From positions 27,509,829 to 27,573,828 of the forward strand of contig OX387187.1 in assembly GCA_947561395.2 (NCBI GenBank): a stretch of 64,000 nucleotides of DNA, read 5' to 3'. The stretch's first letter is position 1, and each line of letters begins with the position of its first letter. Positions 1 through 64,000 of this stretch are shown here, piece after piece. A model generated the notes under the pieces. That model saw nothing but the letters and a program-made list of their open reading frames with translations, searched no databases and was not told the origin of the DNA. A program made the translations under genes and the position numbers. This DNA is from Buxus sempervirens (Eukaryota; Streptophyta; Magnoliopsida; Buxales; Buxaceae).

Positions 1-149
1 CGTAGGGAGTGCTGCCGTTGGCGACCAGGTAGCTGCCGAGTGCCTCCCTTGAATTTGGTTTTAGGATATTGAATTTGAATTTGCACATTTGCATATTTAC
101 ACCTATATAAATGGTAATCTTGTTGCAGAAATGGCTTGAATTTGCATAT
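1..149. repeat. Inner part of left MULE terminal inverted repeat
   Basis: This stretch pairs inversely with 22755-22903 (position i pairs with 22904 minus i). The only mismatches in 144 bases are at 35, 63 and 107, all transitions, about 98% identity. Homology fades after base 144-149, marking the inner edge of the repeat. The outer part lies left of the window. Confidence 0.9.
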
Positions 150-3003
150 TTCACATTGAATTCAAGCAAATTTTTTGCTGGTGTTTTTTTGCACTTTGTT
201 GGATTTGATGGATATTGTCATGAATTCAATGTCCAACATAGCACATGTAGTTCTTCATTTTAGTTCTTTAGCTTATTAATATCTTAAAGCTATTTCTTTG
301 TGGCTTTTCTTGTTGGTGGGATCACTTTTATATTTGTCTATGAACCTAGAAAGAGAATTACTATGATTAAATTCTAAATTTAGTTCCCAGTTCAAACTTT
401 TCAGTCTGATGTCAAAATTCCTATGATATCGCTAAAACAGGTCAAGTAGGTGGGCATTGCATATGTTTTAACTTTTTCTTGAGGTTGAAAGTTGTTTAGT
501 GCATGGATTGAGTACACTAAAATAGTGTTTAAAAAGCTCAGATAGGCCTGATAACTTGTTTCTTTTCTTTCACTTTTTTCATTCCATTTTTTTAGGTTGT
601 GCCTGCCACTTCATGGGCTTTGTAGATATTTCCATCAATGGTTATGGGCTTCTGTGAAAAAAAATTTCCATGATCCAAGCCCCAGACAATATATAATAAT
701 GTTTTTGGCTCTTATTTGGGTGGCTCTCATCTAAGATATACTCTAAAATACCCACTGACCATTTGGTCATCTATATAGTCAAAGATTATTACACAAAAGT
801 ATCACCTTAATTCACCCAACATTTACAGCAGAAGCATTAAGTGGCAAATAGTTGAGATAAATTACTAACTATTTACAGGTCATTACTGAGCCTTTAAAGT
901 AACATAAATATTTCATAGGAACTCAATATGAGAAAGCAACAAATAAATAGAAATGTCATTGGCATGATTGCTAAAGAACAAATATGTTTTAGCCATCACC
1001 TCAGTAGCTGGGGCTTTGCCAGCTTCCACCATCACATCCATGGAGCTGCGATTTCCATTGCCGGTATTCCAATCCTGTGGGAAGGAATTCGAGTAAAGTA
1101 TCCAAGAAAACAAGAAAAGAAATCCTTAGAATAAACCAGTAAAGTGGGGTAACTTTTAAATGAAAGAAACATCCCACGCTGACTTATTTCCGACGATGAA
1201 AAGAAAGAGATTGGTTAATGGAGATTTTTTAACAAAAAAACTTCCAACTGTGATTTCAATTTCACTTGTCACTTTTGACTTGTAAATTTAAAAAGCCCCT
1301 ACAACTCATACTATTATTTTTCAAGAAGAGATCATTTAGAGAAAGAATTTACTAATTAATAGAATCATTAGATATTAATTTTTGATATATTTTAACAGAA
1401 AAAAGGATCGGCTCATGGAGTCTTCTGAAGTACCCAAAAAAAATTAATTTTCCAGGCAACATTTGCAAGTGAGCAAGGAAATGAAGAAATAAAGAAAAGA
1501 AGAATAGGTAAAAAAATTAGACCAAAAAAAAAGAAAGAATGAAATTAGATTTTGCCAATGAAATCAGACATATTCCATGGAAACTCGCATTTTTTAAATA
1601 GGTCTCTAACCTTAAATTTTCAAACAAATTAACCCAAATAAGTAAAGATACAGTAGAACACCTAAAATTAACTACAAAATGAAGATAATCCCTTAAAAAA
1701 ATTTAATACTAAAAATAAGCAATTTTATGATAGTTAATTACTTAAAATTTTTAAGTAAATTCATAAAGTGTCAATCTTTCATTTCAATTCCTGCAGGAAT
1801 GAAGTTCCTCAACTGCTCAGTTGCCGCAAATTTTGATGGGTCTGATTTCATTGGCAAAATCAGACCCATGATAGCCTCCACATAATGGAATTGGGCACCT
1901 GTGTCAACATGAAAATGGTTTAGTGTGCTGGAGTCTTGGAAGAGGTGTAGGCCAAACTCACCTGAGACAAGGAACTCAGGTGAGGAACAGAAGCTTTGAT
2001 GTCTCAGCACTTAACATGAATCCTTGACTGTAGCTAGGATGCATCAGGGATAAGATTGCCAATATGCGCGCCACTCAGCTTATGATGGACTTTCCTGACT
2101 CCATCCCATCACATCAGCCTCTCTACAAATGAAAGTCTGACTCAGAGATCCCCAACTACATTATTGTGAACTAAGCAAGCAACATATTCAAATTATTTCA
2201 ACACATCTGATTTATTGTATACACTATCTCTAGTCAATATCCTGATTATGAAACGTGTAATCAACCAACCACTAGGAACAGGTTACTTGGGACGAGGCAC
2301 TAGTGTCATTGTTGTTGCAGTCAAAATCAAAAGCCAAATGCATAACATTAATGAGAAGATATCCAGTTAAACATAATAAGCCCCCATTAACCTCTACAAC
2401 CACCTTTGTGGGATAGCACCTTTTGCAGATATATTTGTCTTGAAATCAGTCATTCTCTCATAAATATGTACTTAAATACGCACACATTCACACTTATAAT
2501 GGATATCTATGTACTTTAAAGTGGAACTAGATTTTTGTTGACTTTGGTATACATCCTTTGCAATGGTTATATGCCCTAATCATTTTGATTACTCACGATT
2601 CTCCCTACTCCTGGGCATGACATATCTTTCTTCTGGGGATAAAAAATCTGAATGTGCGATGCATTCCATGCTGTTTCAGAGTTTTTCAGCAGGTCCCAAT
2701 AGGACACTGGTTTCGAATACAGGTGTCGAGGTGCCTCTAGGTGGCAACGTGGCTCTAGGTGAATGCATCCTAACTATTGTGAAGTTTAGACCATGGTGTT
2801 AGTCTAAAGCACAACCTTTATTTTTTATTTACAATTTTTTTTAGTCTAAAGTCTTCCCCAACATCTGTCTTCAATTAATTTGAGGGGATTTGAGGGGAAT
2901 TGACTGACATACCTGATCTGTCTATGTATTCTTGTCTTGTGAGTCATATTTATTTTAGTATGTTGTAATATTTCAAATTAGATTTTTTCCATTATATTTT
3001 AAT
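150..3003. other. MULE 5' subterminal region, no gene seen
   Basis: AT-rich DNA between the left terminal repeat and the transposase. I see no coding exon, RNA gene or internal repeat here. It presumably holds the transposase promoter and leader; the last few hundred bases are the likely place for an untranslated exon. Confidence 0.5.
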
Positions 3004-5332
3004 ATGAAGAATTTAATATTTCAATTCGCTGGACAGTGCACAATGTTACGTGAGATTCTATTCTGTTTTTGTCACATTGGAGGACAAGTAATCACGAAGG
3101 AAGATGGGTCAATGGGGTATAGTGGAGGAAGTAGTAAGGGTATTGATCTAAATAGCAACATGAATTATACTGAGGTAGTTGAAGCTGTTTGTCGGTTATT
3201 GAATATATCCCCGGTGAGTGTAAGTATGAAGTACTCAGTCAAGTTTGACAAGAGCGTTCTACTGGCACTCACTGATCAAGATGCGTTATCGTACCTATTT
3301 CGCTACAACGAGGGTTGGACCAACATTTATGTCTATTATGATGAAGGATCATCACAAGAAAGAGACACTTGTCAGAGGTAATTTTCATTAACCGTACATG
3401 GGATTATGTTTCCTCCATATTACATGTAATGATAGTCATATATTTTGTAATTTCAGGACGAGTGTACCATTAAGTGGTCACTCTGTACTTCCGTGCAATG
3501 ACGATGAAGTAGAGGATCGGGAGACTCCGCTTCTTGAAAGTTGCACTGAAGTCAGTAGAGGTCCGCTTGTTTCTAGCCTGTGGCAGGATGCAATTACTGA
3601 GGTCGACCAGATATTTAAGAGCCCTAAGGAGTTTAGAGAAGCAATGTACAAGCATGCCATTGCCAATAGGTTTGAATATATGATGAAAAAAAATTCTCCA
3701 GCATACATTAGTGTCTGTTGTACAGGCACGGATTGTCCTTGGAAGGTAACTGCAAGACGTGTGAGGGATACGAGTTTTATGAGGGTGATGAAGTTTGTGA
3801 AGGAGCATAGACACTCAGCCCAAGAGCAATTGTCTATGAAACCGGTTGTGAGAACGAAGTGGCTTTCGGGTGTGATTGAGAGGACAATTAGGAACACTCC
3901 AAGTTACTTGCCACGACAAATTGGCAAGGACTTCTATCATGATCATGCAATGCCATTGACATATCAGCAATGTTGGAGGAGCAAGGAAAAGGTGAAACAG
4001 AGGATAGATGGTAATGTGGAGGAGTCTTATAAGTTCATTCCATGGATGTGTGAACGGCTACAAGAGACCAATCCTGGCACAGTGGCAAGTTGGGCAGCAA
4101 GTGAAGATGGAAAATTTAAGCAATTGTTTATTGCTTATGGTTGTTCCTTGAGGGGATTTGCGGTCGGTTGCAGACCACTGCTGTTCATTGATGGAAGTCA
4201 TCTCAGCGGGCCATACCAAGGCACGTTGCTTTCTGCTACAGCCCTCGATGCTGATGACAGCATGTTTCCAATTGCCTTTGCAATTGTTAGTGCCGAGAAT
4301 AATGAGGATTGGATATGGTTTCTACAACTTCTTAAGTCATACATAGATGTCAGAGAGGATTTAGTCATTGTAAGTGACAGGAATCAAAGCATTATAACTG
4401 CAGTAAGTGCTACCTTTGGCGCTAGGAACCACTCTCATTGTCTTCGACATCTGAAGGAAAACTTTAGTAAATTCGTTGGATCCTTTCATTTGAGGGAGGG
4501 AAAGAAATTTGCCTTACGGTTACTTGATGATATTGCTTACGCAAGGCTCCCTCGGGACTACAATAAGGCATTGGCTGCCATGCATGAATATGCACCTGAC
4601 CTAGTTGATTGGGTGAGGAGAAATGGGTCCGAACATTGGGCCAATTCATTGTTCCCTATGAAACGGTGGGATAAACTGAATTCAAATTTAGCGGAATCAT
4701 TCAATGCTTGGATGGTGGAAGAAAGGAAATTGCCTGTAATGCGGTTTATTGATGCACATCGAGTGAAGCTGACAGAGCTATTGGTGAGGAAGCGGAGTTG
4801 TAATGACACGTGGGCGTCCAATGTCGGTGGTCGAATTGATGCCAAGATTCAGGAGAATCTCACTAGAGCATTGGGGCTGGGTGTCATTCAATGTGGGCAA
4901 CACGAATACGAAGTTAGAGGTGATGAGATATATATCATGGTGCATTTAACCCGTCGTGAGTGTACGTGCAAACAGTGGCAAATGGTGGGCATACCTTGTG
5001 CACACGCATGTGCCGTCTTGAACTTGGTAAGGCTCAATGTGTATGACTTTGTCGACCTATGCTACCACAAGGCAATGCAAGGGTTGATATACGACGAATT
5101 GATGCATGCTGTGCCAACACATGACTTCCCCATGGTTGAGGACATCGACGTGGTTTCCATAGTAGATTCAAGTGAAACCCCATCTATCTCGTTCCCACCA
5201 AAGACAGCAAGGCGTCCAGGGCGCCCTAAGCAGAAGCGCATTGAATCGCAATTCCAAGACAAGCAACAGGTTCATTGTTCCAGATGCAAGGGTGTTGGAC
5301 ACAACCGAGCAAGTTGCAGAGCTTCAATATAG
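3004..5332 (+). CDS. MuDR-type MULE transposase with PB1-like, DDE, SWIM and zinc-knuckle domains
   Basis: DNA transposase that would cut and rejoin the element ends in the nucleus. Exons 3004-3377 and 3457-5332 join across a GT-AG phase-2 intron, giving 749 codons without a break. Exon 1 holds the PB1-like N-terminal region of plant MULE transposases (GGQVITKEDGSMGYSGG). Exon 2 carries a zinc-binding MuDR DNA-binding region, then the MULE catalytic core: Asp in FIDGSHL (codon at 4190), Asp in VSDRNQ (codon at 4376) and the likely Glu in NLAESFNAW (codon at 4694). Near the C terminus are a SWIM finger (CTCKQW...GIPCAHAC, from 4961) and a CCHC knuckle (CSRCKGVGHNRASC). Start choice is uncertain: the conserved part begins near 3085, so a later ATG or a further upstream exon is possible. 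The gene looks intact. Confidence 0.92.
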
Positions 5333-5792
5333 AGACTGGCATGGTATAATGTGCAGGTTGTTGTAGTCCACCTTACATCTATTCATGCATCTAAGTTCTT
5401 GCTGTAGCTTGCAATTAACTTTTATTGACCGACGTCTAATTTGCAGGTTGGCGCGATGTGTTTTGCTGGGGGTCGTAGTATGTGGCAACATTTGATCAAC
5501 AACCCCACGATTCCTTATTTTTATTACTGTTTTATAAAGAACTAGTTTGCCACATAGTTGTGTTAGGAACATTGGGAAACATGTTGGTTGTGAAACATAT
5601 TTTACTGCCAACGTTGGTGGTTTGTTAGTTGCATTGTGAAACATGGTTTTTGTGTTTATTATGACTTTGGGTAGTTGTAATGTTGCCTTACTATGACTGT
5701 TTGTGTTTGTAATCTTACCTGGTATGTAATTACTACTAACCTTCCTTGGTTTTAGTATCTGTGAGTTATATTATTTTAGCTGCAGCTGAATA
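5333..5792. other. Spacer between transposase and HMG-box gene
   Basis: Short AT-rich gap between two genes on the same strand. It must hold the transposase 3' end and the promoter of the next gene. I see no clear TATA box or terminator that would fix either one. Confidence 0.4.
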
Positions 5793-7634
5793 ATGGGTAA
5801 GAACAAGAAGGATGTCGTGTCCGGTAGTTCTTCTACTGGCCCATCGCGTCCTGCCAATGCCTTCCTCATATTCAGGTGATGAAGTATAAACTGATAAAGC
5901 ATTGTTGTTTTACTCTCCAAACCTGAACTAAGTGGATTTCTAATGTTATGCTTACTTCTTACAGGAATGAGTACCTTGAAACAATTCGGAAGAGTAGGTC
6001 TTCCATAAATGTCATGACGGTGAGTTGGTTAAAGTGCTATATATTAGTTGATAATGTTTACAGTGTCAATTGTAATAAATATAGTTGCATCACTATTTTG
6101 TAGATCACGCAGGAGGCACAACGGCTATGGAAATCAATGGATGATGGTGCGAAGCAGAAGTACAAAGATTTATACAATGATAGGCGGACAAAGTGGTTGG
6201 AAGTGGCCTCGACTCCAACTGGAAAAATAAGAGGAAAGGTATAACTTGATTTCTTGAACATTATGAATGTTTTGTATGCAGTTGCGTTATACTAACACAT
6301 GTTTATCTAAGTGTAGGCGTCTCTGGGAACAAGATGCTCCCCAAAGCGATTTGTGCATTTCGTGACTTCGCTTGACGAGGACCAGCGACATGTAGTTGTT
6401 GAGATAGGATTTGGTTCTCTTCTCCAGATGCGCTGTACATCCCTATGTGTGAAGCTTTGCGCCTGGTTAGTAGATCACATCGATGTACATAGTCGTAGTT
6501 TGAGGATTGGTTCCTCGGTTGTCCCCATTACCCCCGCCGCTGTAAGTACCATCTTGGGCCTTAGGAGTGAAGGGCCCAAGGTTGTCATAGATGGTCCCAT
6601 TGAGCAGCTTGCCCAGCTTCGTGCAAGCTTTACTTTTGATAGGCATGGCATAGCACTAAACAATATAGAGTCCAGATTGGCCACTCTAGGTTCCGGCCAT
6701 GCCTTTCAACAGGCATTTGTACTATTTCTTGTGGGATGTTTGTTATGCCCGGGTTCGAACCCACACGTGAAGCTTCATTTTCTGCATGCAATAGCTAATA
6801 TTAGTATGGTTGGACAGTACAATTGGGGTGCTTTTGTACTTGATGTGTTGTTTAATGAAATTGTGAAATATCGAGAGAAAAAAAAAACCAACATTCGTGG
6901 ATGCCTCCTATTTTTACAGGTATGTTCGTCTCTAATTTGTTTTTAGTTGTTTGGTTGTATTGGTTCAAGGCGACAACTATATGCTGAAAACACCATAACT
7001 TCCCATATTTTCTTAATGTTTCAGCTTTTCTACTATGAAGTTGTACGTTTTGGTGATATTGAATCAAGTCGTCCAACGCCACGTCTGGGGTGGTGGGACG
7101 ACGATCATGTGAAGGCACGGGAGAAGGCTGAAAAATCAACTGGCGGCTATGGCAATGGGGAGGTAAAACATCATTTTCTATGCCCCGTCATATTCTACAT
7201 GGTCTATTGTGGATGGGTTATTAATATAGTGTAGTCGATGCAGGTGGTGGCACTCACGGTGCGTGCTGAGGAAGGAGATAGAGATGTTGATGAAGGACCT
7301 ATTCTAGGGATTGATCCGGTAAGACTTGTCACGCCCTACGTTGGTCATCGGCGTTGTTGAAATGTTGTACAATGTTCTAAATTATGAATACTTTGTTGTT
7401 AGGCATCCCAACAAGCGTTAGATCGCATGCGTGTATCGTTGCGCATGATGCAAGACGACTATAAGATGGCTATCGCTTATGTATCCCAAATGGGTAGGCA
7501 AGATGGTATGTTCCGCTTCCTCACCATGTGCTTATTGTTCTTGTCATTCAAAATTGGTTTTGTTTCGTCTTTTTTCTTTATAGTTACTTAAGTCAATGTT
7601 TGTGTCTGTGAATGCAGGTCCAGGTCCAAAATGA
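5793..7634 (+). CDS. HMG-box protein fused to plant-mobile-domain-like (Ulp1-associated) region, MULE cargo
   Basis: Eight exons fit with correct phases: 5793-5875, 5965-6019, 6104-6238, 6317-6919, 7025-7162, 7244-7318, 7403-7505, 7618-7634. All introns are GT-AG, and the total is 402 codons plus TGA with no internal stop. Exons 1-3 encode an HMG box starting SRPANAFLIFRNEYL and running through QRLWKSMDDGAKQKYKDLY, a fold that bends or binds DNA. Exons 4-5 encode a plant-mobile-domain-like region (VPITPAAVSTILGLRSEG; FLVGCLLCPGSNPHVKLHFL; RGCLLFLQLFYYEVVRF), the part that precedes the C48 peptidase in Ulp1-like transposon proteins. Exons 6-7 are a short charged, coil-prone tail. A DNA-binding accessory role in transposition or host evasion is inference. 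Intactness over eight exons suggests recent selection. Confidence 0.85.
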
Positions 7635-8204
7635 GGAAGAAGACTGGCTTGGTGAAATCTCCATCAAGTTATCATTTGGGAGTAAAGGCTGCAGGTAGCA
7701 TGGTGCTCCCAAGTGAATGTTTCGTATACTATTATATTTTTGTTTTTTTTCCCCCTTTCCTACATCATAATACCAATGAGCAAGTTTGTTTGGACATTTG
7801 TAATTCTTTCTTTCAGTTGCTCAATATGTTGAAGTTTATTTTAATCATATGCTTCTTGTACCATGTTTGTGCATAATGAAGGATTATATGGTTTCAGACA
7901 TCTCAATTTGAACCCAGGAGGCTCAAGAATGTAATTATTATTTGCTTTAAAAGAAGTGGCATCATTGTCCAATAAGCTTGTAAATAATATGAAATTTCTT
8001 TTACTTCTTGGTATATTACCCTCTAATTCTATTGGAAGTCATGTTACATAAGGTGAATCTAGATAAGAGCAGTATGCTAGGAAATGATGTTGGGATTTGG
8101 TCGTTTCTTGGGTAGGGGGTGAGTGCAGGGGAGACACAGTACCAAACTCAAGACAGGGGAGACTTCTGTTGCACAGTGAAGGTTAATTTGTCTAGGGGAG
8201 ACAC
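7635..8204. other. Cargo-region spacer, no gene seen
   Basis: Non-coding DNA after the HMG-box gene. Two copies of a short motif (GGGGAGACACAGTACCAA) at about 8130 and 8196 flank the entry to the hydrolase fragment and may mark a local duplication made during capture. Confidence 0.35.
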
Positions 8205-8413
8205 AGTACCAAGAACTAGGGGTATACTTGGTGTCTATTGACAGACCAGGATGTGGGGAGAGTGATCCAAATCCTAAAGGAACAGTGAAGAGTACAGCTT
8301 TGGATATAGAAGAACTTGCTGATCAGTTAGAACTAGGTTCCAAATTTTATTTAATTGGGTTTTCAATGGGAGGGCAAGTGATGTGGAGCTGCCTTAAGTA
8401 TATTCCTCACATG
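8205..8413 (+). pseudogene. Captured exon of an alpha/beta hydrolase-fold gene
   Basis: One exon encodes a piece of a plant alpha/beta hydrolase: YLVSIDRPGCGESDPNPK, a helical stretch ending LADQLELGSKFYLIGFSMGG, then WSCLKYIPH. GFSMGG is the nucleophile elbow with its serine, so this is the part around the oxyanion hole and nucleophile. The Asp and His of the triad lie in exons that are absent. The open frame leads into intron-like sequence with a GT at the 3' edge, so genomic DNA rather than mRNA was picked up. It sits inside the MULE, as expected for Pack-MULE-style capture, and is not functional alone. Confidence 0.8.
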
Positions 8414-9012
8414 TATTGTGTTCCAAATTTTTTATTCTCCTTTCCACCGATATATAGCATAGATATTTCTCTCAATTTCTTATTTTAATTTGTCTCAAGT
8501 GATATATTTGGGCTACTGAAATTAGTTTTTGTGGAAATATACGCTAGCTAGATCTCATGTATGTACACACACACACGGACACACATACATGTATAAGTTT
8601 TTTCATTTATTAATGTTTTATCGATAAAATTACAAATTTACCTTTACTTCTTATCTATGAAAGACAAAAATAGTCTTTGGAAGTGAATAGAATAGGATGG
8701 ATAAGTTAGAAAACTGAGAAAAATAAGGTGAATGAGCAGATCCAAGAGTATTTATATGTTGCCTAAATTTTAGACTAGAGAAAGGATAGGTGAAGATGGT
8801 TTGAACATATAAAGCAAAAAGGCTTGAATGGATTCAGTCATTAAGGGTTTTGATTCTTATAATTTGATTGAAAGATATGGCTTTTGGCATGTTAGGACTG
8901 AGTAGTAAAGTTCGTGGACCCAGCTAATTGAGATAAGGAGTTTGCTGTTATTATTGTTGTTGCTTTATGGTAGGAGTCCTTTCCTCAGTACCTCATCACA
9001 TTTCAACTTCAG

Positions 9013-9087
9013 GTTTTTGAGGTGGCTCCTTCTCTGCACATGGTGGAGCTCCGGAAGACAGGAGGGGACACATTGGAGTTTCACAAG
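9013..9087 (+). pseudogene. Captured exon of a CBL-interacting protein kinase (CIPK), C-terminal part
   Basis: A 75-base exon preceded by a clear acceptor (TTCAACTTCAG) reads VFEVAPSLHMVELRKTGGD then TLEFHK. This is the highly conserved C-terminal segment of CIPK/SnRK3 kinases after the NAF and PPI region. The exon edges match the usual CIPK exon. The expected donor after FHK now reads GCATGT, so it is probably decayed. No kinase domain is nearby. As with the hydrolase piece, intron sequence came along, so capture was at DNA level. Confidence 0.8.
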
Positions 9088-9305
9088 GCATGTTTTTAAT
9101 TCCTAAAATTATTTTAAGCTTTCTTTGCATGCCCTTGTTGATATGAGTTTTGGTTCTTGAAAGACTAGGTATGTTAGTTGACTAATAGTAGGTATTACCC
9201 AACTCTCTCCCTCCCTCCCTTCCCCTTTCTGTTTTTGTGTATCAATCGAAATCAGATTTCTGACACGCTTTTGCATATGCAAATCATAACATAAACAAAG
9301 CTATG

Positions 9306-9680
9306 GCTCCAGTACTGCATTGTTCCCTATGAGTGATTACGATCAAATCCCATTTACACCTGTGGATTACATAATGTACATAGTGGTCCATGAAAGTAGA
9401 ACGCTTATCGGCTTATGGAGTTCAATGCTAAAAGAGATGCCTAACATGAGGGAGGCCGGAAGCACAGCTCATGGTTTGGTTGGCAGTCGGTTTGAATTAT
9501 ATTTGATGGGGAGAAGATGAAATAAATTTATTGCGAGGTATCTAAAGGTGCCGTTATTCCTAGCCATGTTTTTCCTGCTCTAAGGAGATGGAATTCTCCA
9601 TTTGTTGCATCGTGTGAAGATGACTGCCTCAATTATGAAAGGGACACCTTTACAGCAGAGGGTGTTTTTCTTTGTCCTTT
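9306..9680 (+). other. Coding-like stretch of unknown origin, probable captured gene piece
   Basis: An open stretch from about 9306 to 9517 reads SDYDQIPFTPVDYIMYIV and GLWSSMLKEMPNMREAG. A second short one at about 9546-9650 reads AVIPSHVFPALRRWNSPF. Both have protein-like composition and lie just after the hydrolase and CIPK fragments, so they may be exons from another captured gene. I do not recognise the family and cannot show splice sites joining them. Confidence 0.3.
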
Positions 9681-11018
9681 TTTCCTCTTTTTTGAGGTTG
9701 AGATTCTGTAACTTTATGAGGAGACAGTTATGATTCTTGTGAGTAACAGCATTTGATTTACTTTGAATGTTTTACCTTGCTTTTAAAAACAGTTGGTCGT
9801 CGTACCACATGGTGGGAACTGCAATTATAATAAATGGTGGATTTCTTCAGTCATATGGAATCTGGGATGTCTCTCATATTTATTGAGCCAGTGCATTAAA
9901 AGTGCACCTAACGGCTACATTTTGTCAAGCTGCCACAACAAGATAACATTTAAAGCAACTACTGTATCACAATAAGTGCTTTGCATTTGGTCATCTGTAG
10001 CATTTATAGATTAATTTTTTGTGGGTTTTGGTTTTTGTTATTGTTATATTATGTTATCTTCCCAAGGGTTTTTTTGACTTTTTTGTTGTGTTTTTTACTC
10101 TTTTTGCTCAATCCTTGTGGGTACATTGTACTTTTTCCCCCTTTTAATATTTAGGTTTCTGAAACATTCAAATGTACACATTTGTCGTAAGTGGAGTTTT
10201 CCAGTCAACAGCTATGGATTTCTGCAATAAGAAAATCTACAGAGTTGTGTGATTTAAATGCCTGTATCTAGTTGTGTGATTTAAATGCCTGTATCTAGCT
10301 GTATCTAGATACAGGATTCAAATGCCTGTATCTAGCTGTGTGATTGCAGAAGGTTACTTCACAGTCTTTGGAGCCATGGTCCGGCCAATGAATTGATTAC
10401 AGAATTTATCTAGCTGTCTGAGTCATTAGATAAACCCAGAAACATTGCTGAAGAAGATAAATCCTTTTGTTTGTTGTTTGGACATTTGTGTTATGTATTG
10501 AGATTGTGAGATCCTAAGATAGTAAAAGAAAGGGCGTTTCTTTGTTTTTTTTTTTTTTTGGGTGGTACCTGCTGCATTTCTGAATGTGAGCTTATACAGG
10601 GGTAGCGTTTTCACAGTCTTTGGGACAGGCTGCGAAGAACACTGGCTATGTGAAATACTACATGTTCTGTTGCCACTTCTTGCTTCATGTGCTCTAGTTT
10701 TTGCTTCCTAAATGAAGAGTGATTGAGGCCTCCATTTTCACTTTTTCCTTTATTCCTATTTTCTAGGCACTATATGATGTAAGTTCTTTTTCATTAGACC
10801 TTTAGTGAATGTGAACATTGTATCAAACATAATGTTCTTTTTTCATGAAAATGGAAATAAAACTACTTTTAGGTTCTCATACATGGTCTTTAGTTACATA
10901 TTACATACTATTTACTAGGAACTTGTCTGACCAAATAAAACTACATTTAGTAGCACTTTTTAACCAAAACTCAACGATAACCACACCAAACATGCATCTC
11001 CATCACCGGTAAACCAAT
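9681..11018. other. Cargo-region spacer, no gene seen
   Basis: AT-rich non-coding DNA between the captured fragments and the GRF gene. Apart from the short tandem repeat near 10244 I find no feature. Confidence 0.4.
10244..10340 (+). repeat. 27 bp tandem repeat, about three decayed units
   Basis: Two exact adjacent copies of a 27-base unit starting GTTGTGTGATTTAAATGCC begin at 10244 and 10271. A rearranged third copy with an embedded CTAGATACAG palindrome follows to about 10340. No coding or regulatory role is evident. Confidence 0.8.
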
Positions 11019-11659
11019 TCATTCGTCCAGTTTAACTTTGTCCATGTCGTGAATCAACTCATGGTATATGTCGGACATCCTTCTCGCATGGTCACGCTCC
11101 TCCTGCAATAGCCGTCGTTTTAGTTCCCATGCCCTTGGTTGTCTTTGTTCAACCAGGAGAAGAAATTGCAGCTTTGTTCGCCCTGGAAATACAATGACAT
11201 GAAGAGCAATTAGGAAGTCCCTATTTTGCAAAATATCTCATGTGGGAGGAACGTATTCGAGTGCTATACAACTCCACACATACTTCAAAAGGACATCGGT
11301 AAAATCTTCTCCCTTTGTTCGTTGGAGTTTTTGCGGTTAACACACGGCATGGTCCCCTCCCACATTCACACAGAAATAACTCATCGCACCAAACAAAATA
11401 CCCACAGCCATTCCCACCATTGCCCTATAAGAAATAATGCATTTAATTTAGACAGTCTTATCATAGTTGAATGGCCAGATTCGTAAAAATGCATACTTAC
11501 GGACGATGGACAAGTGAAAAAATAACGCCCTGGATTACGTGAGGTGTGGGAGAGTTTTCTTTTAAGCATCCCTTTCCCGCATGGACATGGGACTCGAGCG
11601 TGGGGATCGGTAGCCTTTGGAGACACTTCCATTCTTCCTTCGCACAAAGTGTAGCACAT
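11019..11659 (-). CDS. Tandem GRF-type zinc-finger protein, MULE cargo
   Basis: Three minus-strand exons fit with GT-AG introns, all phase 0: 11659-11501, 11424-11284, and from 11182 down. Exon 1 starts at ATG 11659 and opens the first GRF finger (CPCGKG, then NPGRYFFTCPSS). Exon 2 closes it (NGCGYFVWCDE) and opens a second (CECGRG, then NKGRRFYRCPFE). Exon 3 closes that (SCNFFSWLN). GRF fingers bind single-stranded nucleic acid in characterised proteins. In the spliced frame a stop follows at 11122-11120 (about 120 residues). A second frame of exon 3 encodes a coil-like charged tail (LKRRLLQEERDHARRMS) ending at 11019, so a small frameshift or alternative splicing is likely near 11130-11150. 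The promoter side abuts the minisatellite. Confidence 0.7.
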
Positions 11660-11756
11660 AATTGATTCACTTGAAACACTTGTATTTATAAACAAGTCGG
11701 AAGGCAGGCCCACGTGAAACACGTTGGTTGTGTTAGGAGATGCGAGCGCCAAAAAT

Positions 11757-12975
11757 ATGAGGGGACTTGACCTATTTACTAAGGACTCGACCGTACTTGA
11801 CGTACGACTCAAGCACACCAACATAGGACTCGAGGTAAGGATAGGCGAGACCACGGGACGCGAGATATTTTACATAGGACTCAAGCAAATTTACATGGGA
11901 CTTGAGATATTTTACATGGCACCCGAGCTAAGTATGCACCTGTATCGAGCAATTTTACATAGGACTCGAGCAAGTTTACATGGGACTCGAGCTAAGTATA
12001 CGTGGGACTCGAGCAATTTTTGATGGGACTCGAGTTAACAATAGCCGGGACCACGGGACTCGAGCTATATTACATGGGACTCGAGCGAAGTATACGTGGG
12101 ACTCGAACATTTTTATATGGGACTCATGCTATTTTACATGAGATCGAGCTAAGTATAGGTGGGACTCGAACAATTTTATATGGGACTCGAGCTAAGTATA
12201 CGTAGGACTCGAGCTAAGTATACGTGGGACTCGAGCAATTTTACATGGGACTCGAGCTACGTATACGTGGGACTCGAGCAATTTTACATGGGACTCGAGC
12301 TACGTATACGTGGGACTCGAGCAATTTTACATGGGACTCGCGCTACGTCTACGTGGGACTCGAGCAATTTTACATGGGACTTGAGTTAACGATAGTCGGG
12401 ACCATGGGACTCGAGCTATATTACATGGGACTCGAGCGAAGTATACGTGGGACTCGAACATTTTTATATGGGACTCGTGCTATTTTACATGAGATCGAGC
12501 TAAGTATAGGTGGGACTCGAACAATTTTACATGGGACTCGAGCTAAGTATACGTGGGACTCGAGCAATTTTACATGGGACTCGAGCTACGTATACGTGGG
12601 ACTCAAGCAATTTTACATGGGACTCGAGTTAACGATAGTCGGGACCACGGGACTTGACCTATATTACATGAGACTCGCGCTAAGTATACGTGGGACTCGA
12701 ACATTTTTACACGGGACTTGTGTTATTTTACATGAGACTCGAGCTAAGTATACGTAAGACTCAAGCAATTTTACATGGGACTCGAGCTAAGTATACGTGG
12801 GACTCGAGCAATTTTACATGGGACTCGAGTTAAGGATAGGCGGGACGAGGGGACTCGAACTATTTTACATGGGACTCAAGCATTTTTACATAGGACTAAA
12901 GAGACGTGGGACTCGAGCTAAGGATACGTGGGATTCGAGCTAAGGATCTGTTGGACACGAGCTAGTTTTGAGATC
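11757..12975 (+). repeat. GGGACTCGAG minisatellite with higher-order structure
   Basis: Several dozen units of 21-22 bases alternate between TGGGACTCGAGCAATTTTAC-type and TGGGACTCGAGCTAAGTATA-type copies, so the effective unit is about 43 bases. Larger blocks headed by GAGTTAACRATAG recur at about 12034, 12385 and 12628 (spacing about 351 and 243), showing block duplication. Every intact unit has a CTCGAG core. Long open frames across the array come only from the repeats; the 43-base period rotates the frame, so I do not call a gene. It lies directly upstream of the GRF gene. Confidence 0.92.
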
Positions 12976-13226
12976 ATTGCTGACTTTGGATAAACATGTA
13001 ATCGCAAATATATTATATGCAAAGATATTCAGGGATATGGACCCCTACTAATACAATACCCTCTCTTGATACCAATATATTATATGCAAAGATAATAATA
13101 AAATATCAACAATTATAACTATAAAGATCTGATAATAATTATCACATGGTTTTGATCAGTAGACAACCTTAAAGTTATGCCAATCGGACTTTACATTCAT
13201 CCCTTCTTCTCCCCCATTTCTGTAAT

Positions 13227-16188
13227 TGTGAGACACGGGAAAAATCACCGGAATGATCATCCCTCCGTCAACACATGGGGCTCATCTTAAAAGTTTGGGA
13301 GAGTCGCCACCATTCAGGTTAAGGGTGTGAATGGACACCAAAAGATTAAAAATCATTAAAAGGAGTTAAAAGACAACTTCTAGGGTAAAAATAACCCTAC
13401 TTAAAAATCAAATCCAGAGATGGGTAAGGGGATTAGATTATGAACGGGGGAAGGTGTTAGGCACCCCCATTCATCCACACGAAGTGGTTGCCAAGTGTAT
13501 GTTCATGCAAAAAAAAAAGAAATAAGAAAGCTTGCTAAAAATCATGAAAAACCTTGAAAAAGGTCAAATATATGATATTTTCACGTGAAGATCCAAATGG
13601 ATTCTGGATCCTCTCTCATGTCAATATCATTTCTGGAATATCAACAAAGATGGAAATCCAAAGTAAAGGTTGCACAAAACCAAGTTGAGGCAAATCCGGG
13701 AAATTTGGTAAAAAGTATGCCACTTGCCTTGAAATCAATCAAATCCAATTTTAACTTAAATCAAACCAAATCCATTTGAAAGATTAGGGTAAACAATAGT
13801 CTCATGCAAAATTTCAATTAATTCCGGTTGAAAACCTAGGAGTTATGCTCCTTGAAAGTTGTTGCTGGGGATATTTAAAAGTAATGAGTGGGCAACTTTG
13901 AAAAATCACACAGAAAAATCCACTCCATAAAAATCCATGAAATTTGGTGTGATTGAAGTCTGTATGGCCATCTTTCAAAAGAAACTAGCCTCATACAAAA
14001 ATTCCTTCAGATGTGCCTTGGGTGGTCTCCCGAACAGGCCCCGAAGATCACAAATTTACCCAGAAAAGTACTAATGAACAGTTCTGAGTAAATCTGTTAC
14101 CAATAATTCAAATGGAGTCAAAAAATTATGAAATCAACTGGATTTGAAAATAGACTCATAAAGGAGGGCCCAAAAACAAAAATCACTCGAATCAGATTTA
14201 AAACAAACACATGGCGCTCCGTCGAAGTGACAAGTTCTGTATTTGAACCTGAACTGTCCACTCAGCTTCGACAGAGAGGTGTCAAAAATCTGCTTGATAG
14301 AAATTAATGAAATTTGGTGGACATAAACTAGACAACCTCACCTTTCCCATGGTTCTGGAATCGCTCCAAAATTCATCTGGACAATGAAGTTATGAGCGTC
14401 CGAAGTAGGGGTACAGTTGCTGTCAAGCTAAGCCATTTGGAGAAAACCAACTCGAAATTGTGATAAAGTGTGTGTGATTCGTGCAATATGAATCCAAAAC
14501 CTTTAAAAATCATTCAAAAACATTCCAGAATTGATTGATGTCATTTATTTGAGATTTATCACAATGAATGTAATAAATCCCCAAATGTGAGCCTATCCTG
14601 CCAAAATAGTGCCATGTATGTGCAAGTGTGAAAAATCATGCAAGATCAATATAACAATATAGCATGCATACATCTTCATCAAAATAAGGTTCTAAATCAA
14701 CCTAGGGTTCCGTTCCATTATCATTTTCCCTTTGTTCTCTCTCCCCGTTAAACACGGTTCTTCAAGATAATCAAAGGGTACTTTGAATATGGAAGGGTTT
14801 TCAAAGAATCACAAGGCTCATAGCATGCATTCAAATTAATAAAAATGGGATCTAGAACATCCTAGGGTTCCATTCCATTATCGTTTCCCCTTTGTTCTCT
14901 CTCCCCGTTAAACACGGTTCTTCAAGATAATCAAGGGGTACTTTGAATATGGAACGGTTTACAAATAATCAAAAGGCTTATACAAAAAGGTTCTAGTACT
15001 AGGGTCAATCCCCAGTCTCGTTTCTCCTAGATCCCGCCTTCACGTTTTACGGCTAGGGGGAGTCTCGAGATACTTTGAGCCGGGGAAGGATTTTCACACA
15101 CATAGAATGGCCTTATTCTACAGAAAGGTAGAAGAAGAGATCTAGATCTAGGAATGTAAAAACAAAATTTAAAGAGAGGTTTGAGGCTTACCTGGATTCT
15201 GGAAGCACTTCCGCAGCGGTTTCCCTCTTCTCTTGGAGTTCTTCTTGGCAAGAATTATTGGCAAGAGAGTTTGTGGCCATTTGCTTAAGGAGGAGCCTCC
15301 TATTTATAGGCAAAGGCTAGGGTTAGGGTTGGTGAGAATGGTAGACACAACATAATGTCTATAGCCCACCAACCTTAACCCTAAGGCTATTTCCGAGATT
15401 TCCACTCATTTAACGAAGGATATGATGGTAAAATGTGAAAACTCTCGGAAAACCCTAATTTTGAGCAAAACCTGTGTATCCGGCATATCAGGCCGGATAC
15501 ATAAGTACCTTAATATATCCGGCCTATGATGCCGGATACACTGAGGTCCACTCGTATCCGGCATGTTCCATCGGATACAAAGAAAAATACTTGTATCCGG
15601 CCTGAGTTGCCGGATACAAGGAAAAAAGCTTTTTTTCCGAATTTTAACACAGGCAATACTTATTTACATGTAATATCGTTTAAGTAAATGTCCTCGTACT
15701 TTTTTAATCTCCATTTACTTAAGATATTACATGTAAATAAGCAAACACCCCCCATTTGAATCCATTAAAAATAGTTCCAGACCCAAATTCCAAGTGAATA
15801 AAAAGTCAACTTTTCAGTTTAAGGCAAAATTCTGATTTTTCAGGTCTGGAAAAAAGGTTCAATATGTTAAAACCAAGGTATTCGTCAAGATTTAAAATCT
15901 CAAAAAATTCTTTTATGCAATAACATGGCTAAAAACCTGATTACCGGGAAAAATTATCTTGAAATCTGGCTTTAAAAAATATTTCATTTTCTGGGGTCAA
16001 AAGTCAACAAAATTCAATCGGAAAAAGTTTGACTTTGCACAAAAGATTGAATTCGGGCCTTTTCCTTTTCCACTTTGGATTCAAATGGGTTAAGTATCTC
16101 AAACCCAATGCAAAGAATTGAAAATTCCAATAAAATATTTCTCTCGTTCAAGATTTATCAAAAATCGTGCAATTTTGGGGTGTCTACA
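13227..16188 (-). mobile_element. Solo LTR (LTR family 1), probably Ty3/gypsy, nested in the MULE
   Basis: On the minus strand it begins TGTAGACACCCC and ends TGTCTCACA, flanked by a perfect 5 bp duplication GTAAT (13222-13226 and 16189-16193), 2962 bp. No internal region or second LTR is seen, so it is a solo LTR. A TATAAATA box lies at 15308-15301 (minus). Upstream in the element's direction are a four-copy palindrome array (15478-15620) and a long hairpin (15658-15748). The transcribed part holds a 160 bp tandem duplication (starts 14701 and 14861). The same family occurs at 33835-36711 and, in part, at 27650-28640. The perfect duplication suggests modest age. Confidence 0.87.
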
Positions 16189-16667
16189 GTAATCCCCGTC
16201 CATTTCGTAGTCCACATTCTCATGAACGTTTAAGCATCTCAATTACCCGTACTGGATAGATCCACGCTTGCTTGCATACACAGAAAAATGTTGTAAGCAG
16301 ACAAAGAGACATCATGAATGACACGTAAAAGAAGGTCGAAGCTAGCATCAGGATCATTGGTGCTAAGACAAATGACTTAAAGTGAAAATAGACTTACAAT
16401 AGGGATTTTTCCTTAAGCATCTCAATTAGAACGGGTACTTGATTACGTTTGCAGGGTGGAGCAATAGGTATGCAAACAATTCCTGCCGAAAGTGTCCAAT
16501 ATTTTCCTATTACAATTTAAATGAATCACTTGCCATAAAAAATTGTGTAAGTCTTAACCACATCAAGTTGCATAGGCAAATATATACTTGCATGCCCAAA
16601 CCTAGTCGACAATTGATGCCCATCCCAATATTTCATGTACTTCATTACAAATACACCACAATCGTCA

Positions 16668-17520
16668 CTACACAACAAATGGAAAAGATCAAGAGAAGGT
16701 AGACATGGCAAATAACTGGAAAATACAGGTGTTATTGGGGGTAAGGTAAAGCTATAATTCAATGTAGTAATTATTCATGATCGAACAATAATGATTTCAT
16801 GCTTTTACCCATTGTATTTAATGCATGTAATATTATTGCAACAATAAGGATACTTTTAATTTCATTTCAAGATTTATTCTTCAGTAAAAATCACCATTAT
16901 TCAGATGATAATACCCAATGAATCTAGCTAAAATAATTTTAATAATTTGAATTACTAATAAAATCCAAATAAATTAGACTCCTCCAATACTTATCTTGCT
17001 AAAGAATTTTAATAATTGGAATTATTTATATCATAATACCCAATGATATACCTATAATATTTGAGTTTCAATCTCAACGACTAAAAGAATGTAGCACCCC
17101 GGAACCAGATCGACCCATATCAGGTTTATATTGGCTCCTGGGCGCTAGCTTAGGGCCCAAACTAATGAAAACGAACTTCAGAACTATCCAAACACACAAA
17201 AATAACCTCCTAAATTTTTTTCAGAAAAACGGCTATATAACGTCTGTACATACGAGTATGGGCTAAGCCCTCAAACACAAATGATCACCTGATAAACACA
17301 GTTTATACATCCACTCAAAAAAACTAAACCATCCAAATATACAACAAAAATAATCTCACTAAGTTTACATCCTCTCTCCATCTTTCCATCTACATCCTCT
17401 TTGAGCTCCACAGGTTGCTTATTTGGAAATAACCAAATAAGCAACCTAAGGGCATTATCCAATATCTATATAATGCTCATGTAACTTACAGTAACATATG
17501 AGTGATAATTGGGAACTTAC
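16668..17520 (-). other. Intron of the Ulp1-like gene
   Basis: This 853-base AT-rich intron separates the exon ending VPCQSS from the exon starting DDCGVFV. A stretch beginning GTAGCACCCCGGAACC at about 17090 looks like a foreign insertion, perhaps LTR-derived, but I cannot find both ends. Confidence 0.4.
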
Positions 17521-17830
17521 GAACTACTTTGACAGGGCACGGACACAGGCACCAGTGGCCACTCCTGCACTCTCTTGTCACAGCCACGTTTAAGCTCCTC
17601 AAAGACTTTTGCAAAAAACCTTGTCTGCAATGAAAATTGAACCATTCAATATCAAATTATATAATACATTGAAACTATATAGTTCTTTACATACCAATTT
17701 CGTTGATACAGCACGATAATCACCAGGCCGACTCTTCGGTACCGAATCTAGCACTTCGACCCGCTGTGCCTTCATGTTCAAAAGAACCACGAACCAATGG
17801 GTCCTCCTCAAGATCGGTAGGAAAACCTAT

Positions 17831-20227
17831 TGTAGACACCTGATTTTTGCACCCCAAAAATAAAGAAAAATCAAAAGTCAAACTTTCGGTCAAACCCTGA
17901 CGGGGTCAAAATTTGACTTTTTGATTCAAGACAATTTGGCCATCAAACTTCATATCATTGGAAAGAGCATTTCGACACGATTCCAACGCAGCTGAATTTG
18001 CTGGAATCAGAGTCCAGATGAGAAAGTTATGAGCCGGTCAAACTTTTGGGGAGCGAAAAGTTGACTTTTTGCTCGTTCCCGATTCAGCTGCCAAACTTGA
18101 TCCCAATGGATAGGTGGTTCCGAGCCGGTTCCAACGACACTAAGTTTGTTGAAATCGGACACCGGACGAAGAAGTTATGAGCAGTTGAAGTTTCAGAAAA
18201 ACTGCCCATGTGGCAAAAACGCAGCAAAAATGGACTAAACCAATAAAATAAATAAGATAAAAGTATTTTAAATAAAGAGAATCTCATTTTCTAATAAAAT
18301 AATCGGAAAAATCGGATAAAAATCCTGCAAAAAATCAAATTGAATAAAGGTTTGAAATCCACACATTTTTAAAACGTGCGGGACCGTATTTACATTACGG
18401 GCAGGGCACACCGGTATTTAAAGTACGGGCACGCTTCTAGAAGGACAACACGCGTCGCTGTACGGCGAGACACGCGTCCCGTACGGCCGAATCTGCGATA
18501 ATTGCAAATATTCGTTTTTCGCCCGTACTTGAATTACGGGCAAGGCACGCCCGTACTTCAAGTACGGGCAAGGCATGCCCGTAGTTCAAATACGGGCACG
18601 GGAATTTTGCCTATAAATAGAGAGGCCACCCCCCTTCATTTAAACAAGCCATCCTCCCCTGGCCTCTCCCCTCTCTCTCCCGGAGCTCCCCACGGCTGAA
18701 TGCTGCCCAACCACCACCACCCTTAATCCATACTTCTTTTATCCCCAAACTACCCCTAGGTTCATAGAGCCATGCCAAAATCATGCAGAAAATCCTCTTT
18801 AGTTTAACTTTCAAGCTCATCTCCTAACCAAACCTTGTCTAACAACTTCCAAAAATTTGAGAGGACGCGGAAGCGCTGCTCAATTCACCGGAGAATTCAT
18901 CATTAACTCAAAACCACATTGTAAGTATGTTGGATTTTATAAAAATCTTCATTTCTTTTTTGCTTCTAAGTTTCTTTTAAACACCTTCTTATGTTACTAA
19001 CTTGATTGTTATTTTTGAGTATCATGAGGATATGGTATTATGGAATGGACCATTGCAAGGAAGAAAGAAAAGAAGTGCCTAAAGAACACTTCAATAAATT
19101 TAAGTAAATAACTTTTTTTTAGTTCCTAATGTGACAAGACTGAACCCTTCTTGAAGACAAATGGGTTCCCTATGATTTCCCATTTCCCTTCTTCACAAAA
19201 TGATCATGGACAATCCAGAAGGCTGTCAGCACTCATAGTGAAAAAGAAGAAAGAAGAATGAAGGCCTTTTAGGCCAAACGAAGCCAATGAAGTATCTGGA
19301 AGAATCTGAAAGCCCAGTTGAAGCTGCAGAAACACTAAAGGAAGCCGCCGGAATGATCCCAGAAAGAATCGGCAGCAAACATGCAAATTGAGTTGTGCCC
19401 GTAAACTCAGGCCGGTCCAGCCTGGACCGTGTCTGATTCACGGACAAGGCTGGACCGGAATCCATTCACGGGCAGGCGAGACCGTAGAGGAAACACGGGC
19501 GAAGTGTATAAGTGATGAAAAATTGTAATTCCTTGGTTCGGTTGGACCTGATCCGGTCTAAGCCGGCTTGAACCGTTCCCTTAAGCCCATTTTTGGACTT
19601 TGGGCCTAGATAGGCCCATTAAAATCCCTTCGGCCCAATAGTGGGGCCCACTTCTGACCGGCCCAAACCCGGCCCGTTTTTCATAAAACGGGCCCAGGCC
19701 ATTGGACTTTGGCTAATGGGCCCATTCCAAGCCCACTAAGCCCAGACTAAAATTGTAAATATATAAAATTTAATAAAATAACCAAATGGGTTACCCAATA
19801 ACCCAACTGGGCCCACGGCCCAACCCTGGCAACCCACGGGTCTTCCAACGGGACCCGGGTCCGACCCATTTCACTTAGATAAATAAAAAAGATAAAATCA
19901 AAATAAAAGGGGACCCACACCTTCAGAGGGTCCCACCCGACCAAATAAAGCAGCATGCTGGCCTAGGAAAAGGGTGAACTTGACTCAGAAACCAGGGAGA
20001 CCCGAGGGACCCGTCAAACCGACGGGGCGGACCGGGGTGCCTTAGGGCTTCCCCGGACGTAACCGAGGACTTAGCTAGATCTCTAATAAGCAGCAGACCA
20101 GACTTAGACCCGGTTAGGGCAAAACCGTGTCTGCCTGCACTCTCAGGCAGTGGCGACTCCGAATGTCCCGAGGCACGCACGAAAGGTGCGCCCGGTGTGC
20201 GATCTAGGCCAGGTTTAGGTGCGCACA
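17831..20227 (+). mobile_element. Solo LTR (LTR family 2), probably Ty3/gypsy, at an Ulp1 splice acceptor
   Basis: It runs TGTAGACACCTG to GTGCGCACA, 2397 bp, flanked by a perfect 5 bp duplication CCTAT (17826-17830 and 20228-20232). A TATAAATA box lies at 18612-18619. Just upstream is an array of inverted CCCGTACTT/AAGTACGGG arms (about 18377-18605). A second, different inverted set (GGTCCAGCCT/GGCTGGACC type) lies at about 19395-19490. It ends with a GGCGACTCC-type motif also present in family 1, but body sequence differs. No internal region is present. The intact duplication points to a fairly recent insertion, later than the MULE gene it lies in. Confidence 0.87.
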
Positions 20228-21597
20228 CCTATCAAATGACAATACAAGGTGTACAAGGCGTTAATAATTATGTAAATGAGAGTAATAAAATATTCGAAGT
20301 TTATCATACCATATGACATCGAAGCAAACTACATCCTACAACATCTCGTGAAAATTTACTTCGTACAGCATCTTCTACAGTCAATGTTCCTTTTAGGATT
20401 TCAGCCTGTAAATCACAAGTCAATATATTAGTCCGCTGTAGTACTCCATATGCATTGATAATTAATTATTGTAAGCGTCCTAACATACAATCCTGTATAC
20501 GTACAGATGTGTAGGGTGTAATATAATGACGACGGATAGTTGACGAATGTTCCCACGTAGATTTGACACGGGCAAGCACATACATGTGCATAACCTATTC
20601 CACAATCACCTTAGTGAGAAAACTAATCCAAGTACCATTGTAACCTAAAACAAATGATACACTTTTCAATACAAAAAACTGACCAGGTCGCTAACCCTTC
20701 GTCGTGGAAAAAGACCAAGGAGCTCGAATCGAGTCGCATAGCAATCACCGAAATCAACAAGTTTTTCCCTGCATGCGTCAATTCCACTTATAAGGCCAAA
20801 AAAAAACAATAACCAACTATGAACACAATATTGAATGGTGTAAATCTCTTAATTGCAGTCAATCACAGAAGATATATACTTACATCGGCGACCCCCCTGT
20901 CATGGCATACATCCACGCTTTTGTCTCTCGTTCAGTTAATGGGGGGAATCTATGCGTCTTGACAAAGGGTGACCTCAATTTATGTACAAGGTGCTTTACT
21001 CATTTCCCTCTACCTCTGGGACAAGATTGCATCGTACTTGGACCCTCAGATGTAGTTGCGGGTTCATCGTGTGGCACACTTCCAGCAAAAGGAGGCAATG
21101 AAAACTCTGGGTGTGCATCAAAAGTGCCATCGCCATCTAGAGGTGGTGGAGGAGGCACATCATCCGTAGAAGGCCAGTCGGACTCAGCATCTAGAGGTGG
21201 TGGATGTGGCTGGGAGTGGCTTAAAGAGGCAGCAAAGTCGGTACAATGCCGTGTGAAGTCACGGGCAAAGCCGATCATACGAACAATGTGACTCTGTAAT
21301 ACCTATGATAATGAAAACATATTGATGAAAGGAGACGTATAGAAGAATGTGTAAAATAAAAGAAATAATGCAATGGCTTGCCTTACCGGATCTATATCTG
21401 TCGGCACGTGAGTCATATCATCTGCCCGCTCCTGATCCCATGCAAATTCCATGCCTAAGGCACATAACATTCACACACAAAATATGATTTTAAACTTTAA
21501 TACAAGATGCCACCTTACCTCATTCCTGTTTAAACTCAAAAGAACATATCTCCGTCTATAATAGGCTAGCTTCAAGAAAGCAGGACAAAACCGTTAA

Positions 21598-22754
21598 ATG
21601 GTGGAACTGTGCAATCGGATTTTGTTAAGAATAGATTAAAATGTTCCATTTGATTTCAAGTTTCTTTTGTCTGATGAGCATGATGTTGATCACTCTGTTA
21701 AGACTAAAACTGGTGCAAGTAAGGAGGTGATTGTCATAGAGGGTTTCTATTGATTTATGTTAGGAAGGGCCGGCCCAAATGTGGGGCTTGTACATATTGT
21801 GCTTATCTATAGGTGTGAGCTTGGGCTGCTGTTCTCACTTTTGTTTTTCTATTTCTATTTCTAACGATATTCTTTTTACTTATTAGAAAAAATGAAACCG
21901 ACTGAGTTGTATAGAAATTGATTTATTGAAAAAGTTCACATATATGCCAAATAGTAGATATTTTTGCAGTTACCATATTTATTATTACGATTTAGATGAA
22001 CTTAGTTTCAATGCTCTGAAAATATAGTTCTTTTTTTCATTACTGTTTTTCTTAAACATGAAAAGATAGTTGTTTTTATGAGGGTTCTAAGCTTAGAATT
22101 CAAATCAGTTGGGGTGAATAAGATTTTATTTGAATTATGGGATTCAAGTCATAAATTCTACGTTTTTAACAATAATGGCTTTTTACTTGTGTCCATTACT
22201 AGAGATAAGGGAGGCTAGGCATTGTGCTTTATGATTCCTAGGTTTAAAACAAAAGCAAGTGTTTTTTGGGGTTCAAAGTCACTTATGCATAGAGCTTGTT
22301 TTGATAATTTTATTGCTGGCCGTAAATGAGCTAAAACACTAATGCCTTCTTGGTTTTGTTGATGAAGTTATACTGTCTCTATCAAGTTCTTTAGTGGGTT
22401 TAATGGCTAAAATTTTATGGCGGTAGTAATTAGGGAATACAAACATTTTTTCATAAATTCTAGAATTTCAGGGAAACTAAAGTTCAAGTGCTATATGAGA
22501 ATCATGTTTGAAGAAGCCAAAACTACTGATTTGGGTTATGCCATAGTGATCAAGATTTCAAACAAATTATGTAGACATGCAGCCTTTAACATTTGGACTT
22601 GTTTCAGTGTAATGGAGCTGCTTGCTCTCTTCTATAGTTGGACATTGATGGGGTCTAAACATTTACAGCCAATAACTACAGCCAATATTCGAAAAACATG
22701 CCATAAACTCATATTCAAATTCGAAAAACCCCATTTCACTAAGGCAAACAACCC
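21598..22754. other. MULE 3' subterminal region, no gene seen
   Basis: AT-rich DNA between the most upstream recognisable Ulp1 exon and the right terminal repeat. Open frames here have no recognisable family or splice sites. It should contain the promoter of the minus-strand Ulp1 gene if that was ever complete in this copy. Confidence 0.4.
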
Positions 22755-23690
22755 ATATTCAAATTCAAGCCATTTCTGCAACAAGATTACCATTTACATA
22801 GGTGTAAATATGCAAATGTGCAAATTCAAATTCAATATCCCAAAACCAAATTCAAGGGAGGCACTCGGTAGCTACCTGGTCGCCAACGGCAGCACTCCCT
22901 ACGGTGACGAACAGCAACTTCGATGAGACAGCAAGGTTGCCCGCGGCAACACTCCACACCGCAACGAAAACCAACTTCGATGAAACAGCAGGGTCGTCGA
23001 CGGGCAACAATCCCACGACGACAAACTTCAACCGCGGTGGCTCTCCAACGACCAATACCTCAATGTCTGCAAACAGAGAAAGGGGTTTCGATTACAGAGG
23101 ATTAATTAACGATGGAGAGGGAAACAATGCGCGAAACAAATGGAGGAGGAGAGGGTTTCGTCCAGGTAGCGAAGGGGTTTTTGGAGAACAATAGATCAAT
23201 GGGGAAGGAGAGTGGGGGAAAGTTGGTCGGCGTTCGTCGGCCTTCAAGAAGACGAAAATCTGAGTGGGGAAACCACTCGCATTCGCCGAGGAATAGAGGA
23301 ATGGGGTTTGACCGTGAGGGTTTCGGTTTTTTGGAGAAGAAGATGACAATGGGGAAGGAAGGAGAATGGGGTCGGGGTTCGTCGGCCTTGGAGACGAGGC
23401 AAATTTTTTCCTCCGGAAACAAGGCGCGTTCGCCGGCGAAGAGAGTCAGCGTTCGTTCGTCAGCGAAGAGAGTCGAGGGTTCGCACAGGAGACGAGAGGA
23501 GAGGAGAGAACGACGGCACGTGTTCCCCCCCTTATATTCAAGCGCATTTTGAGCATTGCAAATATGCCAAACGTGCAATGACCCTTTTCTGACATTAAAT
23601 CTCAAAAGTGGCATGTTTTTGAAATTAAGCATCTTTATGGCATGTTTTTGTAATAATGGCTGTAAAGTAGCCATTTTTCGTAATTTTCCC
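22755..23690. repeat. Right MULE terminal inverted repeat
   Basis: The inner 149 bases mirror window bases 1-149. From there the sequence becomes purine-rich and GC-richer (about 23050-23520) and ends with short motifs repeated near the tip (GGCATGTTTTTG and relatives). The last bases read TAATTTTCCC, that is GGGAAAATTA from the outside, which fits MULE ends. Open frames of 60-220 codons on both strands are compositional and lack family features. The outer end at 23690 is inferred from terminus shape. Confidence 0.75.
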
Positions 23691-24108
23691 TTTGTTGTTT
23701 GATTTGTTTTTAAGCGGGCGCGAGAAACAAAAAGCGCACATAGGTGGTGCGTTACAGCTGCGAAGTTTAACAAATGTCACAAATATTTTTTAAGGAATGG
23801 GATCATCAGATGAAAGAGGGTGGTTGCTAGCAACCATTTACGTAGATGATCCTATTCCTTTTTTTAATTGACAACAATTTTTAATGAATGTCACAAATAC
23901 TATTAAACAAATGTTATTTTCTCTAAAAACGAACATTCAATTACGTCGCATTATGATATTTTTTGCGAATATATTTATGTTTGCTACAAAATTTTTGTCG
24001 TTAAAAAATTAATTTTTTGTAATGAAAACAGAATTATTATTGATTAAGGAGAAGCAGGACAAGCATACCAAGAAAATTAACCACCCAAAAAAAAAATGTT
24101 TTTATTTG
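23691..24108. other. MULE right flank, no gene
   Basis: Host DNA just outside the MULE, including one small fold-back element at 23793-23862. The 9-11 bases following 23690 (TTTGTTGTT...) should be the target duplication; the partner lies left of the window. Confidence 0.4.
23793..23862. repeat. Fold-back element or large hairpin
   Basis: AAGGAATGGGATCATC pairs with GATGATCCTATTCCTT across a short interior that is itself palindromic (GGTTGCTAGCAACC). Outside it, ATGTCACAAATA occurs on both sides in direct orientation, which may be old target DNA. It could be a tiny MITE; no transposase family can be assigned. Confidence 0.6.
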
Positions 24109-26355
24109 CTAGAGTAGATCGGCTGGCCTACGGTTCTCCCTGTACTCGTGAGTAGAATTTGTACGTAGAACATTATCTTCAACGAAGCGAGAACTAAGAG
24201 AAGGCGGACGTGTTGCATCCGGCTGTGCCGAGCTTTCCACCAGGCCAAGATGGGCCTCAAGAAACCATATAAAAGTGAGGAGTTCACCACCGTAACTCAA
24301 CATCTGCGCATGGTAGTTACCCTTGCAGCGGCGGGCAGCAAAACACAGCATCTCAAGCAGCACCTCGCTTACAATCGTCCACATGCGCATCTCTCTTTCG
24401 GGCAATTTCAGGAGTTCTTCGGCCAATTTCGCTGCTTCCGCCCACACATGTATTGCCTCCCCCCGTTCATCCCATATGTAGGAAGTGAGATCGCTGGACA
24501 TTAGGCTTAGGACAGCGTCGGATTCATCTCCAGAATATTGTTGCTTTAAATATCTCATTGCGTCTTGACAAATATCTTCGTATGCTGCGAGTCCTGATGT
24601 GGAAGACATGGCAAGCGGGTGTACGAGCAGAAGATAGAGCAAGTAACGTGATAAATTTTTAGCCCATTCACAATGATGTTTTTCGTCATCGGATGCGCCC
24701 TCTGATCTTCCATTACTCTTGTCGCCCAAGCGAATTAAGCAAAAATTTGTTGCAATATGCCACACAACTACACTCTCATCGAACGCCCCTCCAGTGCTCC
24801 AGGAAAGTTTGGAACAGTTACGTCGTTTAAGCGTCCGCCTACCTCTGTTTCTGACATAAGCTTGGCGTAGTTCAGAACTTGTTCCTATCAAGTTGGCCTC
24901 GTCCTTGAGACAATTAAAAATGAATTCTTTTAGCCCGTCCTTGATCTGTACAAATTCTGTGTATCTCACCTCATTCCACATTTCCTTCATGCCAAAGGAC
25001 GTGAGCAATTTATCAAAACATGCTATTGGCCGACGATTTTTGAAGCAATAGCCCAATAAACTGTATTGCCCGATGCGATTGGACCAGCGATGATGCTTTT
25101 GGCATAATAATGGAATACAACGAGATCTGCTGAGGACTCTGTAGAAACATAGCTTCAGACGGACAGATCTGCTGAGGCCGTCGCGTTCCAAATCTTCAGG
25201 GAGTTCCAGCTGAGCAATAGTCCAGTCTGAGAAAATAAGTGATGCCAGTGCAACAATTTCAAGAGCCAAAGCGCCAGTCAGCAGAATATAAGTAATAGCC
25301 ACATCTGCCTTCTGATAGTCTTTCTTCTCAGTTGCGAGAAAGAGAAAGAATGCAATAAATTCTGAACAAAAGCAAGCAGCCCGAAGGAGACGACCAGATA
25401 GAGAGTGAACAACGAGTGCTTTTGTATAGAGTATGTCATATGCAAAACTCAACTCAATCTCCAAAATCTGGAAAAAATCATAGGGGTTCCTTTTTATGGG
25501 TAATTCTTCTTGAATTAATGACATATAAATTCCATGAGAAAGAATTAGATCAAGAAAATATCCTCCGAAAAATTGGAAGAGCTCGTAAGCTAGAATGAGT
25601 AGTTTCAACTGATTATAACCATGGTTGTTCTGGCACCCATCAAGGTCCTCACGCTGTTCACCAAAACAAGGGTCCTCAAGCGGTGTTTCGGTCAGGTCAG
25701 GTTGGAACATCACTTCAAATTGTCGCCACTGCTTCATATCCCCAAAAGGTATTATCCCCATTCCTCTGAGGCCTTTCAAGCTACCTTTTTTTAAAGCCCA
25801 TGTCCGCTCCCCGTACTTGAGAATACCAGCAAGGCATATGAAGGCGGCCGGAGAAATGAGCTTTGCCCGGGGCATGGATGTAATGAAAATATGAACAGCA
25901 GCTATAGTCTGAACCAACAGAATCATGGCATGGCGTAACCAGAGCTGGTTGTCCTCTAGGGAAAACGCTGTTATTTTGTCAGGACCTCCCAAATGAAGAA
26001 GAAGAAAGGGTGCCCAAAGAGCCATTATATCTATTCTCGCATAGGAGGGAGATGAATAGCTCAAAGTGCTTGAGATGGTACCTAGAGCAAAAGTTGCTAC
26101 CCAGTCGGCAGAAAGATAAGTCACCCATAGAAGAGAGATGATCAGTTTCCCAGAGCTGCGTTTTCTTGAGCTACCAAAGAGAAAGAGGATAACTTGTAGT
26201 GTCAAGCTACCAAGAACCAGAACTTCTAATTTCCATTTTTCCCAAAGTTCTTGAAGGTTAACCATTGGGATGGAAGGACTAGTATTGTATTTCCCCTGTG
26301 TTAATGCCCCAACAATTAAGCCTATATATATGGAATCTTCGTGCGAGAAGCACAC
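24109..26355 (-). CDS. DUF4220/DUF594 multi-pass membrane protein
   Basis: A single uninterrupted 748-codon exon. The N-terminal third has membrane segments and the DUF4220 signature (LVLGSLTLQVILFLFGSSRK; LLWVTYLSADWVATFALG; FLLLHLGGPDKITAFSLED). A further membrane cluster lies near residues 320-400. The C-terminal half carries DUF594-type motifs (VVVWHIATNFC; SRYLLYLLLVHPLAMSS) and the family ending AKLAEELLKLPE, CKGNYHAQMLSYGGELLTFI, WFLEAHLGL. This plant family is usually intronless, often in tandem clusters, and its molecular function is unknown. The first ATG gives about 30 extra residues; the next Met (MVNLQELWEKWK) fits family starts better. The gene is intact, is a host gene, and lies outside the MULE. 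No partner genes are adjacent. Confidence 0.92.
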   Translation of the reverse strand: MCFSHEDSIYIGLIVGALTQGKYNTSPSIPMVNLQELWEKWKLEVLVLGSLTLQVILFLFGSSRKRSSGKLIISLLWVTYLSADWVATFALGTISSTLSYSSPSYARIDIMALWAPFLLLHLGGPDKITAFSLEDNQLWLRHAMILLVQTIAAVHIFITSMPRAKLISPAAFICLAGILKYGERTWALKKGSLKGLRGMGIIPFGDMKQWRQFEVMFQPDLTETPLEDPCFGEQREDLDGCQNNHGYNQLKLLILAYELFQFFGGYFLDLILSHGIYMSLIQEELPIKRNPYDFFQILEIELSFAYDILYTKALVVHSLSGRLLRAACFCSEFIAFFLFLATEKKDYQKADVAITYILLTGALALEIVALASLIFSDWTIAQLELPEDLERDGLSRSVRLKLCFYRVLSRSRCIPLLCQKHHRWSNRIGQYSLLGYCFKNRRPIACFDKLLTSFGMKEMWNEVRYTEFVQIKDGLKEFIFNCLKDEANLIGTSSELRQAYVRNRGRRTLKRRNCSKLSWSTGGAFDESVVVWHIATNFCLIRLGDKSNGRSEGASDDEKHHCEWAKNLSRYLLYLLLVHPLAMSSTSGLAAYEDICQDAMRYLKQQYSGDESDAVLSLMSSDLTSYIWDERGEAIHVWAEAAKLAEELLKLPEREMRMWTIVSEVLLEMLCFAARRCKGNYHAQMLSYGGELLTFIWFLEAHLGLVESSAQPDATRPPSLSSRFVEDNVLRTNSTHEYRENRRPADLL

Positions 26356-26449
26356 AGACTCCCTCGGAAAAGAACTGACTGCTATATATGTCTATCCAAC
26401 TGGGTCAATTGAGAAATATTTGTGTTGGGGCCACCAATAGCAATGGATC
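26356..26449. promoter_or_regulatory. Upstream region of the DUF4220 gene
   Basis: Immediate 5' side of the minus-strand gene. A TATATATAGG-type stretch at about 26318-26332 lies just inside the longest frame, which supports the downstream Met as the true start. The actual start of transcription cannot be fixed here. Confidence 0.3.
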
Positions 26450-26549
26450 AGATGAGATCCTGTACAACTTTTATCTGTAAAATTTTAAACAATCCTGTGA
26501 AAAGCTGCATATAAGGTTGTAGATAAAGGTTGTACAGGATCTCATCCGT
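26450..26549. mobile_element. 100 bp MITE with 9 bp target duplication
   Basis: The ends are inverted: GATGAGATCCTGTACAAC near the left and GTTGTACAGGATCTCATC near the right, continuing through a TTTATCT/AGATAAA pair. The element is flanked by a perfect 9-base direct repeat CAATGGATC (26441-26449 and 26550-26558). A 9 bp duplication is the Mutator superfamily signature, so it is probably a tiny MULE-derived MITE. It has no coding capacity. Confidence 0.85.
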
Positions 26550-26558
26550 CAATGGATC

Positions 26559-27649
26559 GCTTAGTTTTCCTTCTTATGCATGGTTGTGATAATTGAAAGC
26601 AACCTGAAATAAAAAAAGGTAATTAAGGAGTGCTAACGTGAGCAAAAGCAAGGAGTGCTGGTATTGTTCGAATGGGCATCGTCACTAATTGTTTTACCCC
26701 GTGCTAAGCACGGGAACCCATTTTTTTTAAATAAAATATTTTTAACTAATTTGTAATAGCTTTTACTATTAAATTGTTAAATTTATTGTTATTACTATAA
26801 GCTTTAATCATCCTAAACTTATTCCTGTACCATTATTTTATATTATCTTCCAATTAATTAAAATATCATCTATTTTAGAAAATTAATTTCCCTTAAAGGA
26901 GAAATTAGTTTTTAGTGATGCTTTTTTAAAATAACCCATGTTCAGTTACCTAATTCTTGGTAATTGGAAAGCACTGATATTTTTATAATAATTGAGAATG
27001 ATATCATTTTACTATTCGTGGAGGAGTTTTTCTAAAAATACCTCACTTCTTAACTTGATTAAAATATTATAATGAGGGAATTTTTGGAAGACACATCCTT
27101 CGTATATAGTAAAATAGCACTTATTCTTAATTATTTTAAAAAGTAGCACTGCTTTTAAATTACAAAGAATTGGGTGACTTAATCTGGATTATATTTTAAG
27201 AAAATCACTAAAACCAATTACCCCATAAATTTATCACATGAAAACGACTTAATGGGCCATCGGATAAAGTCTTCATATAAATTATTCAATGAACAACTTA
27301 TAAAGTCATACAAAGTGATGCTTTATTAATAGGAATAAATTGTTTTAGTGTGGGACCCAAAAGGGTCATTGGAGAAAAAAGGGGATGTCCACGTGGAGGA
27401 GAGAAAATGTGGTTTAGTTAAAGATAGTTATGAGTTTCTTGGACTCTGAAAAGATAAAAATTAATCATATAATTTTAATTTAATTAAAGATAACATTGGA
27501 GAAAGGGTCATGTCCACATGGAGGTAATATATATATATTGGCGAGGGGCCCAAAAGGGCCATTGGAGAAACAAAAGGATGTCCACGTGGAGGAGAGAGAG
27601 TATAGGGTTTGAAGACTCTGCTTTTATATATATTATGACTTGCACTCTC
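26559..27649. other. AT-rich spacer with a repeated stress-like segment
   Basis: No gene. A block containing CCATTGGAGAAA and GATGTCCACGTGGAGGAGAG occurs at about 27351-27409 and again at 27545-27606, with a shorter decayed copy at 27497-27526, so there is a tandem duplication with a period near 195 bases. Each full copy carries a CACGTG core. A hairpin CCCCGTGC/GCACGGG at about 26697-26714 resembles a Helitron tail but has no partner end. Confidence 0.5.
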
Positions 27650-28640
27650 AGAATTTGCAGCTCTTTTCAAGGAGGAGAGGCCTTCTATTTATAGGCAAAA
27701 ATGGGGACAAAAAAGTCCCAAAGGTACACATAAAATAAGATCTAGATCCTTCCAAAGTTGGCTTAAAACAAAGGTCAAGGGTCAATTGATTGAGATCTAG
27801 GGGTAAATTGGGAATATCATACTTGTTAGAGAGAGGTTTTAGCGAATTAAGGAAAAGCTCATAGCAATTTTCAATTGAAAGATTTTCGTGCTACACCGTA
27901 CACAAAGCGGTGCAACATAAAAATATGTTGCACCATTAATATATGACAGTGTAGCACCGTGCATTAAAGACAGTGCAACGTAACGGCCAAAATTTCTAGA
28001 AAATTGCACCATTAGTATATGACGGTGTAGCACCGTGCATTAAAGACGGTGCAGCACCATTAAATGAAGAAAATGCATCGCAAATAATAGTTGCAATGTT
28101 ATAGAAACACAATACAATATGAAATGACAAATTTGCAGAGCTTTTCACAGCTCTAATCCTTATTTCCACAGGTAGTACTTATTTACATGAATATTGTTTA
28201 AGTAAATATCCTTGGATTTTTTAAATCTCTATTTACTTAAGATATTATATATAAATAAGCAAACACCCCCTATTTGAATCAATTAAAAATAATTTCAAAC
28301 CCAAATTCTAAAAGAATAAAAAGTCAACTTTCCAGTTCAATGCCAAAATCAAGTTTTTTAGATTTGACAAAAATTTCACCTTCTTAATGTGAGTTTGAGT
28401 TTTAAAAGCTCAAAAATTCAATTATACTAGAACATTGCTAAAACCATGATTTCTAGAAAAAATTATCTTGAATTCTTGTCTAAAAAAATATTTCATTTTT
28501 GTGGTCAAAAGTCAAATAAATTTCAACTGAGAAAGTTTTCCTTTATAAAGAAGTCTGAATACGGGCATTTTCCTTTGTGATTTTGGATTTAAACGGGTTA
28601 TAAATCTCAAGCCCAATGCTAAGAATGAAAAATTCAATCA
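27650..28640 (-). mobile_element. Partial LTR of family 1
   Basis: Minus-strand sequence matches the U3 and TATA part of 13227-16188: the spacer phrase AAACACCCCCTATTTGAATC, the long TTTACTTAAGATATTA hairpin (about 28186-28257) and a TATAAATA box (27693-27686, minus). Between hairpin and TATA lies its own palindrome array (about 27887-28077; arms GTGCAAC/GTTGCAC and GCACCGT/ACGGTGC). Neither LTR tip nor a target duplication is visible, so this is a truncated, older fossil. Confidence 0.75.
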
Positions 28641-29339
28641 GATATATACGAATTAAATTAAATATATACAATTGATTTAAATGAAATAGCTAGGTATCAT
28701 AGCTGTATTAATACCTTAGATCAAGTTGGTAAAGTATAAGAAAATTTATTTTGTTTTCTTTTTAATTTTGATCAAAAAATTATTAATGTAAAGTTAGTTG
28801 ATCATTTCATGAAACCAAATGGGTATATCATTTTGGCGTCATTTGGCATTCATTTTGGGACTTGTTCCACGGTTTGGAATGAGTTCTAGGGCTTGGAAAG
28901 AATTTCAGTATTAAATCAGGTGTTCGGTTCCATTTTGTTAATAATTTTTCCTCAAATAACACATGAAGGAATGATGCCAACACATGTTTTTAGATTTTCA
29001 AAAATGATTTTTGGAAAGGAAAAGGAAAAACCGAAATTGTGTTTGGAAATGATAGATTTTAATCTGATTTAAAAAATAAAAAATAAAAAGAATCTAAGAA
29101 CATTGGCTTATAGAAGTCGAAATTCGGCTTTTAAATAGTAGCAAAACCACTTTTGGAGTCGATATCATTTTTTTATAATTTTACTTTAGTTAATCTAATT
29201 TCTTTTGCGCTGAATCCACATAGACAACCGCTAATCACTCTAGATCGAAAAATACAGGTCCCAGCGTATACTTACAAAAGAAATCATTTGAATAGTTTGA
29301 AAACCACCAACCATTAATCGGAGACCTCTTAACAAGGAG
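28641..29339. other. Spacer with dispersed repeat
   Basis: No gene. Sequence at about 28960-29320 resembles 38170-38590 (shared TTTTATAATTTYACTTT...GTTAA...CTAATTTC and ATTTRAATAGTTTGA phrases in the same order), so both are copies of an unassigned old dispersed repeat. Confidence 0.4.
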
Positions 29340-29649
29340 TCCTTTTTCTTTTTTCAATATAAAATTTTAAATTGTGTTGGGTAAGGACAGTTTTCAAAAA
29401 TATTTTTTTTGAAAAAAAAAACGAAAAGTCTAAAAATTGTCTAGGCTTGCAGAAGCAGAAACCATTCATCTTATGAATGCAAAATAATTCACATTTTATA
29501 GAAGTTCGTTATGTTTATTAAATTAAAATAGTTAAAAAAAAGTTTACATATTTTGATGTCAAGCAAAAATGAAAATCTTAAAATTACAAATGTAAATTTA
29601 TCATAACAAATACCCAAAAATAATAATAATAATAAGGTTACAACGTAAA

Positions 29650-29871
29650 TCTATACTAATATATAAAGAGAACTGCCAAGATTCTAGTCTGATAATTTAT
29701 GCCCAAATAATCCCTCTGATTTTTCCTATTTTACCGATTTGTTATGCTACACCAACACAACAGAATGGCATGCGATTTAGACTCTTGTTATGGTTTTTTC
29801 TAAACAGGGCCCACATGCTTTGAGGTTTTTCTAGGTGGGCTCCACGTGATTTGCTCCGCGCAATACCCTAG
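29650..29871 (+). mobile_element. Short non-autonomous Helitron, 222 bp
   Basis: It starts TCTATACTAATATATAAAG and ends ACCCTAG, inserted between A and T, as Helitrons do. The homologous segment at about 31064 reads AAATGTATAAT with nothing between the A and the T, so it is an empty site and fixes both ends exactly. A GC-rich stretch precedes CTAG, though the usual terminal hairpin is weak. No coding sequence. Confidence 0.8.
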
Positions 29872-29891
29872 TGTATAATAAGACAAATGTA

Positions 29892-30409
29892 GGGCTTGTT
29901 GTATCTATGTCCCTACATTATAACAAATTTGCATTTATATGCTCTTGTTTTTAGTAGTTATATCTATATCCATAAATTTAGTATAATCGTTGCAGTTATA
30001 CCCTCGACGTCAAATTCCATTAACTTTTGTCATTTATTTTTATGAAATGACTAATATAACCTTCTATAAGATAAAAAAATATATACAGATAGCCAAATAA
30101 TTATATGTTTGGCTGCATTTAAATGAATAGTTATCACTTAAATAAAATTAATATCAGTGGCTTAATTTTATAAATATTGGAATAAATAGAATAGTACAAT
30201 AACATAAATAAAATATAAGATTATATAGCCGGATAAACACAAAATATTGTTAATTTATAAAAGGTTATTTTAGTAATTTGTTAAAAACAAACAACAAAAG
30301 TTAACGGACTTTAACTTCAGAGGTATAATTGCATTAGTTATGTTAAATAGAAAGTCATAAATATAAATATAAATACAAATTTCTTATAATGTAAGAATAT
30401 GGGTGCAAA
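29892..30409. mobile_element. 518 bp MITE with 9 bp target duplication
   Basis: A perfect 9-base repeat ACAAATGTA flanks it (29883-29891 and 30410-30418). The ends are imperfect inverted repeats, with best matching inner part TACATTATAAC/GAAATTTG on the left and its complement on the right. Copy B at about 31081 lacks it. The 9 bp duplication points to a Mutator-type MITE. It has no coding capacity. Confidence 0.72.
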
Positions 30410-30751
30410 ACAAATGTATAACTTTCATACCACATAAAGATCAAAGATAGGAAGTACACAATCCACATGATGAGTCGTACCTCCATACGACAAGACGTGA
30501 CCTCCATGCCACAGATACAATAAAACCAAAAAAGAACGGCTACCTAATCAAATGACATACTTAAATGGCATGGTTAGACCCAACTACAAATCCCATCACA
30601 ATTGATACAAAATGTACCATGTCCTGTACGTACCATACCCAACATTTAAAACAAAATGCGGCATCTCAGGTACCATACCCCACAACTACAACAACGCAAC
30701 AAGGATTGACAGTAAGTAGCATTAGTTGCTGTCTGAAACTCTTTAACAAAG

Positions 30752-31110
30752 ACCATTTTTTCCTTTTTCAACATAAAATTTTGAAATTTTGATGGGCAAG
30801 GAAAGTGTTAGAAAATATTTTTTTTGAAAAAAAGAAAAAGTCTAAAAATAGTCCTGGCTTATGGAAGCAGAAAATATTCAGCTTTTGAATTAAAAATAAT
30901 TCACATTTTAGAAAAGTTTATTATGGTTATTAAATAAAAATAGTTAACAAAAGTTTACATATATTTTAATGTCAAGCAAAACTTTATTGTAAGATTACAA
31001 ATGTCAATTTATGATAAAAAAAAATACAAAAATAATAATAATAATAAGATTACAAACATAAATGTATAATGAGACGAATGTCTCATACGGCATAAAGACA
31101 GGAGAAAAGA
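30752..31110 (+). repeat. Duplicated segment, copy B (empty site)
   Basis: Direct-orientation partner of 29340-30440 without the Helitron and MITE. It therefore preserves the pre-insertion layout. The two copies have drifted noticeably by substitutions and small gaps, so the duplication is old and the two insertions came after it. Confidence 0.72.
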
Positions 31111-31737
31111 AATTGCCTTTCTTTCAAAATATAAGAAATAAGGTTTTCACTTTCCACAAGAAGACAAAAAAATCTACTAAAGTCAAAAACCATGTTCACA
31201 CGGAGTATGAGAGCATTTTATCTAGAACCACTAGTGATGTGAAATTAACGTGAAACGCATTGATGAATGCTCATATCAATATCAATAAGCCCCACACATC
31301 TATACTCTATCCTAACCGTACGTTGCACGCTCGCTCCACTAGTCTTAGACGAAATGTATTGTAGTAGTACACAACCCACGTGAATCATATAATAGATAAG
31401 GTCGACACGTCACTATTTCGTACATTCGCCGTTTAATGCTTCACTAATAACTTTTCAAAATAATTCAGATGTAGGTTGGAGACGTCCCTTGTGCGCCCGT
31501 CTCCCATTCAATGCTGGGCTGATTTTTTCAGCCCATCACCCTTTTCGCACGTCACCCATTTAATATTCCTTATGAGTACGATAGCGTAAGTCCATATATA
31601 TTAAATAAAAGAGAAAAAGCGACAGATATTTTTAGCAATGCGTGTTTTGGTACAAATGGACCCCGCAAACCTACAAATTGAAAGAAATGTGGAGCTCTCT
31701 TAATGTTTAGCGTGTCATTATCATAATGTAATGTACG
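31111..31737. other. AT-rich spacer, no gene seen
   Basis: Short open frames only. No motif, repeat boundary or RNA gene that I can support. Confidence 0.4.
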
Positions 31738-31981
31738 ATGAGGAGGTTTTGTGGCTCAGATAAAGGAGTTGGTCGTTCAGTCCCGGCGTTTCTATTCTCT
31801 CATGTTCTCAGGGAAGGCAATAATGTGACAAACCATCTTGCAAACTTTTCAATTGATATATTTTCTTGTATTTGGGTATCTCTCCTCCCCCATGTATTTC
31901 TCCCCAGCTGTCGGATGATATGCGGGGCTTTTATATGTTACGTAGATGATATAAGTCCATCTTTGTTAAAAAAAAAAAAAA
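31738..31981 (+). mobile_element. LINE (L1-type) 3' tail fragment with RNase H end
   Basis: The frame reads FLFSHVLREGNNVTNHLANF, matching the last motif of the plant L1 RNase H domain (HVxREGNxxADxLAN). About 150 bases later comes a poly-A run at 31966-31981. It is a strongly 5'-truncated copy. No target duplication was identified. Confidence 0.7.
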
Positions 31982-33834
31982 TGTACAATCATAATTGTGT
32001 AGGATCATTTAAGAGATAAACCATGAAAGCAAGGATCTGAACTTCTTTAGAAGCAAGAAACATGTCTAAGTCCGGAATCCAGATCCCTTAGTGGAGGAGC
32101 ACGTAGCTAGAAGGGAATCGAGGTGTGTGTCATTTGTGTTTCACGTTCATATTGGCGGCCCCACCCACGCCCCTCCTCTCTTTGGAGAGAGAATTTTTTT
32201 AAAATAATCTAGATTCCATCATTTATTTTTTGGTAATTAGAAAGTAATGATATTTTTAATATAATTGAAAATGAGTATCATTTTAATGTTTGCAAAAATT
32301 TCTTCAAAAAATACCCCCAAAAGACTTATCTCATAATATATATATTAAAGAAAACGGAATTTTAAAATTTATCTAAACTCGATCATTTGAGCTTAAGGAG
32401 ACGCATCGTTTACAATAACATTTTGGCTAACAAAGAGGGAGAGCTCCAATATCCCCAGTTGACTTCCCTCTCTCCCAACTAATCACTTACTCTTTTGAAC
32501 GATTGCCATAGAAACCAGTGCACCATGCTTGAAACTAGCAAAATCCTACCAACTCAATCTCCTTTTTGAAAGAGAGAGGGAGGGAATATTTAATTTCTTT
32601 TATTTTTAATCACTCTCAAATCTTTTTCTCCTTTTTCCTCTTGTCTCCTTCCTCCTCTTTTTGCTAAAGTGGAATTTTTTTTCTTCATCTTTGCGCTAAT
32701 TCAGACTAAGGTAGATATTTTTGCTGATTTCCTTAAATAATCACCTAATGCAATTTGTAGCTATCAAAACAAGTTTCTTCAAGTACTAATAAAATAAAAA
32801 ACCAAATTAACCTATTTAATTTCTAATTCATTTGTTACCCACACACTATTTGATGCCTAATAATAACAAAATAATGGCATGCATTATCGCAAATTCATCT
32901 TTAGCAGATTCTTTTGTTGGCCATTTGTATTGTTTAATCACGAAGACTAAGCTGATCATCATCGTAATGTGCTATATGTAATTATTTCACTTTCTCTATT
33001 GCAGCGAAGAGTGAGGGATGTCCGAGTTATGTTATCAAGGAGTTGTCTCTTATAATTTATTATTAATAAATATTAAATGGTAATAATCTTATTAACAACC
33101 ATTAATATTATTATCTAATTAATATATAGTATATTTATTAAAATGAAACATAACTTATGATAAAAGCAAAAACGAAAGGTGCTATATATATTTAAAATAA
33201 AATTTATGTTCTTCCTTTTCTTCACAAAAGCAAAAATAGTTGAACCATTTAAAAGGGAAAAATAATAACTTAACAAACATTATACTACATTTAACTCTAC
33301 ATACGATGCATGGGCATCGTATAGGCTGTCTGCCAGTAACTCATTTAAAGCAGAAAACGATGTCGAACCGTTCAACCAATCGATTTAATAATGGGTAACA
33401 TTTATTCGACATTTGGAACCTTACATTTTGACAGAAAAGAAACGAAATCTTAGGAAGGCACTTCCTTTAGTTTCGTCAAAACCTAATGATAAGGATATAG
33501 GAAGAAAATATTTTTTTTTTATAATTTTCTCGTTGGGAATCAAACCCTCCTCTTTTAAAAAGACGAGATTTTGAGAGTAAACAAAAGGAAATGACTTCCT
33601 TATTAAAGATTTACTAGCAAAGGCACGTTCACTACTGTACGTATATATAAGTGAGAAACACACAAGTAGTAGGTTTGTTTACACCCGTCGTAACCCAGCA
33701 GAAAATAAAGGTCCACAAGGCAACTAGATTCCCCAAAATGTGAGAGTAGGAATCGTTAGAAAACCCTACTACGTGGGATCAGTTGGGAAAGAGTCTATGT
33801 AGCAACAAAACTTTCTAAAGTGGGGTCCGTTAAG
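31982..33834. other. AT-rich intergenic DNA, no gene seen
   Basis: No coding exon, RNA gene or clear element ends. The part near 33730-33830 and 36712-36900 (flanks of the next LTR) contains loose repeats of a GTGGGATCRGTTGGRAA-like phrase, an old degenerate tandem repeat split by the LTR. Confidence 0.4.
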
Positions 33835-36711
33835 TGTAGACACCCCAAAATTGCACGATTTTTTATAAGTCTTGAAGGAAAGAAATATTTTATTGGGAAT
33901 TTCAATTCTTAGCATTGGGTTTGAGATCCTTAACCCATTTGAATCCAAAGCCGCAGAGGAAGAGGCCCGAATTCAATCTTTTATGCAAAGTCAAACTTTT
34001 TGGGGTTGAATTTTGTTGACTTTTGATCCCAGAAAATGAAATATTTTTTAAGCAAGATTTCAAGATAATTTTTCCCGGTAATCAGGTTTTTAGCAATGTT
34101 ATTGCATAAATGAATTTTTTGATATTTTAAATCTTGATAAATACCTTTGTATCAACATGTTGAATCTTTTTACCGGACCTGAAAACCGGAATTTAGCCTG
34201 GAACTGGAAATTTGACTTTTTATTCACTTGGAATTTGGGTCTAGAACTATTTTTAATGGATTCAAATGGGGAGGTGTTTGCTTATTTACATGTAATATCT
34301 TAAGTAAATGAAGATTAAAAAATACGAGGACATTTACTTAAACGATATTACATGTAAATAAGCCTGGCCTGTACAGCTAAGGCTCAAAACCAACCAAAAA
34401 TGTGCTGACCGTAGTATATGTGCGGTTTTTGAGAATTTGGTCTCAACCGCCCTGTATGTACGGTTGCAACCGCATACACAGCACGGTTGATGTTCATGCT
34501 TCTTGCGTGAGCTACCACGTGGCTCCCGGAAGCTTCGGCCGTTGAGCCACGTCGACAGCAATCATGACGAGCGTAACTAAATTGGAACCGCCCTGTATGT
34601 GCGGTTGAATTGAATTTGCATAGAAACCGCACATATAGTGACGGTTCTGTGGAAACCGCACTGTGTATGCGGTTTTGGTTGTTTCGAGGATTTGCGAAAT
34701 GGCTCGATCTCTGAGCCTTATTTACACATATTACCTCTCTCTCAGGGACTTGAACTCCCTGTTTTACCCTCCGAAACCTCTATATTTACATCAATTCAAG
34801 GCTTTAACTTGAATTGGAACAATCTAGAGAGATTTTTGAGCATACCCTTGGGACTTTTCTACCCTTGGCTTTGCCTATAAATAGAGGGGTCCTCCTCTTG
34901 CAAATGGCTGGCAATTTGAAGTATAGAAGCTCTGCAAGAAGAAGAGGAACTCTGCTGGATTGTCCACTCAAAGGCTCAAGCTACCAAGGTAAAGTTCTTT
35001 TTACATTTCTTGCTTCTCCTTTACATTTACACTCTCATCTTCTACCTTTCTGTAGTGTAAGGCCCTTTGTGCATTTTTGAAGCCCCAAACCTCTTCCAAA
35101 GTACCTGGGAATCCTCTCTAGCCGTAAAACGTGAAGAGAGAGCCTTGGGAAAAAGAAGTAGGAATGGATCCTCTAGGCTTAGAACCTACAAGTGATGAAG
35201 AGCATGCTATTTGGTTATTTTGAGCCTATGGATGATTTTTCTGATGTTTATTCATTTGCTTCTGGAGAAGTTGTGTGAATCCTTGCTCCCAATAGCAATG
35301 GATTCCAGCCTTCTCCTAGAGAGTGGATTTCCATCTATTCACACACTCTTCACTATTTTCATCAAATAAGCTATATCTTAGATTTCCGTGTTTAATACGG
35401 GAAATCTGAAATTATTGGCTTCAGAATGAATTCTAGAACTTCATGAGATTGTTTTTGTTGATTTTCAAGTGTTTTGGTCGAATTAACTTGCACACATGCA
35501 CTAGTTTGGCTTTTTCTTCAAAAATCTTCAAAACAGGGCAGCATCTGTGGCCTATCTTAGAATGCTCATAACTTCATCCTCCGGATGAATTTTTGAGTGA
35601 TTCCAAAGACATATGATAGATGAGTATGTCTAGTTTATATCTGGAAAATTTCGTTTACTTTTATGAACTCAATTTTTGACACCATTTGTTCAAAATCTGT
35701 AAGTCAGTTCAGCCCAGATTGCTGAACTTGCCGCTTTGATGGTGCACCATTTGCTCAGTTTTAATCCGTTTTGAGTGATTTCAGTTTCTGAGTTTTCCTT
35801 AAGAAGTCTATTTTCATTTCCAACTGGTCTCAGCAGATTTTGGTTTGATTTGAGGCTTGTGTGTGCTTGATGGACTCAGAGCTGCTCGCTGGCATAGTCC
35901 AGAGCTAATCTAGGGTCTTCTAGGCCTATTCGAGAGAGCACACAAGCCACATCCGGATAGAGTTTGGTGTGAGACTTATTTCTTTGGAAAGATGGCACCA
36001 CATACTTCTTCCATGCAAATTTTCATGGATTTTTATTGAGCCAAACTCCACGAATAGGATTTTGAAAATGCCTATTCACCACTTTTTCCAAATTATAACA
36101 GCAGATTTCAGATGTGGATTTTTCTCTCGTTTTAAATCAGACTGAGCTGAATTTTTTACTATATACTCTACTATATACCAGTTTTCAAATGGCTTTGGTT
36201 TCATTGGATTTGGATTTAAATTGAATGAGTTATGGTTAATCGAAGCTTTCAAGTTCTCATAATCAGATTTTTCCAGATTTACCTTGAATTGGTCTTGCTT
36301 CAAATTTTACTTGGATTTTCCTTCACACATGAAGTTCTAAAGTGATATATCCATGAGGAGAGTCTAAACTCATTGGACTACTCAGGTGGAATAATCACTT
36401 ACATTCTGCTTACTTTTAAGCAACCTTTGTCTATTTTGATTAGCAAACAATCCTTAGCATAAGCAAACATGTGGCAACCGTCTTAGACGGATGAGTGGGG
36501 GTGCCTAACACCTTCCCCCGCTCATAAATAATTCCCCTTACCTAATCTCTGGATTTTTCCTTGTATTAGAGCTACTTTGGCTCTATTTGGCTTCTATGAA
36601 CCCTTTGGTGCCCATTCACACCTTAACTTGGATGGTGACGACTCTTTATTTTTATCGATCCCCGCGTGATGATATCGGAAGTCATCCCAGGTGACATTTC
36701 CATGTCTCACA
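33835..36711 (+). mobile_element. Solo LTR of family 1, probably Ty3/gypsy
   Basis: It runs TGTAGACACCCC to TGTCTCACA, 2877 bp, with a near-perfect 5 bp duplication (TTAAG at 33830-33834, TTAGG at 36712-36716). It matches the minus-strand copy at 13227-16188 at both tips, in the long hairpin (34280-34362), the TATA region (TATAAATA at 34876-34883) and the GGTGCCTAACACCTTCCCC block near 36500. The palindrome array upstream of TATA (34420-34675) uses AACCGC/GCGGTT arms, unlike the sister copies. No internal region, so solo LTR. The changed duplication suggests it is older than 13227-16188. Confidence 0.83.
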
Positions 36712-38438
36712 TTAGGAAACCCCAATACGTGAGAATGAGTCTACATGATAAGAACTCTCTAAAAATATGAGAAGTAGGGTCCCCCATTTCATTAACGTGG
36801 AATCGGTTGGAAAACTTCCTGACGAATAAGAAGATTTAGTTATGATGTTTGTGCAAAATGGAACTCAACTTTCTAACGATTCAGAAAATAGGATTCGTTG
36901 GGAGATTTGACAATCAAATAAAGCTTATAAATAATGACCTGCAGGCAAGGAAAATAAATCCCTCAATCAACACACAATACAACAACACTTAGCTATCCCG
37001 GTCTTTCCAAACCTCCTATCCAGTCTCCTCAATCCACCTTACTGTCATGCTATTCTTATAATATGAAGTAGCCTATTCTCTCCTGTTGTTTATGTTGTAA
37101 CAACATGTGGAGATTCCCCTTACTCCTCCTCGGCAAAGCTAACAAAGATACGCCGCACTCCAATCACCGCTAGGTACTATCTTCCTTACTCCTTCAACCA
37201 AGGCTAAAGGCAATCACTATGTGCACCCCAAAACCAGTAATCGTCAAGGTGGCCCCCGATCTCTTCTCTCTATACTTTGATCACGGCTATAAGGAAACAG
37301 GCAGCAGGTACCGAGATATTAATGGTTTTCATATTACCTTTTATTTATTTTTATCACTATTTATTTGTGGAATGACCATCACCCCACACGGCTCACAATC
37401 CTTGCACTTTTACATCAAACCGCCAACACCAGTTTGGCGTCACCTATTTTTATATTATTTTGGGCCGGCCGTCGTCCCACACAACCCACTATATCTACCC
37501 TTTCTACATCAAACAGCCACCACCAATGTGACCTTCATCTATCTTGCCATAAAATTAGGGATGGAACCTCAGAGAACAAACCCCAATCCTTCCAACAATG
37601 GCCAATTCAGAAGTCTCTATATCTACAGGTAGCTCAACATATCTAAACCACAATCCATCCTATTCTTCGTGCAATCAGCGTTAGGGGTCAACGTTTCCAA
37701 CTCCTTGCATCGACACAAATGCTGGCACGCCTGCACACTCACACATCCCTGAGTCAAGCTAAAAATTATGGGGACAAGGTTTTTCTAAGATAATGGAATT
37801 TTTATTTTCTAATTGACGTGAGACTTTTTGATAGTATGTTTTTGCAGGATATACACAGGCAAATATGTGTGCTTACGCTATGGTTAAGTTAGGTTACAAT
37901 CTTACTGCTGTAACGATATTACATGAACCACCATATAATATCAGACAAATCATGTATATTGATAATATAAGTAGGTCTTTTCCTAGACTATGTCCTAAAT
38001 AATGAATTTTATTACCTCGTAATCAGAAAGAAAAACAGAAGAATAAGAGTGTTTGTAGTCTTTAAAGGAGTTTTGAAGGATTATTAATGGGCCAAAATTT
38101 TGAGGAATATTACCTAGGCTACGCTTAAATAATAGTATAGATAATAGCGTCACAATAGATGCTATTTGGAAAACCATTTTTAAAAATTGTTTTTTGTCTT
38201 TTGACAACCAAAAACCGAAATTATGTTTTGCATGGACATTACATTAAATTCTAAGAACAGCCTTCGTTTATATGATGGGAAAATAAAATTTATCTTTGGA
38301 AATATCAAGATCTTTTCTGAACTTCCTAGTGTCATTTTTATAATTTCACTTTTGGTTAAACTAATTTCATTTTGGGTTGGAACTGTTGGACTAAAATGAA
38401 ATTAATTTGAATGGTCTTATAGAACCCAGTCATTCAAA
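36712..38438. other. Intergenic spacer, no gene supported
   Basis: Open frames of 90-137 codons near 37219-37646 have no recognisable domain and overlap in two frames with similar composition, so I do not call a gene. The sequence TCTATACTATTATTT on the minus strand near 38140 resembles a Helitron start but no matching end was found. Confidence 0.4.
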
Positions 38439-38522
38439 CCCATTTTCACTCTAATCATTTTGGACTCCCATTTTCACTCTAATCATTTTGGACTCCCATT
38501 TTCACTCTAATCATTTTGGACT
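38439..38522 (+). repeat. 28 bp tandem repeat, three exact units
   Basis: The unit CCCATTTTCACTCTAATCAT plus TTTGGACT occurs three times back to back (starts about 38439, 38467, 38495). The copies are identical, so the expansion is recent. It lies inside an older dispersed repeat that is also found near 29000-29300. Confidence 0.9.
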
Positions 38523-39544
38523 GGAAATATTAGTCACCACAAATCTCATAGAAGAATTCATTTAAATAGTTTGAGAATGACCCACCTTATGTACCCTATA
38601 TGCATTTGATCAGAGCTATCACCCCTCATCTACTATTAGTGAACCCGAAGTAATAAACCGTCTCAAAGCCCAGCCTCGCCGATGCGTGCCGCGAAATTTC
38701 AATAAAAATGTCAACAATGCTGGCTTTCTAGCGTTTCAACGAAATTTGGTCAATGTACCCCTTTTTCCCCATGAACACCGAAACTGAAACCTTGGTATAT
38801 TGTAACCCTCAACCATAGCGAGTAAGGGCTTTTGGCATGAGGAAGCTCTTCCTACGTCAAATAGCAGCTAACCAAATTTGGTAGACTAACAAGCATAGCT
38901 AGCTATCTTTTAATTGGCCTGTAGATCAAATGCATGAGCATAATACAACCCATACAAATGACGTATCAATGAAGGCAACATATGTTCAAATCCAGGTGGG
39001 TATCTCAATTTCTCAAAAGATTTGCTTGTGATGGCTTCTACAGGAGACTGGTTAAGTCCAGATGTCTGCAACATTTCCTTTTCTGCAACAAAACCTGTGA
39101 TTGATCGGTCTCTTTGCAAAAGGTAACCGTATTTTTAAAATATATAACCACCAATAAATACCAAGCAATGTCATTCATTTAACCCATTGAGCAACCCAGT
39201 GAAGGATCAATTCCTGGAAAGCAGAGTTGCTCTGACCAGATTAATCAAACTTTTTCCCAAAAACAGCGTCAGATGAATCAATGGATATTTAACTATATCT
39301 TATTACGACAAACTAGGAAAAAACAAAACTAGCACTGCTTGTGTAATGCATTTGGTTTCAATATTGATTGAGTATATAAACATGTACAAGGCAAGGTTCA
39401 CTCACAGCACCATTTCCAATGTGATTTCTTGCCAGACTTCGAAGTAAAACTGCAACCCCAAATGATTTTTGTACAAGTAGCACAACAGTTTCTGCACCCT
39501 CTCCTCCTAGCCTGTTTGACATTAGCAATTGTATGAAATTTCAC
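38523..39544 (-). other. HRD1 3' flank and possible 3' UTR exons
   Basis: On the minus strand, 39119-38910 holds a coding-like frame (KSFEKLRYPPGFEHMLPS; LIRHLYGLYYAHAFDLQAN then stop), and 39520-39424 another short one. They follow the HRD1 stop codon at 39547-39545. They may be spliced 3' UTR, an alternative C terminus, or the remains of another gene. No family is recognised and no splice link is proven. Confidence 0.3.
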
Positions 39545-42500
39545 CTAATGTTTGACTTCTTCAATCTCCCCACGATGCCTGCAGGCGGTATCAGAGGAAG
39601 ATGAGGATGCAGCAGTCTCTCCCTTGTTATCTGATGATAAATTGGGGCCTTTGCCCTTGTCTTCATCTGATTTCTGCTGATGTATAATCTGCAACTGGTT
39701 TTGCAAGACCTGATGAAGAATATTGAAGGGACAGAAAAGAATCAACAGGAGTAAAATAGCCAAATTAATAATTCCTCATAATTTTGGATGGAATATCATA
39801 GAATCTAGACCAAATATAATAGATATAACATTCAGCTCTATACTAATGCATTTAAAATGTCTTTTATAATTTATAAGCTCGCCTAGTTGCATTCAACCCA
39901 ACTTGGATTAGTAATCCAGAGACACTTGTTGTTGCATCAAAATATCTTTTTAAATATATGGGTATATTCAATTCCTTGTTTCCATTCTGACCGATATTTC
40001 CTCATGGATTTTGGTCCATTCTGACAGATATTCCCTCATGTAAAGCAAAATCCAGTTTTATGATCAACCTATCTAAATAACTAACATTTGGAATAAAACA
40101 TGTGCATACGCCTTCAGGAACAAAGTTACTTGATCAACAACAAAAATCCAATGTATAACTTTCTCTGGATCTCCCAGCCAGTGAGGTCTCAAATTGCGGA
40201 GCACATTTATGTGCAAGGTAATTACTGTTTGATATATCTACATAAATACTCACAATCACCAGAACATCTCTCTAAAGAAGCAAGGGAACAAAAATTTGAT
40301 CAATCGATTCATAATAAATGAAACCAAAAACCAACGTAAGACCAGGTAACTAATCTTAACTTCTATTAATCTAATTTATAGTCCTTACACTTTGAATTAA
40401 AATAAACATAAATGAAAGGCAAACTCACACAATTTTTCTTAAAACTCACATAACATTTACATTTTTAGCTCAATCAAAATAAATGAAAAACATAAACCTT
40501 AAACACACATGAATTTTCTTAAAATACACAACATTTTAAATAAAATTATCATGTCAAGGATACCTTTATAAACAATGGTACTTCTACCCTATTTTGAAGA
40601 CCAAAACATTAAAATCTCAATAATTTAGTAGAAATAGCTATTATAGATCTCTAAAAGACCTTTACAATGAGCCAAATATCATCCAAGTAGAAACACATCA
40701 TAAATTGAAACCTTAAAGAGAATAGAAACTTTCTTAGGAAGGGGGAGAGCCAGGGAAACACCATTTGGTGAGGTGGAGTGAGGTGTGTACTAGAATCGGC
40801 TCAGGAGATTTGAGATTAGGAAACACTCATCTTTAGAACTCAGCTCTATTGGGAAAGTGGCTTTCGTGGTTAGCGGAAGAGAAAGGGTCTTTGCGACATT
40901 CAGTTATTTCAAGTGAATTCTGCATACAGGGAAATGGACGAGACTTCAAGTCTACAGTTAGACCCAATTGAACTAGCCCTTGGAAAGAAATTTCGGCCCT
41001 CATGCCTATTTTCAGCCCTCAGTTTCCTTTAAACTTCAGTTGGGATCCTCTCACAGCTTTTGGCATGATATTTATTGGGGGAACAAGCCCCTTTCACTTT
41101 GTTTCCCCTGATTATTTTGTATTTGCTGCCTTTGAATCCTCTAGTCACTGAGATCCTCTCATGGCCATTTTCGGGTCTTAATTGGAGCCTCAAGTTTTAG
41201 TATAGATTTCCACTTAGTAGAGTTAGACAATGTGGGTTTGCTGCTAGAGGAGCTTAGTTCCATTGTTCTACAGCCCTCTCTCTCTAATGTCCGTTGTTGG
41301 CCCCTTTCATCAGATGGGTGTTTTCCTCTTTAAGTCATATTTCTCACATTTATGTCCATCCCCTAGTTTGCCAAAGCTTGGCTTTCCCCCACCTTCCTTT
41401 GGTTAGCCCCAGTTCCTTCCAAAGTCAAAGCCTTCATGTGGATGGTCTTCCTCAATAGCATCAACAGTCTTGATGTCCTCCAAAGATGTATGAAATTAAA
41501 TGCTACCTCCCCAAATGTGTTTGTGTGTTGTGCATGAAGAGTAAGGAATCACTGGATCACATTTTCATACACTGAATTTTCAGACACTATATGGTCTTAA
41601 ATTCTTAATTTGATTGGACTGAAGAAGGTGTTCCCTAGAACTCCATCTGATTTGTCAAAACAGTGACAGTTCCCTACATAGCAGACGAAAGGGAAAAGAA
41701 TGTACCATGCAGTTTTTTCTTTTTCTTTTTTTGCAAGGATTGCTGTATATGGTTAGCAAGAAATAAATGATTTTCCAAGGTGAAAAGGTGACGAAACTGA
41801 GGATTTTGGAGGATATTCTTTCCATGAATGTATCCTGGGTTTGTATCAAGGAAGAGTTTTAAGTCTTATGGAACTGAGGAGCTGCTAACAGATAGCAATA
41901 GTGCAAGCGACATTACGTGGGCTGTACCATGTTCTGTTTTTGCCTTCATGTTTTTCTCCTAGACTGCTACTTAGGTTTCTGTACTGATAGGGCAGGTTTC
42001 TGGTTTCAATTCTTGCCCGCATCTCATGGATAAGAAGTACATCCTTTTATCTTCTAAAACATTACCTCATTATTGATCAAAATTAAAAATTAAAAAAAAT
42101 ACAGAGATTAGAATCCAAAGTCCAAGCATATTACACGCAACCATTGAACTAAAAATTGATAAAGTATTCAACCACATCAAGCCCATACGAGTGTGAAGTA
42201 ATAGTTACTTATTTTGACCTAATATTGCGCGAGAGATTAAAATATAGGAAATCAGCATTAGTGGAAATTACAAAATCAAGTTGAACTTTAAAAGAGAAAA
42301 ATGTTTAAGACTATCAAAAATGATTTTTCAGATGATAATTACGAAGCAGGATTAATCACATAACTGACAAAAAGATATAATACCTCAATCTGGTGCCGAA
42401 GAAATTGTTCTTGAGCTTCTATGTTAGGAGCTGGTATATTATCATTGCCTACTCTTAGTCCACCACTGGAATTGCCACCAGGTGTCCGAAAAGGGATAAA

Positions 42501-45500
42501 GGCACTATGTGAAACCTGAGGAGAAGTGAAGTTAGGGAGTCCGCCTGCAAATGCAAACTGGTGGTGTTGTTGCCCAGAAGCATCTCTTTCTCCACCTGAA
42601 TCACTGTTGAATGAATCTGCCAAAGGCACATGCATCTGAGGGAGTAAAGCATATCCTGAGGACCTGAAATGCAAAGTAACACTAATTAGATGAATTATAG
42701 TAATGTAAGGGGCTAGTAATTTTGCATGAAATCATTAGATGTTTACCAATGCTAAATTTTTGTTCAATAGAAGACTGATTCATTTACAACCAGTCCAAAA
42801 AGATGAAAAATGATAATTCCCATCGCCTCAACGATCATTGCAAATAAACATTGTTTAGAAGCAAGATTTGCAAAATAAGCCAAATGCAACCACCTCACAA
42901 TGTCTCAATGATAAAATACTTGAAAATAATCAGACTCAATTCAACCATTCAGCCCTGTCATCCCAGCACAGCTTCCATGGTACCAACTACAAGCAAACTC
43001 CTGTGCAAACCAGCAGTGTATTTGGACTGTATCATCTACAGCAAGGATACTCCATACAAACGTATAGATACACAAGTGTGGGGCCCACCGAGTGAATATC
43101 CTGTGGGCCCCACATCTGTGCGTCTTGGTGTAGGGCTGTATATAGGATCTTGGCTGTAGGTGATACAGTCCAGTCTGTGCATCCTTTGGCCACACTTGTG
43201 TCAGATACATCTAACAAGTTATATAACTGAAAGAAACAATCTCTAGGAATTAAAATGCCAGGTTGCTACCATAAGCTAGTCCAAATTTTAAACAGACTAA
43301 ACCTTCCCATCAAACAGCCACTACATTCAACAACTACAAAATTCCAGCCAAACCCACATGCAGCTAAACCTTCCTCATCACCCATTAAGTTAAACAAAGC
43401 TACTATATTCCAGCTATACTATCTACTGGTCAAAATTTGAAATGCAAAATTTTGAAACTTCCCCAGATCAGAAAACTAAAACATTGATGCATGCTTGAAG
43501 CTATTTAGTGCTCATTTCTGCAGCATGTTAAAGCATCAATCTGCATCTTCCATCAGAAACATTAGTTGCTGGCCCCATCATATCCAACGGCAGAGCTTGC
43601 TCATGCAGTTGAGGCAGCATATATGTTAGTTCTCATCAAAGGGAGGCCTCAGTGACTTCGTCATATATTTTTAATCACTCAAGGAGTGATCTTTTGATAC
43701 CTGGCATCAGGTAATTTGCATCACTTATGTGATGCAAATTTTTTATCAATATAAGATAGTATGTCATGAACAAGACAATTAATTGGAAGTATGCCTCCAG
43801 CATCTGACTTTTTCTTTTTCTTTTTTTTTTATGAGCTTAATTTTGTACAAATACACCTTTGGTTCCCAACTATCCCCACAGAAACCAGTTTTTTAAATAA
43901 GCTGAGAAAAATGGAAAACAAGGAGGAAAAAAACACACATGATCTGTGAAGACTATGATTGTTTAACATAACATGTTAAGAAAACTGGTGATCTGATCAA
44001 GGAACTAACTTTAATTTTTTGGGAAATCACTTTGAAAGTAAACTATCAAGATGTTTTAGAGTTTAAGAACATAAGCTCAGGCCACCAATTTTATAATTAT
44101 TTAAATGTCACCAACATCCATTTTTCCCACATCATTTTATGATTAAGAACTATGTATAGCACAACTGAATTATTTAAATATAAAGATTTTAAGTAAATTT
44201 GAAAACCAAGCAAACTAGAAAAGTTAATATTTTTTGGTTCAAAAATCATGAACTGATTAATAAAAAAATAAATAGAATGAACTTTAAAGAGCAAAAAAAA
44301 CTAAACTAAAAAAGATAATGAAAGAATAAATTTCATAGTTTGAATTTTCAGATGCCTGAGGGACAAACGGTTCTTCCCTAATCACAAAAGTGTATTTCAG
44401 TTATTCTACAAAGGTAGTTCACCCGTGTCTTGACAATTCTTTAAAAAAATTACACCTCAAAGCAACATTTTGACCCATTTTTACCTTTTGTGTATTCAGT
44501 CTCCTATATCATACTTCTCAGTACTTCACTCTTTTTTTCCAGCATTCCATGGCATTAAACATGTGTGATGAAGGAAACAGCATGCACATCATTTTCCATA
44601 AATCATAGCAGAGGTTTGTTGTTTACTGAGGATAAAGGTTTGGTATGGTATCCATGCAAGAAGAACTAGAATTACACAGTTACTAAAGGGACTTCATGGC
44701 CTTCAATTCAGAATTGAATAAACAGATCCATATATCACTCATTTTGGGCAGAATGAAAAAGCAGGCTTCTATCTTATCTACAACGAAATTCCTAAGCTAC
44801 TTGACATCCAACATGTCAACCTTTGAAAAAATAGCACCAAGATATTAGTAAATCAAATACGCACACCAAAGGCAGAGTAAATGTGTTTATCACGGAGAAA
44901 AGAACATACCATGCAAATGTATTTGCATAAGGGTAAACATATGATTTTTCATATATAGATGCGGCGGCGGCGGCGGCTCTGAGTCTTGCTTGATGTTGGC
45001 TCAAATTATCATCTGCGATGTCGCCAGCTACTGAACCTTGAGTAGATACACCTGTTCCACCCACCATTATTCTCAAAGAATTAGCAAACGTTTTTCAACA
45101 TATAAATTTTAACTACTGTTTATAGAAGTATCTTTACCTCAACTTTTCAACAGTAAACATGACAACATTGCAAAACCAACATGATTAAACGACAAATGAC
45201 AATATTAAACCAGAGATGAGACAACATTTAGTTACTTGAGCCACTGAAGGTGTCAATTTACAAGCAGAAAGTCATTTTCAAACAGAAAGTTAACAGCAAT
45301 CACAGAATCCTGAGTTAACAACTGCATGTCTAAGTTTGTTTAACAACCAAATATATGTCGAAACATATATATACAGTGTTCCAAAAATACCTCTATGATC
45401 CTAGGAATTAGATTGCCCAGTGTAAGAACAAGATTATTTAGTGTCAGAAAGAAATTCTTACACTATATGCTTTCTTTTTTCTTTTTCCCCCGTTTCTTCG

Positions 45501-48500
45501 GGTGAATAAGGGAAGATATGCTTGGAAAAAGAGAGCTAGAGAGAATATCTGGCTCAAGTTCAGTAGAATTGCAATCTGATGTGTTCCTAAGCCCAATCCA
45601 GTTCAAGATTATTTACAATCTCAAGTTCAGTAGAATTTTCTTTTATTATCTTCCTTTGAACATTTTGTACTTAAAATAACCCTGCTATAGAACTTCTATT
45701 TCTCAATTATCAGTAAGATCAACTAATTGCTATTTACTGTTGCCATTATTTTTGAACTTATTCAATGTATCACAAATCAATGTTAATTATCAAATGGTTT
45801 TAAAATGACATCTCAGCCCTACCAATACATAAGACTAAATGAAAGTATGTGCCTAGCTCGAACTTTCTAGGTAGGATAGCAGCTCACTCATATACCTATG
45901 CAACCATCTAAAGCATACACCTCATGTTCGATCTGGACCACAGATAATTCAGTCTAGTTCAATTAAAAGGGGACATATATCACAGTTTATTGACCAGAAT
46001 TAAAACAAAGATCTATAGTATCACATCAGCACCATTTTATCAGATAAGTCACAGTATCATCTAATCATCAAACCATCCTCCCTTGTTGAGAAGGACAGAC
46101 AAACTTCAGTAAGTACTACAAGAAGATATAAGTTCTTAATTTACTCCAACCATGTGAATAGGCTTGCAATCCTAACACCATGACCAAACCAGCCCAGAAT
46201 TATCTCAACTACAAACAACTTACCAAAATCCACGAAACAAAGGCCAGCGACCATGCCAGCTATGCATAAGCACAAGGCAAACAAATAACTCAAAATTTAA
46301 TCCAACAGAATCAAACAAATTTAATGTCCAACTTTATACTCGTCATGACAACAGAGCTACATATATTCCTATAAGATTACAACCTGATTTCAATTAATAG
46401 TATGATATCAAGTTTTCCTTTTTTAGCAGAACTCCGCAGCATATTTAGTATATAGATTTGGGTTATAATAAAATTAGCAAAAATGAATGTTTTTCTTTAT
46501 TAAAAAAAGCATCCAAAACTTTTTAGTTTGAGTTGAAACTCTTAAACGAGACAGGAATAAGATTGATTTATCAGCCCCATGATTATTGTAAATTTTCATT
46601 TAAAAATGTATTTTTTAATCGTTATTTTTTCAAAAACATAATTAAAATATCAAAAAAATTATTTTGATTGTATTAAAGCTTGACATTTGGGTTTCAAATT
46701 CTTTTCGTGAGATGAATGAGATAATTGCTGATATTATTATTTATATCAACCCCCGATGACTATCAAAATTTTTATTTAAAATCTGGTTTTTTTAATTACT
46801 ATAATTATTTGGATTTTCTTATTTATTTTTTATTTAGTTATTGATATTTGTATGGACTATGGAACATTTTGGGAATGATCATAATTGCATTGTCATATGA
46901 ATAAATTTTATTACTCTATTTATTGTTTTATTAGTATTTTAACTGAAAAGACATGGAGTATATAAAACAAGACTGATAAAAACGTAGATTAACTGTATGA
47001 TTTTTTATAGAACAGAATGGAGAGACAAGATTCATGTCGCTGACCCTACTTTGGCAGGAACTGGTTATGATGATGATGAGTATTTTATACCTGTAGCTTT
47101 TCTTATTCTTTAACTAAATTTTCACTCGTTTTTGTACATGCCAACTAATTTCTATGGTAATAATATATATTCTTTTTATAAGCTTATTATATAAGAAGTA
47201 TATTTATTTATCATAGTTTTAGCTTATCTTTCTATGCAATAGGTTTTGTTTTAAGTATAGACCATTTTTTGTGCTTCTCCACCATTTTATAGTGTATCCA
47301 ATATGTATCTCAGATTCTCAATATGCTTCCATTTCTAAATTGGTTCGATATGGTAGATTAGCATGATATTTTGAATCATGCATGGAACAGCCAATCGCTT
47401 CAGCAAGTATTCCCGCACGCTTCACACCTTTGAGAAGTATAAAGCCCCATTAAACAACAGAGAACAGTTCAGCATTCAAAAAGAACTGAAGCATCTTCTC
47501 TGGTGACTAACTACCCACTGAACTGCTGAAAAAGAAACTTGACACTGTAAATTAAAGTTAAAATGTCTCTTATTCATTCAGCCAAAAGCCAGACTGCAGA
47601 TAGACCACACTAGTCCAAGTCCAACTCAATCCACCCTCTGCCACAAAAATGGACTTAATATTAATCCCCTCAAAGATATTACTATACTCAGAATCAACCA
47701 AAGGAAATACAAGCACCGTTGCTATTATTCCATATCAAACCTCATCGGTTTTTTTATTATCAGTAAGCACGTGTATTATATATATGATAAAGTAGAGTAC
47801 AGGTATACAAAAAGTGTACCAGGACATCCAGGTAACTACATATCTAGCTTAGGGAACCCTCTAGGACAGGGATGAAGACATACAATCGAATCACACCTTT
47901 TCTTCTAACTCTTGAAAATTATTACATAACAGAAAAATCCTCAATAGGTATGTTAGCCGCTTGACCTATCAACCAAATGTGCATTATCCTCAAGGTAGCT
48001 CACTCTAAAACTATTCCACTGCTCTTGGAATTCCTAAAGATTCTCTTGTTCCTTTCGCCCCATATTACCCAAGCAATTACCGCGGGGGCTAAGTTCCAAC
48101 ACATGTCTCTATGACTTCTTTTTTCTTCAACCCCAAGCTTCTAGAGCTTGTCTAAAGTCCTTTTGATGTGCCCACACTACTTGTAGCCTGTGGCATATGC
48201 ATCCCCATAGCCTTGCAGTTCCTTTACAGTGAAGTAGTAAGTGGCTTACACTTTCTTCCTCCTCTTTAGATATGCTGCACCTATTTGCAAGCTGCCAACC
48301 TCTGTGCTTCAAATGATCCACAATTAGTATTTTATCAAATGCAGCAGTCCACAAGAAAAATACCACTTTTACTTGGAATTTTGTTTGCCCAAATATCTTT
48401 AAACACCTTCATCTCCAGATTTGAACAATGTAAGCGATCATAGGCCTCCTTTACTGAAAACAGCCCAGATTTGCTTTGTGTCCATATTCTTTTATCTTCT

Positions 48501-51500
48501 CCTTGTCCCACGGTCCTATTGTACAATTCATTCACTAATGCTTCATAGCTGGTAACTTCCTAATCCATCAGATTTCTTCTTGCATATGTTGTAGATCGTG
48601 GGGTATCTCACCTTCAGTTTAGTCTCACCACACCAAACATCCTCCGAAAATCTGACTTTCAAGCCATTGCCCACCTTGTATTTGCAATCCTTATCCACTG
48701 ATCTCATTAATTTACTAATGGATCTCCATAGACTTAGACTGAAAGACTGATTTGAAGGAGTTGGAAACCAATCTCCAGGAGTAGAACCATACTTCTGCTT
48801 TATGATTTCTCTCCAGATATTCCCACTCTCACATCCGAACCTCCAAATCCATTTTTGGAGGAGGGCTCTATTAAGCAGCGATAAAGGTCTAAGCCCAAGT
48901 CCCCCTTCCTTCTTTGGCTTACAAACCTGATTCCATGCAACTAAGTGATACTTGGCTTCTCCTCCCACACCCTCCCACAAAAAGTTCCTTTGGATTTGTT
49001 CCATCTTCTTTGCCACAGATTTAGGGATCTTTAAAATAGACATATAAAAATCCGGAAGACTCGCTAGTACACACTCTTGATCAATGTAAATTTACCTCCT
49101 TTTGAGAGGGTACAATTCTTCCATGATGCAAGTCTTCTTTCCATACTTTCTATGACTGGGTTCCAAGAAGTAGACTTCTTATAGGCAGCACCCAAAGGAA
49201 TCCCAAGGTATGAGATTGGGAATTTGCCTATTTTGCATCCCAAATCCCAACATAGGCTAGGCATGTTCTCCACCTTCCCTATTTCAAACATCTTACATTT
49301 GATTAAGTTAATTTTTAACCCAGTACATGCTTCAAAACACAAAAAGAATGCCTCTTAGCCACAAATCAAACCTCATCAGTTAAAGACTATTGTTTAAGAT
49401 GAAGGATGATTTCTGTTGGATATTTGCTTAAATATCAACTAATACCAAATTAGGTAGAGATTAGTTGCCCAATTTTGTTACGTATCAAGAAAAGGAAATC
49501 AAAGGGAAAATATTATGAAATAGAGGCTGGTGTCCTTCTTTATGTGGGTTGCAGCACGAGATAAGGCTTTAACTTTGAATAATTTGAACAATAGAGGCTG
49601 GTGTCTTCCGAACTGTTGCATCATGTGTAAAGATGAAGAGGAAGATGTAGATCATCTACTTGTTCATTGCAAAGAGGCAAGAAGTTTATGGGATGCAATC
49701 TTAAGAAGGTTGGGTATAGTATGGGTGCAACCAGGAAATTTCAGCAAGGTATTGGAGTCTTGGAGACTTACAAGAGGCAATTACTATAGGAAAGCAATAT
49801 GGAATGTAACCCCGGCAGCCATTGTATGGGTCATCTGGGTGGAAAGGAACCAAAGAATATTCAAAAACATTGAGAGAGAAGGGGCTCTTTTGGAGAGAAG
49901 GACGTTAAGGTTAATCTATAGCTGGGTCTCAGTACATTATGCAGCAGATATGGTGTCCTTACAAGACTTTTTGGAAACCTGTAGCCTGATGGAGTAGAAG
50001 AAGTGTGGGGAACTGTTTCTTTTTTATAATTTTCTGAGGGTGTTTTCTTCTTCTTTTTCTAGGTACCTCTTACTATTGTTAATATTTAGTATCCTTAATA
50101 TAATATATCTCTTACAGATCAAAAAATATATATATTATGAAACAGTCCCTTTCCAAATAATGAAATAACTAATTTGAACATATGAGCATAACAGTTGTTA
50201 GGAGGACTATAAATGGAGCTTCAAAAATCTATGCTTCTCCCCTTTCCCAAAATCCAGAAATACAAGAAACGAAGAGCAAATTCCCATGCCTAAGATGTTG
50301 CTAGTCATTTGCTTCTTGGCTTAATCCCTATATTCAATAACAAAGATGAATGGATAATGCATTCATGAATAAGAATATGTCAGTTACCAAATTCAAGAAA
50401 TGAAGCAGAAAACTTTCATGTTACAACTCGCAGAGAAGATTTGAGATTATTTCCACAACCCATAATTCAAGAAGAAAAAATATTAAAAACAAAATTGAAG
50501 ATGCAAAAAGGATTTAGACAGCAAGGAAACCAGTCCACCAACTAAAATATCTTGCCTTGTTGATGACCCTCAGACCTGCCTCCATGTTGCACACCAGCTA
50601 TAGTTGTTCCTGTTTCAGGTGGAACAACAAGGGCTCTGCAAGTTGGACAAGTATTTTGTCTCTCTAACCAAGACCGAAGGCAGTGTACATGAAAAAGATG
50701 CCCACAAATGAGCTTCTTAGCAGTGATCATCTCCTCACGGCAAATAATGCAGGTTGCATCACTTCTACAAACCCATCAAAACTCTTAGGTGGCTTATTAA
50801 AAAAAAATTAATACAGAAGAGATAAATAAAGTAGTTTAAGATTGATTCTACATGCAAAGAAAGAGGAATAGCATGAAGCACCTAAATGGAGTCAGTCAAA
50901 GGTATTGGATACTCATAAATTGATAGAGGATATAATTTTTGACAGAAGGGAATGGAGGAACAGGACTCATGCGAGCAACCTCAATTGACTGGGGTAAAAC
51001 AGTTTGATGTTATATTATTAGGAAAAATAAATAAATAAATAACAATAGAATAAAAACTTAAACCGCATTAGTGGAGCACTCACGCATTAAGCTCTTCAGG
51101 TGTTGCATCTGGAAAACGATCATTCATGTTTGAGGTGATTTTACGGTACCGAATGTAGTCTGCAACACGGACTTTGAAGTTTCGAAATGTTTCATAAAGT
51201 TCCCGGATCAAGTGCAAAGGCACACCATAGTTCCTAAATTGACCAACTCCAAAGTTAATCACCAACATCACACAAGAAGAATCACAATAGGGTCAAGTGG
51301 CAACAGATGAAACAAACAAAAATTATTTTAGAGAAAGAGAGAAAAAGAAGGAAACCAAATAACCAAAAAAAAATTTTAAACAAGTTAAATTAAAACAGAT
51401 GAATTATAAATTAAGACAGGGGAGATCAAACATAATTATTTGACACTCTTTCTTTCTCTTAATCCACTTTATTTCCTTCTCTCACTCAAAACTCCAACCT

Positions 51501-54500
51501 CTAGTGGATATATTCTCCACTTGTTTCATCTTTCAATTCTCAGTGCACCAACCTAAACTGTTGAGAGCATGTTATATGAGAAAGAAACTGTTATGTGACT
51601 CTTGGCCAACGGCTTTTGGGCTACAGTATGTTTTTTCCCTTTCCTAGGATGGAAATCATCTGCTTCTGACACACATGCTGTTATGACCTTCACAACTCTT
51701 ATCATCTGACCTGTGGCTCCAGTTTCCAAGTTCACTAGTTCTGAAATTGCTATTATAATGGTCTGATGGGATCCTACAGAATTGTTCTCTATTATTAATG
51801 CAAGTATGTGTCTTGAAGTAAGTCCTTACCTGTTTAATAATATCTTTTTTATAATATTTTTTTTATAGGTAATTCAGATATTCATTAGAATTAAATGGAT
51901 AGAACCACAGAAATACAGATTGGAGATGTACACGAAACGTGTAACATCCCCCACCAAGAGGACCCAAAAGTTAAGAAAAAGTCCCCCTTCTCAAAGATCT
52001 GAGAAGGTAATGCAGTTTAGGAAGTCCTCCAGGGGTACATTGATGAACTCTGGAAACACCAAGGACCACAAGAAAATATGATGAATAATCCTCTGATGCA
52101 AACTCTCCTCCTTCATCTCATTCCCTCTGGCGATTCTGCCATTCCTCTCCCCCCAGAGTACCCACATTATGGCCGCTGGGCATATGTTCCAAATCAGATC
52201 CCATTTGCCTTTGTTAGCCCTCCATTTCCAAGCCACGAGAGCTTGATAGACTGAAGAATGTTGAGCACATTGCATTCCAAGTTTCTTTATGATCAAGTTC
52301 CATAGATTGCTGGCCAAATCACAATGGAGGAGAATGTGATCAGTTGATTCTTCCTTCTCATTACATAGAGAGCATCTGTTGGGTAGTTGCCATCCTTGGC
52401 TTACAGCTTACTAAGTGATTAATTGTGAGAATTTTATTTAAGGATTCAGTCCATATAAAAAAAGCTACTTTGGAAGGAACATGATGGTTCCAAATAAGCC
52501 TTGAAGCCATTAACTGCTTGTTTTTTAAGATCAGGTGAATGAAATCTGATTTGACTGAGAACTGACCAAATCTATCCCATTTCCATAGAATTCTGTCTTT
52601 ACTTTGGCTCAACTGTGTATCTTGAAACAAGTTTATAAGGTTGCCAAGCTCATCCATCTCCCAATCGAACAGACTTCTGCAGAGGTGGAAATCCCATTGA
52701 GTTGAATGATCTCCCCATTTCAGAATGTCACAAACCTTGCTTTCTTCAGATTGTTGATGCTTTTTTTTTATAATATTGTGGCTATGTCTTAGTCTGCATT
52801 CAAGTACTTTGTTCAAATGGCTGATGTATTCAATCCAAGACCCCCATTAGCAATTCAGTTCATCCTTTGGACCCAGTCTGTTAAAAGTTTTTCATGATTC
52901 TAGACACTCAAAGGTTCACCAACAAATTGAAATCCTATGTCATGGGTGGCTCAAAGATAACCATTCACAAATAATTGCATTCTCTATTTTCTAATTTTAT
53001 CCTTCACAATTGTCATATTTTTCTCCTCATTTTTCATCTTATCTTATTCATATAAAAATTTTACATCATATATGAATTTGACAACAATAACAAACTAAAA
53101 ATAGAAAGATTACTAAAGAGGACAATTTTGGCATTGCTGTTTTTTTTTGTAGGAACCATAACCACGCCAAAATAAGGAGTACAACTAAGAGGAAGAGTAA
53201 AAGCAAGTAATTCCACAAGGCAATGACCACTTTCATCTTCAAAGTAAATAAATAGGTGGCATTTTAATTATGATGCACAACATGCAAAATAGATGATGCT
53301 AGATTTTCTGATCTAGTAAATAGCAAACACAATGTAAGTATGTTAAGGATATGTTCATCTCATACATTTTACTTTGCTTATAATTATAAAATCCTCCTCT
53401 TATCTTTACATTATACATTCTTGCCCAAGATATTTAAGTTCTCTGAAACTAATTTCCAAATCTCCCTTCAACGCCTTGTACAATATTTCTACCACTCATA
53501 CATAAAAATCCTATAAGTATTTTTTAATTTCTTATTATAGCATGAACAACAAGTGGGATCCCCTAATCAATAGGATGCCTAAAAAATATGATGAACTAAG
53601 TAGTTAATCAACATTATAAATTGTGTAATTGTTGTCTTTACCTAATGTCTTCATATTAAACCACTAAAATTTGTAATCGGTTGGTTATTCTTTAATTTGC
53701 ATTATTTTAATTTTCATTTATTTTTTGAAAACTTAAAATTATTATTTAACTAAAAAGAATAAATCTCATAAAGCATAATAGTACTACTTACAATTTGTTT
53801 ACTGTGTTATTTTTTTAAGTGTAGGTTTTATGGACATGCAAAATGCCACAAACATTTTATTCTCATGGATATGGATGTAAATAGTGATAATAAAGGGCAG
53901 ATTTTATAATTATAGACTTTTTCAAGGGAGAAAACAAAACCTTTCCAATAAAATAACAGCATGCCAAGGCCTCAAGGCCCTCAACTGGGAATCTATGTAT
54001 ATTTCAAATTAGTGCTGTCCGATAAACAATATAAAAATCCCATGACAAATGACCCCCCAACCATAGTCATATATCAAATCCAGCTAAGTAATATTAGGTT
54101 TCTAATGGAGCCTTACAAAACAACCTTTTCAACAAAGCAACATGCTCATGAAAAAACAAGAGTAAATAGAGATAATACCATAATGCACTAGTCATAATAC
54201 ATATTTAGTTTTCAAGGTAGTTAAGTCATCATTATTACGTCCGTTGAAACAGAACCTAGAAATCCATATTATATAACTCGAAATGAATGATCCACTTGTT
54301 TAAATGTTATTTCGTATTATCACATATGAACGCATAAAAAAGATTACTTACATGAAAATAACTAGGAAAAAGCACAAATACATAGACAAATGAAGCAAAT
54401 CACGGATAAGCTCCAAGTAAAAGGTGTAGACTGCTTTCCTCTCCCATTGCCCTTCCATAAGCATATCACTAACATAAAAAACATATTTTACAAATGTTGA

Positions 54501-57128
54501 TACTGTTGTTGTTGCAAGTATCATGTACCTGAAACACAAAATTTATAGATAGCATTAAAATTAGAAATCGGTAACAGAAGAAAGATTTAATTTTAAAAAA
54601 AAAAAAAATAAGCATAGAAATGACTAATGAAATCGGGTCTCAGGGAAAAGTGGAAAAGAATTTACATGAAATAGATCAATGTTAATATATAGACAAACAC
54701 AGATGTACGCATGACACACATTCATATAGCCAATTACAATGACAATGGCAAAACTAAATTACTCCGATTGATAATGATAAACCATAGCCATGAGCTCTTC
54801 AGGGGAAATTATTCCACCAACTCGGCTGGAGTTGGAGGAGAATTTAGAAATCATTTTCTGGAAATTATTCCTGCCTTCTCTGGTCTTGTGGGAGAAGGAA
54901 ATTCCATTAGAACAGAATTGATCTCTTGTCTAACGGGTCTTTTTACAAGACAGAACCCTGGGTATACACAAATTACATGTGGAAGGTGACTGCCTTACTA
55001 TACTCGAGCAGATCAATTAGTAACATATATGCACATGGAAACTCCAGAATCTGGTAAAAAAAGCTAAAGCACTCATTCTTGAATTGAATTCCTCATTTAT
55101 TCAAGTACCCAGATCTGAAAATGCTTTAGCCGATAAGTTAGCCAAAACGGGAGCCACCACGGAAGATATGTTATGTGGTATGCCATCACATGAGATGCTA
55201 GAATAGGGCAGTGGAATTACAGACTGGTATTACTGCATTGAAATATGATGTATGCCTGTTGAGAACAATGTTAATTGTTCTGATGAAGACTCAAGTTGGA
55301 TGGCATCATGTAGAATGGCATTGGTGCATGGCTGCTAAGGGGTTATGTTACCAGGGATTCCCGATAACAGTAGAGTTCTGGTGGGAAAAATTACATGGAA
55401 TGGACAACTGGAGAAGTACGCATCACATTCTGATGATTGTAATTGACTTACTTGTAAATACTCTCTTTGATTCTAATAAAGCATCATTTATCAAAAAGTA
55501 AACATGCATGAACTTTTCTTTGCTAAGCCTTAGACCACTGCGGGTACCGTTTTCGTCTTCACGTCCACATGTAAATTTTGCTGATGTGTACACGACTCTC
55601 GAGATATAAGTAGGAGAGAGAAGTCCAACACAAGTGTAAACCACAATAACATGGCCATTCCCACAATGTTGCAAAAATGAGGAGACTTAGTTCTCTAAGG
55701 CATAGAAGGTATCCTATGGCTAAGAAACAAATGTGGGAGATCAACAGATGGACTGGTGCCACTATACTTCTCTATATTTCATAATATCTTCTTCCTTAAG
55801 ATTCCTTAACGAAAAGAAATAAAAGAAGAAGAAAAAAAATTTTAGTCTCAAGCCTTTTGCCATAGGAAGTCTCAATTTTCTTTTCTTAAACCTGTTTTCT
55901 CATTCTTATAGTTCTCTCTTTTTTTCTGACTCTTTTCCCTATATATCAAGATCTCTCTCTTTTTCTAGTCTCTCTCAATCTCACCTTCTTCCCTTTCTCT
56001 GTTATTCTCTCTTTCGTTTTTTTTTAAAAAGCCCCCTTTTCTTTTGGAGCTCGCACCGTTTTTGTAGGAGAGCTTCTCTCCTTCATTTGTGTTTAAATTC
56101 AAATCTTAACTAATTTTAATAAACTAGACAATATTCTTTTATTATCTCTTTATCTAGTGATCTGGCACGTCATTGTCCAACTACTTACACAGACCCAAAA
56201 TCTGTCTACCACTGCTGGACCACAGGTCGCATATGCCAGCTTCCATACCAGCAACCGACAATACTCATGCCCTTTGCCTATCAAAAAATAAATATACCCA
56301 TGCCCTTTGCTGCCACACCTAAAGGACCATAAGTCTTGATCATAATGAAGATGTCCTCTCCGACAAGTTATATATAAGTGTCAAATAATCCAATAATAAT
56401 CTCTCTAAGTCTCATTATTGACAAGGCACATGTCAATGTGTCACGATAAAGAGTTATGCCGTGACATATCTTTGCCTAATCAATTGCAGATACCAGAATC
56501 TCAAAGTCTCAATCAACATTTCAAGTATTGGCCGATACCAAGAAGTCTCAATCAACGTTGCAAGTATCGGCCGATACCACTCGGTATTGGCTCGAGGTGA
56601 GCCGATACTGTTCTTGGCCAAGACTCGGCTGAGTCTCGCCAAGAACGAGAAGTCTTAGGTGATACCATAGCCTGAGACATATCGCAGAGAACTTTGTTTT
56701 CAAAATAAATTCACCCCTCAATCTTTGTTATCCAATCTTTCATCCTATAACATCAAACGGTGAAACAACGCTCCATTAGTGTAGATCTGAGATTCCAGAA
56801 GAAATTAAAAGAAAGGTGATTTCTTCTTCTGTAGAACATTTTAACTCCTTATATTACACTTAAAATCTTCTTATAACATGGTAGACACTAATAGATGCAA
56901 AGTTTTTGGAAAAATTCCTTGTTTGAGTGAGTAATTTATGTCTGAAATTTGGGGATTTTTATTATTCCAAAAATTTTCAACAATCTCTATTTTTTCTTTT
57001 TTTCCTCCCTATCTAATCCCTTGATTCACACATGAATCGAGGGATAATAGAGAACCCCTGTTTCTCTCTATCTTGCAACCCATCAAACTCTATCTCTCTC
57101 GCCACAACAATCACCCTTTCTCAGTTGC

Positions 57129-57194
<66 letters not shown>

Positions 57195-60100
57195 AATTCT
57201 CTCTTGGTCGCAGCTCTGTCACACTCTCTCTCCCTCCGCCACAGACACTTCTCTACAGCAATTTCTCTCTCTTTGTGTTGCAACTCCCCACCTGCGGTAA
57301 GTCCCTCTCGCAGCCTATCTCTGTCACAAACAGATTCTTTGGCTGTCGCACATCTCTATTGGGTCTTCGTTATCATATCTCTGTTGAAGCAAACCTGTTT
57401 GAACCACCATTTGTGCTTGCTCTCATTCTCTCTCAAACTCAAGTAAGCCTTGCAAGCCTCATTGCTTGCATTCAGCCAATATCAGGTTAAAGCATTTAGC
57501 TATTTGATTTTTTTTTTTTTTTTATTGAAGCATGTGTGCTCTGTATTCACAAATTTTAAGTTAGTGAAACACACTGAACTTTGTTCTTTCATTTCATGGA
57601 TGTGTATCAAATCATTAAATAAATTCTACCTTGTTTTTTGGGCATAATAAAAGTGATCGATCATGTTGGCTTTGTAGATATTTTTAGTTATATGATCAGT
57701 GTGTTTGCCTCCATTATTTATCCCGTATTTATTGTATATGTTGTTTAAGCACTATGATTTCTTAATTCTTACAATTATCTAAGTTATTTGTCTCATCAAT
57801 TCTGTTCATATTTCTAGTATATAGTTTCATTATAATCTTGGAGAATTGAGAAATTTTTTAAGTTTAAGTACCACCTATAGGCGTTGTTGTTTAACTTTTA
57901 CAACAATCAATGGTTTAAACAAAAAGCAAAGATTATGTTTTTAACCAAATTAAATAAAACAGGAATGGTTATATAATGATTTTAATCACTTCTTTTTACC
58001 TTTTAATGTGAATTTCATGAGTAGCCATATTTCAGATTTTTATTAAGGGATTGGGTCTATATCATATTCAAGAATCATTTTATTTGATAAACTCAAAAAT
58101 CCCACATTTGATTTTTATTCACATTTATTTTTATTTATTTTTATTTTTCTCTTGTGTATGTACATATTTAGGTTTTAATCATTATATTTTTTTATTATTT
58201 TGTTAATATACTTTGTAAATTCCCTAAAGCTTGGATTTTCTTCTAGAAATTTTAAGAATAGTAATTTTATAAATGTGCAATTTCAAATTTCTTAGAATTC
58301 TTACCAATTTTTGGATTTTAGAAATATTCCATTTGTACAAATTATAGAAAAGTTAGAAACTTTTTCCATTTTAGGATTAGTGTATATTAGGATTTTGTTA
58401 ATCTTGGAATTTTAGGATTTTGGAAACTTACCTTTTACATCTTGAAATTTTGGAAATAATTTAATTTGTAAAAATCTTAGCAAAATTAGAAATTTCCTGG
58501 TGTAAATATTAGAATTTTGTTAATCTTGAAATTTTTTTTATCTTTCCATGTTGGAAATATTTCCTTTGTATAAATTTTAGAATTAGAAATTTCCTTTTTG
58601 TAAATCTTGCCATCTTAGGATTTTAGAAATAGTCTATTTGTACAAATTCTAGTTAAATTAGAAATTGCCCTTTTTTAGTAAACTTAGAAACTTTATTTTT
58701 TCTTAATTTTTAGAAATCTATAAATATTAGGATTTTAGTATTAATCCACTTGTATATAATTTAGCAAACTTAGAATTTTCCCCTTTTTCAAGATTTGTAA
58801 ATATTTAAGATTTTTCAATAGAATTTTAAGAAACTGTAATTAAATAAAATTTTTAGGGTGAAATTCATATAAGGTAACTGGTTCATTGAACCAAGGGTGA
58901 TTGGGTGCCTAACACCTTCCCAACCACTTAAGTGAACCCCGTAACCCAGAAATCTGGTTTGACCAAATTTTAAAATTCTCAATTAATTAATTTTTATGGT
59001 GTCCATCCACACCCGAACTGAACCATGGATCGTGGCAACTCCCTTGACCTGAACCGACCCCACGGGGCCGTCTTCCCACAATAGGTTCTAGGTTCTTGCA
59101 TTTATTTTTTCAGAATTATATTTATTATATTATTTCATTCAATAACAAGAAATTATAGTTAAAAATAAAATTGCTTATTTAAGTTCTTGATAGGCTACAG
59201 AAAAACTATGCATTGTTTCTTAATAGTCCGTCAACATTTCTGTGTTTTCCGCACTTTAAATATTTATCTTGATAAGAAAAATTAATTAATAAAAAATTAC
59301 ATAAATTGTATAAATTAATTATAAATAGCTTTAAAAATGTTTCTATTGTTCGTTTCTAGTTTTTATTTTAGGAATTTCCCATTTCTTTAGTAGGATTTAT
59401 GATAGCTTCAAAGGGTCAAAGTCTTCATTCGTTGCCACAGTTTGCAATGGGCTCTTTTTTGGCATTGTCTACTTGGAAAGAGCCTTTAACACAATTGTCT
59501 CGCTCATGAAATGCTGATAATAGCTGTGCAAACTTACCCAACTGAACGTTATCTCCTTGAGTAGATTGATGATGTTACAAATCGGCCATATCCACTTGCT
59601 CGACATGCTGTGGACAGGATTGCTCCTCTAGTAAAGTTATGGCAAAACCAGCTCTCGTAATTACATACAACTTCCTCTCGCCATGCCTTCATAACAAAGA
59701 TACCGAAAATACTATCTTTGGCAACTTCTCTCCCTAACGAAGTTGCCAAAAATGTGAGTGCTGCTTCCGTCTTCACGTCCACATGTCAATTTTTGATGAC
59801 ATGTGCACAACTCTCAAGATATAAGCAAGAGAGGCAAGTCCTATGCATGCCGAAACAGAAATAGCACAGCCGTTCTTGCAATGTTGCCATTAACTTGGAG
59901 AGTCAGGTCTATAAGGCTATGTTTGGTTAGGTGGAAAAAAATGGAATGTAAGGTAATAGAATACTTTCCTTTTCTCTGCTTTCCCTTGGTTTTTAGAGGA
60001 AAACTTTGAGAGCTTTTTAGTGGAAAATTAGTTATCTTTTGGAAATTTACTTTCCAATGGGCCCACATTTTCCTACGAACCAAACACAAATTTCAATGGG

Positions 60101-63100
60101 AAGTTTATTTTCCTTTGCTTTCCTCTAGATTTCACTACCCAGACTCACCCTAAGGTGTTGAAGCTAGGCTATGGCTAGGAGAACATAGGTTAGACACTGA
60201 TAGATGGACTAATGGCACTACACCTTTCTCCATCTCAAAATATATTCTTGCTTAAGATTCCTTGACGAGCATAAATAAAAGAAGAAGAAAATGTAGTATC
60301 AACTATCAAGACTCCTGCCACAGGATCTCTCCATTTTCTCTTCTCAAGGATCTCTTCTAATTCTTGTAGCTCTCTCTATTTCTCTGATTCTTTTCACTAG
60401 ATATGAAGGTATATTTATTTTTCTAGTCTTTCTAAAAAAAACCTTCTCTTTTGGAGCTAGGCCCCTTATTATAAAGGAAGTTAATCTCTTTTGAATTTAA
60501 ATTCAAATGATAAACATAGAGAGCTTCCCTCTTTCATTTGTGTTTAAGCTCAAATCACAAATGTTTTTAGTTAAACTTGAGAATCTTTTATCTTCTCTCT
60601 CTCTTAGTGAAATGGCACCTCATGGTCCTCCCACAGGTCAAACCATGAACCCAAGACCCATCTAACACCACTGGACCCTACATCAGCAAATGACAAGTTC
60701 TATGTTGGGAACCAACACCTATACCCTAGGCCACCTGGCAACCACACCTTAAGGATGTCTCAAAACCCCCTAATGGACTCTTATCTAGGACAAAGATCTC
60801 CTCCAACAATTCATATAATTATCAAATCATCCAACAATAATCTCAACAAGTCTCATTATTGAGAAGGCTCGCATCATGACGCAAGTTATGTAATTCCTTC
60901 TTTCACCCCTTACAAAGTTACAATACATATAGTGTTTAACAAAATTCCATACCCCAGATTTTTTAATAACCGTCCATGAAACCATTCTTTGACCATGTTC
61001 ACCAACGTACAAGTTAACTAACACTATAAATGCCTCAATGCATTTTTTTGCATATCTACAAGAATAGGTTACAATTTGACTTCATAAGAAGCCCAATAGA
61101 CACTCAGTTTGAATAATTTTTTTCTATTCCAATGCCTAAGGGATTTCAGCCTCCATATTGATCATTACAACTCGTGGATATTATCAGTTAAAGAAAAACT
61201 ATGTTGGAGAAGATTGACATGACCATGGCTGATCCTTGGTAGTATGGACAAACATGTCAATTATAACCTAACATTAGCTTTTCTGGTGGGAGGTCTACTT
61301 GTGTTATGGGGTTATAGTGTCATGGAGATGATTTATTAGAGAATGAGGTTTCCATCAAGATCTTGTTTCAATGCTCCCTAACTTGATTTAGTCTTTCTCA
61401 CAATGGGTAACTCCCTTATACACACAAGCATGGAACAGCTATAAAAAATATCTTATAGAATTTAAGATCATTGGAAATCTCCTTAGTTGCAGAACAAGAT
61501 TTTATGAATTTTTCAAGAGGACTGAAATTTTATAACTCAAAAGTATGGGTATTTTTTCAAACTTTAGACATGAACAAAACTTTACTGATATACCTTCAAG
61601 TCTTCAACCATACCATGTTTCACTCGCTTCAATGGTCAAGACCTTCCAATTCACTACCGATATTCCTGGAACTGAATGAATAGGAATCAAATTGACAAGA
61701 TGTCATAAAAGGAGTTAGGTCAATCTCATCTTGTATAGCAGACTCATAAATACTTGAACTACCATTTCCTGTTACAAAAAGGACTTTCAGGTTCACAAGA
61801 AAATGGCTTCGAAACTCATGGTTTAAGGAGATGGCAAGCTCTTGGTGGATCATCTTTCGAGTCTGTGTTCATTCTAATAGGTTCATGTTTTGCAAAGCAG
61901 AAGTGGAGAATATAGCTCACTTATTTAACCATTTCTAGTTGGAGAGATACATTTGTATTTTATTCTTTTTACCGCCATTTGGCGTCAGACTTTGGTACTT
62001 CCTTGAGAACTTGGCTCTAGGGTTCCAATCACAAGCTGTTTCTAGCTCACTGCGTTGTCATGCATTTGATAGAAGAGAAAAATGTTTCATAACCCAAAAT
62101 TTCATAGAGTGGTCTTCTGTTTTGAATGGGTTTGATGGAGTTGATGTGTTGATTGCTATTCACACTGGAGTGGATAGTTTAATAAGTGTGGCACAGTGAA
62201 CTGAATTGAAGTGGAAGGGGACGCATTAGCAGGAGTTACTTTTCAAAGTGGCAAATTGTCCTTTAGAATTTCCAAGTAAACTATCTTTACATCACCTATC
62301 ATAAACTATGACATACAATAACTTGTGAATTCCATTAAAAAGGAATAAATAATCCATACTCACAGAAGAAAAGAGAAAATGAAACAGGTACTCTAATTCA
62401 ATATGAACTTAAGTCCACAAGTCATCAGGTGTAAATGAATACAATATCACACCCCTCAATGGAAAAAATAATATAAATGGTTACATAAAGGTATGACTTC
62501 ATCGCAATATTACATAAAATTTGTCTCTGCAACCTGAGAAGCCTCCAAATTCAAAAAACAATAAACAGCATTTCAAGTTTGTTAAAGATATTGTCGGCAG
62601 CTACCATAATAGGCCTAACTAGCACGCAGAGCCCCATCATAATTTGATATTTCAATTCAGCATACAAAATACCATTGTAAGCTCTACAAATTTTAATTTC
62701 CTAAATGGCATAAGCATTATAGCAAATTCGATGATAAAACAGCAACAAGAACATATTTTTAACCAAACTTAAAAGAACCAAGAAACAAAAGTATGAGCAA
62801 CTTACTCAAAAGAAAAGAAAAGTGACACTGAAGGTTGCCATGTCTGAATCAAATACTTCAGGGAATTGTACAAAAATAAACTATCCAGTAGAAGGAGGAA
62901 GACCATAAAAGAAACAATCCGGATGTGAGACAACATGGGAACAGATGGAGTTGTTTCAATGTACTCAACCCTCTTCTGAGCCAACCAGTGTAAGGCTTTG
63001 ATTAACAAGAGAGCAGTCACCATTGCAAGAAACATAACAGAAAAATCTTGCCGGAATATAGTTATCGCAAAAAGGATTTCCATCACCTCCCTCCATGACT

Positions 63101-63338
63101 GTTCATTCAGCCTCTCAATCTCTGCTTCTCGTAAAGACCCAAGGAACAAACGTTTTGTTAACTGCCACAAGATGCACATGATGACCAGACCCATGTTAAG
63201 CAGAAGCACCAAACTAATCTTAGAGGTTGATAGATAAACCATGGCCGGGTAGAATTGGCGTCTACTATTAAATGCATGATAAACAACTGCAAGTGCTCCA
63301 ACAAAACTAAGCCCCGCATACGTTTGCAACCTCATCAT
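39545..63338 (-). CDS. HRD1: HRD1 E3 ubiquitin ligase (ERAD), multi-pass membrane RING-H2 protein
   Basis: HRD1 ubiquitinates misfolded proteins leaving the ER, with SEL1L/HRD3 and DER1 partners, and sits in the ER membrane. Seven minus-strand coding exons join in phase: 63338-62806, 54528-54352, 51233-51084, 50764-50556, 45051-44910, 42663-42384, 39709-39545 (551 codons plus TAG). Residues 1-250 contain the membrane segments and signatures such as LREAEIERLNEQSWRE, KRVEYIETTPSVP and YVFYVSDMLMEGQWERK. A RING-H2 finger spans about 292-329 (CIIC; CGHLFHVHC; CPTC). The C-terminal half is a low-complexity cytosolic tail with a poly-Ala run and Ser-rich end. Intron 4 has a GC donor (AAG|GCAAG). 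Introns reach 8.3 kb and hold LINE fragments. The gene looks complete and functional. Confidence 0.96.
40740..42105 (+). mobile_element. Degraded L1-type LINE fragment in HRD1 intron 6
   Basis: Plus-strand pieces read NSALLGKWLSWLAEEKGSL, then a W.P.P-like linker, then VPSKVKAFMWMVFLN and a zf-RVT-like stretch (CMKLNATSPNVFVCC). This is the order of the reverse-transcriptase C-terminal region of plant L1 elements. Frames are interrupted repeatedly. An A-rich tail ends near 42105. It is antisense to HRD1 and clearly old. Confidence 0.7.
43024..43171. mobile_element. 148 bp fold-back (MITE-like) element in HRD1 intron 5
   Basis: The arms GGACTGTATCATCTACAGC and its complement GCTGTAGGTGATACAGTCC are near perfect, and pairing continues inward to GTGGGGCCCAC/GTGGGCCCCAC around a 14-base loop. 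Almost the whole element can fold into one hairpin. No clean target duplication was found, so the superfamily is open. Such hairpins in transcribed introns can be small-RNA sources. Confidence 0.78.
45052..47733. other. HRD1 intron 4, 3' part, no element resolved
   Basis: AT-rich intron sequence downstream (in gene direction) of the two LINE copies. No gene, clear element ends or repeats that I can support. Confidence 0.4.
47734..49381 (-). mobile_element. 5'-truncated L1-type LINE with target duplication, HRD1 intron 4
   Basis: Minus-strand frames run in LINE order: FPISYLGIPLGAAYKKST and WKNCTLSKGGKFTLIKSVY (RT end), NFLWEGVGGEAKYHLVAW and GGLGLRPLSLLNRALLQKW, then the zf-RVT region (FLWTAAFDKILIVDHLKHRG; VSHLLLHCKGTARLW). 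The body is 47751-49364, bounded by a 17-base duplication starting ATCAAACCTCATC (47734-47750 and 49365-49381, one mismatch), with a T-rich tail beside the left copy. Frames are broken at a few places. It lies in the same orientation as HRD1. Confidence 0.87.
49510..50142 (+). mobile_element. Short L1-type LINE 3' copy with target duplication, HRD1 intron 4
   Basis: A plus-strand open frame of 155 codons (49530-49997) is a zf-RVT domain: FFMWVAARDKALTLNNLNNRG, CIMCKDEEEDVDHLLVHC, then AAIVWVIWVERNQRIF. It ends in an A-rich tail. A direct repeat ATATTATGAAA lies at 49510-49520 and 50132-50142, marking a strongly 5'-truncated insertion. The unbroken frame suggests it is younger than the neighbouring LINE. 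It is antisense to HRD1. Confidence 0.85.
51840..52840 (-). mobile_element. L1-type LINE 3' fragment in HRD1 intron 2
   Basis: Minus-strand frames 52816-52361 and 52317-51991 read CDILKWGDHSTQWDFHLCRS, RILWKWDRFGQFSVKSDF, then VPSKVAFFIWTESLNKILT and AAIMWVLWGERNGRIARG, the zf-RVT end of a plant L1. A T-rich stretch near 51846-51876 is the reverse complement of its A-rich tail. The frame is interrupted around 52320-52360. I could not find a target duplication. Confidence 0.8.
52841..54351. other. HRD1 intron 2, remainder, no element resolved
   Basis: AT-rich intron sequence. Short open frames only; nothing recognised. Confidence 0.4.
54780..55501 (+). mobile_element. LINE 3' fragment with RNase H region in HRD1 intron 1
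   Basis: Plus-strand pieces read NSAGVGGEFRNHFLEIIPAF and NSIRTELISCLTGLF, then ILELNSSFIQVPRSENALAD followed by KLAKTGA. These are successive RNase H motifs of a plant L1-type element. About 290 bases of 3' UTR follow, ending AATAAAGCATCATTTATCAA with a short A-rich tail at about 55501. Frames are disrupted between the motifs. It is antisense to HRD1. Confidence 0.7.
55556..56450 (+). repeat. Long direct repeat, copy 1, HRD1 intron 1
   Basis: It starts CGTCTTCACGTCCACATGT and matches 59768-60870 in the same order for about 900 bases: ...AGATATAAG, TAAGATTCCTTAACGA, a CT-rich TCTCTCT part, CTTTTGGAGCT, CTTTCATTTGTGTTTAA, and TCTCATTATTGA near the end. Divergence and small gaps are plentiful, so the pair is old. 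It may be two insertions of one family or the repeats of one larger element; the ends are not clear enough to decide. Confidence 0.7.
56504..56646. repeat. 39 bp tandem pair plus long palindrome
   Basis: AGTCTCAATCAAC...GGCCGATACCA occurs twice in tandem (about 56504-56580). Just after it, 56610-56646 is a near-perfect palindrome with arms GTTCTTGGC/GCCAAGAAC and GACTC/GAGTC. The surrounding CGATAC motifs are also arranged as inverted pairs. Origin unknown. Confidence 0.65.
57130..57191 (+). repeat. CT dinucleotide microsatellite
   Basis: About 30 uninterrupted CT units inside a wider pyrimidine-rich tract. Being pure and long, it is likely length-variable between individuals. On the HRD1 transcript strand it is a GA tract. 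Confidence 0.95.
58240..58850 (+). repeat. Degenerate AT-rich tandem repeat
   Basis: Phrases of the type TTTTAGAAATA, CATTTGTACAAATT, TTAGAAATTKCC and TTAGGATTTTG recur in the same order about every 90-130 bases. The copies are strongly decayed. It forms the middle of the LTR-like fragment. Confidence 0.6.
59540..59767 (-). other. Coding-like stretch upstream of repeat copy 2
   Basis: On the minus strand 59782-59549 reads MDVKTEAALTFLATSLGREV then AKDSIFGIFVMKAWREEV, and a further stretch near 59520-59430 reads LGKFAQLLSAFHERDNCV. This looks like gene-derived sequence, and its last part overlaps the direct repeat. I do not recognise the protein, and stops separate the pieces. It may be a captured or processed gene relic inside intron 1. 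Confidence 0.3.
59768..60870 (+). repeat. Long direct repeat, copy 2, HRD1 intron 1
   Basis: Partner of 55556-56450. Compared with copy 1 it holds about 240 extra bases at about 59920-60158, which include GTTTGGTT and AACCAAAC motifs on opposite strands and may be a small MITE, though its ends are not clear. The distance between the two copies is about 4.2 kb. Confidence 0.65.
60871..62805. other. HRD1 intron 1, 5' part, no element resolved
   Basis: Short disrupted open frames, such as 61471-61683 and 61939-62199, have no recognisable motif. I see no element ends or RNA gene. Confidence 0.4.
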
Positions 63339-64000
63339 TTCCTGTTAATCATGTTATCGAACACCATTCAATTCAAAAATAAAACACAACAAATCAGTTC
63401 CAACTCTCTCTATTTACAATGAACAGTAATTTCAACGCAAGATCAACTTAGATGCGATACGAGAAATTAACTGACACAAAAATTTTCATCTTTCTCAGGT
63501 GCGAACGTAAAAGAAATCAAAAGAAAAATATGTGAAGAAACTCTCAAAAGAACTTGAAATCGCATAAAAATTTCAGAAATTAAAATACAACATACGTTAA
63601 AATTTCCCAAAATATTTAAAGAAAAATAAATGGTATTATGAAAAGTTCAGATGAATTTGAACGCACACATTAACAAGGCAAGATTCAAAGAAATTTAAAA
63701 TTAAAAAAAAAACCAAAAAATTTAAAGAACATAATAATGTGTAGAAATCGTGCATTTCAACTACGCGATATTTACTACCACCGGGGAAATTAGATATTTT
63801 CTAAAGGATAAATTTTTAAAGACAAAATCGGAATGCAAACAAATTGCTTCGAATTACCAAAAACCAAGATACGAAAATTTACCAAAATTTCTTCAAATTA
63901 CAACGTATAAGATCTCTTCTCCGACACAAAGCCCAAACGGAGGATCTATCAAGAAAAGAACCCCCGGAGACTACACAATTCAAACCGTTAACGAATCGAA
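63339..64000 (-). promoter_or_regulatory. HRD1 5' leader and upstream region
   Basis: The HRD1 start codon is at 63338-63336. Immediately upstream (in gene direction) is AT-rich, intron-like sequence. Near the right edge (about 63900-64000) is less AT-biased sequence that could be a first non-coding exon followed by a 5' UTR intron, common for plant HRD1. The promoter is probably beyond the window. Conserved ER-stress elements were not identified. Confidence 0.35.

Follow-up and report, generated by a model that had tools for sequence, protein, structure and literature searches.

An HMG box joined to a plant mobile domain in a probable accessory gene of a long Mutator-like element of Buxus sempervirens

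The plant mobile domain (PMD), first described by Babu et al. 2006 as credited in PMC5418596, is listed for the VANDAL, MDR, MUDRAVI2 and MUDR groups of plant Mutator-like elements (MULEs) (PMC6446971, Table 1). PMDs are also carried by ordinary plant genes (PMC5418596), and the host PMD proteins MAIN and MAIL1 work in the silencing of transposable elements (TEs) (PMC5418596, PMC7156037). TE-encoded PMDs have been proposed to counter silencing (PMC6446971, PMC5418596), and a similar suggestion is made in PMC8616336. The anti-silencing role of MULE-captured PMDs is the authors' speculation, and the role of MULE-encoded PMDs is left in print as an open question (PMC5418596).

A comparison for an anti-silencing protein comes from the VANDAL elements. 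VANC21 recognises short motifs arranged in tandem within the non-coding DNA of its own TE, and VANC proteins, which bind such motif arrays, cause loss of methylation (PMC5735166, PMC10398659). The Ulp1 gene is already known as MULE cargo, with an Ulp1 peptidase gene inside Kaonashi/KIU and related elements of grapevine, melon and rice (PMC13317346). A different kind of precedent is offered by the host protein HMGB1, which helps Sleeping Beauty synapsis and RAG1/2 (PMC7827188).

Here we describe a gene in which an HMG box precedes a PMD. It lies, probably as an accessory gene, inside a large MULE in a 64-kb window, the whole stretch of B. sempervirens DNA that was analysed. What appears to be new is the joining of the HMG box to the PMD; the PMD and Ulp1 are known already as MULE cargo. 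The first-pass annotation knew of no named family with this domain order, and no HMG box-PMD fusion was found in the literature searched, which was covered in part and excluded the original description of the PMD (Babu et al. 2006). The string 'hmg' has 0 occurrences in PMC6446971, PMC5418596 and PMC7156037. The known fusion partners of the PMD are a phosphatase, a protease or a kinase, with HMG not named among them in PMC7156037. The lone paper that matched both 'plant mobile domain' and 'HMG' uses HMG as a journal code. Other candidate reports of the fusion were also rejected: an Ectocarpus paper has the HMG-box merely in a reference title, an Oxytricha paper treats HMG-box proteins and MULE transposases as two distinct families in ciliates, one further paper that mentions the HMG box contains no 'mutator-like element', PMC8409312 does not contain 'plant mobile', and 'mobile domain' in PMC3457860 is part of a reference title.

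The element is delimited by long terminal inverted repeats (TIRs). The inner part of the left TIR (1-149, plus strand) is identical to the inverted 22755-22903 at 145 of 149 positions without a gap, and the window edge cuts off the remainder. The right TIR (22755-23690, minus strand) was matched over 22755-22903 and its outer end near 23690 was placed by eye. Thus the element occupies >22.9 kb within the window, and with a right TIR reaching ~23690 the whole would be somewhat over 24 kb. The main frame of the transposase is open from stop to stop for 646 aa (3392-5332, plus strand) and matches MULE (PF10551, E 1e-17), DBD_Tnp_Mut (E 1.7e-15) and SWIM (E 4.4e-7). An open frame at 2992-3381 on the same strand, read from the sequence and with no Pfam domain above cut-off, is a probable upstream transposase exon. 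The HMG-PMD gene lies head-to-tail with the transposase in the left arm, 460 nt downstream on the plus strand. Its placement by the first-pass annotation inside a transposon with a Ulp1 gene is borne out by the MULE transposase, the TIRs and a Peptidase_C48 domain. Just outside the element, a 760-aa open frame on the minus strand (24109-26391) matches DUF4220 (E 1.1e-87) and DUF594 (E 2.7e-17).

Other genes and gene fragments are found between the TIRs. A GRF-type zinc-finger gene (11022-11869, minus strand) with unsettled exon borders has two GRF stretches, one at 11227-11424 (PF06839, E 5.7e-11) and one at 11384-11869 that falls slightly below the cut-off (PF06839, E 1.8e-5). A charged tail follows the zinc-finger stretches, and the far end of the gene overlaps a tandem array. 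This is probably a further accessory gene of the MULE. The 3' half of a Ulp1 protease gene (17826-17695, 17624-17521 and 16667-16526, within 16526-17826, minus strand) covers positions 86-181 of the 217 in the Peptidase_C48 profile (E 8.7e-11). It contains His-Trp, Asp, Gln and Asp-Cys-Gly motifs, which are usual for the family. An LTR-like insertion with TG...CA ends (17831-20227), flanked on both sides by a CCTAT 5-bp duplication, sits at the start of this half, and open stretches seen by eye beyond it (20300-21470, minus strand, no domain called) are possible 5' exons. The Ulp1 gene had been called decayed. It appears interrupted, but its 3' half is still recognised as Peptidase_C48, and with such an insertion at the start of that half the gene seems to have been broken by the insertion rather than merely worn. 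By eye, a further stretch at ~13200-16190 opens on the minus strand with TGTAGACACC, just as the LTR-like insertion does, and is perhaps another nested retroelement. Downstream of the HMG-PMD gene there is an alpha/beta-hydrolase fragment (8180-8488, plus strand; PF12697, E 8.4e-7), possibly captured host sequence. The same may hold for a weak KA1-like piece at 8974-9096 (E 0.019, below cut-off), which presumably resembles the C-terminus of CIPK.

The HMG-PMD gene (5793-7634, plus strand) was annotated at first pass as an intact frame of eight exons and 402 codons with standard splice sites, and this structure was recovered. The exons (5793-5875, 5965-6019, 6104-6238, 6317-6919, 7025-7162, 7244-7318, 7403-7505 and 7618-7634) together make up 1209 nt, which is 402 codons and a stop without an internal stop. 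All seven introns are GT-AG and measure 78-112 nt; their T content is 41%, against 27% in the exons. Simulated retention of any of the seven gives an in-frame stop within the retained stretch. With codon usage learned from the transposase, the proposed frame is the best of the three on the same strand in each of three blocks (exons 1-3, exon 4 and exons 5-8). None of 20,000 mononucleotide-shuffled versions of the exon sequence stayed open across 402 codons, which is a weak null because the exons had been picked for openness. The strongest argument against a chance frame is that two Pfam domains exceed their cut-offs. A structure predicted for exon 4 alone, without an alignment, had a mean pLDDT of 43.7 and was set aside as evidence.

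Both domains named in the first-pass annotation, an HMG box ahead of a PMD-like region, were detected with the HMG_box and PMD models that it had suggested for a search. The HMG box (residues 17-77, exons 1-3, 5841-6196, plus strand) matches PF00505 with E 2.1e-11 and 44.5 bits against a curated Pfam cut-off of 25.4, and a second HMG model barely exceeds its own (22.6 against 22.4 bits). The HMG_box match spans two splice junctions, at residues 28 and 46/47. Among the PDB entries the HMGB3 box is matched with E 2.3e-6. Among the printed alignments to boxes of known structure, those to HMGB3 and BBX are gapless over both junctions, while that to the HMGB1 A box carries two inserted residues. 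The two introns within the HMG box presumably match the intron sites of host plant HMGB genes, a likeness that we dropped as an argument. Also dropped was an Asn beside the first wedge residue (NAFLIF, as in BBX) as proof of sequence specificity, a meaning that we presume for this position; the hydrophobic second wedge argues the opposite. The PMD (residues 162-322, exons 4-5, 6527-7114, plus strand) matches PF10536 with E 2.5e-12 and 47.1 bits against a cut-off of 34.9. This match spans intron 4; exon 4 by itself scores 39.7 bits, and the spliced protein reaches 47.1. No family was assigned to the protein by NCBIfam, which is built for proteins of bacteria and archaea. The PMD family occurred in 0 of 14 control genomes, a count that is uninformative.

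Set beside the described systems, the locus shares parts with each and is the same as none. PMD-carrying plant MULEs (PMC6446971; PMD-C captures, PMC5418596) have in common with it a SWIM-finger MULE transposase and a PMD inside the element. Here the PMD has an HMG box in front of it and belongs to its own gene in sense orientation, in contrast to the PMD fused to transposase in PMC5418596 and the PMD that is often antisense in PMC6446971. As in the Ulp1-bearing MULEs, a Peptidase_C48 domain lies within the element (on the minus strand), but the Ulp1 gene appears interrupted and stands apart from the HMG-PMD gene, and the KIU elements are described as non-TIR (PMC13317346) whereas the TIRs here are long. 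With MAIN, MAIL1 and MAIL3 the gene shares the PMD family; those are host proteins and this gene sits in a transposon. The VANDAL elements likewise have a MULE accessory gene and tandem motifs within the element. The HMG-PMD protein differs from VANC in having an HMG box and in that DUF1985 is only a sub-threshold echo (15.9 and 17.3 bits, with the cut-off at 35.1). DUF287 is not among the matches listed at E up to 10.

The tandem array is CpG-rich and consists of a GGGACTCGAGC motif with periods of ~21-22 and 43 nt (11750-12970; best TRF score 703). The TRF rows fall between 11856 and 12964 (1.1 kb), and the sites of GACTCGAG are concentrated there, with 25 of the 27 in the 64-kb window inside these limits and none on the opposite strand of the window. 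The remaining pair (11591 and 11827) sits just ahead of the array, in or beside the GRF gene. Repeat-borne open frames run across the array and no gene was called there. The 1221 nt of 11750-12970 hold 82 CpG, with an observed to expected ratio (O/E) of 1.33 against 0.55 window-wide; the O/E is 0.25 in the flank at 7635-11000 and 1.09 in the right TIR. When segments of 1220 nt are compared at 100-nt steps, those with the most CpG all overlap the array, and the best elsewhere, with 70 CpG, is at the right TIR. The CpGs retained by the array fit a hypomethylated or unmethylated stretch, and a recently amplified CpG-bearing unit would look alike.

Most likely the product of the gene is a TE-encoded accessory protein of chromatin or DNA architecture. 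Within this class we favour an anti-silencing role over that of a transposition cofactor. Of the three roles put forward in the first-pass annotation (a DNA-bending factor, an analogue of MURB-type accessory proteins and an anti-silencing factor), the last is the one best backed by circumstantial evidence. Our main reading, to which we give a probability of roughly 0.4, is that the HMG-PMD protein may be an anti-silencing factor of VANC type in its working and different in its parts, with the HMG box on the element DNA, the PMD facing chromatin and the array as docking site. The HMG box would keep the protein bound to the DNA of its element. The PMD would face chromatin and either counter or mimic the host PMD pathway of MAIN/MAIL type, so that the element stays expressed. 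The CpG-rich array would be the likely docking site, in the way that tandem short motifs are for VANC, and is a candidate target in that sense.

This reading is supported because an HMG box and a PMD above cut-off lie in one frame, because exon 4 needs an upstream exon (see below), and because TIRs, transposase, GRF and Ulp1 share one element. It draws further support from the suggestion of PMD anti-silencing in PMC5418596 and PMC8616336 together with the MULE PMDs listed in PMC6446971, and from the binding of tandem motifs by VANC21 considered with the clustered, one-strand GACTCGAG sites of a CpG-rich array. Against it, HMG boxes are frequently without strong sequence specificity, DUF1985 is sub-threshold and only one copy of the gene was seen. 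The array, moreover, adjoins the GRF gene and not the HMG-PMD gene. It may serve as the GRF promoter or be no more than a young satellite, and a satellite by itself would account for one-strand motifs and abundant CpGs. CpG enrichment is also seen in the right TIR.

The transposition cofactor is the rival that survives best, and we regard it as possible but unlikely. A transposon-encoded DNA-bending protein would use its HMG box to bend the long TIRs for synapsis, and its PMD would contact the transposase or chromatin. The HMG box exceeds its cut-off, the gene is head-to-tail with the transposase, and the element and its TIRs are long. HMGB1 with Sleeping Beauty synapsis and RAG1/2 is a precedent for an HMG box beside a DNA-transposon recombinase (PMC7827188). 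HMGB-type cofactors of this kind are host proteins, unlike the transposon-borne HMG-PMD protein, and are already on hand for the element; bending the TIRs also leaves the PMD without a role, though its host relatives act in silencing. These cofactors are not known to carry a PMD.

It is rather doubtful, and slightly less likely than the cofactor role, that the gene is a recent capture in which an HMG exon set was fused to the PMD of the element, with no maintained function and a frame still open because the element is young. The inner TIR arms differ at 4 of 149 positions (2.7%), or ~1.35% change per arm, at which only ~16 substitutions are expected in 1209 nt if the gene has been neutral since insertion. 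The open frame is therefore weak evidence of selection or function. MULEs take up host pieces, and the abhydrolase and KA1-like pieces lie nearby. Yet the gene has kept its seven splice junctions, its two domains and its codon bias, and the HMG-PMD join is in frame at a clean intron. Copies of the gene were sought for comparison. There is no second copy in the 64-kb window, and none of the relatives sought elsewhere was confirmed: 10 pattern-matching stretches for HMG-PMD and no stretch for the transposase in viral contigs, 6 and 1 in non-plant genome contigs, and no HMG-PMD relative in plasmids. A match of one 34-residue stretch in 3 Campylobacter phage records (E 0.3) was taken as chance. 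These collections are not of plant genomes, so the misses carry no information on plants.

That the HMG and PMD halves are two genes, a 92-residue HMG protein stopping in intron 3 and a separate PMD gene, is very unlikely. The halves are joined at intron 3 (6238/6317), no profile among the Pfam matches of the spliced protein bridges it, and translation that continues from exon 3 into the intron ends after a single codon, which could give a short HMG protein. Such an HMG-only product is possible through retention of intron 3. Against separate genes, the frame of exon 4 is shut just upstream by the TAG of the acceptor itself, and the earliest Met that the exon codes is residue 129, 37 residues into its frame, so the full PMD-side region requires an upstream exon. 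An intron of 78 nt, with GT and AG sites present, also leaves scant room for the end of one gene and the start of another. Weakest of all, and highly improbable, is a host MAIN-like gene simply neighbouring a MULE; PMDs do occur in ordinary plant genes (PMC5418596), but this one sits between matching inverted repeats and between the transposase and Ulp1 genes.

The anti-silencing reading can be taken further, to a form that we think quite unlikely: a transposon-made factor whose HMG box is fused to a PMD that was either taken from the host silencing machinery or is ancestral to it, and which coats the array and keeps it unmethylated. If true, the HMG-PMD protein would be a second counterpart of the VANC system, one built independently. 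Its PMD is linked to a DNA-binding module of known kind and so makes TE-encoded PMDs more accessible to study, since the HMG box predicts direct contact with DNA, and the CpG-rich array offers a specific candidate target for the protein.
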